A DNA stretch of 64,000 nt from NCBI GenBank assembly GCA_903901975.1, contig CAIUTB010000129.1, positions 49,605 to 113,604 of the forward strand, given 5' to 3'. Source of the stretch: an uncultured Bacteroidales bacterium (GTDB lineage: Bacteria; Bacteroidota; Bacteroidia; Bacteroidales; Paludibacteraceae). Shown here piece by piece: positions 1-64,000 of this stretch; the stretch's first letter is position 1; the number at the start of each line of letters is the position of its first letter. The translations under genes were made by a program, and so were the position numbers. The notes below the pieces were generated by a model. That model saw only the letters and a program-made list of their open reading frames with translations. It made no database searches and was not told where the DNA came from.

Positions 1-453
1 ATTTAATGTCATTTCCCATCGTGCCACCGAGTACCGTTTTCAGATACTTATAAATTGGATGTGTATTGTCGCCGTTAACATCAATTTTTGCAAACATTGG
101 GAAGTTTACATTGTATTTCAAGGAGCAAAATTTGGCGATGTCGGCTTCATTGCCGGGTTCTTGACTCAAAAACTGATTGCAGGGGAAACCCAGAATCACA
201 AGTCCCTTTGATTCATACTTTTTGTACAACACTTCCAGTCCTTCATACTGCGGTGTAAAACCGCACTTACTGGCAGTGTTCACAATCAACACCACTTTCC
301 CTTTATAATGACTCATATTGATTTCTTTGCCATCTATCGATTTAGCATTGAAGTCGTAAAAACTCTGATTAGCGGCATTGGCTTTTTCCTGAGCATTTGA
401 GCTGAATACGGAAAAAACAGAAAGAAATAAAGTTGCAATATTCAATTTCATAA
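1..453 (-). CDS. Glutathione peroxidase-like protein (3' end truncated by window edge)
   Basis: Reverse strand open from ATG at 453 to the edge: MKLNIATLFLSVFSVFSSNAQ...FYDFNAKSIDGKEINMSHYKGKVVLIVNTASKCGFTPQYEGLEVLYKKYESKGLVILGFPCNQFLSQEPG..; GPx motifs NTASKCGFTPQ and GFPCNQF, Cys type. Confidence 0.9.
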
Positions 454-517
454 ATGATTTGTTTTTAATTGGTTTGTGATTAAAAACAAACTCAGTAGTC
501 TTTTGTTCAAAAAAAAA

Positions 518-575
518 CCGCTGATTACATTGATTTTCGCAAAGAAGAATTCTGCAAAACCAGTGTAATCAGCGG
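518..575 (-). terminator. Inverted repeat (15-bp arms, ~28-nt loop) downstream of the LRR gene
   Basis: ccgctgattacattg / cagtgtaatcagcgg with an A-tract on the + strand just to the left (U-tract for the minus transcript). Confidence 0.5.
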
Positions 576-606
576 GAAATAATTTGTAATAAATGAGAAA
601 AGTATT

Positions 607-2211
607 TTACATTTCGATAATATTTGCGAAATCTTTCCACTGACTTGCTTGTTGATAAACACCTTTTGTCCCTGCAGGAACATACAAACGACAAGTTTTG
701 GTATTAACGTTATAGAACACTGACCATGATTCAGTTCTATTGTCAACTATAAATTGAATAGGGGTGGTCGAGTACTCGTAAATAGAATTTAACCCGTTAC
801 AATTTACAAAAGCATGGCTGGAAATTGAAGTTACAGAAGCGGGAATATTTATCGAATTTAACCCAGTACAATTCATAAAAGCGCTTTCGCCAATGGTGGT
901 TACCGAAGAAGGAATAATTATCGAAGTTAACCCTGTACAATCTACGAAAGCACCTGAATCAATAGTTCCTACGGTTTCAGGAATGCTAAAACTACCAGTC
1001 TTGGCAGGTGGAATTTGTTTCAGGGTAGTTTGACCAACATCGAACAAAACACCGTCAATGCTTGTAAAAGATGGATTATCGGTTGCTACATTAAAGTTAG
1101 TTATACCGGTACAGCCTTTAAAAGCATAATACCCAAAATAAGAAATTGAATTTGGAATTGTAAAAGTGCCTGATAAACCTGTACAATTAGAAAAAGCATA
1201 GTCGAAAATGAAATTAACGGAGGTGGGAATGATAATTGACGTAAGCTTAGTGCAATTTGAAAAAGCTGCAAAATCTATTGAATTTACTGTGCTTGGAATT
1301 TCAAAAGATCCAGTTTTGCTAGTCGGACAATATTTTAAAGTTGTTTGAAAATAATCGAACAAAATACCTTCAATACTTGAAAAATTTGGGTTGTCAGGTA
1401 CAACATTTATCGGACAAACACAATCCTTAAAAACAGCATTTCCCAGACTGCTGAGTGTTGTAGATATATTTATTGCTGTCAGACTACTACAATTTTCAAA
1501 AGCACCATCATTAATAGTCATAAGTTTTGAAGGCAGATTTAATATGCCTGCAAGCGCTGTGCAACTATAGAAAGCAGATTCGCCAATAAATAACAGTGAA
1601 TCAGAAAGTTGAACTGATGTAAGTGCGGAGCAGAATGCAAAAGCAGAATAACCGATAGTATCCACTTTAGTTGGTATAATCACTTTCTCAGTTAATCCAC
1701 TACAGCGTGTAAAACAACGGTTGCCAATATTTTTCAATTCAGCAGGAAGGTTTAATGACTTTAATCCGGTACAACCAACAAAAGCTGATGCGCCTATGAC
1801 TTTGATATTTTGTGGGAATGTTATTTTATTTAACGAAGTCAGACTGATGTTTGTTATCGGATTATAAAATGCATAATTGGGTATCGAATTTGCCTGATAT
1901 TCGTAAATTTCAATTCCTCCAGTACCTTCATAGCCTTTGTATGCTTCAATTGTTACACCCGACAAATCAAGTTCATTTAATTCTGACATATGGTCACGAA
2001 TTGTTTTGAAATCGCGACTATCTATTTTTCCACTAATTTTCAAGCTATTGATGCCACTCAGATTAGTTAAATTGAGGGCATTCGCCAAACCTCCGGGTTT
2101 CTCAATAACTACGGTTTTGTTTACAAATGAAAAAACATCTTTGTCTCCACATCCTGTAAAACTAAAAATCATCAAAATGGCAGCAAGTAGTGATAATGAA
2201 ATTTTCTTCAT
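607..2211 (-). CDS. BspA-like leucine-rich repeat (LRR_5) lipoprotein
   Basis: Lipobox FTGC; many ~23-aa repeats of the form L.SI.IP.SV..IG..AF..CTGL. Confidence 0.85.
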   Translation of the reverse strand: MKKISLSLLAAILMIFSFTGCGDKDVFSFVNKTVVIEKPGGLANALNLTNLSGINSLKISGKIDSRDFKTIRDHMSELNELDLSGVTIEAYKGYEGTGGIEIYEYQANSIPNYAFYNPITNISLTSLNKITFPQNIKVIGASAFVGCTGLKSLNLPAELKNIGNRCFTRCSGLTEKVIIPTKVDTIGYSAFAFCSALTSVQLSDSLLFIGESAFYSCTALAGILNLPSKLMTINDGAFENCSSLTAINISTTLSSLGNAVFKDCVCPINVVPDNPNFSSIEGILFDYFQTTLKYCPTSKTGSFEIPSTVNSIDFAAFSNCTKLTSIIIPTSVNFIFDYAFSNCTGLSGTFTIPNSISYFGYYAFKGCTGITNFNVATDNPSFTSIDGVLFDVGQTTLKQIPPAKTGSFSIPETVGTIDSGAFVDCTGLTSIIIPSSVTTIGESAFMNCTGLNSINIPASVTSISSHAFVNCNGLNSIYEYSTTPIQFIVDNRTESWSVFYNVNTKTCRLYVPAGTKGVYQQASQWKDFANIIEM

Positions 2212-2292
2212 AAAATAATTGTTAAATAATTGGAAATTTTATAAATCATTTCGACAAAAATACATAAACTTTTGAAATTGACAAACACTTAA

Positions 2293-2328
2293 TAAAAAAA
2301 TCCTGTCATGCATTTGCATGACAGGATT
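2293..2328 (-). terminator. Rho-independent terminator of the PspC-domain gene
   Basis: Perfect 14-bp stem aatcctgtcatgca-tt-tgcatgacaggatt, followed on the minus strand by a U-tract. Confidence 0.8.
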
Positions 2329-2346
2329 CATTAAATCAAAGTTAAT

Positions 2347-4026
2347 CTATTCAATATGAATGCTTGAACTGACATGCTCTGTTTTTTTTATTGATTTTGG
2401 ATGACCCTTACAATCAATGTCACTGGCACCTTTGGCTTCTGCATTCAGACTTTCGGTGGCGTATACATTGGCATGAGTTGCGCCCGTGACAAGAATATCA
2501 GCATTCTTAGCTATCAATTCGGTAGCTTCGATTTCGCTTGCACCCACTCCGTTGACTTTTAGAGTATGGCAGGTTCCTTTTATATCTACTTTTGAAGCAC
2601 CTTTGGTTTCCAAATTAAGTGTGCCTGCAATGTTTAGATCCAAATCAGCTTCACTGGCACCCAGTAATACAAGTGAAAATTCTTTACTTACCAATTGATT
2701 TTCTGTGTTTATTTTACAAGCGCCCTTAGCTAAAATGTTTTTCAACGAATCAGACGAAACTGATATTTTAAGAGTTCTGTTAAGTAAGAAATGTTCAGAA
2801 TATATATGCAGTACACCATTTTCGACTTTGGTAATTACTTTTAAATTAAAATCTTCAGGACTGGAAACAACAACATTATGTGCCGAATCTTTTTTAAGTA
2901 TCAATTCAAAATTACCGGATATTTCAATTGCATGAAAGGGATCTAGCCTACGTACCTCATCAACAAGAGGTTTATCTTCATCACTCCATGTAAAACTTAA
3001 TGGATGTCCTTCGTTATTGCGAAAATGAACCAGTGCACTCCCACCAACACTGAAGAACATAAACAAACCGGCAAACCAAAGTATCAGAATTACCCACGAA
3101 ATGCTATGATTAGATTGATGATGTCCTGAAATCAAGCGAATAGCCCAATAAATGAGTATAAATATCGGTCCACCAATGAGTAAAATCAACGAAATGACTA
3201 AGAATATCATTTTTTCAGGACTAATCATTCCCAAATTTGAGAATCCATCTAATCCAAAACCATGAAGTACAGTTGGTTCAAAAATCACTAGGAATAGTGC
3301 CAGAATTAATGCACCAATTACGATTATACCCACCATGCCAAGAACTACGCCAATAAAACCGAAAATTATTTTGAAAAACCAGCGTAGAATTAGCAGAATC
3401 CGCTCACCAACTGACGAAGCAGAATGTTTGAATTTCTCGCTTTCCATGTAGTTTTTCACGTTGTTTATCTCTGTTTTAATATTCTCCACAGTCACATCTT
3501 CGCCCTGCATTTCAAGGCGTTGCGAAGCAGTAACTGCTGCCGGGGCCACAAACCAAACTACTATATAAATTGGTATAATAAATCCAACACCCAAAAATAC
3601 GAGCACCACCAGAATGATTCTAATCCAGGTTACGTCGATGTTAAAATACGCTGCGAGACCGCCCGCAATACCGCCTAAAATTGAATTTTCCGGATCACGA
3701 TAGAACCTGCGTGATTTTTGTTGTTTTTTGTCATCTTTCTGCGCTTTGGGTGCTTCTTCCTCCTCGTCCGTATACTGACTTGGTTTGCCCATAATTTCTA
3801 TGATTTCCTCTACATCCGAAAGTGTAACCACATTCTTGTTTTTCTGAAGTTTTTCAGAAAAAAGCTCAGCAATTCGGGCTTCAATATCAGCCATTATTTC
3901 TTTCTTTTCATCTTCCGACTGAAAATGATCTGCAATTTCGTGAAGATAGCGCTGTAACATATCGAATGCGTCGTCGTCGATGTGAAAAACGATGCTATTC
4001 AGGTTCACTGTTAATGTCTTTTTCAT
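2347..4026 (-). CDS. PspC domain membrane protein with C-terminal GIN/DUF2807-like adhesin domain
   Basis: RRFYRDPENSILGGIAGGLAAYFNIDVTWIRI (PspC), several TM segments, repetitive C-terminal 'KGASKVDIKG..GASEIEA..GATHANVYA'. Confidence 0.85.
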   Translation of the reverse strand: MKKTLTVNLNSIVFHIDDDAFDMLQRYLHEIADHFQSEDEKKEIMADIEARIAELFSEKLQKNKNVVTLSDVEEIIEIMGKPSQYTDEEEEAPKAQKDDKKQQKSRRFYRDPENSILGGIAGGLAAYFNIDVTWIRIILVVLVFLGVGFIIPIYIVVWFVAPAAVTASQRLEMQGEDVTVENIKTEINNVKNYMESEKFKHSASSVGERILLILRWFFKIIFGFIGVVLGMVGIIVIGALILALFLVIFEPTVLHGFGLDGFSNLGMISPEKMIFLVISLILLIGGPIFILIYWAIRLISGHHQSNHSISWVILILWFAGLFMFFSVGGSALVHFRNNEGHPLSFTWSDEDKPLVDEVRRLDPFHAIEISGNFELILKKDSAHNVVVSSPEDFNLKVITKVENGVLHIYSEHFLLNRTLKISVSSDSLKNILAKGACKINTENQLVSKEFSLVLLGASEADLDLNIAGTLNLETKGASKVDIKGTCHTLKVNGVGASEIEATELIAKNADILVTGATHANVYATESLNAEAKGASDIDCKGHPKSIKKTEHVSSSIHIE

Positions 4027-4100
4027 AACTTTTTATTTTTAGTCATAAGCCAAAAGGCTAATGGAACTGTTTTTTTAATTATATAATTGAAATTAGTTCT

Positions 4101-4451
4101 TTAAGCAGCTCCCTTCGAAGGGTTTGGAGATGCTTTGATTTTACGTACAACATCATTGATTTCTTCCCAGGCACTTTCCAGTTCATTCAGAAATTCTGCC
4201 CCTTTTTCGGTCATTTCATAGTATTTACGTGGAGGTCCCTGTGTTGATTCCTCCCAACGGTAATCCAGCAATTCGCTGTTTTTGAGCCTGGTGAGCAAAG
4301 GATACAAAGTTCCTTCCACCACAATTAGTTTTGCGTCTTTCAGTTCGGCAATAATGTCCGAAGTGTAAGCAGACTTTTTCCTGAGAATAAGCAAAATGCA
4401 ATATTCCAGATAGCCTTTACGCATTTGCGATTTGATATTGTCTGCGTTCAT
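4101..4451 (-). CDS. PadR family transcriptional regulator
   Basis: MRKGYLEYCILLILRKKSAYTSDIIAELKDAKLIVVEGTLYPLLTRLKNSELLDYRWEESTQGPPRKYYEMTEKG, a canonical PadR winged helix. Confidence 0.92.
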   Translation of the reverse strand: MNADNIKSQMRKGYLEYCILLILRKKSAYTSDIIAELKDAKLIVVEGTLYPLLTRLKNSELLDYRWEESTQGPPRKYYEMTEKGAEFLNELESAWEEINDVVRKIKASPNPSKGAA

Positions 4452-4466
4452 TTTTTTTTGTTTTTG

Positions 4467-4561
4467 CCCCCTAAATCCCCCTAAAGGGGGACTTCTCCGA
4501 GGGAGTTATAGGTTTAAATAATTTAATGCATTTTTTATTCCCCCTTTAGGGGTTAGGGGGC
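4467..4561. repeat. Paired inverted CCCCTAAAGGGG-type repeat (REPIN-like), PadR/TolC junction
   Basis: ccccctaaatccccctaaaggggg ... ccccctttaggggttaggggg, inverted relative to each other, filling the gene junction. Confidence 0.75.
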
Positions 4562-4562
4562 A

Positions 4563-5858
4563 TTATTTTAGCAATTCCAGCATTTTTACTCTGAAAAAAT
4601 ACTGATATTTTGCTTGTGCTCCTTCGGATAACACTTGTGTCAAATTGCTTTTGGCCTGATACAATTCGTACAAAGTTGCTTTTCCGCCTTCATATTTCTG
4701 ATTCGTAAACCGATAGGCTTCGCGACTTGCCACTTCGGATTTTTGAGCAGCATCCCAACGACTTTTGGCCCCTAAAGCGTTGTAATATGCTTGTTGAATC
4801 GATTTTTTTAATTCCAGTTTGGCATTATCCATACTGATTTTGCTGCTTTTTACACCTAGTTCGGCAGAGCGAATGCCATTGCGAACTTCAAATTTATTGA
4901 AAATGGGTATTCTCAAATTCAATCCTATTTGCGCACTCATATTATCATTTATTTGTTGACCAAAACTATTATTTGGTATACTGCTCAGGTTGTAATAACC
5001 TGTTCCGTAATTCGCACCCAGACTTAATGATGGATAATAGTTCCCTTTGGCAATCAATACATTAAATTCGCTACTTTTCAATCGGTATTCAGCACCTTTT
5101 ATTTCAGGACGATGAGTTAAAGCACTTTGAAATACCGCATCGGCAGTCAGTAATTGAAAATCCGATTCTGAAAAAGCAGCAGGAGCAACCACATCCATTT
5201 TTTCAAAATTGTCTATTTCGAGATATTGTGCCAAATCAAGTAAGGAAAGTTTTAATGTGTTATCAGCTTGTAGACGGCTCATTTCTTCTTTGGCTTCCTG
5301 AGCTTGTAAATCAAGAAGTTCACCTTCAGCCAGTTTGCCTGCGGCTACCAATCCTTTGCGTTGTTCAATTTTGGCGAGGGTAAGTGTCAGTTGATTTTCT
5401 GCAATCTGAAGCAACTCTTTGTTCAGTAAGATTTGCATAAAACCAAGGGCCACATTCATGGTTATGTCTTGTTTTATTTTCTCCAAATCGGCATTGGCAG
5501 CCAACATATCAGCTTTGCTCGCATCTATACTGTACTTCATTTTCATTCCATCGAACAAAGTTAGTCCACTGGATATGCTGAATGAAGATTGTGATGAATT
5601 TGAACTCTTATAGGTATTGTCAACTGACAATGAGCGTCCAAAATTCCAGTTTTGACTGGCCGAAGCATTCAGGTTAGGTAATAAATTTTGCCGAGCCTGT
5701 TCATAAGCTATATCTTTATTCTTCTTTGCCAGTGCTTGTTGTTTTACGGTTCGGTTATTTGCCAAAGCCGTATCCACACATTGTTGAAGCGTCCAGTTTT
5801 TTTGAGCCATGGTGAGTAAAGGCACAAAAAGTAATGCTATTATTGATGTTTTTTTCAT
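4563..5858 (-). CDS. TolC family outer membrane efflux protein
   Basis: Signal peptide, WTLQQCVDTALANNRTVKQQ, OEP-type coiled-coil repeats, operon context. Confidence 0.92.
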   Translation of the reverse strand: MKKTSIIALLFVPLLTMAQKNWTLQQCVDTALANNRTVKQQALAKKNKDIAYEQARQNLLPNLNASASQNWNFGRSLSVDNTYKSSNSSQSSFSISSGLTLFDGMKMKYSIDASKADMLAANADLEKIKQDITMNVALGFMQILLNKELLQIAENQLTLTLAKIEQRKGLVAAGKLAEGELLDLQAQEAKEEMSRLQADNTLKLSLLDLAQYLEIDNFEKMDVVAPAAFSESDFQLLTADAVFQSALTHRPEIKGAEYRLKSSEFNVLIAKGNYYPSLSLGANYGTGYYNLSSIPNNSFGQQINDNMSAQIGLNLRIPIFNKFEVRNGIRSAELGVKSSKISMDNAKLELKKSIQQAYYNALGAKSRWDAAQKSEVASREAYRFTNQKYEGGKATLYELYQAKSNLTQVLSEGAQAKYQYFFRVKMLELLK

Positions 5859-5898
5859 ATTTTCTTCAATTGAAAATGGGGAATTGACTAATTAGAAA

Positions 5899-7029
5899 TT
5901 ATTTCTTGTTTTCTTTCTTCGGAGCATCAGGTTTCTTCTCCAAAATTTCCGCACCACGGATTTTATCTTTTAGTTTCAAACCACTTTTTACTTCTATTTT
6001 TATACCATCGGATAAGCCCAGTTTAACCTGCTTTTTTGTAAATGCTTGTGGTTCTTTTGTTTTCAACACGTACACAAAAGCTGTATCCCCACCAAATTCA
6101 ACACAACTTTCAGGTATTGTAATAATACTTTCCTGTCTGGTGAGTAAAATTTCGGCATTGGCACTGTAGCCAGCACGAACATAAACATCTTTTGGAACTT
6201 TAACGGCGGCTTTCATTTCGAACATAATGGCACCGTTTTCTTCTTTTCCTTTTGGCGAAACATATTCTAGTTTGGCTGTCAGTTTTTGGTCTTGCAATGC
6301 TCCAATGGTAATATTCATTGGCATCCCTACTTTAATTTTTCCCACTTCGGTTTCGTCCAGTTTGCCCACAAAAAGCATATCGTTCATATTTGCCACAGTG
6401 GCAATAGTAGTTCCATCGTTGAAATTATTCGACTGAATCACCGAATTTCCTACTTTGATAGGAACATCCAGAATTGTTCCATTAATAGTAGAACGAACCA
6501 GCGTATTACTAATTGCAGTACTGTTAGTGCTAATACCATCACGAATCAAACTCAAATTATCTTTTGCAGTTCTCAATTCTTCTTTGTCATTATTGTATTG
6601 AAGTTGAGTTTTTTCAAATTCTTCTTTCGAAATGACTTTGTCGGCAAACAGTTTTGCGTCACGTTCATAGTTTTTCTTCGATTGGTCGAATGAGAGTTGT
6701 GCCCGTGAAACACGTGATTCAGCACTATTAAGACTAACCATATCGGGAATTACCTTGATTTTAGCAATTACATCACCTGCCTTTACCATATCGCCTGCTT
6801 CTTTATATACGGCAGCAATAATACCTGACATTTGTGGTTTAATGAGAATTTCATTACGAGGGTCAACTTTTCCGGTTGCCACTGTGTGTTTCTCAATATT
6901 ACCCGTTTTTACTACTTCAATTTCGTATTTTTTTACTTTCGGACGCGATTTTTGCCATAAAAACCAGAATGTCCAGATTACCAATGCTCCAACTAAAATG
7001 AGGAGTGCGAATTTTAGAATTTTCTTCAT
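5899..7029 (-). CDS. HlyD/MacA-like periplasmic adaptor subunit
   Basis: N-terminal TM; VKTGNIEKHTVATGKVDPRNEILIKPQMSGIIAAVYKEAGDMVKAGDVIAKI lipoyl-like domain. Confidence 0.92.
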   Translation of the reverse strand: MKKILKFALLILVGALVIWTFWFLWQKSRPKVKKYEIEVVKTGNIEKHTVATGKVDPRNEILIKPQMSGIIAAVYKEAGDMVKAGDVIAKIKVIPDMVSLNSAESRVSRAQLSFDQSKKNYERDAKLFADKVISKEEFEKTQLQYNNDKEELRTAKDNLSLIRDGISTNSTAISNTLVRSTINGTILDVPIKVGNSVIQSNNFNDGTTIATVANMNDMLFVGKLDETEVGKIKVGMPMNITIGALQDQKLTAKLEYVSPKGKEENGAIMFEMKAAVKVPKDVYVRAGYSANAEILLTRQESIITIPESCVEFGGDTAFVYVLKTKEPQAFTKKQVKLGLSDGIKIEVKSGLKLKDKIRGAEILEKKPDAPKKENKK

Positions 7030-7050
7030 AACTTTAATTTTTTAAGACTA

Positions 7051-7146
7051 CCCCTAACCCCTAAAGGGGAACTGGATTAGTACGTTTCTATTTAATTTTT
7101 TATTTCTATTTATTGTTTTCCTTAATCCCCCTTTAGGGGTGAGGGG
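7051..7146. repeat. Paired inverted CCCCTAAAGGGG-type repeat, HlyD/permease junction
   Basis: cccctaacccctaaagggga ... tccccctttaggggtgagggg. Confidence 0.75.
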
Positions 7147-7153
7147 TTGTTTA

Positions 7154-8476
7154 TTATTCTTCCCGTATCGCTTCAATCGGTTTTATGCTCATGGCACGGT
7201 TTGCTGGGATAAATCCGGCTAAAGTGCCAATAACCAACAGAATAAAGAATGCAGCTACACCAACAGTAAAGCTGATTTGTGGATCTTTGAAAAATTGATC
7301 GCCCTGACTAAGTGCATAACCCACTAGTTGTAAAAGTCCTACTCCGAGCATTAATCCGGAAATACCGGCAATAATTGTTAATACAATACTTTCGGTCAGA
7401 ATTTGAGTGATTATATTACGTGGTGTAGCTCCCAATGCTCGTCTGATTCCAATTTCTTTGGTTCGTTCCCGAACAGTTACCAACATAATATTACTGACTC
7501 CAATTCCTCCGGCAATAAGCGTTCCCATTCCGACAAACCAGATTAAAAAACCAATTCCTAATCCAAGGTACAAAAACATCGTAAACTGATCTTCAATATT
7601 CATCGCCGTCATCGCCGCTTTATCAGTTGGTGCTATGTCATGTTGAGATTTCAGCACTTCAGAAATTTTATCCTGAATTACTTTTACTTTAATGCCTGGC
7701 AATGCAGTTGCAGCAATAAAATGAACTTTATTTCCCTGATTAAAGGCTTGTTGCATGGTACTGAAAGGCAACACTACTGATTCTTCTGCTTTTCCACCGA
7801 TATTTACCGTTGATTTATTTCGTGCTACACCAATCACCTGAAAATAGATTCCATTTACCTGAATATTTTTACCAACGGGATTTTCAGCTTTAGCAAAAAG
7901 AACTTCGTAAACCCGTTCACCAATCACACATACTTTTCGCCTTTCTGTCATATCAATGTCGTTGATGTAACGACCAAAAATCATTTTACTTTCAACTATT
8001 TTGTTGTACGAAGGATAATTTCCTTTAATATTGAAAGTTCCCGATTTATCTTTTCGTGAAGTATTATTAGCAGAATTCCCGCCGAATAGAACAGGTGCCA
8101 TATATTGAAGTTCAGGTACTTTCCGAAGTAATATCGGCAAATCTTCATTTACAATATTCCAGTTACGACCTTTTTTAAATCCTTTAAATGGTTCAGTAGT
8201 TGATTCAGTCCAGAAAAAGCAAGAGTTGGTTGCAAATCCTTCAATATTGGCCGTCATTCCACGTTGAAGAGCAACACCGGCACCAACCATAACTACCAAC
8301 ATAAACATTCCCCAAAAAACTCCGAATGCAGTAAGGAAACTTCTGGATTTATTGTGCGTTATGGTAAACCATATTTCCTGCCAGCGGTTTAAGTCGAAAA
8401 TGCCCCTCAACCAACCCCCAACCCCTAAAGGGGGGTTTGAGTTACTTTCGTTTTGTATGTTTTTATCTTTGTTCAT
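7154..8476 (-). CDS. MacB-like ABC transporter permease
   Basis: MacB_PCD/FtsX architecture; IGVSNIMLVTVRERTKEIGIRRALGATPRNI; C-terminal FIPANRAMSIKPIEAIREE. Confidence 0.93.
   Translation of the reverse strand: MNKDKNIQNESNSNPPLGVGGWLRGIFDLNRWQEIWFTITHNKSRSFLTAFGVFWGMFMLVVMVGAGVALQRGMTANIEGFATNSCFFWTESTTEPFKGFKKGRNWNIVNEDLPILLRKVPELQYMAPVLFGGNSANNTSRKDKSGTFNIKGNYPSYNKIVESKMIFGRYINDIDMTERRKVCVIGERVYEVLFAKAENPVGKNIQVNGIYFQVIGVARNKSTVNIGGKAEESVVLPFSTMQQAFNQGNKVHFIAATALPGIKVKVIQDKISEVLKSQHDIAPTDKAAMTAMNIEDQFTMFLYLGLGIGFLIWFVGMGTLIAGGIGVSNIMLVTVRERTKEIGIRRALGATPRNIITQILTESIVLTIIAGISGLMLGVGLLQLVGYALSQGDQFFKDPQISFTVGVAAFFILLVIGTLAGFIPANRAMSIKPIEAIREE
8403..8435. repeat. CCCCTAAAGGGG-type repeat inside the permease N-terminal coding sequence
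   Basis: cccctcaaccaacccccaacccctaaagggggg, translated on the minus strand as NPPLGVGGWLRG. Confidence 0.75.
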
Positions 8477-8513
8477 TGTAAATTATTCTAATTATCAATA
8501 CTATTATTTCTTG

Positions 8514-8550
8514 TTCCCCCTTTAGGGGGTTAGGGGGCAGCTTTAGGGGT
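8514..8550. repeat. CCCCTAAAGGGG-type repeat, permease/permease junction
   Basis: ccccctttagggggttagggggcagctttaggggttgggg, inverted relative to 8403-8435. Confidence 0.75.
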
Positions 8551-8561
8551 TGGGGTCTGTA

Positions 8562-9824
8562 TTATTCTTCTCTCATTGCCTCAATTGGCTTAATCCGAAC
8601 TGCTCTACGTGCAGGCATATATCCGGCAATAACTCCGGCAAGAATTAATATGCTTGTCGAAAACAAAACGATTGAAAGTTCAACAGTCGGATTTTTAAAT
8701 ACCGACATCCCTGTTTCAGAAGCACTTTGAGCAGCCGATTGAATCATAAAATAATTGATAAGTTCTGTCAGACCGATTCCCAGCATCATACCGATATATC
8801 CAAAAACTGTTGTAATCAAAATGGATTCGAGAACTATAGAGCGAAGTATGGAAGCCGGCGGGGCACCAATGGCTTTGCGAATTCCAATTTCGCGAGTCCG
8901 CTCTTTTACTGAAACTAACATGATATTACTTACACCAACAATTCCGGCAATCAGCGTAAAAATTCCAATAATGGAAACAAAAAGTGTAATTCCGCCAAAG
9001 ATTTTAATGGTCTCAATGTAGTCACGTTGTGCATTCCAAATCCATAGTGCTCGTGGGTCTTTGGGGTCGAAACGCAGACTTGAAGCCATTTCGGCTTTAA
9101 GTTTGTCGTTGAACTGATTATTTGCTTCAGTAGTTTGCAGTCCGTTCACTGTAAAAGCCATATTGTTGAATTTCTTATCAGGATTATAAATCAACTGTGC
9201 CGTTGTAAAAGGAATATAGCCACTTGAACCACCCCAGCGCTCAGCTTTTGAATTTACACCAATAACCTGAAACATAATATTCCCAACTTTGATATATTGC
9301 CCGAGCGACGATTTGCCTTTAAAAAGTACATCCTCAATTTTTTTATCAATGACTATTACTTTTTTGTTCGACTTTAAATCCAGTTCGTTGATAAACCGTC
9401 CACCATTATCCAAAAATTTCAATTTAAAAATATCGTTATAAGTTGGATTTACACCTTTAATCCCATAACTTCCATACTCATTCTTATAGGTAAAGGTTTG
9501 TTGTTTGTCAATTACGCCGGTTTGTCTATCAGTTTCTCTCATTTCAGTTTTTACATCCGAAATTTGTCTTTCTGCAAAGGGCAGTTGACGATCAGCTTTC
9601 AGTCCATCGTAGGGTAGGGAAGAAGTCCCCGACCACATCTGAACCAAATTTGACGCACGTTCACTAAAGTTGCTAGTTACGCCGTTTTTCAATCCATTCC
9701 CGGCTCCTAACAGTACAATCAGAATAAAAATTCCCCAGGTAACAGACATACCGGTTAAAGTTGTCCGCATCTTATTGTGCTTCAGTGTTGCAAATATTTC
9801 CTGTAAAGTGTTGATTGAAAACAT
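8562..9824 (-). CDS. MacB-like ABC transporter permease (second paralog)
   Basis: VGVSNIMLVSVKERTREIGIRKAIGAPPASI; C-terminal YMPARRAVRIKPIEAMREE. Confidence 0.93.
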   Translation of the reverse strand: MFSINTLQEIFATLKHNKMRTTLTGMSVTWGIFILIVLLGAGNGLKNGVTSNFSERASNLVQMWSGTSSLPYDGLKADRQLPFAERQISDVKTEMRETDRQTGVIDKQQTFTYKNEYGSYGIKGVNPTYNDIFKLKFLDNGGRFINELDLKSNKKVIVIDKKIEDVLFKGKSSLGQYIKVGNIMFQVIGVNSKAERWGGSSGYIPFTTAQLIYNPDKKFNNMAFTVNGLQTTEANNQFNDKLKAEMASSLRFDPKDPRALWIWNAQRDYIETIKIFGGITLFVSIIGIFTLIAGIVGVSNIMLVSVKERTREIGIRKAIGAPPASILRSIVLESILITTVFGYIGMMLGIGLTELINYFMIQSAAQSASETGMSVFKNPTVELSIVLFSTSILILAGVIAGYMPARRAVRIKPIEAMREE

Positions 9825-9903
9825 GTCTTTTGGTTATTGGTTGATTAGTTTATCGGTTGATTGATTAGTTTGTAAATACTGCCAACTGTATACTTGTTTG
9901 CCT

Positions 9904-10578
9904 CTACTTTCTCTCAATATTTTCAATTAATCCATCTTTAATATGAATGATTGATTTGGTTTCATCTGCTACCGATTTTTCGTGAGTAACTATTATGGTT
10001 GTTAGGCCGTTGGAATTCAATTCACTCAATACTTTCATCATTTCCACCGTGGTTACGCTATCCAAAGCGCCTGTTGGTTCGTCGGCAAGTAGTATTTGAG
10101 GTTTGGAAATAATAGCGCGTGCAATGGCCACACGTTGTTTTTGTCCACCCGACATTTCGTTTGGTAAATGATACGCCCAATCCTTTATACCCATTTGGTC
10201 GAGGTATTCCATAGCAATGATATTGCGTTTTTTGCGACTAACGTTTTTATAGTAAAGTGGTAAAGCCACGTTTTCCAAAGCATTTTTGAAATTAATCAGG
10301 TTGAACGACTGAAACACAAAACCAATCATCTCATTGCGATATAAAGCGGCTTGTTTTTCGGATAAGTTCTTTATCAATGTGCCGTTTAGATAATAATCTC
10401 CCGTATCGTAATTATCCAGTATTCCCAGAATATTCAACAATGTTGATTTACCCGATCCTGATGCACCCATAATGGAAACATACTCACCTTTTTTAATCTC
10501 CAAATCAATTCCTTTGAGCACATGTAACGAAGCTTGTCCCATGTCGTAGGTTTTGTTTATGTCTTTAAGTGTAATCAT
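9904..10578 (-). CDS. ABC transporter ATP-binding protein (MacB/LolD type)
   Basis: Walker A GASGSGKST; signature SGGQKQRVAIARA; Walker B ILLADEPTGALD. Confidence 0.96.
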   Translation of the reverse strand: MITLKDINKTYDMGQASLHVLKGIDLEIKKGEYVSIMGASGSGKSTLLNILGILDNYDTGDYYLNGTLIKNLSEKQAALYRNEMIGFVFQSFNLINFKNALENVALPLYYKNVSRKKRNIIAMEYLDQMGIKDWAYHLPNEMSGGQKQRVAIARAIISKPQILLADEPTGALDSVTTVEMMKVLSELNSNGLTTIIVTHEKSVADETKSIIHIKDGLIENIERK

Positions 10579-10587
10579 TAATTATAA

Positions 10588-10614
10588 GTTTGAAAGTTTG
10601 AAAGTTTGAAAGTT
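10588..10614. repeat. Short tandem repeat (gtttgaaa)n
   Basis: gtttgaaagtttgaaagtttgaaagttc upstream of the ATPase gene. Confidence 0.8.
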
Positions 10615-10684
10615 CAACGTTTGATAGTCCGCTTTTGATTACGAGCTATTAACTATAAACTATCGACTAATTTGAATCACGCTG

Positions 10685-10692
10685 CAAATATA
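10685..10692 (-). promoter_or_regulatory. Putative Bacteroidota -7 element (TATATTTG) for the efflux operon
   Basis: Minus strand TATATTTG matches the TAnnTTTG -7 consensus, ~107 bp upstream of the ATPase start. Confidence 0.5.
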
Positions 10693-11079
10693 AATGAAAA
10701 TAATAGTACCTTGCAATGCATAGTACTGTATTTATGATTAATTAATTAATTTAAAACAGTAAGAATACCTATTTTAGACGGTTTTTGGAATAAAAATAGA
10801 TTTACCTTTAACCTATATTAACGGTATTGGGTGGATTCGTAGTGCTGAATCAATTACATTTAAGGTGTTCCGAATTAGTTCAGCTTTATTAAACAAAAAT
10901 CAACTACTAAATACTGGCAAGAAGATTGACTAATTTATAGTTATAAATCAAGGTGGAAAGTAATTTGATTGAAATTGCTATCATAATCCTGATTATCAAC
11001 AGAATCAGAAATACCAAAATTCATTTATATACAAAAAAAACGGGTTAGTCCAAGGTATCTTATTCACAAACTTTTAATT

Positions 11080-11991
11080 TCACAAAATATCTTCCGTGCT
11101 ACTTCTATTATTTTTATAATTGTGCCATTGACTTACAAATAATCCGAAAACAACCACAGCGATTCCTATCCATTTCCAGGTAGTCAATAGCTCACCCAAG
11201 ATCAGCCATGACAAAATTGCAGTAAATACCGGTATCAGGTTTACAAATACATTAGTACGAGTGACTCCAACCTGACGTACTGCGCCAGCAAACAAAATAA
11301 AGGCTATAACTGAAGCGAAAATAGCCAGCAGAAATAAAGCAAGTAGTGACTGATTGCTTACTTTGATTGATTGGATTGTAAAAAAATCAGTCAGAAAAAA
11401 AGTGGGAATAAAATAAATGAGACCGAGCAAACTTTGGTAAAAGATAATACTCATACTGCTATAATTGCCCGGTATTTTTTTTAAAATTGTTGCATAACAA
11501 ATTGCAGAGAAAACAGCCAAAAACATTAATGCCACACCAGTAGGGTTAGCACTGAATCCACTTCCTTGATCGTAAATAACAAAAAAAACTCCGATAAGCG
11601 ATATCACAATTCCCAAAATGGTTGTCCAGCCAATTCGTTCTCGAAGAAAAATAAAGGCAAATACCGGAGCAAAAAGTGGAATAGTAGAAATTATCACTGC
11701 TGCAGGAGTCGATTCTAACATTGTCAACCCGAATGTTTCGCCAACATAATAGAGAAAAGGTTCAAACAAGGCCAATAGTAGAAAAAGTGTAAGGTCTTTA
11801 CGTTGAATTAGCTGAAAACGCTTTGTCAGCTTAAGAACTCCAAAAAGCAGAACTGAAGCCAGTATTAATCGGAGCGTTATTAATGTCATAGGTGGAAATG
11901 AGAGAATGGCCACCCGAGTCCAGATAAAAGAGAACGACCAAAAAATCATTGAAAGCACAATGGCAAAATATATTCTGAGAGATTTGAACAT
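11080..11991 (-). CDS. EamA/DMT family transporter
   Basis: Ten hydrophobic segments, two EamA repeats; LGELLTTWKWIGIAVVVFGLFVSQ. Confidence 0.9.
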   Translation of the reverse strand: MFKSLRIYFAIVLSMIFWSFSFIWTRVAILSFPPMTLITLRLILASVLLFGVLKLTKRFQLIQRKDLTLFLLLALFEPFLYYVGETFGLTMLESTPAAVIISTIPLFAPVFAFIFLRERIGWTTILGIVISLIGVFFVIYDQGSGFSANPTGVALMFLAVFSAICYATILKKIPGNYSSMSIIFYQSLLGLIYFIPTFFLTDFFTIQSIKVSNQSLLALFLLAIFASVIAFILFAGAVRQVGVTRTNVFVNLIPVFTAILSWLILGELLTTWKWIGIAVVVFGLFVSQWHNYKNNRSSTEDIL

Positions 11992-11996
11992 GATTC

Positions 11997-12066
11997 AGTA
12001 GTAAACAGTAAACAGTAAGCAGTGAACAGTAAGCAGTGTACAGTAAGCAGTGAATAGTAAGCAGTA
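11997..12066. repeat. Heptad tandem repeat (cagtaag/cagtgaa)n, higher-order period ~14
   Basis: cagtaagcagtgaa cagtaagcagtgta cagtaagcagtgaa tagtaagcagta preceded by agtaaacagtaaa. Confidence 0.85.
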
Positions 12067-12118
12067 TGAAACAAATGATTTATAGGCACATAACTTTCAA
12101 ACTTTAGAAACTTTCAAA

Positions 12119-13099
12119 CTAATTTACTATTTTCCGAATTTCAGCATGAATATCTTCCCAAACAGCATCAGTCATTTTAGCTCCCAGTACTTCCACAACG
12201 TTTCCTGAAACTAATGAGCCAATTTTTCCACAAACTTCCAATGAGTAATCCTTAGCCAGTCCGAATAAGAATCCTGCAGCATACAAGTCACCTGCACCGG
12301 TTGTGTCAATAGCATTGGCAAGTCGTGGTTTAATTTGAACCTGATTTGAACCTGATTTGATGTACGAACCTTCTTTACCAATCTTAACCACGGCAATGTC
12401 GCAATGATTTGAAATGTGAATCAATGCTTCTTTAGGTTCTTTAGTAGTGAAAGCCCGCGCTTCTTCTTCGTTGGCAAAAACAATATCAACATATTCCTGT
12501 ATAATTTCATGAAGAAAATCAAGGTTTGCTTCTACCACATTGTAGCTTGCCAAATCAATAGAAACTTTCAGTCCTTCTTCTTTAGCCATTTTAACCGCTG
12601 TTCGAATCAAATCGTGATTTTGAACCAGATAACCTTCGATATGAAAGAAATCATAACCCTGAAACATTTCGGGTTTCAAATCAGATGCTTCCAGTTCGCA
12701 AGCAGCACCCAGATAGGTGCAAAGTGTGCGCTCACTATCAGGCGAAACCAGCACAATGCAACGACCTGATGGAGTATCGCTTAGTAATAAATGTGGGTTA
12801 ACTCCATTATTCACTGAATCATTCGTGAAAAATAAGCCAATATCATCTTTGCCAATTTTACCTACAAAACCGGCATTTAAACCGAGTTTTGTAATTCCGT
12901 TAATTGTATTCGATGCCGATCCGCCTGTCGCCATTATTTTATCATATTGACTCACTGCAAAACTTATTTCCTCTGAGCGTTCAGTATTTATTAACTGCAT
13001 ACCACCTTTCGGTAAATTTAATGATGCCAAAATACTGTCATTTTCAATTTGCAATAAAATGTCTGTCAGGGCATTACCCATTCCTAATATTCTTTTCAT
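12119..13099 (-). CDS. PfkB family carbohydrate/adenosine kinase-like protein
   Basis: GNALTDILLQIENDS; ATGGSASNTINGITKLG; C-terminal NAIDTTGAGDLYAAGFLFGL anion-hole motif. Confidence 0.9.
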   Translation of the reverse strand: MKRILGMGNALTDILLQIENDSILASLNLPKGGMQLINTERSEEISFAVSQYDKIMATGGSASNTINGITKLGLNAGFVGKIGKDDIGLFFTNDSVNNGVNPHLLLSDTPSGRCIVLVSPDSERTLCTYLGAACELEASDLKPEMFQGYDFFHIEGYLVQNHDLIRTAVKMAKEEGLKVSIDLASYNVVEANLDFLHEIIQEYVDIVFANEEEARAFTTKEPKEALIHISNHCDIAVVKIGKEGSYIKSGSNQVQIKPRLANAIDTTGAGDLYAAGFLFGLAKDYSLEVCGKIGSLVSGNVVEVLGAKMTDAVWEDIHAEIRKIVN

Positions 13100-13122
13100 A
13101 AAATTAATCCTTGTTTTTTCTG

Positions 13123-13130
13123 CAAAGATA
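13123..13130 (-). promoter_or_regulatory. Putative -7 element (TATCTTTG) of the PfkB kinase gene
   Basis: Minus strand TATCTTTG just upstream of the start codon. Confidence 0.4.
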
Positions 13131-13192
13131 TTGCATATTTCAATAAAACCTATTACTTTTGCAACGCATTTGAAAAAAATGTATAACCAAAT

Positions 13193-13266
13193 TCTTCCTT
13201 AGCTCAGTTGGTTAGAGCATCTGACTGTTAATCAGAGGGTCCTTGGTTCAAGTCCAAGAGGGAGAG
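13193..13266 (+). tRNA. tRNA-Asn(GTT)
   Basis: Cloverleaf by eye: acceptor tcttcct/agggaga, D-arm gctcagttggttagagc, anticodon arm tctga-ctGTTaa-tcaga, T-arm cttggttcaagtccaag. Confidence 0.93.
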
Positions 13267-13277
13267 CGTTAACAATC

Positions 13278-13315
13278 AAACACTTACACATTCTTTGTGT
13301 AGGTGTTTTTTGTTT
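13278..13315 (+). terminator. Hairpin/terminator downstream of tRNA-Asn
   Basis: aaacacttacaca-ttctt-tgtgtaggtgttt followed by tttttgtttt. Confidence 0.8.
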
Positions 13316-13480
13316 TACGTCCGATTCACGCCAGGTTTTCGGGAAATATCGATTAAATTTAAACGAAATATTGAAAAATTCCTGACAGCTGACAGGTCTT
13401 TGAAAAATTTGCAATCAAACTTTAATACCATAAATTTCGCCACCTTCAAACGAAATAATTCAGCAGAATAATATTTGTGC

Positions 13481-13488
13481 TATATTTG
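13481..13488 (+). promoter_or_regulatory. Putative -7 element (TATATTTG) for the hybrid two-component regulator
   Basis: tatatttgta ~125 bp upstream of ATG 13613. Confidence 0.4.
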
Positions 13489-13612
13489 TACATATTTATA
13501 CCAAGCAAAGCAATAAGACTAAAAATAATCTATAATTTTGCATTTCTATTTTTTATCTTATTACTTTTGTTTGACTTTAAGTCATTCATACCTTAAAAAA
13601 ACAACTAATTGC

Positions 13613-16600
13613 ATGAAGTCCAAAAAGTTATTAACAGCAGTTTTTTGTGTTATCTTTTCACTCAATTCATTTTCAGCAAACGATATTTATTTCTCTAAAA
13701 TTGGTATAGAGCAAGGATTGTCACAACTATCGGTTCAAAGCATCTATCAGGATGAATTAGGGGCAATTTGGATTGCAACGCGTGAAGGATTGAATCGGTA
13801 CAATGGAAATACTATGGACGTTTTCAGGCCAATTCCAAACGACTCCAATTCCTTAGGCGAAAATCTGATTCTTCATGTTTGTGGGGATAAAAACGGTTAT
13901 GTATATATTCATACCCAAAACGGTATCAACGAATTTAATTTGCGTACCGGAACAATGCGCTCCATTCAACGAAAATTTACAGACGGCATAGCGTATGGAA
14001 TCCAAAACCTTTGGATCGCAGAGAACAATTCGCTATTTACCTTCAAAAACGGGAAAAAAGAGCTGTATTGTGTTGTTAATCAGAGTAATTCTGCTATACG
14101 AAAAATTCTTCAAACCACCGACCAACGTATCTTTGTTGGCACACTTGCCTCAGGGGTTTTTATTATTGATCAAAATAAAAAAATCAGAATTGCCATTCCT
14201 GCTTGCAGCCAGGTTTCAGATATTTTTGAGGATAGCAAAAAAAACATTTGGGTATCAACCTGGGAACAGGGATTATTCAAGATAGAGAGAAATGCTAATA
14301 TTGTCAATTTTAAACACGTTCAGGGTATTCCCGATAAGTATATTTCATCAAATTTTGTACGCGTAGTTTGTGAAGACAATAACGGGTTTATTTGGATTGG
14401 AACAAAAAAAGGACTGGACCGTTTGACACCTGAAACAGGTTTTTTTAAACATTACGACTCCGATGGTTATAATAACCGCCAGTTATCGAACGAATCGGTT
14501 TGGGCATTGACGAAGGATAATCAGGGAACAATCTGGGCAGGAACTTATTTTGGTGGCATCAATTACTTTAATCCTGATATTAATTACTATACTTTTCATA
14601 ACCTACAGAACGGGGTATTGCTGAACAAACCATTTCCTATTATCAGTAGCATAATAGAAGATAAAAAAGGAAATTTATTTCTTTTTTCGGAAGGTAATGG
14701 GTTGATTTACTATAATGTGAACAACAAAACCTACCGTATCTTTAAAGCCGAAGAAAATAACACAAACAGTCTGACAGCCGATAACATCAAAGCTTCTTAT
14801 TTTGACAGACAAAACAACGAGCTTTGGATAGGAACACACCTGGGTGGATTATGTGTATTGAATACCAATACATTTCGGTTTTTGCAATATAAAAAAATAA
14901 AACCCGAATGGCAACAAACAAATGTACTTAGTTCCATTCAGCCTTATCACGGAAATTTGTTGATTGGGACACACAATGGATTGTTTTTATTCGACAGAAA
15001 AACAAGACAGTTCAGTCTGTTCTCTGAAAAACTACATAAAACGGTCAGTTTTATTCAGGATGCAAAAACAGATAACGCTGATAATCTTTGGATTGCAAGT
15101 TATAATAGCCTCTACAAATATAACCTAAAAACACAAAAAATCAGTTCGTTCTTTTACAATGCAAAAGATACTTGCAGCTTAAGCAATAATAATGTTTCAA
15201 AAATTTTTCTCGACAGCAAAAACCGGCTTTGGATTGCCACAAGTGGGGCTGGAGTAAATCTGTATAAACCAAAAACTAATAATTTTGTACGATACAACAC
15301 AAAACATCTTGGGTTGAAAAACGATTTTGTCAGCAATATGCTTGAATCGCGGTTGGGATATCTGATAATTTCTACCACAAAAGGATTTTCGATGCTTGAT
15401 GTAGAAAACAACAAGATACATAATTTTAGTACGGAGAACGGGCTACCTTTAAATTCGCTTTACAGTGGCGGAATGTGCCTGACCAGTAAGGGCGAAATTT
15501 ATTTAGCTGGAATGAACGGAATGGTGTCTTTTAATGAAGAAAACCTGTCAGTTCCACATCGCCGATTCAACCTTAACCTTGTCAACTTGTGGATAAACAA
15601 CAAATTGGTTTCTCCAAACGATGAAACCCAAATTCTCAAAAGTTCACTCCCTTTTTCGCGGGAAATTGAGCTAAACCACAAACAAACCATGTTGACCATC
15701 GAGTTTGCATCCAATAATTATATTCCGGCCAATCAACCTGTTTTCAGGTATCGACTCGAAGGTTTTTCAGATGCATGGACCGAGCTTCCGCAGGGCATTA
15801 CCAAACTGAACTTCATGAATCTGAGTTCAGGGAAATATAAACTGGTGGTTCAGGCAATTTCACCCATTGATGGTGCGCTGATTACTTCAACAGACTTGAA
15901 CATTCATGTTTATCCGCCATTTTATCTGGACTGGTATTCTATTTTGTTCTATATCTTACTTATTCTCTTTATTGTGTGGCGATATATTGTTTTTAGTCGG
16001 TCACGTCTTTTGCTCGAAACATCTCTGACTTATGAGAAAAAAGAGAAGGAACATATGGAGGAAGTCAACCAGTCAAAACTGCGCTTTTTTACCAATATTT
16101 CGCATGAGTTCCGCACACCACTAACTCTTATTTCGGGTCAGGTGGATATGCTGCTTCAAATGCACAATATTCAGCCAACTATATACAACCGCATTTTGAA
16201 CATAAAGCGTAATACGCATAATATGAGTAGTTTGATTAACGAATTGCTTGAGTTCCGTAAAAGCGAACAAGGTCATTTGAATATTAAAGCTTCGCAAGTG
16301 GATTTAGTGAAGTTTTTATATGAAATTTACCTTTCGTTTGCCGAGTACGCGAACTATCGACAGATCAAATTAAATTTCGACTGCAGTGAAGAAAAAATTA
16401 TGGTGTGGATTGACCCTGTCCAAATGCAAAAAGTATTCTATAACCTGATTTCCAATGCCTTTAAATTCACGCCAAAGGATGGAACCATTACTATATCGAT
16501 GAATCAAACTTCGGAACAGGTGTATATCCGCATTACCGATAGTGGAATTGGTATTGCCGGCGAAGCACTTGATAAAATTTTCGATCGCTTTTATCAGGCT

Positions 16601-17683
16601 GAAAATGGACTGCAAATCAGTAATATGGTTCCCGGAACGGGAATTGGATTAGCGTTGACCAAAAATATTCTGGAATTACATTCTGCCGAAATTAAGGTGG
16701 AAAGTCAGAAAAATGTGGGGAGTTCCTTTACTGTGATTTTGAAAAAAGGGGCTACGCATTTTAAAGAAGATGAAAAAGTTGAATACGAAGATGCTGATAG
16801 CACTTGTCTGAATCTGATAAATGAAGTTGATAACGATTTTATGCAGGAAGTGATTAGTGCTCAGGTGAAGGACAGTCTGCCACAATATTCGATGCTCATT
16901 GTAGAAGATAATGACGAATTAAGGGCTATGCTGAAGAATATTTTTGAACCGATTTATACTATTTATACTGCTGCTAATGGCCAGGAAGGGCTCGAATTAA
17001 CTATTGAACATCAACCTGATATAGTGTTAAGTGATTTGATGATGCCGATCATGTCGGGTAGTGAAATGTGTTCGAAAATTAAAAACAATTTTGCAGTTTG
17101 CCATATTCCGGTAGTATTGCTGACGGCACAAACCGCAGTAGAATATAATATTGAAGGCCTGCGCCTTGGTGCCGACGATTACATCACCAAACCGTTTAAT
17201 GTAAAAACGCTGATTACCCGATGCAACAACCTGGTAAACGGACGGAAGCTACTGCAGGAAAAATTCAGTCGCCAAACAGATTTCACGCCACGACTCATTG
17301 CAACCAACAACCTGGATCGTGAGTTTTTGGAAAAAGCACAGGCAGTAATCGAGAAACATATTGATAATAGCGAGTTTGATGTGCCATTATTCTCAAGCGA
17401 AATGGCTTTGGGACGCACCAAACTTTTCAGTAAAATTAAGGGAATAACCGGCCAAACTCCCAACGATTTTATCATTACCGTGAAAATGAAGAAAGCAGCT
17501 GCATTGTTGAATAATAACCCAGAATACAATATCTCAGACATTACTTATATGCTCGGATTTAGTTCACCTAAGTATTTTGCCAAATGTTTCAAAGAACAGT
17601 TTGGTGTGTCTCCTTCGACTTTCCGTAAAACCGAAGAGACATCTGATGAATTAGATGAAGTAACTGATCAAATCCCAAATTGA
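13613..17683 (+). CDS. Hybrid two-component system regulator (propeller sensor, Y_Y_Y, HisKA/HATPase, REC, AraC HTH)
   Basis: Reg_prop repeats (IWIATREGLNRYNG, LWIGTHLGGL), TM segment, H-box FFTNISHEFRTPLTLISG, ATPase GTGIGLALTKNILELH, REC LIVEDNDELRAML/IVLSDLMMPIMSG, AraC tail ISDITYMLGFSSPKYFAKCFKEQFGVSPSTFRK. Start moved to ATG 13613 (MKSKKLLTAVFCVIFSLNSFS signal). Confidence 0.96.
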   Translation: MKSKKLLTAVFCVIFSLNSFSANDIYFSKIGIEQGLSQLSVQSIYQDELGAIWIATREGLNRYNGNTMDVFRPIPNDSNSLGENLILHVCGDKNGYVYIHTQNGINEFNLRTGTMRSIQRKFTDGIAYGIQNLWIAENNSLFTFKNGKKELYCVVNQSNSAIRKILQTTDQRIFVGTLASGVFIIDQNKKIRIAIPACSQVSDIFEDSKKNIWVSTWEQGLFKIERNANIVNFKHVQGIPDKYISSNFVRVVCEDNNGFIWIGTKKGLDRLTPETGFFKHYDSDGYNNRQLSNESVWALTKDNQGTIWAGTYFGGINYFNPDINYYTFHNLQNGVLLNKPFPIISSIIEDKKGNLFLFSEGNGLIYYNVNNKTYRIFKAEENNTNSLTADNIKASYFDRQNNELWIGTHLGGLCVLNTNTFRFLQYKKIKPEWQQTNVLSSIQPYHGNLLIGTHNGLFLFDRKTRQFSLFSEKLHKTVSFIQDAKTDNADNLWIASYNSLYKYNLKTQKISSFFYNAKDTCSLSNNNVSKIFLDSKNRLWIATSGAGVNLYKPKTNNFVRYNTKHLGLKNDFVSNMLESRLGYLIISTTKGFSMLDVENNKIHNFSTENGLPLNSLYSGGMCLTSKGEIYLAGMNGMVSFNEENLSVPHRRFNLNLVNLWINNKLVSPNDETQILKSSLPFSREIELNHKQTMLTIEFASNNYIPANQPVFRYRLEGFSDAWTELPQGITKLNFMNLSSGKYKLVVQAISPIDGALITSTDLNIHVYPPFYLDWYSILFYILLILFIVWRYIVFSRSRLLLETSLTYEKKEKEHMEEVNQSKLRFFTNISHEFRTPLTLISGQVDMLLQMHNIQPTIYNRILNIKRNTHNMSSLINELLEFRKSEQGHLNIKASQVDLVKFLYEIYLSFAEYANYRQIKLNFDCSEEKIMVWIDPVQMQKVFYNLISNAFKFTPKDGTITISMNQTSEQVYIRITDSGIGIAGEALDKIFDRFYQAENGLQISNMVPGTGIGLALTKNILELHSAEIKVESQKNVGSSFTVILKKGATHFKEDEKVEYEDADSTCLNLINEVDNDFMQEVISAQVKDSLPQYSMLIVEDNDELRAMLKNIFEPIYTIYTAANGQEGLELTIEHQPDIVLSDLMMPIMSGSEMCSKIKNNFAVCHIPVVLLTAQTAVEYNIEGLRLGADDYITKPFNVKTLITRCNNLVNGRKLLQEKFSRQTDFTPRLIATNNLDREFLEKAQAVIEKHIDNSEFDVPLFSSEMALGRTKLFSKIKGITGQTPNDFIITVKMKKAAALLNNNPEYNISDITYMLGFSSPKYFAKCFKEQFGVSPSTFRKTEETSDELDEVTDQIPN

Positions 17684-17798
17684 CACATTTGAATTGCGAA
17701 CGATTTTGCACCATTTTCGTCAGATTTTAGGAAAATCGATATGTAATTTGCAGTATTTTTGTTGTTGAGTATCCTCTCATCTTATATCAAATAAAAAA

Positions 17799-19316
17799 AT
17801 GCATAGGAAAATCGTTTTTTTCTCTTTTTTGCTTTCTTTTTTTGTTGTCAATGCACAGAAAAATGACTCAAAAAAAGATGAGGACCGTGTAAAAATGGAA
17901 CATGCACAGATTGGAATCATGGAAGATGCCGCTTCAGGGTATAAACAAAGTACGCATCCCAGTGCGCAATGGTTTGCCGGAGCCGGTTTCGGAATGTTTA
18001 TTCACTGGAGTATATCTTCCATTCGCGAAATTGACTTATCGTGGCCCATGATGGCCGGAACTCAGATAGGTTGGCGACCTTCGAACAATAAAATGGATTC
18101 AGCCGAGGTTCGTAAAATTATTCAATCGGGCGATTATTTTATGGGTCATGCCTGTAAAAAAGACAATTCCTGCCTTACACCGAATGAATACTGGGAACAA
18201 TCGAAGTATTTTCAACCCACAAAATACAATCCCGAAGAATGGGCCAGAGCCGCCAAAGCAGCCGGAATGACCTACATGGTTTTTACAGCCCGCCATCACG
18301 ATGGTTTTGCTATGTGGCCGAGCAAATACGGCGATTTCAGTACTAAAAATTACATGTCGGGCAAAGACCTTGTTAAACCGTATGTGGAAGCCTGCAGAAA
18401 ATACGGTTTAAAAGTGGGTTTGTATTATTCCGGACCCGACTGGCATTTTAACCGCGAATTTCAGAGCTTTATGTATTATGGAGTTTCGCGCGACTATAAA
18501 AATGTACCTTCGCTGGATGCCAATCTGCAAGCCCGAAAAACGGTAAAAACAGATGCTGAAAAACAGGCACATTACTACCGGGTTGCCGAATACATTAAGG
18601 GACAGGTAGAAGAATTATTGACCAATTACGGGAAAATTGATATGATTTGGTTCGATGGTGGACCCGATATTCCCAGGGGAAATATTGCCTGGGATAAATG
18701 CATCAGCATGAAACGAATACATGAACTGCAACCCGGTATTGTAGTGAGTCCACGGTTTTTTGGATATGGCGACTATAAAACCTACGAAGGAGATGCCAAA
18801 TTACCCACCGATATTCAAAAACAATGGGCTGAATTGTGTGTCACCATAGCCAAAAGTGGTTGGGGATATACAAAGCATCCATTAAAAACCGTTGAAACTG
18901 TTTTGAAACAACTCATCCTATGCCGGTCGAGAAACACCAACTACCTGCTTAATTTCGGACCTACCAAAGAAGGCATTTTTTCTGAAAAAATGAATCAGAA
19001 ACTGGACTCAATTGCCGCTTGGATGAAAATAAACGGTCAGTCGCTGGTAAATTGCAGGGCATTGAACCCTGATGAGACAGTTTCAGTACCAGCTACATCC
19101 AAAAATAATCACCGCTATTTGTTTTTATTCTCCGATAACAAGGTTTCCGAAATACAGATGAAAACTACTTCTGAAATAAAACAGGTTACAATGCTGGCAA
19201 ATAAGAAAAAGATAATAATTACATCAAAAGCAGGCATTACCACTATTCCGCTTACTACTGTTCAACGTACAGCATTAGTTGATGTAATTGATGTAGAACT
19301 CAAATCATCTAAATGA
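17799..19316 (+). CDS. GH29 alpha-L-fucosidase
   Basis: AGFGMFIHWSISS, TYMVFTARHHDGFAMW, VGLYYSGPDWH, KIDMIWFDGGPD, YLLNFGPTKEG. Confidence 0.93.
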   Translation: MHRKIVFFSFLLSFFVVNAQKNDSKKDEDRVKMEHAQIGIMEDAASGYKQSTHPSAQWFAGAGFGMFIHWSISSIREIDLSWPMMAGTQIGWRPSNNKMDSAEVRKIIQSGDYFMGHACKKDNSCLTPNEYWEQSKYFQPTKYNPEEWARAAKAAGMTYMVFTARHHDGFAMWPSKYGDFSTKNYMSGKDLVKPYVEACRKYGLKVGLYYSGPDWHFNREFQSFMYYGVSRDYKNVPSLDANLQARKTVKTDAEKQAHYYRVAEYIKGQVEELLTNYGKIDMIWFDGGPDIPRGNIAWDKCISMKRIHELQPGIVVSPRFFGYGDYKTYEGDAKLPTDIQKQWAELCVTIAKSGWGYTKHPLKTVETVLKQLILCRSRNTNYLLNFGPTKEGIFSEKMNQKLDSIAAWMKINGQSLVNCRALNPDETVSVPATSKNNHRYLFLFSDNKVSEIQMKTTSEIKQVTMLANKKKIIITSKAGITTIPLTTVQRTALVDVIDVELKSSK

Positions 19317-20854
19317 TTAAACCCATGAAAAACTTCACAAATAAATTGCCTGCTCTGCTCGGACTCACTGTTGTATCCGGTCTGTCAGCACAAACAACCG
19401 CTCATCCGAATGTAATTTACGTTTTTCCGGATCAATTCCGTAATTGTGGGCTTCATTTCTGGAATGATGATGCATTTAAATCCTATGTAAATTTTAAAGC
19501 GGATCCAACACATACGCCTCAATTAGACAAGTTTGCACGCGAAGCAGTGGTGCTTTCCTCTGCTCAGAGTAATTGTCCGCTCAGCAGTCCTCATCGTGCC
19601 ATGTTGTTTACCGGATTGTACCCCGATGCCAACGGAGTGACGCTGAACTGTCTCGATAAACGCCCGGTAAGTAATCTGAGAGCGGATGTAACAACCATTA
19701 GTGATGTGTTTAGCAGAAACGGATACGATTGTGGCTACATTGGGAAATACCATCTGGATTATCCAACTCCCAACGATCCCCAACGTCCGGGGCAATATGT
19801 CGATGAAAGAGAACCGGCCTGGGATGCTTATACGCCCAAAGAGCGTCGTCACGGGTTTAATTTCTGGTATTCTTACGGTACTTTCGACGAACATAAAAAT
19901 CCGCATTACTGGGATTCGGATGGCAATCGCCACGATCCCAAAGAATGGTCACCAAAACACGAAGCCGACAAAGCTATTGAATACCTGACAAGCGTACGCG
20001 ACAAAAACAAACCATTTTTTCTGGTTGTAAGTATGAATCCGCCTCACAGTCCATATCAGTCACTGAATGATTGCATGGAAGAGGATTTTAATTTATACAA
20101 GGACATTCCGCTTTCGAAGTTGTTGGTTCGTCCCAATGTAAATCCGGAATTGACAAAGAAACAAAAAGCAGCACCTTATTATTTTGCCAACGTCAGTGGA
20201 GTTGACCGCGAATTTGGCCGGATACTTTCCGCACTTAAAGCGATGGGACTTGATAAAAATACCATTGTGGTCTTCTCATCCGACCATGGCGAAACACTGG
20301 CCAGTCATGTGGAAGATGCTAAAAATAGTCCTTATACCGAAGCCATGAATGTGCCTTTTATCATTAGGTATCCCGAAAAATTAAAACCACATGTCAGTAA
20401 TTTGTTGTTATCCACACCCGATATTATGCCCACTCTTTTAACCCTTGCTGGATTAAATGACCGCATCCCAACCGGCGTGGAGGGTACCGATTTGTCTGCT
20501 GAATTTATCAACCTGAAGCCTACGAAAAATGCACCAAAAGCAGTTTTATACATTAGAGATGCCGATGGGAAGAAGAATGCAGAGAAAAAAACCATTGCTT
20601 ATTTTCCCGTGGCTCGCGGATTAAAAACCGAACGGTATACGCTGGCACTGACGATTGATAAAAAAACCAATAAACTGGCTGAAGTCCTCTTGTTTGACGA
20701 TCTGAAAGATCCTTATCAAATGAACAATTTGCCGGTAGAGAAAAACAAAGAACTTTTTCGTTCATTGTGCAAACTCATGCCGGAATTACTTAAAAAGGCA
20801 AACGATCCATGGTACAGAGAAAAGGTGTTAAGCGATATAATACCGTACAAATAA
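19313..20854 (+). CDS. Sulfatase (Ser-type active-site motif)
   Basis: PNVIYVFPDQFR, NCPLSSPHRAMLFTGLYP, IVVFSSDHGETLASH. Confidence 0.94.
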   Translation: MIKPMKNFTNKLPALLGLTVVSGLSAQTTAHPNVIYVFPDQFRNCGLHFWNDDAFKSYVNFKADPTHTPQLDKFAREAVVLSSAQSNCPLSSPHRAMLFTGLYPDANGVTLNCLDKRPVSNLRADVTTISDVFSRNGYDCGYIGKYHLDYPTPNDPQRPGQYVDEREPAWDAYTPKERRHGFNFWYSYGTFDEHKNPHYWDSDGNRHDPKEWSPKHEADKAIEYLTSVRDKNKPFFLVVSMNPPHSPYQSLNDCMEEDFNLYKDIPLSKLLVRPNVNPELTKKQKAAPYYFANVSGVDREFGRILSALKAMGLDKNTIVVFSSDHGETLASHVEDAKNSPYTEAMNVPFIIRYPEKLKPHVSNLLLSTPDIMPTLLTLAGLNDRIPTGVEGTDLSAEFINLKPTKNAPKAVLYIRDADGKKNAEKKTIAYFPVARGLKTERYTLALTIDKKTNKLAEVLLFDDLKDPYQMNNLPVEKNKELFRSLCKLMPELLKKANDPWYREKVLSDIIPYK

Positions 20855-20874
20855 ATTTGTAAAACATTTAACTA

Positions 20875-23343
20875 ATGACATTCAACTATAAGCTTTTCTT
20901 CCTTATCGGTATTATTTTAAATACAACTGTTTTTGCCCAAAAAGCCGAAACTGATTATGCCTTTGCCAATTATCAGCGTTATTATGCCGATGGTCAAAAA
21001 GTGAAAGATGCCACAAAGGAAAAATCCATTCTGGAATACCGTGAATCTTTTTCTAAAAATGGTTACCGTCAACACGAGATGTCAAAATGCAAAATCAGTG
21101 CTTCAGAATGTGTGAATCAACTCACGCCGGAAGGACAATTTGCCGATTTGATTGAACTTGAAACCAGGATTTACAACGAAAAACTATTGTTTGAAAAATT
21201 CAATGGAACCGACAATATCGTTGCAAATTTCTTGGTGGAAGCACACAACCGGATTTGGAAAATTGCTGTAGACATCAGAAAGGGCAAATTCAGTGAATAT
21301 GACCCAAAATACGCGGCTTTTCTGAAAGCAATCCTGCATTATGGTGCTATTGAAATAGGTCGACCCAATACCATTCCCCGGTTTCATGCATCCTGTTTTG
21401 CCATCCCGACAGCTGCGGTAAACACTTATTTCTGTTTGTTGAAAAAAATGGACGATGTGGAGGCCGGTAAAATCAAAGACGAGCAACTTATTGGGGTATG
21501 CGACATGCTCAAAACACTTGCTTTACAAGCATGGACACAACCATTACGAAAAGACGAAACGGATAAAAATGTGGTACAAATTGAACGATTCAGAAACCAT
21601 GTGTGGTGGGTTGGAGGCAATGCTTTGGCATATCGCTCATTACTTCCGGTAGCTTTTATGTATAAATCCATCCCAATGATTGATCTGATTGCCGATGTGA
21701 GTCAGAAATGCATCAGTACTACTTCGCAAAATACCTTTAGTACTGCTTTCTGGACAGAAGGTTTTACGACCGATGGTGCCGGTTGGGGGCACGGGAAACA
21801 AAGTTTGGTATGGGGATATCCTATCGATGGCACTTCCAATGCCTTGTCGATGCTTAATGATTTGAAAGGATCGCCCTGGACTAAAAAACTGTCACGGGAA
21901 AATGTGAATGCCCTTTTTAATTTCTTTCAGGGTGCTAACTGGTATTATTTCAAAGGATTTACCCTGCCCGGACTTGACCGGCACAACTTTTTATTTGAAA
22001 ATGAAAGCAAAACCATTCGTTACTTGGGTATGCTGAACACATTGTTAAACGATTGGAAAGATTCATTTACTCCAACTGAACTGGCCGAATTGAAACAACT
22101 TGCACAGGAAGGTAATAAGAAAAATATCAATATGAATTCTTTGAACGATGGAGTTTACACCGGCACACGCTGGTTTTTCAACAATGATGATTTGATAAAA
22201 AAGAATGACAAATATCACGTCATAGTCAACATGTCTTCAGTGCGTTGCGATGGATTGGAAAGCGCACTCAATGTGGCTGACGAATACAACTTTTTTACCG
22301 ACGATGGCATGACACTGTTTCAACGAAATGGTCAGGAATACCGTTCGGTATTTGGTGCGTGGGATGTGACGGCTGCCCCCGGTGTGACAGCCCGCGAAGG
22401 CATGGAAAAAATAAAACCGGTAACCAATTGGCGGGGTTATTGCAGCAGGTTTAACTTTGCAGGAGCAGCTACCAAAGGCGAAAATGCAGTGGCCGGGTTT
22501 ATATTTGAAAAAATGAATGCCTCAGAAAAAGAAGGCGTCAACGATAAATCCGGAACAGCCCAATCCAATCCGACGCTTTACGGTGTAAAGGCACACAAAT
22601 CCTATTTTATACTTGGAGATTATTTTATAGCATTGGGAGCAGGAATTACGAATAAGCAACCTGAAATGCCCGGAACCATACGCACCACCATTGACCAGAC
22701 CGCAAAAACAGAAGCTGTTGAAATAATCAATAACGGCGTGTTAATGCCGGTGACAGAAGGAATTCATGATTTTATGAAAAACGGAAAACCGGTTTGGGTG
22801 ATACAGAAAAATAAATTTGCCTATACTGTTTTACCCGAATACAGCAGGAATGCCTACTTTGTGTTGGAATCAAAAAAAACAAACTGGGTAAAAATGAACA
22901 AAGAAAACAGAAAAATAAATAACCTGCCCGAAAATGCGGATATCCTTCGACTTTGGATGGATCACGGTCAAAAGCCAACCAATGAAACCTACGGATATGT
23001 GGTTTATGCCGGAAATAAAACTCCCAAAGACGAGTTACCATTCCTGGTTTTGCGAAACGACACGCTCATACAGGCCATTCGTTCCACGGATTCTAAATTA
23101 ACGGAAGTTGTTTTTTATCAAGCCGATACAGCTTTAGTCAGTCCTGAAATAAAACTTAGTGCTTCGGCGCCCTGTGTGGTTTTGATTGATAATACAGGAA
23201 AAGAAAAAACAATCACAGTGAACGATCCCCGAATGGAGAAAACGCTGAAAACGATACAACTGAATCTGAACGGAAAAATCATTTCTGTAGAATTACCTCA
23301 GGGAGAATTGTGTGGAAAACCAGTAACCATCAAAATAGATTAA
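20875..23343 (+). CDS. Divergent polysaccharide lyase family 8-like protein
   Basis: HVWWVGGNALAYR, TTDGAGWGHGKQSLVWGYPIDGT, VNMSSVRCDGLESAL, DYFIALGAGITN, LWMDHGQKPTNETYGYVVY; PL8-like order of N, H/Y, R/E motifs. Confidence 0.8.
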   Translation: MTFNYKLFFLIGIILNTTVFAQKAETDYAFANYQRYYADGQKVKDATKEKSILEYRESFSKNGYRQHEMSKCKISASECVNQLTPEGQFADLIELETRIYNEKLLFEKFNGTDNIVANFLVEAHNRIWKIAVDIRKGKFSEYDPKYAAFLKAILHYGAIEIGRPNTIPRFHASCFAIPTAAVNTYFCLLKKMDDVEAGKIKDEQLIGVCDMLKTLALQAWTQPLRKDETDKNVVQIERFRNHVWWVGGNALAYRSLLPVAFMYKSIPMIDLIADVSQKCISTTSQNTFSTAFWTEGFTTDGAGWGHGKQSLVWGYPIDGTSNALSMLNDLKGSPWTKKLSRENVNALFNFFQGANWYYFKGFTLPGLDRHNFLFENESKTIRYLGMLNTLLNDWKDSFTPTELAELKQLAQEGNKKNINMNSLNDGVYTGTRWFFNNDDLIKKNDKYHVIVNMSSVRCDGLESALNVADEYNFFTDDGMTLFQRNGQEYRSVFGAWDVTAAPGVTAREGMEKIKPVTNWRGYCSRFNFAGAATKGENAVAGFIFEKMNASEKEGVNDKSGTAQSNPTLYGVKAHKSYFILGDYFIALGAGITNKQPEMPGTIRTTIDQTAKTEAVEIINNGVLMPVTEGIHDFMKNGKPVWVIQKNKFAYTVLPEYSRNAYFVLESKKTNWVKMNKENRKINNLPENADILRLWMDHGQKPTNETYGYVVYAGNKTPKDELPFLVLRNDTLIQAIRSTDSKLTEVVFYQADTALVSPEIKLSASAPCVVLIDNTGKEKTITVNDPRMEKTLKTIQLNLNGKIISVELPQGELCGKPVTIKID

Positions 23344-23347
23344 AAAC

Positions 23348-24718
23348 ATGAAACGAAATTCAATTGCAACGCTTTTAATTCTCTACCTGGCATTCAATTT
23401 AATGGCACAGGAAACTCCTTCGAAAGAATATCAGGCACGATATCAGGAAGTGATGAAACAAACGCAGTGGTGGCGCGAAGCACGCTTCGGAATGTTTATC
23501 CACTTTGGAGCCTATGCTGTTCCGGGCAGAGGCGAATGGGTGAAATCGAACGAACGGCTCACAACCGAACAATACCAAAAATACGTGGATGCCTTTAATC
23601 CTGCCGATTTTGATGCTAAAAAATGGGCCAAAGTTGCCAAAGCCGCAGGGATGAAATATGCAGTACTCACAGCCAAACACCACGATGGATTTTGTTTGTT
23701 CGACAGTAAACTTACTGATTATAAATTGAGCAAACAATTTGGCGGACGTGACCTGGTGCGTGAGTTTCTGGATGCTTTCCGTGCCGAAGGACTGAAAGTA
23801 GGCTTGTACTATTCTATTATCGACTGGCATCACCCCGATTATCCAAATGTGGGAAATCACCCGCAACGGGATGACAAAGAATATGCAAAACGTAACTTCA
23901 ATTGGGATAGTTACCTGAAATACATGCACGGACAAGTGGAAGAGTTGACCAAAAATTACGGAAAACTCGACATTATGTGGTTCGATTATTCTTTTGGCGA
24001 ATATTCAGGTGAAAAATGGAAAGCCAACGAACTGGTCAAAATGATTCGCACAAATCAACCCGGCATTATTCTAGACAACCGCCTTAAAGTAAACGAAGGA
24101 GTTAGTCTTAAACAACGTGAAATAGGGACTCTGGGTGATTTTGAAACACCCGAACAAGGTATTCCTGAAGCTCCTTTAATGGATAAATACAACAATCCCA
24201 TTCCCTGGGAAACCTGTATGACCATGAATGGTGTTTGGGGCTACAGCGAATCCGATCATAACTGGAAATCACCTGAATTGTTGATTCACTGCTTAGTAAA
24301 TTGCGTCAGCAAAAACGGAAATATATTGCTGAATGTAGGTCCTGATCCACGCGGAAATTTTCCGGCAGAATGCGTGAATATTCTTGCCGAAGTGGGTAAA
24401 TGGATCGATAAGAATGGTGAAAGTATCTACGGTTGCGGCGCCAACTCACTGAAACGCCAAGACTGGGGACGTTACACTCAAAAAGGAAATCTGATTTATG
24501 CACACTGGTTGTACCCTTATTTGGGCGATTTGAATGCAAAAGGAATAGATGCAAAAGAAGTTAAGAATGTATTTATGCTCAACTCGGGAGCAGAACTGGT
24601 AACATACAAAACCTGGTTTGGAAACAATGAGACTGACAATCTATTTATAAAGGTAAGTAAATCGCCTCAAAAATCCGATTTACTGGATACGGTTATTAAA
24701 ATTGAAATGAATAAATAA
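23348..24718 (+). CDS. GH29 alpha-L-fucosidase (second)
   Basis: ARFGMFIHFGAYAVPGRGEW, YAVLTAKHHDGFCLFDS, KLDIMWFDYSFGE, NGNILLNVGPDPRG. Confidence 0.95.
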   Translation: MKRNSIATLLILYLAFNLMAQETPSKEYQARYQEVMKQTQWWREARFGMFIHFGAYAVPGRGEWVKSNERLTTEQYQKYVDAFNPADFDAKKWAKVAKAAGMKYAVLTAKHHDGFCLFDSKLTDYKLSKQFGGRDLVREFLDAFRAEGLKVGLYYSIIDWHHPDYPNVGNHPQRDDKEYAKRNFNWDSYLKYMHGQVEELTKNYGKLDIMWFDYSFGEYSGEKWKANELVKMIRTNQPGIILDNRLKVNEGVSLKQREIGTLGDFETPEQGIPEAPLMDKYNNPIPWETCMTMNGVWGYSESDHNWKSPELLIHCLVNCVSKNGNILLNVGPDPRGNFPAECVNILAEVGKWIDKNGESIYGCGANSLKRQDWGRYTQKGNLIYAHWLYPYLGDLNAKGIDAKEVKNVFMLNSGAELVTYKTWFGNNETDNLFIKVSKSPQKSDLLDTVIKIEMNK

Positions 24719-26754
24719 TGAAAACAAAACTTTTTAAATCACTTTTGGTTGCAATTGCTTTGTGTGGGTTAACAACACATGCAAATCCCTCCGACTTTTC
24801 GGTTATTTACAACAGAATGTACAACGATTATTTGACCAATCCATCCAAAAGCAGTGTGGAATCTTTGCTTCAAAAGATGGACGATCAGGGCAGGTTTGAA
24901 GGAATTAATTATTCGGCTACTGATGGATCGCCCCGCAAGCATGTACAAAATTTGATAAGTCTCGCTGCAGCTTATCAAAATTCCGAGAATAGTTTTTATC
25001 GCGACAATGACCTGAAAAAAGCCTATTTATTGTCGTTGAAATACTGGATTGAAACTAACAATCAGGCTACCAACTGGTGGTACCGATACATTCCTTATCC
25101 AAAAGAACTTTCCAAAAGTATAATTTTGATGGCTCTGGAAATAAAGAAGGACAAAGTGCTTTTCGATAAAACCATAAAATACCTGCGTTGGAGTTATGAA
25201 AATTCTGTAAGCGAAAGATTAACCGGAGCAAATGGTGCGGATATAATTATTGGATCACTTACTGCCAGCATTTTAACTGAGAACGACAGTCAGATGATGG
25301 ATTTTAAAAATAAGATGACCGAATTGCTTAGCATACAATCGGTTGAAGGAATTCAGCCCGATTACCTGTTTGCCCAACACTGTGGAAAAGGCCGGCAATT
25401 ATATTTTACAAATTATGGAAAAGAATTTGTAAACTCCATGATGTATTACCTCGAGTATTGCAACGGCACAAAATACCAGTCACCGGGCGTCGATTTATTA
25501 CAGGATTTGTTCATCAACGGCGTACAATGGATCTTTTACAACAAAAACTACGACCCCAATAATTCGGGTCGATATAACAGTTCTGATCAGTATTTCAATC
25601 AAATAAAAGGCCTATCCGACCGAATACAAAAACTTAATGGTAGCAAAAAAGCGGAGATTAAAAAAGCGTGTAACAGAATTGCAGCGGGCGAAAACAGTTT
25701 GACCGGCAACCGGATGTTCTGGCGATTCGATTACATGATCAACCGCCGTACCAATTACATGGTTAGTACCCGTATGTCGTCCACCCGAACAGTAGGTAGC
25801 GAAGCCGGAAATGGAGATGGTGAATATAATTTCTATTCTGGAAACGGCACAAACTACTTGTTTGTAATAGGAAACGAATACAATCGTGACTATTTTAAGA
25901 AGTTCAACAACCGCCAATTTCCAGGTATCACTGCAGAACAAGACGATGCGAAACTTCCCATTCCTAATTGGGGTGAAAATGCATCAAATAGCAATTCGTA
26001 TGCGGGAGGCGTAAGCGATAGCACCTATGGAGCTTGTGGGATGATTTTACAACGAAGAGGTATTACAGCTCATAAATCATGGTTTTATTTCGATGAAGAA
26101 TTTGTATGTTTGGGTGCCGGAATCAATCAAACGGATGGGAAAGCTTCGGTTTATACAACTGTCAATCAATGTAATATCAACGGTAAAGTGCAATATTCCG
26201 TAAAAGAGAAGATGGATATTTTAAAGGACAATGCAAAAATAAAATTACCGGACTGGATATTGCATGGAAAAGTTGGCTATTTTAACCTGGAACCTTCCTC
26301 CGCTTTTGTACTGGTACGGGATACCAATCTATTCAGTTTGAACATTGACCATGGAATAAATCCAACAGAAGGTGCGTATGCATACGTTGTAAAACCGGGT
26401 GTAGAGACTGTAGCTGAAGCCATAAAATACAGTAAAAATACTCCTGTGAAAATTTTGATGAACAGTCGTGAGGCACATGCAGTACGACATGCGCAGCTAA
26501 ATCTGACAGAAATTGTATTTTTTCAACCCGCTAAGTTAAGTTTTGATAATGGAAAAACCATCGAAGTAGATGCACCCTGTGCCTTGCTTTGGAAAGAAAA
26601 AACCGGCGAAATAACGCTTGCCAATCCCTTGTGTGAAACAAAAAATCCTGATGTGATTCATCTTAAAGTTCAGATTAACGGAAAATCAGCAGAACTGTCT
26701 TTTCAAATGCCAACCGGAGTAAAAGCGGGTAGTAGCATAACTATGAAATTGTAA
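24718..26754 (+). CDS. PL8 polysaccharide lyase (chondroitin AC/hyaluronate lyase-like), no T9SS domain
   Basis: TNWWYRYIPYPKELSKSIILMAL, TGANGADII, GIQPDYLFAQHCGKGRQLYFTNYGKEF, STRMSSTRTVGSEAGNGDGEYNFYSGNGTNYL, FAGGVSD-like AGGVSDSTYGACGM. Confidence 0.93.
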   Translation: MKTKLFKSLLVAIALCGLTTHANPSDFSVIYNRMYNDYLTNPSKSSVESLLQKMDDQGRFEGINYSATDGSPRKHVQNLISLAAAYQNSENSFYRDNDLKKAYLLSLKYWIETNNQATNWWYRYIPYPKELSKSIILMALEIKKDKVLFDKTIKYLRWSYENSVSERLTGANGADIIIGSLTASILTENDSQMMDFKNKMTELLSIQSVEGIQPDYLFAQHCGKGRQLYFTNYGKEFVNSMMYYLEYCNGTKYQSPGVDLLQDLFINGVQWIFYNKNYDPNNSGRYNSSDQYFNQIKGLSDRIQKLNGSKKAEIKKACNRIAAGENSLTGNRMFWRFDYMINRRTNYMVSTRMSSTRTVGSEAGNGDGEYNFYSGNGTNYLFVIGNEYNRDYFKKFNNRQFPGITAEQDDAKLPIPNWGENASNSNSYAGGVSDSTYGACGMILQRRGITAHKSWFYFDEEFVCLGAGINQTDGKASVYTTVNQCNINGKVQYSVKEKMDILKDNAKIKLPDWILHGKVGYFNLEPSSAFVLVRDTNLFSLNIDHGINPTEGAYAYVVKPGVETVAEAIKYSKNTPVKILMNSREAHAVRHAQLNLTEIVFFQPAKLSFDNGKTIEVDAPCALLWKEKTGEITLANPLCETKNPDVIHLKVQINGKSAELSFQMPTGVKAGSSITMKL

Positions 26755-26774
26755 TTTGGTAAAAAAAATTAAAT

Positions 26775-29195
26775 ATGAAACGGTTTTTTCAATTCATTTC
26801 AATTTCAATTCTAACATCTTTGTTTGTAAGTCTGCATGCACAAACAGCTACTGATTACAACACACTTTATTCACGAATTTATAGTACAAGCTTTGGTAGC
26901 GGATTGAGCAGTTATAACCTAAGTAATCAAAATGCAGATGGAACTTTTTTGAATGTTAACACCTATCCTACAACGCAACCCACGCCCAATACCGGTGCGC
27001 CACGCGAACATTTGGATGAAATGCTAAAAATTGCCAAAGTGTACCAAACCACAGGTTCAAACTATCATAGTACTACTTATCTGAATGCGTATTTAAAAGC
27101 ATGGAACTGGTGGATGAATTTTGACCCGCAAGATACAAACTGGTGGTGGCGCTCCATTGGCTGGCCCAAAAGTTTGTATCCGTCATTTGTGCTTATGGGT
27201 AGAGATTTAAAAACCAAAAATCCAACCGATTATGCCAATATGTTGAAGTATTTTAGAAATGAATGGACCACTACCAACATCGCAACCTACACCAATACTC
27301 CCACCGGAGCAAACACTACCGATGTGTGTAATTACATTATGGCAAGTGCCATTGTTGACCAAGATGCAATTACTATTAATCAGGTGGCATCCATTATAAC
27401 CAATGCATTAGCAGTTGTTACCGGTGCTTTAGCCGAAGGCGTTCAGCCCGATTATGGATTTTCGCAACACACCGGTTATGGTCGGCAGATTTATATGGGA
27501 AATTATGGGAAAGAATATACCAATGGAATAGTCGGTTTTCTGACATTAACGGCTGGAACCTTTTTCCAGTTTCCGGATGATAAAGTGGCTGTACTCGAAA
27601 ACCTCTTCCTGAATGGTGTAAGCTGGAGTTGCTATCGGAATATTTTTGATCAAAATCAAAATGGAAGATACCCCGAAGCTGATCCTTACAGCACACTTAC
27701 GTCACAATTATCGAAAATTTTAAGTGCCAATACCGCACAAAAACCAGCATTACAGAATTTATACAACTGGATGACCCGTAGTGCCTCAACGAATGCTCTC
27801 AATGTCCAAACCGGAAATCAAATGTTCTGGAGACATGATTTTATGGTTCAAAAAGGAAAAGATTATATGGTCAGTACCCGTATGACTTCTACCCGAACTG
27901 TGGGATGCGAGAGTGGAAACGGATCAGGACTTACCAACTATTATACCGGATCGGGCGTGAATTATTTGTACGTTAGCGGAACTGAACGCTACGAAACGCT
28001 GACCGATCAGAACTGGCGGAGATTGCCCGGAATTACTTCTCCCCAAAAACCGCCAACAACTGCTTTGCCATTAGTAGATTGGGGGTTAAATAGTCCCAAT
28101 TTGGATGCATTTGCAGGAGGTGTATCCGATGGGAAAACTGGTGCATGTGGATTTATTTACTCTAAAAGTCAAACCGAAATTAAGCTGAAAGCATACAAAT
28201 CGTATTTTTATTTTTCTGATTATTTTGTGGCACTTGGTAGCGGTATTACAGCAGGTACAAATTATCTTGTTCCTTATAGCACCACGGTAAATCAGGTAAA
28301 ATACAACGGATCTTTTGTGGTAGATAATGAAGGCGTTGCCACCACAATGTCGGCTGTGCAAAGTTTGAAACCGATAAGTTCTGATTGGGCATTTATCAAT
28401 AATGTGGGCTATCATTTTGCTATTAATACTGAATTGAATTACGAAACGGCCACGCTGGGAAATACGCCAATTGCCTGGATTGGGTTGAATCATGGCAATT
28501 TACCTTCGGGTGAACAATATGCTTATGCTGTATTTCCTAATGTCACTCAAACCATATTACAAGCAAAAGTGGCCAATCCACCTTACACCGTTTTTTCAAA
28601 TACCACGAGCTTTCAGGCGGTTTTGGACAAAAATAGTAACACGGCACAAATTATATTTTACAAAGCCGGAAAAGTCACCTTGCCCAACGGTTTAGGTACT
28701 TGTCAAGTGAATTATCCGGCGGTCATTCAGCTTCGCTGGACAACAGACTCCGTTTTTATTTCGGCTGCCAATCCGTATTGTGAAACAACACCGTTGAATT
28801 TGCTGACAGTGACCATATCCGGTACTTTTTGCAATGCCACGTCCGTAAGCGGTTTGGACACCATTGTCAATATCGGAATGCCACAAAATGAATATCAGGG
28901 AAAATCGATTACAACCGGCATCAGGAAACTTACTACCGGTCTGCCCAAAAACCAGACAACCAACATCAGTATTTATCCCAATCAGGTAAAAGTTGGGACT
29001 TCTGTAAATATCCTATTACCAGCAATTACCGATTCAAATGAAAGTTTTAAAATTTATACTTCAACAGGGAAATTGGTTCAAGAGCTTTTGCCCCCTACAA
29101 ATGTCACCCTGTTTTCAATTAATACAACGAACTTAAATTCAGGCTTTTACATGCTGAAATATAAATCATTTACAGGGAAGTTGGTGGTGAATTAA
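26775..29195 (+). CDS. PL8 polysaccharide lyase with T9SS-like C-terminal sorting domain
   Basis: NWWWRSIGWPKSL, TGANTTDV, GVQPDYGFSQHTGYGRQIYMGNYGKEY, STRMTSTRTVGCESGNGSG; C-term ISIYPNQVKVGTSVNI...FKIYTSTGKLVQE...LNSGFYMLKYKSFTGKLVVN. Confidence 0.93.
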   Translation: MKRFFQFISISILTSLFVSLHAQTATDYNTLYSRIYSTSFGSGLSSYNLSNQNADGTFLNVNTYPTTQPTPNTGAPREHLDEMLKIAKVYQTTGSNYHSTTYLNAYLKAWNWWMNFDPQDTNWWWRSIGWPKSLYPSFVLMGRDLKTKNPTDYANMLKYFRNEWTTTNIATYTNTPTGANTTDVCNYIMASAIVDQDAITINQVASIITNALAVVTGALAEGVQPDYGFSQHTGYGRQIYMGNYGKEYTNGIVGFLTLTAGTFFQFPDDKVAVLENLFLNGVSWSCYRNIFDQNQNGRYPEADPYSTLTSQLSKILSANTAQKPALQNLYNWMTRSASTNALNVQTGNQMFWRHDFMVQKGKDYMVSTRMTSTRTVGCESGNGSGLTNYYTGSGVNYLYVSGTERYETLTDQNWRRLPGITSPQKPPTTALPLVDWGLNSPNLDAFAGGVSDGKTGACGFIYSKSQTEIKLKAYKSYFYFSDYFVALGSGITAGTNYLVPYSTTVNQVKYNGSFVVDNEGVATTMSAVQSLKPISSDWAFINNVGYHFAINTELNYETATLGNTPIAWIGLNHGNLPSGEQYAYAVFPNVTQTILQAKVANPPYTVFSNTTSFQAVLDKNSNTAQIIFYKAGKVTLPNGLGTCQVNYPAVIQLRWTTDSVFISAANPYCETTPLNLLTVTISGTFCNATSVSGLDTIVNIGMPQNEYQGKSITTGIRKLTTGLPKNQTTNISIYPNQVKVGTSVNILLPAITDSNESFKIYTSTGKLVQELLPPTNVTLFSINTTNLNSGFYMLKYKSFTGKLVVN

Positions 29196-29283
29196 ACTAA
29201 ATTTGAAAATTTGAAAATGAAAGATAGCTTATAAATAATAACCAATTAAAAAGTTCCCCTTCGGGGGATATAGGGGGCTTACA

Positions 29284-29595
29284 ATGATCAGAAAATTCAA
29301 CATCATCACCCTTTGTGGAAGTACCAAATTCAAAGACGAATTTTTGGCGGCTCAGAAACGGCTGTCGCTCGAAGGAAATATTGTAATCAGTGTAGGATTG
29401 TTTGGTCATTCCGGCGATACTGAAGTGTGGACTGAAAGTACCAAAGAGATGCTGGACGAAATGCATTTACGTAAAATTGATTTGGCCGACGAAATTTTCG
29501 TGATAAATGTTGGGGGTTATATCGGTTCTTCCACCCGCAATGAAATTGAATATGCATTGAAAACCAAAAAAATAGTTAAATACATGGAACAATAA
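29284..29595 (+). CDS. Nucleoside 2-deoxyribosyltransferase-like small protein
   Basis: IITLCGSTKFKDEF...KIDLADEIFVINVGGYIGSSTRNEIEYALKTKKIVKYME. Confidence 0.75.
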   Translation: MIRKFNIITLCGSTKFKDEFLAAQKRLSLEGNIVISVGLFGHSGDTEVWTESTKEMLDEMHLRKIDLADEIFVINVGGYIGSSTRNEIEYALKTKKIVKYMEQ

Positions 29596-29700
29596 TCTCA
29601 TTTTTTTATATCCCCAAATATAAGGTATTGTATTGTTTGTAAATATTCAATAGCTTATTGTGACTTATGAAAAGTTACTATTTATAAAAAATACAATTCA

Positions 29701-32403
29701 ATGAAACGATTTTCAATTCTTTTTTTAGCTTTCTTTACATTTATTTCCTTATCGTCTGCATATCAGCCAAAATTCTCTAGTTCCGGATTTTATCCACTCG
29801 CAGGCACCGGACGCACTGCTTATTCCATGAATGTGGGGTGGCGGTTTGTCAAAACTGATATCAAAAATGCCGAATTAGTAAATTTTGACGACAGCAAATG
29901 GGAATTAGTTTCGCTCCCACACGGACTAGAATACCTACCAAAGGATGCAAGCGGGAGTATCAATTATCAGGGACCTGCCTGGTATCGCAAACATTTTACA
30001 CTGGATGCTGCATTGAAAGGCAAAAAGCTTTTTCTGCATTTTGAGGGTATTATGGGCAAGTGCAAAGTGTGGGTAAATGGAAAACTCCTAACTGAACATG
30101 TTGGTGGGTATTTGCCCGTTATTGCTGATATTTCAAATAACCTGAAATGGGGCGAAGAAAATGTGATAGCCGTTCGTGCTGACAATAGTGATGATCCAAG
30201 CTATGCACCGGGAAAGGCACAGAATGTGTTGGACTTTTGTTATTTTGGGGGTATTTATCGCGATTGCTGGTTAATTGCAACAAACAACGTACACATTACC
30301 GACCCCAATTATGAAAACGAAGTGGCTGGTGGCGGACTATTTGTTTCGTACGATAAGGTTTCGGATAAAAGCGCTCTGGTGAATCTGAAAACGCATATTC
30401 GTAATGAATTGTCCACGGATTTTGCCGCTGAACTTATCTACGAATTAAAACAAACTGATGGCAAAATAGTGAACAGAATTGCTCAAAAATTAAATATAAC
30501 TAGCGGAAAAGCAGCTTATTCAATGAAAGGTTTTGAGCTTAAACAACCCAAACTCTGGAGTCCGGAATCTCCGTATTTGTATTGGCTGAATGTGTATGTA
30601 AAAGATAAAAAAGGGAATATTGTTGATGGTTATAGCACCAGAATAGGTATCAGGAGTATTGAATTTAAACAAAAGTCAGGTCTTTGGATTAATGGAAAAC
30701 CTTATGAAAAAATAATGGGCACCAATCGTCATCAGGACTTTGCTGTCATTGGAAATGCACTTCCCAATTCAATCCAATGGCGCGATGCAAAAAAACTTCG
30801 TGATGCCGGAATGAAAGTAATTCGAACCCATTATGTTATCGATCCCGCTTTTATGGATGCTTGTGATGAACTTGGAATTTTTGCATTGGTTGAAACTCCG
30901 GGCTGGCAGTTTTGGGGTGAAACGCCAATATTTGCCCAAAGTGTATATTCCGACATCCGAAATATGATACGGATTCACCGTAATCATGCTTCACTTTTCT
31001 TTTGGGAACCGATTCTGAATGAGACTTCTTATCCGAAAGATTTTGCCAAAAATGCTGCCGAAATATGCAAGCAGGAATATCCTTATCCATACAGTATTGC
31101 GGCTTGTGATGATGGAGCTGATGGCGCCCAATTCTTCTCATTATTACTGAGACCAGGGAATAAACTCGATTCAACAAAAACCTACTTTGTGCGCGAATGG
31201 GGTGATAATGTGGATGATTGGAGCGCTCAGAATTCGGATAGTCGTGTAAATCGCAACTGGGGAGAAGTTCCTATGCTTATTCAGGCACTTCATTATGGCA
31301 AACCGGGTGTAGTAAACGAAAAATGGCCACTTCCTTTTGTGGCGAATGTTGATGCTAATCAAACCAAACCAACATTTAATGGTATATGCTTACAAAATTT
31401 ATATACCTCACCGCGTCAAATTATCGGAGGATGTTTTTGGCACTCTTTCGACCATCAGCGCGGATATCATCCCGATCCGCAGTTTGCCGGAATTATGGAT
31501 GCATTTCGTCAACCCAAGACTTCGTATTATATGTTTATGTCGCAGCGCAGTCCGGTAAAATCCGATCTTCTGTCCGAAACGGGTCCTATGCTATATATTG
31601 CTAATGAAATGTCACCGTTTTCGCCCAATGATGTAACTGTTTATTCCAATTGCGATGAAGTGCGGCTTACATTTTTGAAAAACGGCAAACAGGAATCGTA
31701 TAGGAAAGATCCTAACCGCAAAGGGATGCCATCGCCTATAATTACGTTTAAGAATATGTTCGACTTTATGGCTTGTAAAGCCAGGGCAAGAGCAAGTAAA
31801 CAAGATGAAGTTTATTTATTGGCTGAGGGATTGATAGACGGAAAAGTAGTGGCAACAAACAAAGTTTGTCCGGCTGAAAGTCCAAATCATATCCGGCTGC
31901 GCTTGGATAATGATGGCGTTGAATTATTGGCCAATGGATCGGATATTGTAACGGTCATTGCCGAGATGGTAGATAAAAAAGGAACAGTGAAACGATTGAA
32001 TAGTAACAGCATACGGTTTAACATTGAAGGCGAAGGGCGTTTGCTTGGCGATGAAAGTATTCTGACCAATACAAGTGAATTAATATGGGGCACAGCACCG
32101 GTTTTGGTACAATCGACTACTAAAGCAGGAAAAATCAGGATTACCGCATCGCTTGTTCACGAAGGTTCGCAAACGCCTGTTGGAGGCGAATTGATTTTCA
32201 ATTCGTTGGAAGATAGCACACCGAGCATATTCTATCAAAAAGAAGTAGATTTGATTGTAAAACATAAGGAACAAACTGTCAGAAAAGGGTCAAATAAATC
32301 AGAACTGGAACTTGAAAATGAAAAACTCCGTAAAGAACTGAATGATATTAAAATTAAAGAAGTGGAAAAACAGCAAAATAAATTTGGAACGGGAATAAAT
32401 TAA
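29701..32403 (+). CDS. GH2 family beta-glycosidase
   Basis: Sugar-binding domain WYRKHFTLDAALKGKKLFLHFEGIMGKCKVWVNGK; NRHQDFAVIGNALPNSIQWRDAKKLRDAGMKVIRTHY; candidate catalytic Glu in WEPILNET and FVREWGD. Confidence 0.9.
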   Translation: MKRFSILFLAFFTFISLSSAYQPKFSSSGFYPLAGTGRTAYSMNVGWRFVKTDIKNAELVNFDDSKWELVSLPHGLEYLPKDASGSINYQGPAWYRKHFTLDAALKGKKLFLHFEGIMGKCKVWVNGKLLTEHVGGYLPVIADISNNLKWGEENVIAVRADNSDDPSYAPGKAQNVLDFCYFGGIYRDCWLIATNNVHITDPNYENEVAGGGLFVSYDKVSDKSALVNLKTHIRNELSTDFAAELIYELKQTDGKIVNRIAQKLNITSGKAAYSMKGFELKQPKLWSPESPYLYWLNVYVKDKKGNIVDGYSTRIGIRSIEFKQKSGLWINGKPYEKIMGTNRHQDFAVIGNALPNSIQWRDAKKLRDAGMKVIRTHYVIDPAFMDACDELGIFALVETPGWQFWGETPIFAQSVYSDIRNMIRIHRNHASLFFWEPILNETSYPKDFAKNAAEICKQEYPYPYSIAACDDGADGAQFFSLLLRPGNKLDSTKTYFVREWGDNVDDWSAQNSDSRVNRNWGEVPMLIQALHYGKPGVVNEKWPLPFVANVDANQTKPTFNGICLQNLYTSPRQIIGGCFWHSFDHQRGYHPDPQFAGIMDAFRQPKTSYYMFMSQRSPVKSDLLSETGPMLYIANEMSPFSPNDVTVYSNCDEVRLTFLKNGKQESYRKDPNRKGMPSPIITFKNMFDFMACKARARASKQDEVYLLAEGLIDGKVVATNKVCPAESPNHIRLRLDNDGVELLANGSDIVTVIAEMVDKKGTVKRLNSNSIRFNIEGEGRLLGDESILTNTSELIWGTAPVLVQSTTKAGKIRITASLVHEGSQTPVGGELIFNSLEDSTPSIFYQKEVDLIVKHKEQTVRKGSNKSELELENEKLRKELNDIKIKEVEKQQNKFGTGIN

Positions 32404-32410
32404 TTGAAAT

Positions 32411-33544
32411 ATGAAAAAAAATCTTGTAATTATTTGTTTAATAACATTTTCAATCTCGTTGACTGCCAAAGATAAACTGCCGGCAAAAACTGAAATTACT
32501 ACCGCCTTGTGCCGCGTTTGTGACTGGCAATTGGCCAATCTTAAAAAAACGGAATATATTGATAATGATTCAATTAAGCACAAAAACAGAAATACCAACT
32601 GGATACGGGGTACATTTCTGACCGGAATAATGGCTTTGTATAACAGCACTCACGATTCAAAATACCTTGATGCGGCAATGGCACTTTGCTCGCGCAATAA
32701 CTGGAAACTCGGACCCAATTTTCAGTTTGCCGACGATTTATGTATTGGTCAGACCTACATCGAATTGTATAAGCTGAAAAAGGATATCAATATGATAAGT
32801 GATGTAAAATTCAGGTTAAACATGATTTTGAAAGAACCTAAAAGAGGACCAGTTGTGGGCTGGAATCGTAACGACAACTGGGATTGGTGTGATGCACTTT
32901 ACATGGCTCCACCGCTGTTTTCGCATTATTTTAAATTGACCAATAACAAAGCCTATCTGGATACAATGGTCGTGCTTTGGAATGATACCTACAATTTGCT
33001 TTACGACAAAAAAGAACAATTGTTTTACCGCGATTCCCGCTTTTCGGAAAGATCAGATGGTACTCAGAAACTCAGTAAAAACGGGAAAAAAATATTTTGG
33101 TCGCGTGGTAATGGTTGGGTACTCGGCGGTTTGACTCGTTTGTTGCAGGATTTACCCAAAAAGGATCCTAACCGTGCCAAATTTGAAAGCGTTTTTAAAG
33201 AAATGTGTTCAAAAGTTGCCAATCTACAGGGAGAAGACGGATTATGGCGTTCGAGTTTACTTGACCCGGATGAATACCCAGCTCCCGAAACTTCAGGGTC
33301 GGGCTTTTATTGTTATGCCATGGCTTATGGTATCAATAATGGCTTACTTTCATCTAAAATATACCTTCCAGTAATACTTAAAGCATGGAAAGGCCTGAAC
33401 TGGGCGATTGATAAAAATACCGGAATGCTGGGTTGGGTGCAGGCGGTTGGTGCCGATCCACGATCAGTAACCGCTACCGAATCGCAGGAATATGGTGCAG
33501 GTGCTTTTTTGCTCGCAGGAAGCGAAATTTTCAAAATAAAATAA
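32411..33544 (+). CDS. GH105 (GH88-clan) unsaturated uronyl hydrolase
   Basis: TNWIRGTFLTGIMALYNST, WDWCDALYMAPPLFSHYFKLT, FWSRGNGWVLGGLTRLL, PETSGSGFYCYAMAYGIN. Confidence 0.92.
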   Translation: MKKNLVIICLITFSISLTAKDKLPAKTEITTALCRVCDWQLANLKKTEYIDNDSIKHKNRNTNWIRGTFLTGIMALYNSTHDSKYLDAAMALCSRNNWKLGPNFQFADDLCIGQTYIELYKLKKDINMISDVKFRLNMILKEPKRGPVVGWNRNDNWDWCDALYMAPPLFSHYFKLTNNKAYLDTMVVLWNDTYNLLYDKKEQLFYRDSRFSERSDGTQKLSKNGKKIFWSRGNGWVLGGLTRLLQDLPKKDPNRAKFESVFKEMCSKVANLQGEDGLWRSSLLDPDEYPAPETSGSGFYCYAMAYGINNGLLSSKIYLPVILKAWKGLNWAIDKNTGMLGWVQAVGADPRSVTATESQEYGAGAFLLAGSEIFKIK

Positions 33545-33563
33545 ATAAAGTATTTCCATCTCT

Positions 33564-33628
33564 GTATAATTTAGGGCGAAAAACGCATTATTTTGTGTGG
33601 TGTTAAGTGCTTCCTCAATCTATCTTTG
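33564..33628 (+). promoter_or_regulatory. Candidate promoter with upstream activator motif (gtataatttaggg ... tatctttg)
   Basis: Motif start to -7 start is 57 bp, the same as at 37129 and 42584. Confidence 0.5.
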
Positions 33629-33656
33629 TCAGTGAATTTTATATCAAGGTTAAATT

Positions 33657-35237
33657 ATGAACAAACTCAACATTACTATCGCACTTTTTATGCTTTTAAA
33701 TCTCAGCATTTCATCTCAAACCAATCAGTCGTCTGCTTTCGAAGCATTTAAGAAAAATCCGTCCATTTCCATTTTGCCCGACTATTCATGGGCAGGTTAT
33801 AAAATGGGTGCTGAGGGTATTCCCGAAGTGAAAGGAAAGATCTTTGATGTTTCGAAATACGGTGCTTTACCTAACGATACGCTTGAAGATTTTGAAGGGA
33901 TTCAAAAAGCTATTAAAGCAGCAGAGGCAGCCGGTGGGGGTATTGTTTTCTTCCCTAAAGGCCGTTTTTTAATCAACGAGAAAGAAGGTCGCCGTGATGG
34001 AATTGTTATTTCAAAACCCAATATAATACTTCGTGGAAGTGGCTCAGGAACTGACGGTACCGAGATTTTTATGAAAAACTATATGTTACCGAAAGATCCC
34101 GATAAAAAATGGACTGTTCCGGCTATGTTTACGTTCAATTATTATAAAAGTTCATCTGCCAAAAGTGTTATCCTTGACAATGCCAAACGTGGTGCAATGA
34201 AAATAGTGCTTGAAGATGCTTCTGGCTTTAAAGTTGGCGACTATGTTTCGATGAAAATGCAAAATCCGGCTGCAAATAAAGAGTTTTTAGACAATATGGA
34301 TACCTGGAATATATGGAAAACTACCAACGAAAAAGGCGTACAAATCAGCGAAAAACATAAAATCGCCAAAATTGAGGAGAATGTAATCACTTTTTGCGAA
34401 CCGCTTTGTACCAATATCACTGCATCTTACAACTGGAAAGTGGAAGGATTAAACCTGGCCGAAGGATTAGGCGTGGAAGACATATGGTTTCAGGGTAATT
34501 TCCATGAAATTATTGTGCACCACAAAAACTTTATTCACGATGCTGGTTGGACATTCCTTAGCATAGGGCGAGCCACCAATGCTTTTATTCGTCGAATTAG
34601 GTTGACTGACGTCTGTGCAGGTATTTCAATTGGAAATGGATATGCTTGTACCATGATAAATATTCGTTTCGATGGAAATCCGGGGCATTGTACAGTTAAT
34701 GCAACCAATAGTTATGGTGTATTGATGGTCAATGTAACAGATGCAAGCAACGCGCCCGGTATGTGGCACGGTCCATGCAGCTCCAACAGCAGTTGCAATA
34801 CCGTGATTTGGCGATACGAAGGACAAGCACGCAGCGGTCCCGATTTTCATGCTTCGTGGCCTTATTGTACGCTGGTGGATGCTTCTAGCTGTAAATACAT
34901 TGGCAATGGTGGAAATTACGAATTGCTTCCCAATCACATGAAAGACCTGACTTATTGGAATATGAAACAAATAGGGAAATTTGAAAAAGTAGATTTTTGG
35001 GAACCGCAGTTGTACGAAAACAGCAACAACGAACAAAATAAATTCTACGGCAAATTTGTGAAAATTGTAAAACCTAATATTATTGGTATGTATGGCGATT
35101 CCATTTCGTTTGTAAGAGAGCATTTGGGACTTTACGAAAGCCCCGGAAAGCCGGTAACTCCCCAATCGCTTTACGAAGCCCAGTTGGAATTACGTTTGGG
35201 TAAACTGCCAAAATGGATAGTTGACGCTAAGAAATAA
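33657..35237 (+). CDS. Pectate_lyase_3-type beta-helix protein (DUF4955-like C-terminal region)
   Basis: FDVSKYGALPNDTLEDFEGIQKAIKAAEAAGGGIVFFPKGRFLIN; GLGVEDIWFQGNFHEIIVHHKN; signal peptide. Confidence 0.8.
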   Translation: MNKLNITIALFMLLNLSISSQTNQSSAFEAFKKNPSISILPDYSWAGYKMGAEGIPEVKGKIFDVSKYGALPNDTLEDFEGIQKAIKAAEAAGGGIVFFPKGRFLINEKEGRRDGIVISKPNIILRGSGSGTDGTEIFMKNYMLPKDPDKKWTVPAMFTFNYYKSSSAKSVILDNAKRGAMKIVLEDASGFKVGDYVSMKMQNPAANKEFLDNMDTWNIWKTTNEKGVQISEKHKIAKIEENVITFCEPLCTNITASYNWKVEGLNLAEGLGVEDIWFQGNFHEIIVHHKNFIHDAGWTFLSIGRATNAFIRRIRLTDVCAGISIGNGYACTMINIRFDGNPGHCTVNATNSYGVLMVNVTDASNAPGMWHGPCSSNSSCNTVIWRYEGQARSGPDFHASWPYCTLVDASSCKYIGNGGNYELLPNHMKDLTYWNMKQIGKFEKVDFWEPQLYENSNNEQNKFYGKFVKIVKPNIIGMYGDSISFVREHLGLYESPGKPVTPQSLYEAQLELRLGKLPKWIVDAKK

Positions 35238-35244
35238 ATCAATC

Positions 35245-37101
35245 GTGAAAACAAAAATCTTACTTCTTTCATTGGTATTGATGATTTGTGGATACACAAA
35301 ATCTCAAACCGAAGCAGCCTGTTATACAGCTTTTAAAACCAATCCCGCAACTTCTGTTTTGCCTGATTATTCATACTCAGGGTATAAATTTGGTACAGAT
35401 TCTATTCCAAATATCAGTTTGCCGGTTTTTGATGTCAGTAAATACGGAGCCATTCCGGATGATGCACTTGAAGATTTTGACGGAGTCCAAGCCGCCATAA
35501 ATGCAGCTACCGCAGCCGGTGGTGGCATTGTGTTTTTTCCAAAGGGCAAATTTTTGATGAACGAGCAAGTGGGCAGAACAGCCGGAATCCTTATACCCAA
35601 AGGAAATATCATTTTACGTGGCAGTGGAAGTGGGGTAGGAGGAACCGAATTGTTTATTAACAACCATTTCGTTCCTACCGATACAACCTGTATGTATTGT
35701 ACTCCACCCTTGTTTAAGTTTTACTATTATCAAAGTCATCCTGTTAAAACCCAACTTGCTCTGGATGCCAAACGTGGTGATAGACAAATAACTGTTGTCA
35801 GTATTTCCACCTTTAAAGTGGGCGATCTGATTGAAATTGTGTTGAGTAATAATCCTACTGCGAATAACGAACTGTTAGAAGGATTGACACCCTATCCCGA
35901 ATGGACCACTACCATCAATAACGGAATAACCATTAATGAAAAGCACAAAATTGCCGGTATCAACGGCAATGTGATTTCACTTGTAGAGCCTGTTAATATT
36001 AATATGACGGCTTCATACTCATGGAGTGTAACTCCAAGACCATTAACTCAGGGTTTAGGGGTGGAAGATCTTTGGTTTCACGGTAATTTCCATGAAACTT
36101 TCGTTCATCACAAGAATTACATTCACGATTCCGGTTGGTCAGGTATTTCGATGAATAAAGCAGAAAATGGCTTTTTAAGACGCTTACGTTTTACGGATAT
36201 GAGTTGCGGAATTGCATTAACAGAAAGTTATGCATCTTCCATTCTGTTTATTCGTTTCGACGGTAATCCCGGGCATTTTATGGTGGAGGCAAATGGTGGA
36301 AGTTACGGAACTTTAATGGGTTACATAGACGATGCCGCCAATTCTCCCGGAGAGTGGCATGGACCAGGACCTTCTGTTACCACCTCTGCTACAGTTCTTT
36401 GGCGCTATCGGGGTGGTACACGCAGCGGTCCCGATAGCCACGCTTCTTATCCATATTATACCCTGATTGATGCTAGTAACTGTAAATATATCGGAAACGG
36501 GGGCGATGCGCTGGTTTGTCCGAATCATGGAAAAGACTTTACCTACTGGAATACGAAGGAGATTGGCACATATTCCAATATTGCTTTCTGGGAAAACCAT
36601 TTGAAACCTCCTTACGGAAATTTTGTAAAAATAGTATATCCCAATGTGGTGGGCTGGCAGGGTAAAAGTACCTTTGTAACCTCAACTTTAGGACTTTACG
36701 AAAGCTATGGAACTACTGTATCACCCGAATCACTTTACGAAGCTCAGTTGACATTGAGGTTAGGATCTTTACCTGCCTGGATACCATCGGCGAAAAAAGT
36801 ATGGGCAGACTATCTGCTGAGTGGTCAGTGGCCAGTAAATCCTTTTATTACCGGAATAAGCACGCTGAACGATAATAATGAGATAAAAATTACAGTATTA
36901 CCGAATTCGGATGGATTTACACTTTCAGGCAATCGGTTGAATGCACGTTATGAAATTTTTACAATTACCGGTAACCTCATAAAATCAGGAGTAATGGAAG
37001 GGTATACCCAACATATTTCATTAACAGGGTGTAAACACGGCGTATATTTTGTGTCAATACAGGCGGATACTGATATTACAACTAAAAAAGTGCTATATTA
37101 A
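35245..37101 (+). CDS. Paralogous Pectate_lyase_3-type beta-helix protein with T9SS-like C-terminal domain
   Basis: FDVSKYGAIPDDALEDFDGVQAAINAATAAGGGIVFFPKGKFLMN; C-term RYEIFTITGNLIKSG...GCKHGVYFVSIQADTDITTKKVLY. GTG start at 35245 gives a normal signal peptide; the track start is TTG 35221. Confidence 0.8.
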   Translation: MKTKILLLSLVLMICGYTKSQTEAACYTAFKTNPATSVLPDYSYSGYKFGTDSIPNISLPVFDVSKYGAIPDDALEDFDGVQAAINAATAAGGGIVFFPKGKFLMNEQVGRTAGILIPKGNIILRGSGSGVGGTELFINNHFVPTDTTCMYCTPPLFKFYYYQSHPVKTQLALDAKRGDRQITVVSISTFKVGDLIEIVLSNNPTANNELLEGLTPYPEWTTTINNGITINEKHKIAGINGNVISLVEPVNINMTASYSWSVTPRPLTQGLGVEDLWFHGNFHETFVHHKNYIHDSGWSGISMNKAENGFLRRLRFTDMSCGIALTESYASSILFIRFDGNPGHFMVEANGGSYGTLMGYIDDAANSPGEWHGPGPSVTTSATVLWRYRGGTRSGPDSHASYPYYTLIDASNCKYIGNGGDALVCPNHGKDFTYWNTKEIGTYSNIAFWENHLKPPYGNFVKIVYPNVVGWQGKSTFVTSTLGLYESYGTTVSPESLYEAQLTLRLGSLPAWIPSAKKVWADYLLSGQWPVNPFITGISTLNDNNEIKITVLPNSDGFTLSGNRLNARYEIFTITGNLIKSGVMEGYTQHISLTGCKHGVYFVSIQADTDITTKKVLY

Positions 37102-37128
37102 CCCCTAATACAATTTGTAACCTCCTCT

Positions 37129-37193
37129 GTACAATAATAGGCATTATTTGAATTATTATATCCCCAGTTAATAGACTTCCATCCCTATTTTTG
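37129..37193 (+). promoter_or_regulatory. Candidate promoter with upstream activator motif (gtacaataatagg ... tatttttg)
   Basis: Same 57-bp spacing as at 33564 and 42584. Confidence 0.5.
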
Positions 37194-37256
37194 CACCCTA
37201 CAAATCCATCTACTTCTTAGATGAGTAGAGTTTTAATACATTCAAATTTGAATATC

Positions 37257-40200
37257 ATGAAAAAAATTACAATGTTGATTGCATTTTTATGTAGCATTTC
37301 AGCGTTTTCGGCAACAACTTATTTGGTAGATAACGGTTCGGGTACAGTATGGACTACTCTTACAGGACCGGGTGGTACAGTAACTCACGTCAATTTGTCT
37401 TCTCCTGCTCAAACTTTAACTGCATGGTTGACAGCAACAACATTCGCTTCTGGTGATCAGGTCTGGATTACAAAAGGCACCTATAATGTAACTTCTGCTT
37501 ATACCATTCCTAATTCAAACCTGACTGCTATTTATGGCGGTTTTGCTGGAACTGAAACAAACACTACCCGAATAAAAGGCACAAATGCCTGGGATTATAC
37601 TAATGAAACTGTGATTGACGGAGGTTCTGCTGCAATCAATTTATTTACCGAAGCAGCCGACAGAACAATTACAATTGATGGATTAACTGTGACTCATTTT
37701 GGAGGGATAAATCCAGTTTCATACAGAGGTGGAACAATTGTACAGTATTGTAAATTTACAAATAATACAGTAACGGGACCTATTATAAACTATTATACTA
37801 GTACAGCGTCGATGAATGCATCCTTAATAAGTTGTTATTTTTACAACAATGCAATAGCCAGCGGAGCCACAACAGTAAATGCAGCTTGTATTTATTCAAA
37901 TAATGGAAGTTCAGGTGGAATTTTTACTGTAAGTGGTTGTACTTTTGAAAGTAATGTAAATGCTTATTCAACTACATCTGGTGCAAGTGCATGTGTAAAA
38001 GTACAAGGAGCAGGGACAAATAACATTAGTTCTTGCATTTTTAAAAACAACACTAGTACTGCTGGTAACTCTTCTGCCGTTTCGTTAGTAAGTACCACCT
38101 CTAACCTTATAAATTGTTTAGTTTATGGTGCTCCTTCTGGTTCTAAATCTGCACTTTACATCTCATCTGGCAATGTCTATAACTGTACATTTGTAAACAA
38201 TCTTGGAGGCGGAGCTTATGTTTCAAATACAACTGCAGCTAATGTAAAATTGACAAATACTGTTTTTTGGGGAACTGATGGAAGTGCTTCGTCCGGTTCA
38301 GGGTACATATCCACCAGCAGCTCAACAGCTGCAACAATAACCAATTGTGCTTATAATAATATTCAAACAGCACAAACTCCTTTACCAGTAGGAACTGTAT
38401 CTCTTACAACCAGTAGTATTCCTTTTAATAATTATTCTGGTGGAGATTATTCATTATCTGGAAATTCTACATTGATTGGAGCAGGTTCTGATTTATCTTC
38501 GAGTGGAATATCTGGAATAACTTCAGATATTGCAGGAAATTCACGAGGAACCTCGTATGCTATTGGTGCATATCAATGGGCATCAAGTTCAGTTGTTGTG
38601 ACTAATGCAGGATTTGAAGATGCTGCAAGTGGATATACAGTTTCAGAAAGTAGTTTAAATGTATTGCGTCGGGTTGCAGGTATAGCTGATGGAACTACTC
38701 AAATAGCCAGTCCCACATCAAGTGCAATATCAGTTACTCCCGGCATGTGGTTAAAAAAAGCACCAAGTACAAACTATATTTCAGGAGTAATTTCAAATTA
38801 CGATCCTCATTCGGGAACAAATTGTTTAAACCTAAAAATTAAGAATGGAACCCCTAATACAGGTTACGACACATGGACAAATGCTATTGCCTTGCAAAAA
38901 TTAAGTTTTACCAATACACAAAAATATACAGTCAGTTTTTGGGCAAAAATAGATCCAACTGCTTCGAATGTAGCTTCTGTTGTTACTGCATTTATAAGGG
39001 ACAATGTAACGGGAACGAACCTTTCGTGTGCTATCCCTTTGACCGGAGGTACCACCTGGACACAGTATTCGGCTACTTTCGATATTCCTACTTTTAAAGC
39101 AGCCAATGTCACAGCTGATTTTACAACCGCTTTTGCAGGTATTGGGTTAACCACTACTTACGATGCCAGCACCATAAAAACCAATTATTCCGGCGTGTTG
39201 TTGGATGATTTTTCCGTTACTACAACTGCTGCAAGCACGGTAGCTGTTAACACTTCTGCTGTTGGAACAGGTTGTGTTGTTACAGGTGGAGGCGTTTATA
39301 CCGTTGGCAGCAGTGCCAACGTGGTTGCCTCACCCAATAATGGCTATAAATTTGTGAACTGGACCGAGGGTGGAACAGAAGTTACTACAACTGCTTCATA
39401 TACTTTTACGGTGTCAGCGGCTCGCACGTTGGTGGCCAATTTTGTATCTACCAATACTACTTGTACCGTTTCACCCACCACATTAAGCGGTTTTAGCTAT
39501 ACAAACGGAAATGGTCCTTCATCTGAACAGTCTTTTACAGTTAGTGGAACGAATTTATTATCAAATATTGCTATAAGTTCATCTACTAATTGCCAGATTT
39601 CAACTGGAACTGGAGCATCGTTTGTTTCTACAAATCCAATTTTATTGACAAATAGCGGAACTCTTGCCACTACTACTATTTATATTCGGTTGAAAGCCGG
39701 ATTAGCTGCCGGTACAATTGCCAGCGAAAACACCACAATTTCAACCTTGTCTTTGGCAGTACAAAATGTGGCGAGTTCAGGTTCTGTTTCATCAAATCCA
39801 GTCCTTACTTTTGCCACACCGACTTCTGTGAGTAAAACCTATGGGAATGCAGTGTTTACAAATGCAGCTTCTAGTACTGCTGGTTCGGCTGGTGCTGTAA
39901 CTTATGCAAGTGGTAATACTGCTGTGGCGACAGTTGATGTCAACTCCGGTCAGGTATCGATAGTGGGAGCTGGGTCATCGGTTATTACAGCTAGCATTGC
40001 TGCTAATGGAATTTATGGTGCTGCAAATGCAAGTTATACCTTAAATGTTGCTCAAAAATCCCTGACCATTACCGCCACCGGTCCTTTAAAAACCTACGGT
40101 ACAGCACTGACAGCAGGAACAAGTGCAACGAACTTTACAACGAATGGTGCTGAGGTTTCAGGAGAAACCATTAGCATAGTTACATTAACTCCAGATGCAG

Positions 40201-42170
40201 CAGGACTTTCAGCTACTACAGCTGCCGGTGTTGCTTATATTGTTAGCCCTTCATTGGCAACCGGAACAGGTGGATTTTCAGCCAGTAATTATAATATTAC
40301 ATATACTGCTTATAATGGAACGGTAGCTACAACTGCACCCAATGCCCCTACTATAGGCACAGCCACAGCCGGAAATGGTCATGCTTGGGTGTCATTTTCT
40401 GCACCTTCGAATAATGGCGGTGCTAATATTACAAGTTACACGGTTACATCGAGTCCGGATGGAATTACCGGTATCGGTTCGACAAGCCCGATATTAGTAA
40501 CAGGTCTTTCAAATAAAGCTTATTCCTTTACAGTTACAGCCACCAACAGTACAGGAACAAGTGCCGCAAGTGCCGCAACCAATTCGGCAACACCTAATAC
40601 GGGTATTGTTAATGTAACAAGTTCAACTTCAGTCGGTCCATTGGCTTTGACATCGGGAAGTGATGTAGTGGTAGGAAGTGGAGCATTATTGACTATAGAT
40701 GCGACAACAAGCGTAAATAGTCTGACGATAGCTCCCGGAGGACAGGTAACAAACAGCAGCTCACTAACAGCCTCAGCAATGACTATTAATAGCGATGGTA
40801 CAAATAGCGGTACCGGAACGTATATTGATAATGATGGAACAACTACAGCTGTAACTACAACTACCGTTAATCAAACGCTAACTTCTGCCCGTAACTGGTA
40901 TATTTCGTCACCCATAAGCGTAGCCAAAGCACAAACAGGTTATACTTTCTACAGTCGTGATGAAACGAATAATGCCTGGACCACCATGACAACAGGAAAT
41001 GGTACTTCTACCGGAGATGCCCTCAATATAGGTCAGGGATATATTGCCAATTTGGCTTCGGGTACTGCTACCTATTCATTTAGCGGAGGAACATTAAATA
41101 CCGGTACTATAACAACCGGATTGAATGGCGTTCCGGCATTAACACTTACTTCTACAAAAGCTTATGCAGGTTATAATCTGGTTGGAAATCCTTATCCATC
41201 TTATCTCGATTGGGTAGCCGTTAGTGCAGCAGCAACAAATGTTGATGCGAGTTTTTGGTATCGCACTAAAAACGGAAGCGTTTACGAATTTGATACTTAT
41301 AATGCCAGTTCAGGTGTTGGGACAAATAATGCCACCGTAATAACCCGATATATTCCGCCTATGCAGGCTTTTTGGGTTAAGGTATCATCCGGTACTTCAG
41401 GAACATTGGCACTTACTAATGCCATGCGTTCTCACAACGATGTATCGAGCAATAAATTCAGGACAAAGGCGGTTAATAATGCAAATCAATCAGTTCTGTA
41501 TTTGCAGGTATCGAATGGAGTGAATTCTGATGAAGCCATTGTATTGTTCAACTCCAATGCTTCGAATGGATTGGATGCATACGATTCACAAAAAATGAGT
41601 AATGCAAACTCAGCTATTCCTGAAATCTATACAACAGTAGCTAACGAAAGTTTAGTTATTAACGGAATGAATGCTATACCTTACGATACTGAAATTCCAC
41701 TTGGTTTCACAACAGGTCAGGCAGGTACAAACTTTTGTATAAAGGCTTCACAACTATCAAATTTCCCATCAGGAACAAAGCTTATATTAAAAGACTATCA
41801 CGATAGTAACAATCCGATAATTGCCGACCTAAGCGATGGCAGTAGCTATATATTTAGCTCTGGAGTAAGCACGAATAATACAAGCCGTTTTGCACTGATT
41901 TTCAAAGCGCCTTCGATAACTACCGGAATAAACCCTGCCGATAGCGGAAGTTTCTGGTTTTCGACCAACGCCAATGGTCAGATTATGCTGAATGGAACGC
42001 CAAACGCTGAAACTTCCGTAGCCGTTTACAATGCCATTGGTCAACGGGTTGCTGCCCAAAACCTGAGTTCAACTATCAAAGTATTTGATACACGACTTGT
42101 GCCGGGAGTGTATACGATTGTTTTAAAAAGCGTAGGGAAAACAGCAAAAACTAAAGTAATTATAAAATAA
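37257..42170 (+). CDS. Large modular beta-helix protein with bacterial-repeat, MBG-like and FnIII-like modules and T9SS C-terminal domain
   Basis: SGDQVWITKGTYNV...IYGGFAGTETNTTRIKGTN; GGGVYTVGSSANVVASPNNGYKFVNWTEGG; SLTITATGPLKTYGTALTAG; C-term VAVYNAIGQRVAAQNLSS...LVPGVYTIVLKSVGKTAKTKVIIK. Start moved to ATG 37257 (MKKITMLIAFLCSISAFS). Confidence 0.85.
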   Translation: MKKITMLIAFLCSISAFSATTYLVDNGSGTVWTTLTGPGGTVTHVNLSSPAQTLTAWLTATTFASGDQVWITKGTYNVTSAYTIPNSNLTAIYGGFAGTETNTTRIKGTNAWDYTNETVIDGGSAAINLFTEAADRTITIDGLTVTHFGGINPVSYRGGTIVQYCKFTNNTVTGPIINYYTSTASMNASLISCYFYNNAIASGATTVNAACIYSNNGSSGGIFTVSGCTFESNVNAYSTTSGASACVKVQGAGTNNISSCIFKNNTSTAGNSSAVSLVSTTSNLINCLVYGAPSGSKSALYISSGNVYNCTFVNNLGGGAYVSNTTAANVKLTNTVFWGTDGSASSGSGYISTSSSTAATITNCAYNNIQTAQTPLPVGTVSLTTSSIPFNNYSGGDYSLSGNSTLIGAGSDLSSSGISGITSDIAGNSRGTSYAIGAYQWASSSVVVTNAGFEDAASGYTVSESSLNVLRRVAGIADGTTQIASPTSSAISVTPGMWLKKAPSTNYISGVISNYDPHSGTNCLNLKIKNGTPNTGYDTWTNAIALQKLSFTNTQKYTVSFWAKIDPTASNVASVVTAFIRDNVTGTNLSCAIPLTGGTTWTQYSATFDIPTFKAANVTADFTTAFAGIGLTTTYDASTIKTNYSGVLLDDFSVTTTAASTVAVNTSAVGTGCVVTGGGVYTVGSSANVVASPNNGYKFVNWTEGGTEVTTTASYTFTVSAARTLVANFVSTNTTCTVSPTTLSGFSYTNGNGPSSEQSFTVSGTNLLSNIAISSSTNCQISTGTGASFVSTNPILLTNSGTLATTTIYIRLKAGLAAGTIASENTTISTLSLAVQNVASSGSVSSNPVLTFATPTSVSKTYGNAVFTNAASSTAGSAGAVTYASGNTAVATVDVNSGQVSIVGAGSSVITASIAANGIYGAANASYTLNVAQKSLTITATGPLKTYGTALTAGTSATNFTTNGAEVSGETISIVTLTPDAAGLSATTAAGVAYIVSPSLATGTGGFSASNYNITYTAYNGTVATTAPNAPTIGTATAGNGHAWVSFSAPSNNGGANITSYTVTSSPDGITGIGSTSPILVTGLSNKAYSFTVTATNSTGTSAASAATNSATPNTGIVNVTSSTSVGPLALTSGSDVVVGSGALLTIDATTSVNSLTIAPGGQVTNSSSLTASAMTINSDGTNSGTGTYIDNDGTTTAVTTTTVNQTLTSARNWYISSPISVAKAQTGYTFYSRDETNNAWTTMTTGNGTSTGDALNIGQGYIANLASGTATYSFSGGTLNTGTITTGLNGVPALTLTSTKAYAGYNLVGNPYPSYLDWVAVSAAATNVDASFWYRTKNGSVYEFDTYNASSGVGTNNATVITRYIPPMQAFWVKVSSGTSGTLALTNAMRSHNDVSSNKFRTKAVNNANQSVLYLQVSNGVNSDEAIVLFNSNASNGLDAYDSQKMSNANSAIPEIYTTVANESLVINGMNAIPYDTEIPLGFTTGQAGTNFCIKASQLSNFPSGTKLILKDYHDSNNPIIADLSDGSSYIFSSGVSTNNTSRFALIFKAPSITTGINPADSGSFWFSTNANGQIMLNGTPNAETSVAVYNAIGQRVAAQNLSSTIKVFDTRLVPGVYTIVLKSVGKTAKTKVIIK

Positions 42171-42186
42171 TATATCAGGCCGGGTC

Positions 42187-42230
42187 GCTAAGTCGCAGGA
42201 ATAGAAATTCCGGTGATTTGGCGGCTTAGC
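42187..42230 (+). other. Nested stem-loop between the 37257 gene and the small ORF
   Basis: Outer gctaagtcgc/gcggcttagc (10 bp, one G-U), inner ggaat-agaa-attcc. Confidence 0.5.
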
Positions 42231-42264
42231 ACTGAATTTAAAAACCATTAAATCAGATCATACT

Positions 42265-42429
42265 ATGGCAAAACAAGAAAAACAATTCTATATCGCTCCC
42301 CAGCTTGAGCGGGTAGTGCTCGATAATGAGATTTCCCTGCAATTGGAATCCACACCCCCTCCGGCACCGGGAGAAGCAAAACTGAATACTCCTGAATTCT
42401 TTAAAAACGATCCGTTTAATATTTGTTGA
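42265..42429 (+). CDS. 54-aa small protein of unknown function (absent from the supplied ORF track)
   Basis: MAKQEKQFYIAPQLERVVLDNEISLQLESTPPPAPGEAKLNTPEFFKNDPFNIC*; ATG start, clean stop, no signal peptide. Confidence 0.65.
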   Translation: MAKQEKQFYIAPQLERVVLDNEISLQLESTPPPAPGEAKLNTPEFFKNDPFNIC

Positions 42430-42583
42430 AAGTTGACAAAAAGCAAAAACTCTGTTCAATTAGGGATACTTTAAGTTTTTTCAGTTTATAAGATAACAAT
42501 AAACCTTCGAAGAAACGATTCAAACAAGAGCATACGAAACTTATAACTTCAATTCTTCTTGGTTTAATTTAAATTCATGGCCC

Positions 42584-42648
42584 GTACAAAAATAGGACAT
42601 TTACGCACTATTTTATGACCTGTATTTTTCAATTGTTGTATATATTTG
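42584..42648 (+). promoter_or_regulatory. Candidate promoter with upstream activator motif (gtacaaaaatagg ... tatatttg)
   Basis: Same 57-bp spacing as at 33564 and 37129. Confidence 0.55.
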
Positions 42649-42696
42649 CACAATGAAAACAAACAATATATAAATTAACACTTAAAAGATTATATT

Positions 42697-44322
42697 ATGA
42701 AAAGAATTATTGCATTTTTATTTTGTTCTATTTTAACAGTAGGGGTTTCTCTCAATGCTGCAAACCTTTATTTAGTCGGAAATAATAGTAGTGCTTGGAC
42801 TACTTCAGTAGTTACGGGTTATACTGTTTGCGTTGTTGATTTATCCAATTCAGGCACTAATGGAACTACTGCTGTTTCATTAACACAATGGTTGAATGAT
42901 AGAAATGCCCCAACACCTACATATCTTATAGGTGGAAATGCAGGAACTTCATTTGTAACTTCTGATCAGGTTTGGATTGCAAAAGGAACGTACAATGTGG
43001 CTATTGCTTGGACTGTCTTAACTGGAACAGGCTCGGCTGTACCGGCATATATTTATGGCGGATTTGCAGGCAATGAAACATCAGTTTTAGATAGAATAAA
43101 AGGAACAAACGTATGGGATTTTACCAATGAAACGATAGTTAATTCGAACACCAGTACTACAGGAGTTATTACTGCAGGTGGAGACAGAAACAACACTTTA
43201 GATGGAATAACTTTTACTGGTGGCGTAACTATTGCTGCAATTGCAACAAGAGGAGGAATGTTTGTTCAGAATTGTAAATTCACTGCCAATACTGCAGGTG
43301 CACTATCATACTATACTACTACAGCTTCAAAAAACGCTTCCTGTACGAATTGTTATTTCTATAATAACTCAATTTCAGGGTCGCTGAACGCAGCAAGTAT
43401 TTATGTAAATAATGGCAGCTCAGGTGGAACTTATTCAATTAGCAATTGTTTTTTTGAATCAAATTCATGTTCATCAACGGCATCAGGAGCAAGCGCAGGA
43501 ATAAAATCTCAAGGTACCGGAACAACGAATATAACCAGTAGCATTTTTAAAAACAATAGTGCAACAGCTGGAAATTCGTCCGCAGTTTCACTTACATCTT
43601 TAACTTCTTATCTAACAAACTGTTTGATTTATGGTGCTTCATTAGGTTCAAAACCGGCATTGTATCTCACAATAGGTAATGTTACAAATTGCACGCTTGT
43701 TAATAATTTGGGTGGTGCTGCCTATATGAATCAAATCGCAGCAGCTGGAAACATTAAAATTATTAATACCGTATTTTGGGGGGCAGATGGAAGTACTACA
43801 GCAGGCTCAGGTTTTATAGGTACAATAGCAAATTGCCTTGGAACAATTACTAATTGTGCTTACAATGGATTGGCAGCTAATTTTATTTCAACACCAACTG
43901 GAACTGTAACACTTACAACTGCTTCAACTGGTGTTTTCACTGACCCAACAAACAATATATGGACACTCATGACAGGTTCTCCACTTATTGATACAGGTAC
44001 TTCAACCGGATCACCTGCTAACGATTTGATTGGTACAAGTAGAGCTAAAGGTGCAGGATTTGATATTGGAGCTTATGAATTTATTCCTGATTTAGGAACA
44101 GGAGTTAATACTACTTCAAAAAAAGATTTCAGTTGTTTCGCTTCCGCTCAATCAGTTCAACTAAGAGGTATAAATATAAATGATGAAGTAATTGTGTTCT
44201 CAGTTTCGGGATTAAAAATCAAATCAGTAATAACTAATTCAGCCTTGGTTTCAATACCTTTATCAAAGGGAATTTATTTAATTAAAGTTGCAGATATAGT
44301 TAAAAAAGTTGTTGTAAACTAA
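42697..44322 (+). CDS. Beta-helix protein with T9SS-like C-terminal domain, close paralog of the 37257 N-terminal region
   Basis: SDQVWIAKGTYNVAIAWTVL..IYGGFAGNETSVLDRIKGTNVWDFTNETI; C-term VIVFSVSGLKIKSV...LSKGIYLIKVADIVKKVVVN. Confidence 0.82.
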   Translation: MKRIIAFLFCSILTVGVSLNAANLYLVGNNSSAWTTSVVTGYTVCVVDLSNSGTNGTTAVSLTQWLNDRNAPTPTYLIGGNAGTSFVTSDQVWIAKGTYNVAIAWTVLTGTGSAVPAYIYGGFAGNETSVLDRIKGTNVWDFTNETIVNSNTSTTGVITAGGDRNNTLDGITFTGGVTIAAIATRGGMFVQNCKFTANTAGALSYYTTTASKNASCTNCYFYNNSISGSLNAASIYVNNGSSGGTYSISNCFFESNSCSSTASGASAGIKSQGTGTTNITSSIFKNNSATAGNSSAVSLTSLTSYLTNCLIYGASLGSKPALYLTIGNVTNCTLVNNLGGAAYMNQIAAAGNIKIINTVFWGADGSTTAGSGFIGTIANCLGTITNCAYNGLAANFISTPTGTVTLTTASTGVFTDPTNNIWTLMTGSPLIDTGTSTGSPANDLIGTSRAKGAGFDIGAYEFIPDLGTGVNTTSKKDFSCFASAQSVQLRGININDEVIVFSVSGLKIKSVITNSALVSIPLSKGIYLIKVADIVKKVVVN

Positions 44323-44406
44323 TAGATGTTTTTCCGAGTGCTAAAGTTTAGAATTTGAACTTTATATTGCTTTGAATTTTAGATAAATAATTTTTAATTT
44401 AATGTT

Positions 44407-46350
44407 ATGAAAAAAATATTTTTATTAATTGCTTTGATAAGCAGTGTTTCTACTTTTTCTGCCAAAACTTATCTGGTTCAATTGGGAACTCCCGGTTCAG
44501 CATCGTGGCGAGCTGCAGGAGTGGGCGATACACTTGTAAACCTTTCCACGGTAGGGACCGGAGGAGCAGTAGCTGCACTGAACGAATGGTTAAACGACAA
44601 AATACAAGCAACTCCCGTTTTCTCGGGACCTAAATTTGCATCGGGTGACCAAATTTGGTTAGCTAAAGGAACTTATACTATTACAGGACGTGATAGTATA
44701 ATAGCCGGGATAAGCATGTACGGTGGATTTGCAGGAACTGAATTCTCCATTACTGAAAGGGTAAAAGGATCAACAACAGCTTGGGATTATAGCAATGTCA
44801 CGATTATCGATGGAGCAAGTGCTTACATTGGTATCATGACCTCTAGTAGCGCTACTTTAACTACAGTAATCGATGGTATAACCTTCCAAAATTGTGCCAA
44901 CAGCATTCGGAACAGCAGTGGTGGTGCAGCAAAAATTCAGGGTGCCAAAACAGTTATGCAAAATTGTATTGTAACAGCTTGTAAAGCTACCGGTACAGTT
45001 GCTACCGGTGCAAGTGCCGGGGTTTCAATCTTATCCAAAGGAACAGTAAAAGACTCTTATATACATCATAATACTTCCACATCTACCGGTACAGGTGGCG
45101 GTGGAGTTACAGTTTATGGTGATACATGTTTAGTTACAGGTTGTAAAATCGAAAATAATACTTCAGGGGCAGGTGGCGGACTTTACCTGTACAGTAAAAC
45201 AAGTGGTACAAAAGTGATAAATTGCAGTATTTCTAATAATACAGCCACCACGGGTAATGGGGGTGGAATTAGTAGTTATATTACAGCTGTAAATGCAGCT
45301 CCTATTACTATTAGCGGTTGTACAATTTCTTCGAATACTGCAGCAGCAAGTGGTGGCGGAGCTTACTTGACACAAACTAATGCGGCGAATATTTTTCTAA
45401 TTAGTGCTTGTACGTTTACATCCAATATTTCTAATGCAGCAAGTGGTAATTCTGCAACCGGTGGAGGTGGAGTTTGGACGGGTGCTTGTAATTATGTATT
45501 TGATAAATGCAGCTTTACAGGCAACTCATCTACTTATGCTGCAAACGGTGCAATGTTGATTAATAGTGCCGTTTCAACTCTAATAACCAACTCCAAATTT
45601 ATTGGCAATACAAGTCCAACGATGGGTTCAGCTATTTATTGCAGAATGAATATGACTGTTAATAATTGTTTGTTTGCCGGTAATACAGGAACAACTGTGA
45701 TTCATTTTTATGGTGGAACCGTTTCCAGCTCATTTAATAACTGTACGTTTGCTAATAATTTAAGTAGTGCCGCAGCTCCGGCTAATTTTCAGTTATTAGC
45801 TCTTTTACCAAAATATTCATTTACCAATTGTTTGTTCAATAAAATTGGTATATATAGTGGTCAAACACCCTTGTTTAGCAATTGTGGATTTGAAACAACA
45901 ATTCCTGCCGGTGGTGTCAATTGTGTAACCGATATTACAGATGCATCATTCAAGAATTATACAGGCGGTGATTTTAGTCTTTCTGAATTTTCACCGGCTG
46001 TCGATACAGGATTGAATTTAACCGATTCGATTGGAAATAAGAAAATAACTTCAGATATACTAGGATGTGCACGTCCGGTTGGTTCAGGATATGATATGGG
46101 TTGTTACGAATATGGTGGCGTTCCACCTACAGCCGTTTTCAGCCCACATCGGGAAATTATTGGCTTCTCTGTTCTGAAAAATGCCCTTATTTCAAAATTT
46201 GGCGGTACTGTGCGTATCTTTTCAATAGCAGGAAAATCAGTAAGTACAGGAGTGATTTCAGAAGGTGATAAAATCACGCTTCCATCTGGAATATATATTG
46301 TTCATCTTTCGACTTCTCAAGCTGAAATGGTTCAGAAGGTTGTTCTTTAA
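44407..46350 (+). CDS. Beta-helix protein with T9SS-like C-terminal domain (third paralog)
   Basis: SGDQIWLAKGTYTITGRDSIIAGISMYGGFAGTEFSITERVKGS; repeated CxxxxNTA..GGG rungs; C-term VRIFSIAGKSVSTG...LPSGIYIVHLSTSQAEMVQKVVL. Confidence 0.82.
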   Translation: MKKIFLLIALISSVSTFSAKTYLVQLGTPGSASWRAAGVGDTLVNLSTVGTGGAVAALNEWLNDKIQATPVFSGPKFASGDQIWLAKGTYTITGRDSIIAGISMYGGFAGTEFSITERVKGSTTAWDYSNVTIIDGASAYIGIMTSSSATLTTVIDGITFQNCANSIRNSSGGAAKIQGAKTVMQNCIVTACKATGTVATGASAGVSILSKGTVKDSYIHHNTSTSTGTGGGGVTVYGDTCLVTGCKIENNTSGAGGGLYLYSKTSGTKVINCSISNNTATTGNGGGISSYITAVNAAPITISGCTISSNTAAASGGGAYLTQTNAANIFLISACTFTSNISNAASGNSATGGGGVWTGACNYVFDKCSFTGNSSTYAANGAMLINSAVSTLITNSKFIGNTSPTMGSAIYCRMNMTVNNCLFAGNTGTTVIHFYGGTVSSSFNNCTFANNLSSAAAPANFQLLALLPKYSFTNCLFNKIGIYSGQTPLFSNCGFETTIPAGGVNCVTDITDASFKNYTGGDFSLSEFSPAVDTGLNLTDSIGNKKITSDILGCARPVGSGYDMGCYEYGGVPPTAVFSPHREIIGFSVLKNALISKFGGTVRIFSIAGKSVSTGVISEGDKITLPSGIYIVHLSTSQAEMVQKVVL

Positions 46351-46387
46351 ATAAATAAACAAATCATTTCAGTTTATAGTTTTGTAT

Positions 46388-46421
46388 ATTCTGCCGGTAT
46401 AGAATTGTTTACCGGCAGAAT
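46388..46421 (+). other. Perfect 12-bp stem-loop in the susC leader
   Basis: attctgccggta-tagaattgtt-taccggcagaat; no U-tract after it. Confidence 0.7.
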
Positions 46422-46527
46422 AAACGAAATGTATTTTCCATATCAAATTCCAACAGTTACCAGAAGCAGAATTTTACTATTATTCTGTTTCAACTCGCTG
46501 AATATTAATCAATAATATACAAATGCC

Positions 46528-49500
46528 ATGAGATTTAAAAACACAATATTGGTTTTAATTCTACTTTCTCTCTCACTATTTATATCTGCCCAGACCCTGC
46601 TACAGGGAACTGTGACCGAATCAAGTGGTGAAACTTTAATTGGTGTGAATGTCAAAATTAAAGGCCTTTCAAAGGGTACAGTTACGGATTCAAACGGTAA
46701 ATTCAGTCTTTCTGTTCCTGGTTCTAATTCAGTATTAGTTTTTAGTTATATTGGTTATGATTTGCAGGAAATTAAAGTTGGAACTGAGAAGAATTTCAAT
46801 ATTATAATGAAATCCACAAATAAAGATTTGGATGAAGTTGTGGTAGTTGGGTATCAGGAAATAAAAAAACGTGATTTGACAGGCTCAGTAGGTAAAGCAG
46901 ATATGGATGATATGCTAAAGATGCGTGTTTCCAATGTCGATCAGGCATTAGCAGGAAGAATAGCAGGGGTGCAGGTGAGCTCCAACGAAGGTACACCGGG
47001 AGGCGAAATGAATATTGTAGTACGCGGAACCAATTCTATTACAGGGTCAAATGCTCCGCTTTATGTTATTGATGGTTTCCCTATGGAAGATGGTTCAGCT
47101 TCAACGATCAATCCAAACGATGTGGAGTCGATGGAAGTACTCAAAGATGCTTCAGCCACTGCCATTTATGGTGCCCGTGGTGCAAACGGTGTGGTGATGA
47201 TTACTACCAAAAAAGGACAAATCGGAGCACCGGTTATTACCTATGATGGCTCGTACGGTATACAACGGGTTACAAAAGAGATACCGGTTATGAATACTTA
47301 TGACTTTGTAAAGTTTCAGGCTGAAACAAATTCCTTAACTCCTTATTTGGGAAAAGATATCAATGGCAAAACTTGGACCTTGGAAGATTATAGAAATGCA
47401 ACAAGCATTAACTGGCAAGATATGGTTTTCAGAGAAGCACCTATGCAAAATCATTCGCTTATGGTTACCGGTGGGAGAGATGATTCACGATATTCAGCTT
47501 CATTCTCTTATTTCGATCAGGATGGTGTCCTAATTAATACTAGTTATAACCGTGTTCAGGGAAAAATAACGAATACAATTAAGAAAAATAATCTGACTAT
47601 TTATCTGAATGCAAATTATTCGAAATCTTCTCAACTCGGCGCCAGACCATCTGAAAATTCATGGTCAGGTGCCAATAACTTATTTTCTAACGTTTGGGGC
47701 TATCGACCGGCACCTTTTCCAAATCAATCTCTGGCAAATTTAGTTGATAATTCATTGGATGAATCTATGATTAGCGATTATCGTGTAAACCCGGTTTTAT
47801 CGTTGAAAAATGAATATCGGAATACAACACGTTCGGTGTTGCAAACAAATAATTATTTGCAATACGAATTTATAAAAGGATTGATTCTAAAAGCATCGGT
47901 TGGGTTTACCAATGAAGACTTACTGATTGAGGCATTTAACAATTCGAACACACGGTTTGGAAATCCTCAGACTAACGTAAATGGAGTAAATGCTTCAGAA
48001 GCTACATCTTCCCGTCAAACCTGGCTAAATGAAAATACCCTTAGTTATACCAAATCTTTTGAAAAGAAGCATAATTTCAATGCATTAGTTGGTTTTACCA
48101 TGCAGGCATCTGATATTAAGTCATACTACACTCAAACGATTCTGATTCCTTCCCAATACGAAGTTCTTGGAATGGCAGGAATGGGCGCAGGAACCCCATT
48201 TGTAATGACTTCGTCTGCTTCGCGATGGACTATGATGTCATATTTAGGCAGAGTAAATTACAATTACTCGTCGAAGTACTATGCTACATTATCATTTAGA
48301 GCTGATGGTTCATCCCGTTTTAAAGGCGATAACCAGTTCGGTTATTTCCCTTCCGGTTCACTGGCATGGAACTTTAGCGAAGAACGCTTTATGAAACCGC
48401 TATCAGATATTATTTCGTCAGGAAAACTCCGCTTAAGCTGGGGTGTAACCGGTAATAACCGGGTGGGTGATTTTGATACCTATGCCAAAATGTCCCTGAT
48501 TAATGGTGGATCCTTTGCTGGTGTCTATGCATTCGATAATTCCTTAACTTCTGTGGGCGTCGTACCCAGTTCATTACAAAATTCTTCTTTACGTTGGGAA
48601 TCAACCTCACAATGGAATGCAGGAACAGATTTATCATTTCTGAATCAACGTGTTTTTCTTACCTTGGATGTATACAAAAAAAGTACTTCCGATTTGCTTT
48701 TAAATGCTGATTTGCCTTATACTTCGGGTTATCCACAAGGATTCAAAAATATTGGAAAAACGGAGAATCAGGGATTGGAAATAACCTTGAAAACCAGGAA
48801 TATTAAAACAAAAGATTTTTCATGGTCAACTAACTTTAATATTTCTTTCAACCAAAATAGAGTGGTGGAGCTTACTGAGAACCAAAAGACTTTGCTTACC
48901 AATGCTCCTTTTGATCAAACCTATAATGGTATGCCAAACTATTTTACTCAAATCAATTATCCCCTGGGTTTGATGTATGGATATATCTATCAGGGAACAT
49001 ATAAATACAATGATTTTAATTATGATCCCACAACAGCCATTTATACCATAAAACCGGCAACTCCGATTTTTAGTGGCGAAACCAAGACACAACCAGGTTA
49101 TCCGAAATACCGTGACCTTAATGGCGATGGGAAAATTGATTCAAACGATCAGACGGTTATTGGTAGAGGAACTCCGATTCACATTGGTGGCATTATAAAC
49201 GATTTCTCTTATAAAGGTTTTGATTTTAGCTTTTTCTTTCAATGGTCGTATGGAAATAATATATTAGCTGCCAATAATCTGTTTTTTAATCAATATAGCA
49301 GAACATTATTAAATGCTTTTGCAAGCTATTCAAACCGATGGACTCCTGGAAACCCAGGCAGTGATATTCCTGCAGCAATATATTCACCATCTATGAGTGT
49401 TTTCTCAACACGCATTATTGAGGATGGTTCATTCTTGAGATTAAAGAATATCACACTTGGATATAACCTGAATAATAAAATTTTAAAAAGCTTAAAACTA

Positions 49501-49671
49501 AAGAAAGCACGATTTTTTGTGAGCGCCAATGACATCTGGGTGTTGACTTCGTATACAGGTGGTTATGATCCCGAAGTGTCTGTACGAAACAGCGCATTGA
49601 CTCCGGGCTTAGATTACTCGGCTTATCCTCGTGCTCTTTCAATCAACGGAGGTGTAAGTATTAGCTTCTAA
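46528..49671 (+). CDS. SusC/RagA family TonB-dependent outer membrane transporter
   Basis: CarboxypepD_reg-like N-terminus (LQGTVTESSGETLIGVNVKIKGLSKGTVTDSNGKFSL), DEVVVVGYQEIKKRDLTGSV, plug ALAGRIAGVQVSSNEGTPGGEMNIVVRGTNSITGSNAPLYVIDG. Confidence 0.97.
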   Translation: MRFKNTILVLILLSLSLFISAQTLLQGTVTESSGETLIGVNVKIKGLSKGTVTDSNGKFSLSVPGSNSVLVFSYIGYDLQEIKVGTEKNFNIIMKSTNKDLDEVVVVGYQEIKKRDLTGSVGKADMDDMLKMRVSNVDQALAGRIAGVQVSSNEGTPGGEMNIVVRGTNSITGSNAPLYVIDGFPMEDGSASTINPNDVESMEVLKDASATAIYGARGANGVVMITTKKGQIGAPVITYDGSYGIQRVTKEIPVMNTYDFVKFQAETNSLTPYLGKDINGKTWTLEDYRNATSINWQDMVFREAPMQNHSLMVTGGRDDSRYSASFSYFDQDGVLINTSYNRVQGKITNTIKKNNLTIYLNANYSKSSQLGARPSENSWSGANNLFSNVWGYRPAPFPNQSLANLVDNSLDESMISDYRVNPVLSLKNEYRNTTRSVLQTNNYLQYEFIKGLILKASVGFTNEDLLIEAFNNSNTRFGNPQTNVNGVNASEATSSRQTWLNENTLSYTKSFEKKHNFNALVGFTMQASDIKSYYTQTILIPSQYEVLGMAGMGAGTPFVMTSSASRWTMMSYLGRVNYNYSSKYYATLSFRADGSSRFKGDNQFGYFPSGSLAWNFSEERFMKPLSDIISSGKLRLSWGVTGNNRVGDFDTYAKMSLINGGSFAGVYAFDNSLTSVGVVPSSLQNSSLRWESTSQWNAGTDLSFLNQRVFLTLDVYKKSTSDLLLNADLPYTSGYPQGFKNIGKTENQGLEITLKTRNIKTKDFSWSTNFNISFNQNRVVELTENQKTLLTNAPFDQTYNGMPNYFTQINYPLGLMYGYIYQGTYKYNDFNYDPTTAIYTIKPATPIFSGETKTQPGYPKYRDLNGDGKIDSNDQTVIGRGTPIHIGGIINDFSYKGFDFSFFFQWSYGNNILAANNLFFNQYSRTLLNAFASYSNRWTPGNPGSDIPAAIYSPSMSVFSTRIIEDGSFLRLKNITLGYNLNNKILKSLKLKKARFFVSANDIWVLTSYTGGYDPEVSVRNSALTPGLDYSAYPRALSINGGVSISF

Positions 49672-49704
49672 ATCCTATAAAATTTGAAATAACAATAGAA
49701 ATAT

Positions 49705-51471
49705 ATGAAAACTTCATTTAAAATATACCTGACAGTACAACTTGCTTTTTGTCTTACTTCATGCAGCGATTTTCTGAATACTACCTTGTTGTCGGTTACA
49801 CCTGAAACTTACTTTAGCAATAAAGATGGTGTTAAATCATTTTTGATTTCGGTATATGCACCACTTATGGATGCCTATTTTTACGGAGATTACTATCAAA
49901 CAAGGGTTGCCGGAGAGGACTTAGGGTTTTATTACAGATCCACTGCCACACCAAGTGTTGTTTGTGGTCTTACTAGTGTTTCTGATCCTACTTTGCAGAA
50001 TTTATGGCGTTGTTTGTACGATGGCATTAACCGTTCAAATATGTTATTGGAAAACATTGATCATGCCATGCCTGATTCTGTAGATGCAACACTGCGTGAA
50101 CAATACAGGGCAGAAACTCGATTTATGAGAGCTTTTTATTATTTTACACTTGTCGAGAATTTTGGCGACGTTCCTTTCAGAATCAGTACAGCAAAGGATG
50201 TAAATAATTTATCGCTTGCCAGAACCGGTAAGCAGCAGATTTACGATTTTATCGTTTCTGAAATGATTGCTTCAGAACCTTATTTACTTAATGCAAATCA
50301 GGCAAATCCAGGACATGTAACTAAATCGGCTTTGGAGGGTATATTAGCTCGTATTTATCTTTTCAGAGCAGGTGAGAATTATCGCGATGTTGCGGTCTCA
50401 AATCCACCAACCAACTCTGCAGATTCTATAAATGCTTATTTAACACATGCAAGAGATTGGGCTTTAAAAGTAAAAAACAATTCCCTTCATGCTTTGGTGA
50501 GCCCTTATGGTCAGATTTTTATAGATTTATCAGCCGATAAATACAATAGTACCGGTACAAAAGAAAGTATATGGGAAGTTGAAATTGCTGGTAATCGTAC
50601 TACTTCTATTCAGGCAGCAGGACGGCTTGGTAATACGCTCGGACTTGGTGGGCCTGATTTAATTTCAAATGGTGCTCCTGATGCCGGAAAAACAGGATTA
50701 GCAAATCCCGGGTACGGTTATAATTATTTTTATTGTACATTGAAGTTGTTTGACATGTACCAATCCGAAAAGGATACTGTTCGTGGCAACTGGAATATTT
50801 CTCCGTTTACTTATACTACTACCGGTAGTGCTGCTACTATGAAGGTTACCGGAAGGAAGTATTATTATGGAAAAATACCTGCAAGCTTGTCAACATTATT
50901 GTTACAAGGGAAAACATATACTGATGCCAGCGGATTTATTTATTCAGTAGGCACAGTTACAGACACTACTATTACTGCCCGATGTATAGCTAAATATAGG
51001 AGAGAATATGAGCAGGTTCTGCCCAAAAATAAAAATTACACTCCAACTAATTTTCCATTGCTGCGCTATTCTGATATTTTGTTGATGATTGCTGAAGCTG
51101 AAAATGAGCTGAATACCGCTCCTTCAAGTCTGGCCTATGAATGTTTGGATGCTGTGCGAAATCGTGCAAAAATTAAGACTCTTACCGGATCCGGACTTAG
51201 CAAAGATCAATTCCGGGATGTAATCAAAAAAGAAAGAGCAATGGAATTTTGCTATGAAGCTACGCGTCGTTACGATTTAATTCGTTGGGGTGAATATGTT
51301 AAAGCGATGAATGATGTCTCGAATTTATTATCAACAAGTACCCGTTGGTCGCAATCGCTATTGTATGCAGCTAATTATTTTAAAATCCCAACTACCTATT
51401 TGTATTTGCCAATTCCAGCTTATGAACTTTCAGTTAATAAACTTATTCTTTACAATAATCCAGGTTGGTAA
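49705..51471 (+). CDS. SusD/RagB family nutrient-binding lipoprotein
   Basis: Lipobox LTSCSDFLNT; EQYRAETRFMRAFYYFTLVENFGDVPF; FPLLRYSDILLMIAEAENEL; RAMEFCYEATRRYDLIRWG. Confidence 0.97.
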   Translation: MKTSFKIYLTVQLAFCLTSCSDFLNTTLLSVTPETYFSNKDGVKSFLISVYAPLMDAYFYGDYYQTRVAGEDLGFYYRSTATPSVVCGLTSVSDPTLQNLWRCLYDGINRSNMLLENIDHAMPDSVDATLREQYRAETRFMRAFYYFTLVENFGDVPFRISTAKDVNNLSLARTGKQQIYDFIVSEMIASEPYLLNANQANPGHVTKSALEGILARIYLFRAGENYRDVAVSNPPTNSADSINAYLTHARDWALKVKNNSLHALVSPYGQIFIDLSADKYNSTGTKESIWEVEIAGNRTTSIQAAGRLGNTLGLGGPDLISNGAPDAGKTGLANPGYGYNYFYCTLKLFDMYQSEKDTVRGNWNISPFTYTTTGSAATMKVTGRKYYYGKIPASLSTLLLQGKTYTDASGFIYSVGTVTDTTITARCIAKYRREYEQVLPKNKNYTPTNFPLLRYSDILLMIAEAENELNTAPSSLAYECLDAVRNRAKIKTLTGSGLSKDQFRDVIKKERAMEFCYEATRRYDLIRWGEYVKAMNDVSNLLSTSTRWSQSLLYAANYFKIPTTYLYLPIPAYELSVNKLILYNNPGW

Positions 51472-51545
51472 ATAATCTATCGTTAGAAACATAAATTATA
51501 CTAAATAACAGTCTGAAATTACAATTTCATCTAAACAGATACAAC

Positions 51546-52547
51546 ATGAGAAAATATAATTTTATATTAATAATTTCGATTTTCAGCTTGCTTTTCAGTT
51601 CTTGCGAAAATGCACTTACAGAAAAACTTGTTTTTGATGCAAAAGTTGATTCCCCCACTGCAGATACCATCATAAAGGACACCATCTTTGTGCGAAAAGC
51701 TGTGCCAGTTACATTCAAATTTAGTGGAAATCCTCAGTTTATCTCCTATTTTAGTGGAGAGCCCGGAAACGAGTACAAATACTATAATGTTACGAGTATT
51801 CCAATTAATGAGTTTGATTCTTGTTTCTTAAAATTTGATGTAACTCCTGTTGGAATTGATGGGAATATTGATAATACCTTATTTTTGTTTATTTCCGATA
51901 AATTTACCGGTATAACAGGATCGGCTTCAACTCCTGCTTTTTCAACAGATTCAACAAACATTAGAAATAAAAAGGATTATAATTGGACTGATTTAACCCC
52001 ATTATGCCTATTTCCGACAGTTAGCACAACTAAAAAATCGGTCAAATTAAACATGATGTCCTATTTGAGTAAAAATATTTCATTACAATTTAAATACCTG
52101 AGTTCAAAAAATGATGTGGATCAACCCAAATGGACTATCGCTAATTTAAAATTTGTTAGGTATCAAAAAGGAAAAACTGCAGTAGAAGTGCTATCACAAG
52201 TCCTTGCATTCAAACCCTTTGATATGTTGAATTCGGCAACTGCTTATTCAGTGTCAGGAGCAGGAGTATGGTCGAAGAGTAATCCGGCAAATATGTATAT
52301 CAATACCACTTTAGCAGGTAATCCGCTTAACGAAGATTATCTCATAAGTACTCCCACTATGATTAATCCCCTTTCAGCAGCAAGTACCGGTGCATTGGTG
52401 AAAAATTTGTCGGTTGATGTTAGCAGTTTTTCATACACATATATTACAAAAGGTATATATACTGCTACTTTTTCGGCTACGAATGTAAATTATTTGGATA
52501 ATGGACAATCAAAACAGGTTTCGTTTATTATAAAAGTGCTTGATTAA
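51546..52547 (+). CDS. SusE-position surface lipoprotein (DUF5017-like)
   Basis: Lipobox LFSSCENA; VTFKFSGNPQFISYFSGEPGNEYKYYN; directly downstream of susD. Confidence 0.7.
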   Translation: MRKYNFILIISIFSLLFSSCENALTEKLVFDAKVDSPTADTIIKDTIFVRKAVPVTFKFSGNPQFISYFSGEPGNEYKYYNVTSIPINEFDSCFLKFDVTPVGIDGNIDNTLFLFISDKFTGITGSASTPAFSTDSTNIRNKKDYNWTDLTPLCLFPTVSTTKKSVKLNMMSYLSKNISLQFKYLSSKNDVDQPKWTIANLKFVRYQKGKTAVEVLSQVLAFKPFDMLNSATAYSVSGAGVWSKSNPANMYINTTLAGNPLNEDYLISTPTMINPLSAASTGALVKNLSVDVSSFSYTYITKGIYTATFSATNVNYLDNGQSKQVSFIIKVLD

Positions 52548-52562
52548 TTTAATTCAAAAAAC

Positions 52563-55500
52563 GTGAAGTACTTCTTTTTTATATTGTCTTTTTTTGTTGT
52601 TTCATTTGCTTTAAACGCTCAAAGTTTTAGCTTCGAAGCTTCTGCTATTTCGTGGGTTTCTTCGGGTACAGCTACCGTGGGACTAAGTACCGAACATTAT
52701 AAAGAAGGAGTTCAGAGTTTGTGCTGGACTACTACCGGAACTTCAGTGATGACTGTATCATTTACAACTTTCACTGCCGGAACGACTAACAGCGCCTATA
52801 TGCAGATTTATTCACCCGTTATCAATAATGACACCTTGACAGTTGAATTTATGAATGGAGGATTGGTTAAGAGAAAAGCTATTTTCTTGTGTAATTTTAA
52901 GGGTTGGCATGAATTTAACCGTGCATATACGGAATATGTTTCTGCAAGCTCAACATCCATTACTTCTGTCAGGATAACTATAAAACCAACTTCATCTGCT
53001 ATACACAAAACTTATTTTGACGATGTGAATTTCAACCAGACTACTGATGCCAGTCGTATCATGGGTAGTCATTGGTTGTTGGATAAAACCTTTATGACTG
53101 CTGATACCAGTTCTCTTTCATTGTTTGCCAATCCGATAGATATTCCGGTAGTTACACCAACTTCTCAGGAGCTTTCGGCTCTGACTTCGTTACGAACATC
53201 ATTGAAACGTACTCCTACAGCAGGTACAAGTACAACACTAGCAGATGCAAAAGCCTATGTTGCTTCGTTAAATATAGTGCGTAACTCCGATGGCTCTGTT
53301 CGTGGAAATGTGATTGATGCTTCGGCCGCAGCATTGACAGATGCTTTTATGACCACACTTGTAAACAGAATTGAAATACTGGCTGCTGATGCATTGCTGA
53401 ATTCAGCAAGTATGACTTTATTTCAGAATTTGATAGATCACATGCTCGATCAGGGCATTTCCGAGGGATGCAATTATAGGACCTTTAGCAACAGTTATAA
53501 TCCGGTGAGAGATGTTCCTGGTGGACTCCTTGATGCATTACCTGCCTATACAGCCGATGAAAAAGCTGAAGTGCTCAAACTGGTTCGTTGGTTGTCATTT
53601 TATGGAACTATGTATTATCCGCAAAGCACCTATCTTACGAATCAGGTTTCAGATATAATTTATCTTTGTTTGCCTGCTATGATGGGAGTTGCTCTTAATC
53701 AATCCGACGATGCTACATCGGTCAGGGAACTAAAAGCATTCAAGCGTTATCTTGACAGAAATACAGAATACGTTCCCGGTGGTGGTGATATTTTGAAACC
53801 CGATGGTACCGGTTTTCATCATAATACACATTATAATAATTATATGTATGCCTATAAAACCTGGGTACAATACATGAATTATGTAAAAGCTACTCCGTTT
53901 AAAATAGCTGCAGATTCTTACCAACGATTTAAAAAAGCAGTTATTTCCGATTATATAATGGGAACTCTGGATGTGGGCGATAATCACTTTTTTGCTAATT
54001 CTTTATGTGGACGAAAACCTTTCGACATTGCTGTTCAATTTACAAAAGCTTATTTCGATTATTTAGTTGCCATTGGAACCGATTGCATGGGAACTCAGGA
54101 TAATGAAGTAGCATCTGCTTACAATTATTTCTTCCAAACCACCAAATATACTGCTCCATTTCAGAAGTACGAGGGTTTTTATCAATTTAATTACAGTCCA
54201 ACCGGTATTTACAGGAAAGCCAATTGGGTAGCAACTATGCATGCTCCAACCGCTAACTTTTTTGGTGCTGAAATTTACGACAATACAAATCGTTTTGGGC
54301 GATACCAAAGTCACGGATCGCTTGAAATCATGTACAGCGGCACCCTAGCCAGCAGTGGATACCCATTATCGAGTGCCACAAGCGGTGGCTGGGATTGGAA
54401 TGTGATACCCGGAACAACTACAGTACAGTATGATTCATGGCAGGAAATGATGCCTTACAAATCAGTTACCGGTCGTTTTGATCAAAGAACTAAAACAAAA
54501 AACTTTACTGGTGCTTTGTCTTTTGTAGATTGTGGAATGTTTGCAACTGATTTCGATCAGATTGACACCTGGTCAGCTTCTGCTTATACGGCTACTAATC
54601 TGGTTTTCAAAAAATCCATGTTTGCATTTGAAAATATGATTATCAGCATTGGAAGTAACATTACTTCGACAGGAACTTATAGTGCGGGTATGCCAACCAC
54701 TACCAATTTATTTCAAAATCTTATTTCTTCTGCGAGTGGAATTTTTATTTATAATGGCACAACACTTACAACGCCCTATACTTCAACAACAACTACCACT
54801 GCCGACAACTGGTTAATCACACCGCAGGGAACTGGATATTTTATTCCTAAAGGCAATGACCCAATTGAAATTCGATATGACAATCAAAGTTCGCCTAATT
54901 ATTCAGGATCAGATTATGCGGCACCTGTCAACTCAATTCCCGCAGCCAAAGCGTATCTGAATCATGGTGTCAAACCCACGTCAAAAAGTTATTCATTTGT
55001 AGTGATACCGGCAACAAACACAACCCAAATGCAAACTCTGGCAAGTCAGTTGGCAAACGCTGGTGGTAGTGTTTATCAGATTTTATCTCAATCCAGTTCG
55101 GTGCATGCATTGCTTTATAAACCATTAAATATTACCGCATACAGCTTTTTCAGTGCAGCCAGCAATCTGACGTATGGAATTGTAAAATCGACTACTTTTC
55201 CACATTTATTGATGGATAAGTATGATGCAATCTTAAACCGGCATTATTTTGCTATAAGCGATCCGAACTTGCATCCACTAACTGATGCCATGTATGGTTG
55301 GATAGCCACTTCTAACCAAACAACCTTGACTTTGACCGGCGACTGGAAAGAAATTTCGCCAGTAAGCGGAGTGAGTTTCGCCACGCCAGCAGGAGGTCAA
55401 ACACTAGTTACAGTTTCTATGTACAACGGCGAACCTATTTACTTTGGAGCTAAAACACTTACCGATGTTGCCACCGTTAACGAAATTGTTGATTCAAAAT

Positions 55501-55730
55501 GGGCGACATTTATCAAAAATGCTGATAATATTAAAGTTGATTTTAAAGAAAATATAAATTCTAATGTTAGCCTTCAAATTTGTAGTTTAAATGGCATATT
55601 ACTTTATAAACAAAACAATACCAGTAAAACAGAACCTGTTATTATATCAACAAAAAATCTTCAACATGGATTTTTTCTTTGTACAGTAAACGATTCGCAA
55701 CGCACCAGGACATTTAAATTCGTAAATTGA
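52563..55730 (+). CDS. PL8 polysaccharide lyase (chondroitinase ABC-like branch) with T9SS-like C-terminal domain
   Basis: PDGTGFHHNTHYNNYMYAYKTWVQYMNYVKATPF, AEIYDNTNRFGRYQSHGSLEIMYSG, GGWDWNVIPGTTTVQYDSWQEM; C-term LQICSLNGILLYKQ...LQHGFFLCTVNDSQRTRTFKFVN. GTG start. Confidence 0.85.
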   Translation: MKYFFFILSFFVVSFALNAQSFSFEASAISWVSSGTATVGLSTEHYKEGVQSLCWTTTGTSVMTVSFTTFTAGTTNSAYMQIYSPVINNDTLTVEFMNGGLVKRKAIFLCNFKGWHEFNRAYTEYVSASSTSITSVRITIKPTSSAIHKTYFDDVNFNQTTDASRIMGSHWLLDKTFMTADTSSLSLFANPIDIPVVTPTSQELSALTSLRTSLKRTPTAGTSTTLADAKAYVASLNIVRNSDGSVRGNVIDASAAALTDAFMTTLVNRIEILAADALLNSASMTLFQNLIDHMLDQGISEGCNYRTFSNSYNPVRDVPGGLLDALPAYTADEKAEVLKLVRWLSFYGTMYYPQSTYLTNQVSDIIYLCLPAMMGVALNQSDDATSVRELKAFKRYLDRNTEYVPGGGDILKPDGTGFHHNTHYNNYMYAYKTWVQYMNYVKATPFKIAADSYQRFKKAVISDYIMGTLDVGDNHFFANSLCGRKPFDIAVQFTKAYFDYLVAIGTDCMGTQDNEVASAYNYFFQTTKYTAPFQKYEGFYQFNYSPTGIYRKANWVATMHAPTANFFGAEIYDNTNRFGRYQSHGSLEIMYSGTLASSGYPLSSATSGGWDWNVIPGTTTVQYDSWQEMMPYKSVTGRFDQRTKTKNFTGALSFVDCGMFATDFDQIDTWSASAYTATNLVFKKSMFAFENMIISIGSNITSTGTYSAGMPTTTNLFQNLISSASGIFIYNGTTLTTPYTSTTTTTADNWLITPQGTGYFIPKGNDPIEIRYDNQSSPNYSGSDYAAPVNSIPAAKAYLNHGVKPTSKSYSFVVIPATNTTQMQTLASQLANAGGSVYQILSQSSSVHALLYKPLNITAYSFFSAASNLTYGIVKSTTFPHLLMDKYDAILNRHYFAISDPNLHPLTDAMYGWIATSNQTTLTLTGDWKEISPVSGVSFATPAGGQTLVTVSMYNGEPIYFGAKTLTDVATVNEIVDSKWATFIKNADNIKVDFKENINSNVSLQICSLNGILLYKQNNTSKTEPVIISTKNLQHGFFLCTVNDSQRTRTFKFVN

Positions 55731-55753
55731 AAACCAATAAAAGAAATAGAAGG

Positions 55754-56953
55754 ATGAAGAAGATTTTATTAAGTATAACACTTAGCATTTGGTTGACAAG
55801 TAGCTGTAGTACTGCAGCAAAAAACACGAATGATAAAATTATATCGAATGATGTAGCTTTGGCAACCCATCAAATTGGTCGGCAAGTAGAAATTATTGAA
55901 AAATCGGCTATATTTTTGAATCCGAGAACTGTAAAAGATAATAAGATAGAGTATATAGCAATAGACGACTGGACCAGTGGATTTTTCCCGGGAACTATGT
56001 GGCTAATGTACGACTTGACAAAAGATATTAAATGGAAAAAACTGGCTGTTAAATATACTGAGAATCTGGATTCTATAAAATACCTTACTAGCCATCACGA
56101 CGTTGGGTTTATCATTAATTGTTCTTACGGAAATGCCTATAAACAAACTCATAAAGAGGCTTATAAATCTGTAATTATAGAAGCAGCAAAGTCATTATCT
56201 ACCCGTTTCAGACCGTCTGCAGGAGTAATTCAATCATGGGACGAAGATCGTGGCTGGCAGGGTACCAAAGGTTGGATGTGTCCTGTGATTATCGATAATA
56301 TGATGAATCTGGAACTATTATTTAAAGCATCTGACTTATCTGGCGATTCCAGTTTCCGAAAAATGGCCATCAGTCATGCCAATGTTACCATGCAAAATCA
56401 TTTCAGAAGTGATTTTAGTTGCTATCATGTAGTTGATTATGATAAAGTTAAAGGTGGCGTTCGCAGCAAATGTACAGCTCAGGGGTATTCCAACGAATCA
56501 GCCTGGGCGCGTGGTCAAGCCTGGGCGCTATATGGTTATTCGGTTTGTTATCGGGAAACAAAAAATAAGAAATATCTTGATTTTGCAGATAAAATTTTTA
56601 ATTTTATTTTTAGCAATAAAAACATGCCGGCAGACCTGATACCCTATTGGGATTTTAACGCACCCAATATCCCAAATGAACCCCGTGATGCTTCTGCAGC
56701 AGCAATTATGGCTTCTGCTTTATACGAATTGAGTTCGTTTGAAAGACCTGGGTATAAAAAAATAGCTGATAAAATCATGAATAGTCTTTCCAGTCCTGCA
56801 TACCTGGCCATTGTGGGGACTAATAGTAATTTTCTATTGATGCATTCGGTTGGAAGTATACCCCATGGCAACGAGATTGATGTACCCCTGAATTATGCCG
56901 ATTATTATTTTCTGGAAGCTTTGACAAGAAAAATAAATCTGGAAAAGCTCTAA
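55754..56953 (+). CDS. GH88 unsaturated glucuronyl hydrolase, lipoprotein
   Basis: Lipobox LTSSCST; DDWTSGFFPGTMWLMYDLTKD, TSHHDVGFIINCSYGNAYKQT, SAWARGQAWALYGYSVCYRETK, PRDASAAAIMASALYELS. ATG 55754 preferred to the TTG at 55727. Confidence 0.93.
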   Translation: MKKILLSITLSIWLTSSCSTAAKNTNDKIISNDVALATHQIGRQVEIIEKSAIFLNPRTVKDNKIEYIAIDDWTSGFFPGTMWLMYDLTKDIKWKKLAVKYTENLDSIKYLTSHHDVGFIINCSYGNAYKQTHKEAYKSVIIEAAKSLSTRFRPSAGVIQSWDEDRGWQGTKGWMCPVIIDNMMNLELLFKASDLSGDSSFRKMAISHANVTMQNHFRSDFSCYHVVDYDKVKGGVRSKCTAQGYSNESAWARGQAWALYGYSVCYRETKNKKYLDFADKIFNFIFSNKNMPADLIPYWDFNAPNIPNEPRDASAAAIMASALYELSSFERPGYKKIADKIMNSLSSPAYLAIVGTNSNFLLMHSVGSIPHGNEIDVPLNYADYYFLEALTRKINLEKL

Positions 56954-56976
56954 AATTTAGTCCATAAAAATATTTT

Positions 56977-57020
56977 AACCCTTAGGAGTCTGATTCACTT
57001 GACTCTCTGAGGGTTTTTTA
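56977..57020 (+). terminator. Terminator after GH88
   Basis: aacccttaggagtc ... gactctctgagggtt followed by a U-tract. Confidence 0.7.
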
Positions 57021-57047
57021 TATTAAATTTCACGTTATACCATTATT

Positions 57048-57130
57048 GTCCAAAAATAGGTATAACATCGTACATACTTTTAATTACAGCTTTTTTTGTC
57101 CTATTGCTATTCAAAAATGGTCTATATTTG
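57048..57130 (+). promoter_or_regulatory. Candidate promoter with a related motif at variant spacing (gtccaaaaatagg ... tatatttg)
   Basis: Near-identical 13-mer to 42584; 75 bp to the -7 element instead of 57. Confidence 0.4.
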
Positions 57131-57169
57131 CACTATAAATGAATATTAAATCATCCAAATGCCAGATTT

Positions 57170-58249
57170 ATGTTAAACATCATTCAACAATTTACGATAA
57201 AAAATGAAGTGGGTGAAATTCGCCCGTTAAAAATTGGTCACATCAACGATTCATTTATAGTTGAAAGTAAAAATCCCGGTGGAGAATCCTATTTTCTGCA
57301 AAAAATAAACCATCACATTTTCAAAAATGTGGAAGGTCTGCAGCAAAATATACAAATTGTAACCGACCACTTGCGTGCAAAACTTATCGAAACGGGTGCA
57401 AGTGATATAGACAAAAGAGTACTTCAACTGATTCCTACAAAAGATGGGAAACTGTTTTATCAGGGTGCCGAGGGTGCATTTTGGCGGGTATATGTAAATA
57501 TTGAGGGGACTCACAGCTACGATGCAATCACCCCCGAACTAGCCTATAAAGCAGGAGAAGCTTTTGGAAATTTTCAGTATATGCTGGCCGATATTCCTCA
57601 CGATGAGCTCATTGAAACCATTCCCAACTTTCACAACATAGAATTCCGTCTGGAGCAATTCAGAGATGCTGTAAAAGCTAATGCTGCAGGACGTTTGGAA
57701 ATGACTCAGTGGTTGGTGGATGAAATTGAAAGCCGTGCAGAAGAAATGTGTATGCCTGAACGTCTTTTTCGGGAGGGAAAACTTCCCAAACGCATCAATC
57801 ATTGCGATACAAAGGTAAACAATATGCTTTTTGACGTAAATAATGAGCCTATTTGTATTGTCGATCTGGATACGGTGATGCCTGGTTTTGTGCTTTCCGA
57901 TTTTGGCGATTTTATGCGCACAGCAGCCAATACCGGTGCAGAAGATGATGTAAATCTGGACAATATCGGAGTGAACCTTGATATTTTTGAAGCCTATACA
58001 CGTGGTTATCTGAAAAAAGCTACTTTCCTTACTCCGGTGGAACTTGGTAATCTGGCTTTTGGAGCTAAGTTATTAAGCTATATGCAAACAGTTCGTTTTT
58101 TTGGAGATTATATAAATGGCGATACATATTACAAAATTGAACATCAACATCATAACTGGCAGCGGTCGCTTGCACAATTCAAACTGTTGCAAAGTCAGGA
58201 AGAGCATTTCGAAACCATGCAGCAAATAGTCTTCGACTGCAAAAAATAA
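57170..58249 (+). CDS. Phosphotransferase family sugar kinase, N-acetylhexosamine 1-kinase (NahK)-like
   Basis: [47 protein letters not shown] (APH-type catalytic region). Confidence 0.82.
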
Positions 58250-58268
58250 TTTCACAAAACCAAAAACG

Positions 58269-59054
58269 ATGCGCTTAATAATTCAACCTGATTGTACTGG
58301 TATTTCGGAGTGGGTGGCAAACTATGTGATGACTGAAATCCAAAATTTTGCACCTACAGCGGACCGTCCGTTTGTGTTGGGTCTTCCTACTGGCTCCACA
58401 CCATTGGGAACCTATCAGAAACTGATAGAGTTTTACAAAAAAGGCAAAGTATCTTTTAAACATGTGGTTACATTCAATATGGATGAATATGTTGGAATTC
58501 CGAAAGAACATCCGCAAAGCTATCACAGTTTTATGTGGAATAACTTTTATAGCCACATCGATATTTTAGCTGTAAATGTAAATATCCTCAATGGGAATGC
58601 TACTGATCTGGAAGCAGAGTGCGAAGCCTATGAAGAAAAGATTAAATCTGTTGGTGGTATTCAGCTATTTTTGGGGGGTATAGGAGCTGATGGTCATATC
58701 GCTTTCAATGAACCCGGTTCATCTTTACATTCGCGTACTCGAGTCAAAACACTAACACAGGATACCATTATTGCCAATTCGCGCTTCTTTGAAAATGATA
58801 CCAATCTTGTGCCGAAACATGCTCTGACAGTTGGTGTAGGAACGGTAATGGATGCCAGAGAAGTGCTGATTATGGTCAATGGTCACAACAAATCACGTGC
58901 TTTGTATCAGGCTGTAGAAGGTTCGGTAAACCACATGTGGACTATTTCAGCTTTGCAACTTCACCCGAAAGGTATTATTGTTTGCGACGAATCTGCCACC
59001 GAGGAATTAAAAGTAGGAACCTATCGCTATTTTAAGGAAATAGAGGGAAACTAA
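58269..59054 (+). CDS. nagB: Glucosamine-6-phosphate deaminase
   Basis: [58 protein letters not shown]; catalytic residues present. Confidence 0.96.
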
Positions 59055-59123
59055 AAAAAATATTTTTCTATTTTCTATTTTCAATTCTCAATTAACGAGA
59101 TAACCAATCTACCAACCACCACC

Positions 59124-61112
59124 ATGCAATACGACTTAAGTTCAAAAATCACGCTGGAACGAACTCCTGAAAGGTATTTCCGTCCCGGTGACATGATAGA
59201 AAGTCTGCGTCAGACACGTTATGAAAAACTACGAACCAGCATCTATGCAGATACCATAGAAGGAGCACGTTCCATAGCCCAAAAAGTTGCCACACTTATC
59301 CGAGAAAAGGAAAAACAGGGAGAACGCTGTATTTTAGGGCTTTCGGGAGGTTTTTCTCCACTCGGTATTTACGAAGAACTGGTGAGAATGCACGAAGAAG
59401 AGGGTTTGAGTTTTGCCGATGTCATTGTGTTCAATGTTTCCGAGTTTTTTCCGGTAAATTCAGTTGAATGTCACTCCAATGCAAAATTAATCAGAACGAA
59501 TCTACTCGACAAAGTCGATTTTATTCCGGAAAACTTTTACACTCCCGATTCAACTGTAAATCGTTCGAATGTTTATGACTTTTGCCGTCATTACGAAGAA
59601 CTGATTGAACAATACGAAGGATTAGATTTGGTTTTGGTTAGTGTGGGTTTAGTAGGGAATATAGCATACAATGAACCCGGCTCACAAATAAGTACACTCA
59701 CACGTTTGATGTTACTGGATGTAGAATCGCAACGTGATTTGAAGCGTTTTTACAGCTCGGTTTCCGAAATTCCCTCGAGTGCAATAACTATGGGGCTTTC
59801 AACCTTACTGAATGCCAAACAGCTAATTCTGCTCGCATGGGGAGAAAATAAGTCAGCCATTTTGAAAGAAGTGATTGAGGGAAAAACGGATGACAACGTA
59901 CCGGCATCGTTCCTACAGTTGCACAAAAATGCCATGGCTGCCATTGATTTGAGTGCTGCGCAACAATTAACCCGCATCAGTCACCCCTGGCTGGTAGGTC
60001 CGTGCGAATGGACTGATATGCTTATCCGTCGCGCCATTGTATGGCTTTGCAACGAAACTGATAAGCCAATTTTAAAACTGACTAACAAAGACTATAATCA
60101 TCATGGACTGGACGAATTACTTTCACTTTTCGGTTCGGCATATAATGTAAATATAAAGATATTCAACGATTTACAACATACCATCACCGGTTGGCCGGGT
60201 GGAAAACCAAATGCCGATGACTCAGACCGACCTGAACGTGCAAAACCATATCCTAAACGTATTGTGATATTTAGTCCTCATCCAGATGATGACGTAATTT
60301 CGATGGGAGGAACATTTCAGCGACTAGTAGATCAGAATCACGAAGTGCATATTGCCTATCAAACTTCTGGTAATATAGCCGTTGGCGATGAAGAAGTAAT
60401 CCGTTACATCTCACTGATGCTAAATGTTATTGACCGCTTTGAAGCAACAAATGCTGTAATTCAACCAAAATATGCTCAGATACTTCATTTTCTTACTAAG
60501 GAAAAGCAGGCAGGTGAACCCGATACAGCAGATGTTCTCTATATTAAGGCGCAAATTCGGAGAGAAGAAGCTCGTTCAGCTTGCCGGTTTGTGCGAGTAA
60601 GACCCGAAAATATCCATTTTCTGGATCTTCCGTTTTATGAAACTGGTAAAGTACAAAAAGGCAAACTAAAAGACATTGATATACTTAAAGTGATTGAGTT
60701 GCTTGATGAAGTCCAGCCTCATCAGATTTTCGTGGCCGGCGACCTGGCTGATCCTCATGGAACCCATAAAGTTTGTTTAAATGCTGCATTGGGAGCTATT
60801 CACGAGCTGAAAGCTAAAGAATGGATGAAAGAATGCCGAATTTGGATGTATCGTGGTGCTTGGGCTGAATGGGAAATTGACCATATTGAAATGGCTGTGC
60901 CAATTAGCCCGGAGCAACTACGCAGGAAACGGAATGCTATTCTGAAACATCAGTCACAAATGGAAAGTGCACCATTCCTGGGAAATGATGAACGTTTGTT
61001 CTGGCAACGTGCCGAAGAACGAAATCAGGCAACAGCAAATTTATACAACAAATTAGGACTTGCTTCTTATGAGGCTATTGAGGCTTTTGTGGAATACCGA
61101 ATTATAGAATGA
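59124..61112 (+). CDS. NagB-like domain fused to PIG-L/LmbE-type deacetylase
   Basis: N-term LGLSGGFSPLGIYEELV...FNVSEFFPVN...SVGLVGNIAYNEPGSQ; C-term RIVIFSPHPDDDVISMGGTFQRLVDQNHEVHIAYQTSGN...DPHGTHKVC. Confidence 0.92.
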   Translation: MQYDLSSKITLERTPERYFRPGDMIESLRQTRYEKLRTSIYADTIEGARSIAQKVATLIREKEKQGERCILGLSGGFSPLGIYEELVRMHEEEGLSFADVIVFNVSEFFPVNSVECHSNAKLIRTNLLDKVDFIPENFYTPDSTVNRSNVYDFCRHYEELIEQYEGLDLVLVSVGLVGNIAYNEPGSQISTLTRLMLLDVESQRDLKRFYSSVSEIPSSAITMGLSTLLNAKQLILLAWGENKSAILKEVIEGKTDDNVPASFLQLHKNAMAAIDLSAAQQLTRISHPWLVGPCEWTDMLIRRAIVWLCNETDKPILKLTNKDYNHHGLDELLSLFGSAYNVNIKIFNDLQHTITGWPGGKPNADDSDRPERAKPYPKRIVIFSPHPDDDVISMGGTFQRLVDQNHEVHIAYQTSGNIAVGDEEVIRYISLMLNVIDRFEATNAVIQPKYAQILHFLTKEKQAGEPDTADVLYIKAQIRREEARSACRFVRVRPENIHFLDLPFYETGKVQKGKLKDIDILKVIELLDEVQPHQIFVAGDLADPHGTHKVCLNAALGAIHELKAKEWMKECRIWMYRGAWAEWEIDHIEMAVPISPEQLRRKRNAILKHQSQMESAPFLGNDERLFWQRAEERNQATANLYNKLGLASYEAIEAFVEYRIIE

Positions 61113-61280
61113 AACTTAACTATCACTCTCTGATAAATTAGTTTTTCTAAACAGGAAAGGATGTTTGATTTAAAAGTCATTCATCCTTTCTTTAATATTA
61201 AAGTTTAGCAGGAACTCAATTTGTACCGAATATTGGTTCTTGTAGATACATATATAAGACGATTTACATAATATAGTAAG

Positions 61281-61318
61281 CAAAAAACACCTACACACAA
61301 AATGTATGTAAGTGTTTG
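61281..61318 (-). terminator. Hairpin/terminator downstream of tRNA-Lys
   Basis: Minus strand aatcaaacacttacatacattttgtgtgtaggtgttttttg, near-identical to the element after tRNA-Asn. Confidence 0.75.
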
Positions 61319-61330
61319 ATTTTCAGAGAG

Positions 61331-61403
61331 TGACTCAGGAGGGGTTCGAACCCTCGACCCACAGATTAAGAGTCTGTTGCTCTACCAGCTGAGCTACTAA
61401 GTC
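61331..61403 (-). tRNA. tRNA-Lys(CTT)
   Basis: Minus strand gacttag-tagctcagctggtagagca-acaga-ctCTTaa-tctgt-gggtc-gagggttcgaacccctc-ctgagtc-a. Confidence 0.93.
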
Positions 61404-61540
61404 TGCTAAAAAAAATATGTATTGGTGGTGGTTTTCAGTGCTTTATATCCTTTATTCCTCTTTACTCTACTAATTGCAAAAGTTAAAAAAACCTTTAAAA
61501 ATAACCAAAAACGATATAAAATAGTACTTTTGTTCGACAG

Positions 61541-62779
61541 ATGTTTGACGGCTTGAAAATTATTAACTACCCGTCAAACATTTTCGGAACTTATAAAAAG
61601 TACATTATGGAAGCTGAACTAAGTTACAACTACAAAAACAAAACGCTCGATCCGGGCGAAAATTGCGAAGTAAAAATACAGTGTTATTTCAACCGGAAAT
61701 ACCGATACATTGACACCGGGATTTACATTGAACCGGAATACTGGGACAACTCCACAAATACGGTATCTAAAAAACACCCTCAGAGCCGCGTTATTGACCT
61801 CAGTTTAAGCAATAAGCTGAATGACCTACGGAACTACATTTACGACTACGAACGAACCGGAACGGCTGTTTTTGATTTTTCTGCGCTCGATCTCTACCAG
61901 CGAGGCTACAAAGATAGTATATATTTTTCAAAGTTCATACTTTCGGAGCTGGAAAATAACCGCACGACAATTGATGTTCTTACCTACAAAAAATACAAGT
62001 CTAACGCCGGAATACTTGCCCGCCTGATGCCCGATAAGCCGGTTTGTCTTATTACTACGGCCGATGTGGAAATACTGGATAAAAACCTACGTGCAAGCTA
62101 TGCCGAAAGCACAGTTTCGCGCTTCAATGTATTTGTACAGGAATATATCAAAAAAGCGATTAAAAAGAACCTGATCCGCGAAAATCCGTACATCCGGGCG
62201 GAACTGAACACCAATAGGGGCGAGGGCAAAAAAACGTTTCTGACCATGACCGAATTAGACAGAATTGAAAAACTGAAGCATCTGACCGATTATCAACTAA
62301 TTGTGCGCGACCGGTTTTTGTATTCATGCTATACCGGGCTGCGAATATCCGACAATTTGGCACTGACTAAAGATAAAATTACCCGAACCACCGCCGGGCT
62401 TACCGTGGATTTACACACTATTAAGGGTTACGGTGCTGACCTGATACATCCGCTTGCGCTGCTTTTCGATGGCTGTGCTGAACGAATAGCCTTAAAGTAT
62501 ATTGATAGTCAGGGTGAGTATCTTTTTCCGCGCCAAAAGGCGGATATAATAAACCAGGTGCTGCCGGTGCTTATGGATATGGCCGAAATTAAAAAGGCGG
62601 TAACATTTCACACCGCCCGGCACACTTGCGCCTCCAATATGGCCGAAATTACACAAAATCCGTTTCTGCTGATGAATATAATGGGATGGAAAGATATACG
62701 AATAGCAATGAACTACGTGCATAGTAGCCCCGAAGCTACCCGCCGACAACTGGAGGTATATGCCGGAAAATGGAACTAA
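61541..62779 (+). CDS. Tyrosine recombinase/site-specific integrase (Arm-binding, SAM-like and catalytic domains)
   Basis: YSCYTGLRISDNLAL (catalytic R), HTARHTCASNMAEI (HxxR), IMGWKDIRIAMNYVH (H/W...Y). Confidence 0.93.
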   Translation: MFDGLKIINYPSNIFGTYKKYIMEAELSYNYKNKTLDPGENCEVKIQCYFNRKYRYIDTGIYIEPEYWDNSTNTVSKKHPQSRVIDLSLSNKLNDLRNYIYDYERTGTAVFDFSALDLYQRGYKDSIYFSKFILSELENNRTTIDVLTYKKYKSNAGILARLMPDKPVCLITTADVEILDKNLRASYAESTVSRFNVFVQEYIKKAIKKNLIRENPYIRAELNTNRGEGKKTFLTMTELDRIEKLKHLTDYQLIVRDRFLYSCYTGLRISDNLALTKDKITRTTAGLTVDLHTIKGYGADLIHPLALLFDGCAERIALKYIDSQGEYLFPRQKADIINQVLPVLMDMAEIKKAVTFHTARHTCASNMAEITQNPFLLMNIMGWKDIRIAMNYVHSSPEATRRQLEVYAGKWN

Positions 62780-62826
62780 AAAACAGTTATTTATAAAGTA
62801 TTATAAATAACAAAAGTGTAAGCATG

Positions 62827-62862
62827 AAAAAACCCGCTATTTTGTAGCGGGTTTTTTGTTAT
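62827..62862. terminator. Bidirectional terminator between integrase and convergent gene
   Basis: aaaa-aacccgcta-ttttg-tagcgggtt-tttt, perfect 9-bp stem with A/T tracts on both sides. Confidence 0.85.
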
Positions 62863-63321
62863 TTTTTTGATAATTGGTATAATTGTAACTGAGTGAAGTA
62901 TTTAAATAATGCTTCGCTATATGTCTTATAAAAACCCTGATCGTTTTCAGGGAATTGGCTATTGTATAAATAAATCATTTTTTTACTGCTGTTTTGATTT
63001 ATAATAGGCAAACATAAATATCTATTAGCTGTATTTAATTGCCCTATTCGGTTTAAAGCAATTTTTTTGTAATGTATTATGGTAGCAGCTATTTCATTGT
63101 TTTCAGTTCTTAATAACAAAATAAACTCGAAACTATAATTGTGATTCAAATATTCGGCAGATGATTTCAAAAATGTCAAATCTTTATACCCTGACTTCAT
63201 ATCAAGACTATTGTTTTTCTCAATAACGTAGCCATTCGCACAATAATTAAACTCCTCTAAAGTTGTTTGACTAAAACAAGAAATAGAAAAGACAACAAAT
63301 AAAATGTGTTATTTTTTTCAT
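62859..63321 (-). pseudogene. Small secreted protein gene with apparent frameshift in the signal peptide (intact ORF 62859-63200)
   Basis: ATG at 63321 gives MKKITHFICCLFYFLF*; the +1 frame gives HILFVVFSISCFSQTTLEEFNYCANGYVIEKNNSLD, which runs straight into MKSGYKDLTFL... Confidence 0.55.
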
Positions 63322-63325
63322 ATTC

Positions 63326-63829
63326 CTAATTTTTAGTTAGTGTTATTTTTGCGCTCCCGGATATTGTGCCGGATAAGTTGCCGTTGCTCCACGATCCTGT
63401 ATAAGTTTGATTAATTATTATATTGGATGTTGAATAAGAAATGGTTCTATCCATGCCTAAATTAATTGTATATCCATTTAATTTTCTTGTTTGTTGATAT
63501 AGAGTACTATAACTACAAACCCAATCTTTACCGCTAACTGTGACTAAATCTCCCGCAATATAAATAGCCCCATCTGATACTAAGCTTTTTGTTATTTTTA
63601 TTGTAGATGTTGTATTTGATGCATATATAATTAAACTATCATTAGTCATATTTACAGGCCATGAAGTTTGGCGGGTATTTGCATCTTTCATTAAATATAA
63701 GATACCATCACTTGTACAGCTATATGTACCGACCATTGAATTAGCAGATTGTAAATCGGTATTAACCGGAGTACATGAAACGAGTGCAAAAACAAACACT
63801 ATCAAATAAATAATCTTTTTCATAAGCAT
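63326..63829 (-). CDS. Small hypothetical lipoprotein
   Basis: MKKIIYLIVFVFALVSCTPVNTD lipobox; rest all-beta-like, no recognised family. Confidence 0.7.
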   Translation of the reverse strand: MLMKKIIYLIVFVFALVSCTPVNTDLQSANSMVGTYSCTSDGILYLMKDANTRQTSWPVNMTNDSLIIYASNTTSTIKITKSLVSDGAIYIAGDLVTVSGKDWVCSYSTLYQQTRKLNGYTINLGMDRTISYSTSNIIINQTYTGSWSNGNLSGTISGSAKITLTKN

Positions 63830-63835
63830 ACAATT

Positions 63836-64000
63836 TTAGTTTAAATGAATATGCAAATTTAGGATTATATTTTTACATATACAACTACAATTATAAAAAT
63901 CTACTTCTCCACCCCCATCAGTAGAAGAAAGAACTATATCAGACTGGATTTGGCAATCTTCAAAGCAAGGAGAAGCTGCAGCAAAACCTCCAGCGGAGCC
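63836..64000 (-). CDS. 3' end of a Cys-rich ORF (5' part beyond the window)
   Basis: Minus strand GSAGGFAAASPCFEDCQIQSDIVLSSTDGGGEVDFYNCSCICKNIILNLHIHLN*, open to the edge. Confidence 0.4.
   Translation of the reverse strand, partial: GSAGGFAAASPCFEDCQIQSDIVLSSTDGGGEVDFYNCSCICKNIILNLHIHLN

Follow-up and report, generated by a model that had tools for sequence, protein, structure and literature searches.

Gene content of the locus

The window, a 64,000-nucleotide stretch from the genome of an uncultured Bacteroidales bacterium (3.97 Mb, 98.6% complete, 170 contigs), contains a polysaccharide utilization locus, with adjacent SusC and SusD genes, carbohydrate-active enzymes and a sensor. The host is described as freshwater, and the closest named relatives in the genome collection are MAGs from lakes, assigned to uncultured Bacteroidales. 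All locus genes from the sensor to nagB lie on the forward strand. The first encodes a hybrid two-component sensor (HTCS), the locus regulator (13538..17683; Reg_prop, HATPase_c, Response_reg and HTH_18). It is followed by a GH29-like alpha-L-fucosidase (17799..19316; PF01120, 229 bits), a sulfatase (19313..20854; PF00884, 163 bits), a PL8-type lyase that we count as the third of its kind (20875..23343; PF02278 and PF02884), and a second GH29-like alpha-L-fucosidase (23348..24718; PF01120, 327 bits). All four are untagged, i.e., they lack a C-terminal type IX secretion system (T9SS) sorting tail, as do homologues of the third PL8 at 58-60% identity.

Two lyase pairs come next. The untagged PL8 lyase PL8u (24718..26754; chondroitinase-AC family, 288 bits; 1hm2, E 1e-66) lies beside the tagged PL8t (26775..29195; chondroitinase-AC family, 211 bits), a predicted T9SS substrate. 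An untagged GH2 family enzyme (29701..32403; PF00703, PF02836 and PF02837) and an untagged GH88 unsaturated glucuronyl hydrolase without a lipobox (32411..33544; PF07470, 286 bits) separate this pair from the untagged PL29-like lyase PL29u (33657..35237; NF058554, 315 bits, E 8e-94; DUF4955) and its tagged neighbor PL29t (35245..37101; NF058554, 272 bits), also a predicted T9SS substrate. PL29t has a GTG start at 35245, and its reading frame could instead open at a TTG at 35221.

Downstream are three beta-helix-type proteins with T9SS tails, namely a 1649-aa protein that also carries CBM_4_9 (28.4 bits; 37221..42170) and two choice-of-anchor Q proteins (42697..44322 and 44407..46350). These are followed by a SusC-like TonB-dependent transporter (46528..49671; TIGR04056, 926 bits), a SusD-like lipoprotein (49705..51471; PF07980, 133 bits), a DUF5017 lipoprotein that is likely a surface glycan-binding protein (51546..52547; PF16409), a chondroitinase-ABC-type PL8 with a T9SS tail (52563..55730; Lyase_N, Lyase_catalyt and Lyase_8), and a second GH88-like hydrolase, a predicted lipoprotein (55727..56953; PF07470, 48.6 bits; lipobox TSSC). 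The two GH88-type hydrolases, one without a lipobox and the other a predicted lipoprotein, are only distantly related within their family. The series ends with an APH-family kinase (57170..58249; PF01636, 60 bits), which gene context suggests is probably an N-acetylhexosamine kinase, and the glucosamine-6-phosphate deaminase NagB (58269..59054; TIGR00502, 428 bits). Directly 3' of these two genes, a NagB-like domain is fused to a PIG-L deacetylase domain (59124-61112).

The locus thus encodes four PL8-type lyases, two GH29 enzymes and one sulfatase. Taken together, the lyases, the GH88 enzymes and the hexosamine catabolism genes point to a glycosaminoglycan of the hyaluronan/chondroitin type as the putative substrate, and fucosylated chondroitin sulfate is a candidate in view of the two fucosidases. 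A tRNA-Asn gene (13193-13267) lies just upstream of the locus; just beyond it, a tRNA-Lys gene (61330-61403, minus strand) adjoins a tyrosine recombinase gene (61541-62779). We considered whether the locus is a mobile island and rejected the idea, as neither tRNA gene has an att-like repeat.

Sorting tails on one copy of each pair

The T9SS and its C-terminal sorting tail are well established. The initial annotation had described the four paired reading frames and reported that in each pair the longer copy alone has a T9SS-like tail, and all four coordinates and C-termini were borne out. It had overlooked the untagged PL8 at 20875-23343, the tagged chondroitinase-ABC-type PL8 and the three tagged beta-helix-type proteins. 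The TIGR04183 (Por_Secre_tail) profile matched only the longer copies, at 24.7 bits for PL8t (residues 733-805, 28971..29189) and 24.8 bits for PL29t (residues 553-617, 36901..37095), both just above the cut-off of 23 bits; the same search gave no match to PL8u or PL29u. With PF18962, whose gathering threshold is 27, the PL8t tail scored 27.3 bits and the PL29t tail 26.3 bits, 0.7 bit short. By sequence, both tails are therefore ordinary, rather weak members of the TIGR04183/PF18962 family.

We also built a C-terminal domain (CTD) HMM from 20 further tails encoded by the host genome. It matched the C termini of PL8t and PL29t with E values of 2e-8 to 3e-8 and gave no matches to the short copies or to the exo-acting enzymes of the locus, including the fucosidase at 17799..19316. 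The chondroitinase-ABC-type PL8 was matched as well (E 9e-9; PF18962 24.1 bits, below gathering; TIGR04183 17.6 bits, below the cut-off), as were the 1649-aa protein (TIGR04183, 29.2 bits) and both choice-of-anchor Q proteins, the first of which has a weak tail (TIGR04183 16.0 bits, below the cut-off; own-genome HMM E 1.7e-5) and the second a tail scoring 24.6 bits with TIGR04183. We asked whether a tail had been captured from a neighbor in the same locus and rejected this, since no close match was present there.

Type A sorting domains are C-terminal units of ~70 residues with an Ig-like beta-sandwich fold. An AlphaFold model of PL29t, made from a shallow alignment, is poor outside the tail, which it builds as eight beta strands (pLDDT about 61-86). 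Top Foldseek matches of this low-confidence tail model in the PDB include 8glk_D (the NucA tail bound to the T9SS), RgpB (7pq4 and 5ag8) and mirolase (8qb1), each at a probability of 1.00 with E values of only 0.009-0.07. For the lyase cores, the shallow input alignments yielded only poor models (mean pLDDT 41).

The secretion machinery itself is encoded in the host genome, where profile searches found SprA (2782 bits), PorU (1172 bits) and GldM (411 bits), along with at least 150 type A tails.

Untagged copies and their predicted export

PL8u and PL29u are not truncated genes. No tail remnant was present downstream of either, and the next start codon follows about 20 bases after the PL8u stop and about 8 bases after the PL29u stop. 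A hydrophobic N-terminus that lacks a lipobox motif is common to both, to their orthologues in L110, L106 and L107, and to the untagged copies of two further PL8 pairs described below (genomes G663 and G667). In this they differ from the SusD-like protein, the DUF5017 protein and the second GH88, all of which have one. Because their N-termini are hydrophobic and lack a lipobox, PL8u and PL29u are predicted to be soluble periplasmic proteins.

The untagged copies might instead leave the cell by another route, such as vesicles or a signal of unknown type, with the tail setting only anchoring or processing. Some enzymes predicted or previously described as periplasmic were indeed present in extracellular fractions of soil Bacteroidetes (PMC6247017). 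However, both the lipobox and the sorting tail are absent from every untagged copy, and we consider an extracellular location for both members very unlikely.

Separately, another T9SS-positive genome (G379) carries two PL29 copies (L013 and L024), one with a plain signal peptide and the other with a lipoprotein-type N-terminus; by these predicted N-termini, the pair would be another route to a compartment split.

Histories of the two pairs

The initial annotation had attributed both pairs to duplication, and the two turned out to have different histories. PL29u and PL29t are adjacent and 53% identical. Their NF058554 scores fall far below the equivalog cut-off of 1100 bits and the match is restricted to the C-terminal part of the model (positions ~300-840); by sequence, they are homologues of BT3328-type PL29 rather than equivalogs, and neither has an N-terminal spacer. 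Two related genomes (L005 and L006, the latter being the same contig as L106) carry both forms, the untagged orthologues being 83-84% identical to PL29u and the tagged ones 60-82% identical to PL29t. In a tree of core alignment columns, the untagged copies from three species (n = 3; support 99/98) and the tagged copies (n = 4; 100/99) formed sister clades (joint clade 100/100), so that duplication holds for this pair as a pair of true sisters. With the exception of one distant row (L127), the remaining PL29 sequences in the tree carry no tail, so the simplest reading is that the PL29t lineage acquired it. L006 also encodes a second tagged PL29 (7938-9791) whose tail is degenerate (14 bits; AVC in place of GVY) and may represent a decaying sorting signal.

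Both PL8 copies belong to the family by domain content (PF02278/PF08124/PF02884) and by the catalytic His/Tyr/Arg/Asn residues, and each retains the residues aligned to the chondroitinase AC active site (His, Tyr, Arg, Glu and Asn). One member of the pair being a dead paralog was thus rejected. They are only 33% identical to each other. A genome of the same order and another family (G002) carries an adjacent PL8 pair in the same gene order, with an untagged orthologue 62% identical to PL8u and a tagged orthologue 67% identical to PL8t (TIGR04183, 35.9 bits); its neighbors include an untagged PL29, an HTCS (71% identical) and an APH kinase (81% identical). In the PL8 tree, the untagged copies of the window and of this genome (support 100) grouped beside a clade of seven tagged PL8t rows as its sister (100; joint 98), a relation that was unchanged when long branches were removed (100).

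The PL8 pair thus reflects an old divergence shared with a genome of another family; we rejected a recent local duplication, given the 33% identity within the pair and the 62-67% identical orthologues in that family. Since G002 keeps the same tag assignment, the PL8 split was maintained while each member diverged by about one-third. Judging from these comparisons, the pair has been adjacent and split since before the two families diverged or exchanged the locus. Among distant PL8-like relatives of the protein at 52563-55730 in L005/L006, some carry a tail (1126 aa) and others do not (1062-1066 aa).

Recurrence of split pairs and selection on tails

We found two further PL8 sister pairs in which both members lie in one locus and only one carries a TIGR04183 match. 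In G663, a 721-aa untagged copy and an 813-aa tagged copy (27.2 bits) are 65% identical; in G667, a 704-aa untagged copy and a 1015-aa tagged copy (25.1 bits) are 62% identical. By sequence relationship, these pairs split independently of the pair in the window.

Recurrence bears on whether the paralogs are specialized by substrate (sulfation pattern, chain length, or fucosylated versus plain chains), with the tail a by-product of lineage. At 33% identity, PL8u and PL8t could well differ in specificity, and a locus with the enzyme complement noted above (four PL8-type lyases, two GH29 and one sulfatase) offers room for it. Against this, four sister pairs show the split independently; in two of them, at 62-65% identity, specificities should differ less, and the adjacent PL29 copies are 53% identical. 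We regard specialization by substrate as the explanation of the splits as rather unlikely.

A second question is whether redundant paralogs simply gain and lose the sorting domain by chance, leaving splits without functional meaning. Within sampled stretches of the host genome and its relatives, we counted same-locus paralog pairs and found 39 with both copies tagged, 30 split and 29 untagged. About 30 of 69 pairs (split versus both tagged) are thus split, although in at least two of the split calls (L148, 1618 aa; L157, 713 aa) a tail seems to have been missed. The split is therefore not unique to the window, and because splits are common among tandem paralogs in this sample, a split by itself is no proof of selection for two compartments. 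Turnover by chance would also be consistent with the degenerate tail in L006 and with the PL8 trees, on which tag state switches at least 7 to 9 times. A further split CAZyme pair, a GH30 tandem in the host genome (L159, 11632-14827), combines a predicted lipoprotein with a copy bearing a strong T9SS tail.

Three observations run counter to chance turnover. The tag assignment is kept in the PL8 orthologues of another family at 62-67% identity and, for PL29, in three species. The tails themselves look to be under purifying selection, evolving faster than the cores yet retained: between the window and its L106/L006 orthologues, tails are 54-66% identical and cores 83-85%, and tail dN/dS is about 0.13-0.17 in those of the closest comparisons that allow an estimate, where dS is near saturation. 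Finally, all four independent lyase sister pairs are split, compared with 23 of 61 other pairs (38 with both copies tagged), which gives a one-sided Fisher P of about 0.03 in a post hoc test, worked by hand, on four lyase pairs only; the excess of splits among lyase pairs is accordingly weak. Tails can also decay or drift, as indicated by the degenerate L006 tail and by a dN/dS of about 0.5 in the more distant PL29 comparison (L005). On balance, we think it improbable that chance turnover accounts for the splits.

A two-compartment reading of the locus

That polysaccharide utilization loci act in order, with surface enzymes first and periplasmic enzymes afterwards, is established. The reading that we favor, with a probability of roughly 0.7, is a two-compartment glycosaminoglycan locus in which tagged lyases act outside the cell and untagged lyases in the periplasm, the PL29 pair having arisen by duplication with gain of a tail and the PL8 pair being older. 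Under this reading, the tagged PL29, PL8 and chondroitinase-ABC-type lyases and the beta-helix-type proteins would cross the outer membrane by the T9SS and be processed by PorU, and the polymer would be cut outside the cell. SusC/SusD would then bring oligosaccharides in. Cleavage would continue in the periplasm through the untagged PL29 and PL8, which would depend on Sec alone for export and on signal peptidase I for release, and the GH88, sulfatase, GH29 and GH2 enzymes would complete the breakdown there. For PL29, duplication would have come first and addition of the tail to one copy second. The tagged and untagged twins would thus probably provide the same activity on both sides of the outer membrane. 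The initial annotation had proposed such a division of labor; the T9SS, the profile support for the tails and the N-termini all fit it, and we infer the compartments, the substrate and the action of both members on the same polymer.

The chondroitin sulfate/dermatan sulfate/hyaluronan locus of Bacteroides thetaiotaomicron (BT3324-BT3350) offers a close comparison. There, the surface enzyme is the PL29 BT3328, with an N-terminal spacer of about 300 aa, and the PL8s BT3324 and BT3350 are periplasmic (PMC6994673). Both loci contain PL29, PL8, GH88, sulfatases, HTCS and SusC/D and have in common the order of a surface lyase followed by periplasmic lyases (PMC6994673). The window differs in having a tagged and an untagged copy per family, a PL29 without a spacer, and the T9SS as the surface route. 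In two f59 genomes (G059 and G258), in which a search for SprA found none, the PL29s are long, with an N-terminal extension and partly lipobox-like N-termini, in agreement with the surface BT3328 with its spacer and the periplasmic PL8s of B. thetaiotaomicron (PMC6994673).

Splits similar to those in the window have been published. In the chitin locus of Flavobacterium johnsoniae, ChiA is secreted by the T9SS and ChiB is a predicted surface lipoprotein (PMC5127042). As in the window, two members of one family (GH18) share a locus and the T9SS serves only one of them; ChiA, however, is multimodular with two GH18 domains, and ChiA and ChiB are not tandem single-domain sisters (PMC5127042). A literature search of incomplete coverage did not turn up any tandem sister lyases divided by a T9SS tail. 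The form, side-by-side sister lyases with a tail on one copy, may thus be new; the tail and the T9SS themselves are known.

The PL29 comparison suggests that one fold may be served by two surface routes, an N-terminal-spacer lipoprotein in genomes without a T9SS and a C-terminal tail here. A broader and tentative proposal, which we consider possible but short of even odds, is that Bacteroidota have repeatedly, and under selection, obtained matched outside and periplasmic versions of an enzyme when one lyase of a tandem sister pair gained or lost the tail, and that they keep such pairs for long evolutionary periods. If this is true, the state of the tail could be used as a sequence signature of the compartment in which each cleavage step takes place. 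Such lyases would also be natural matched pairs that have a fold and a locus in common and differ by the sorting tail, and the contribution of T9SS export to polysaccharide use would therefore be directly testable.
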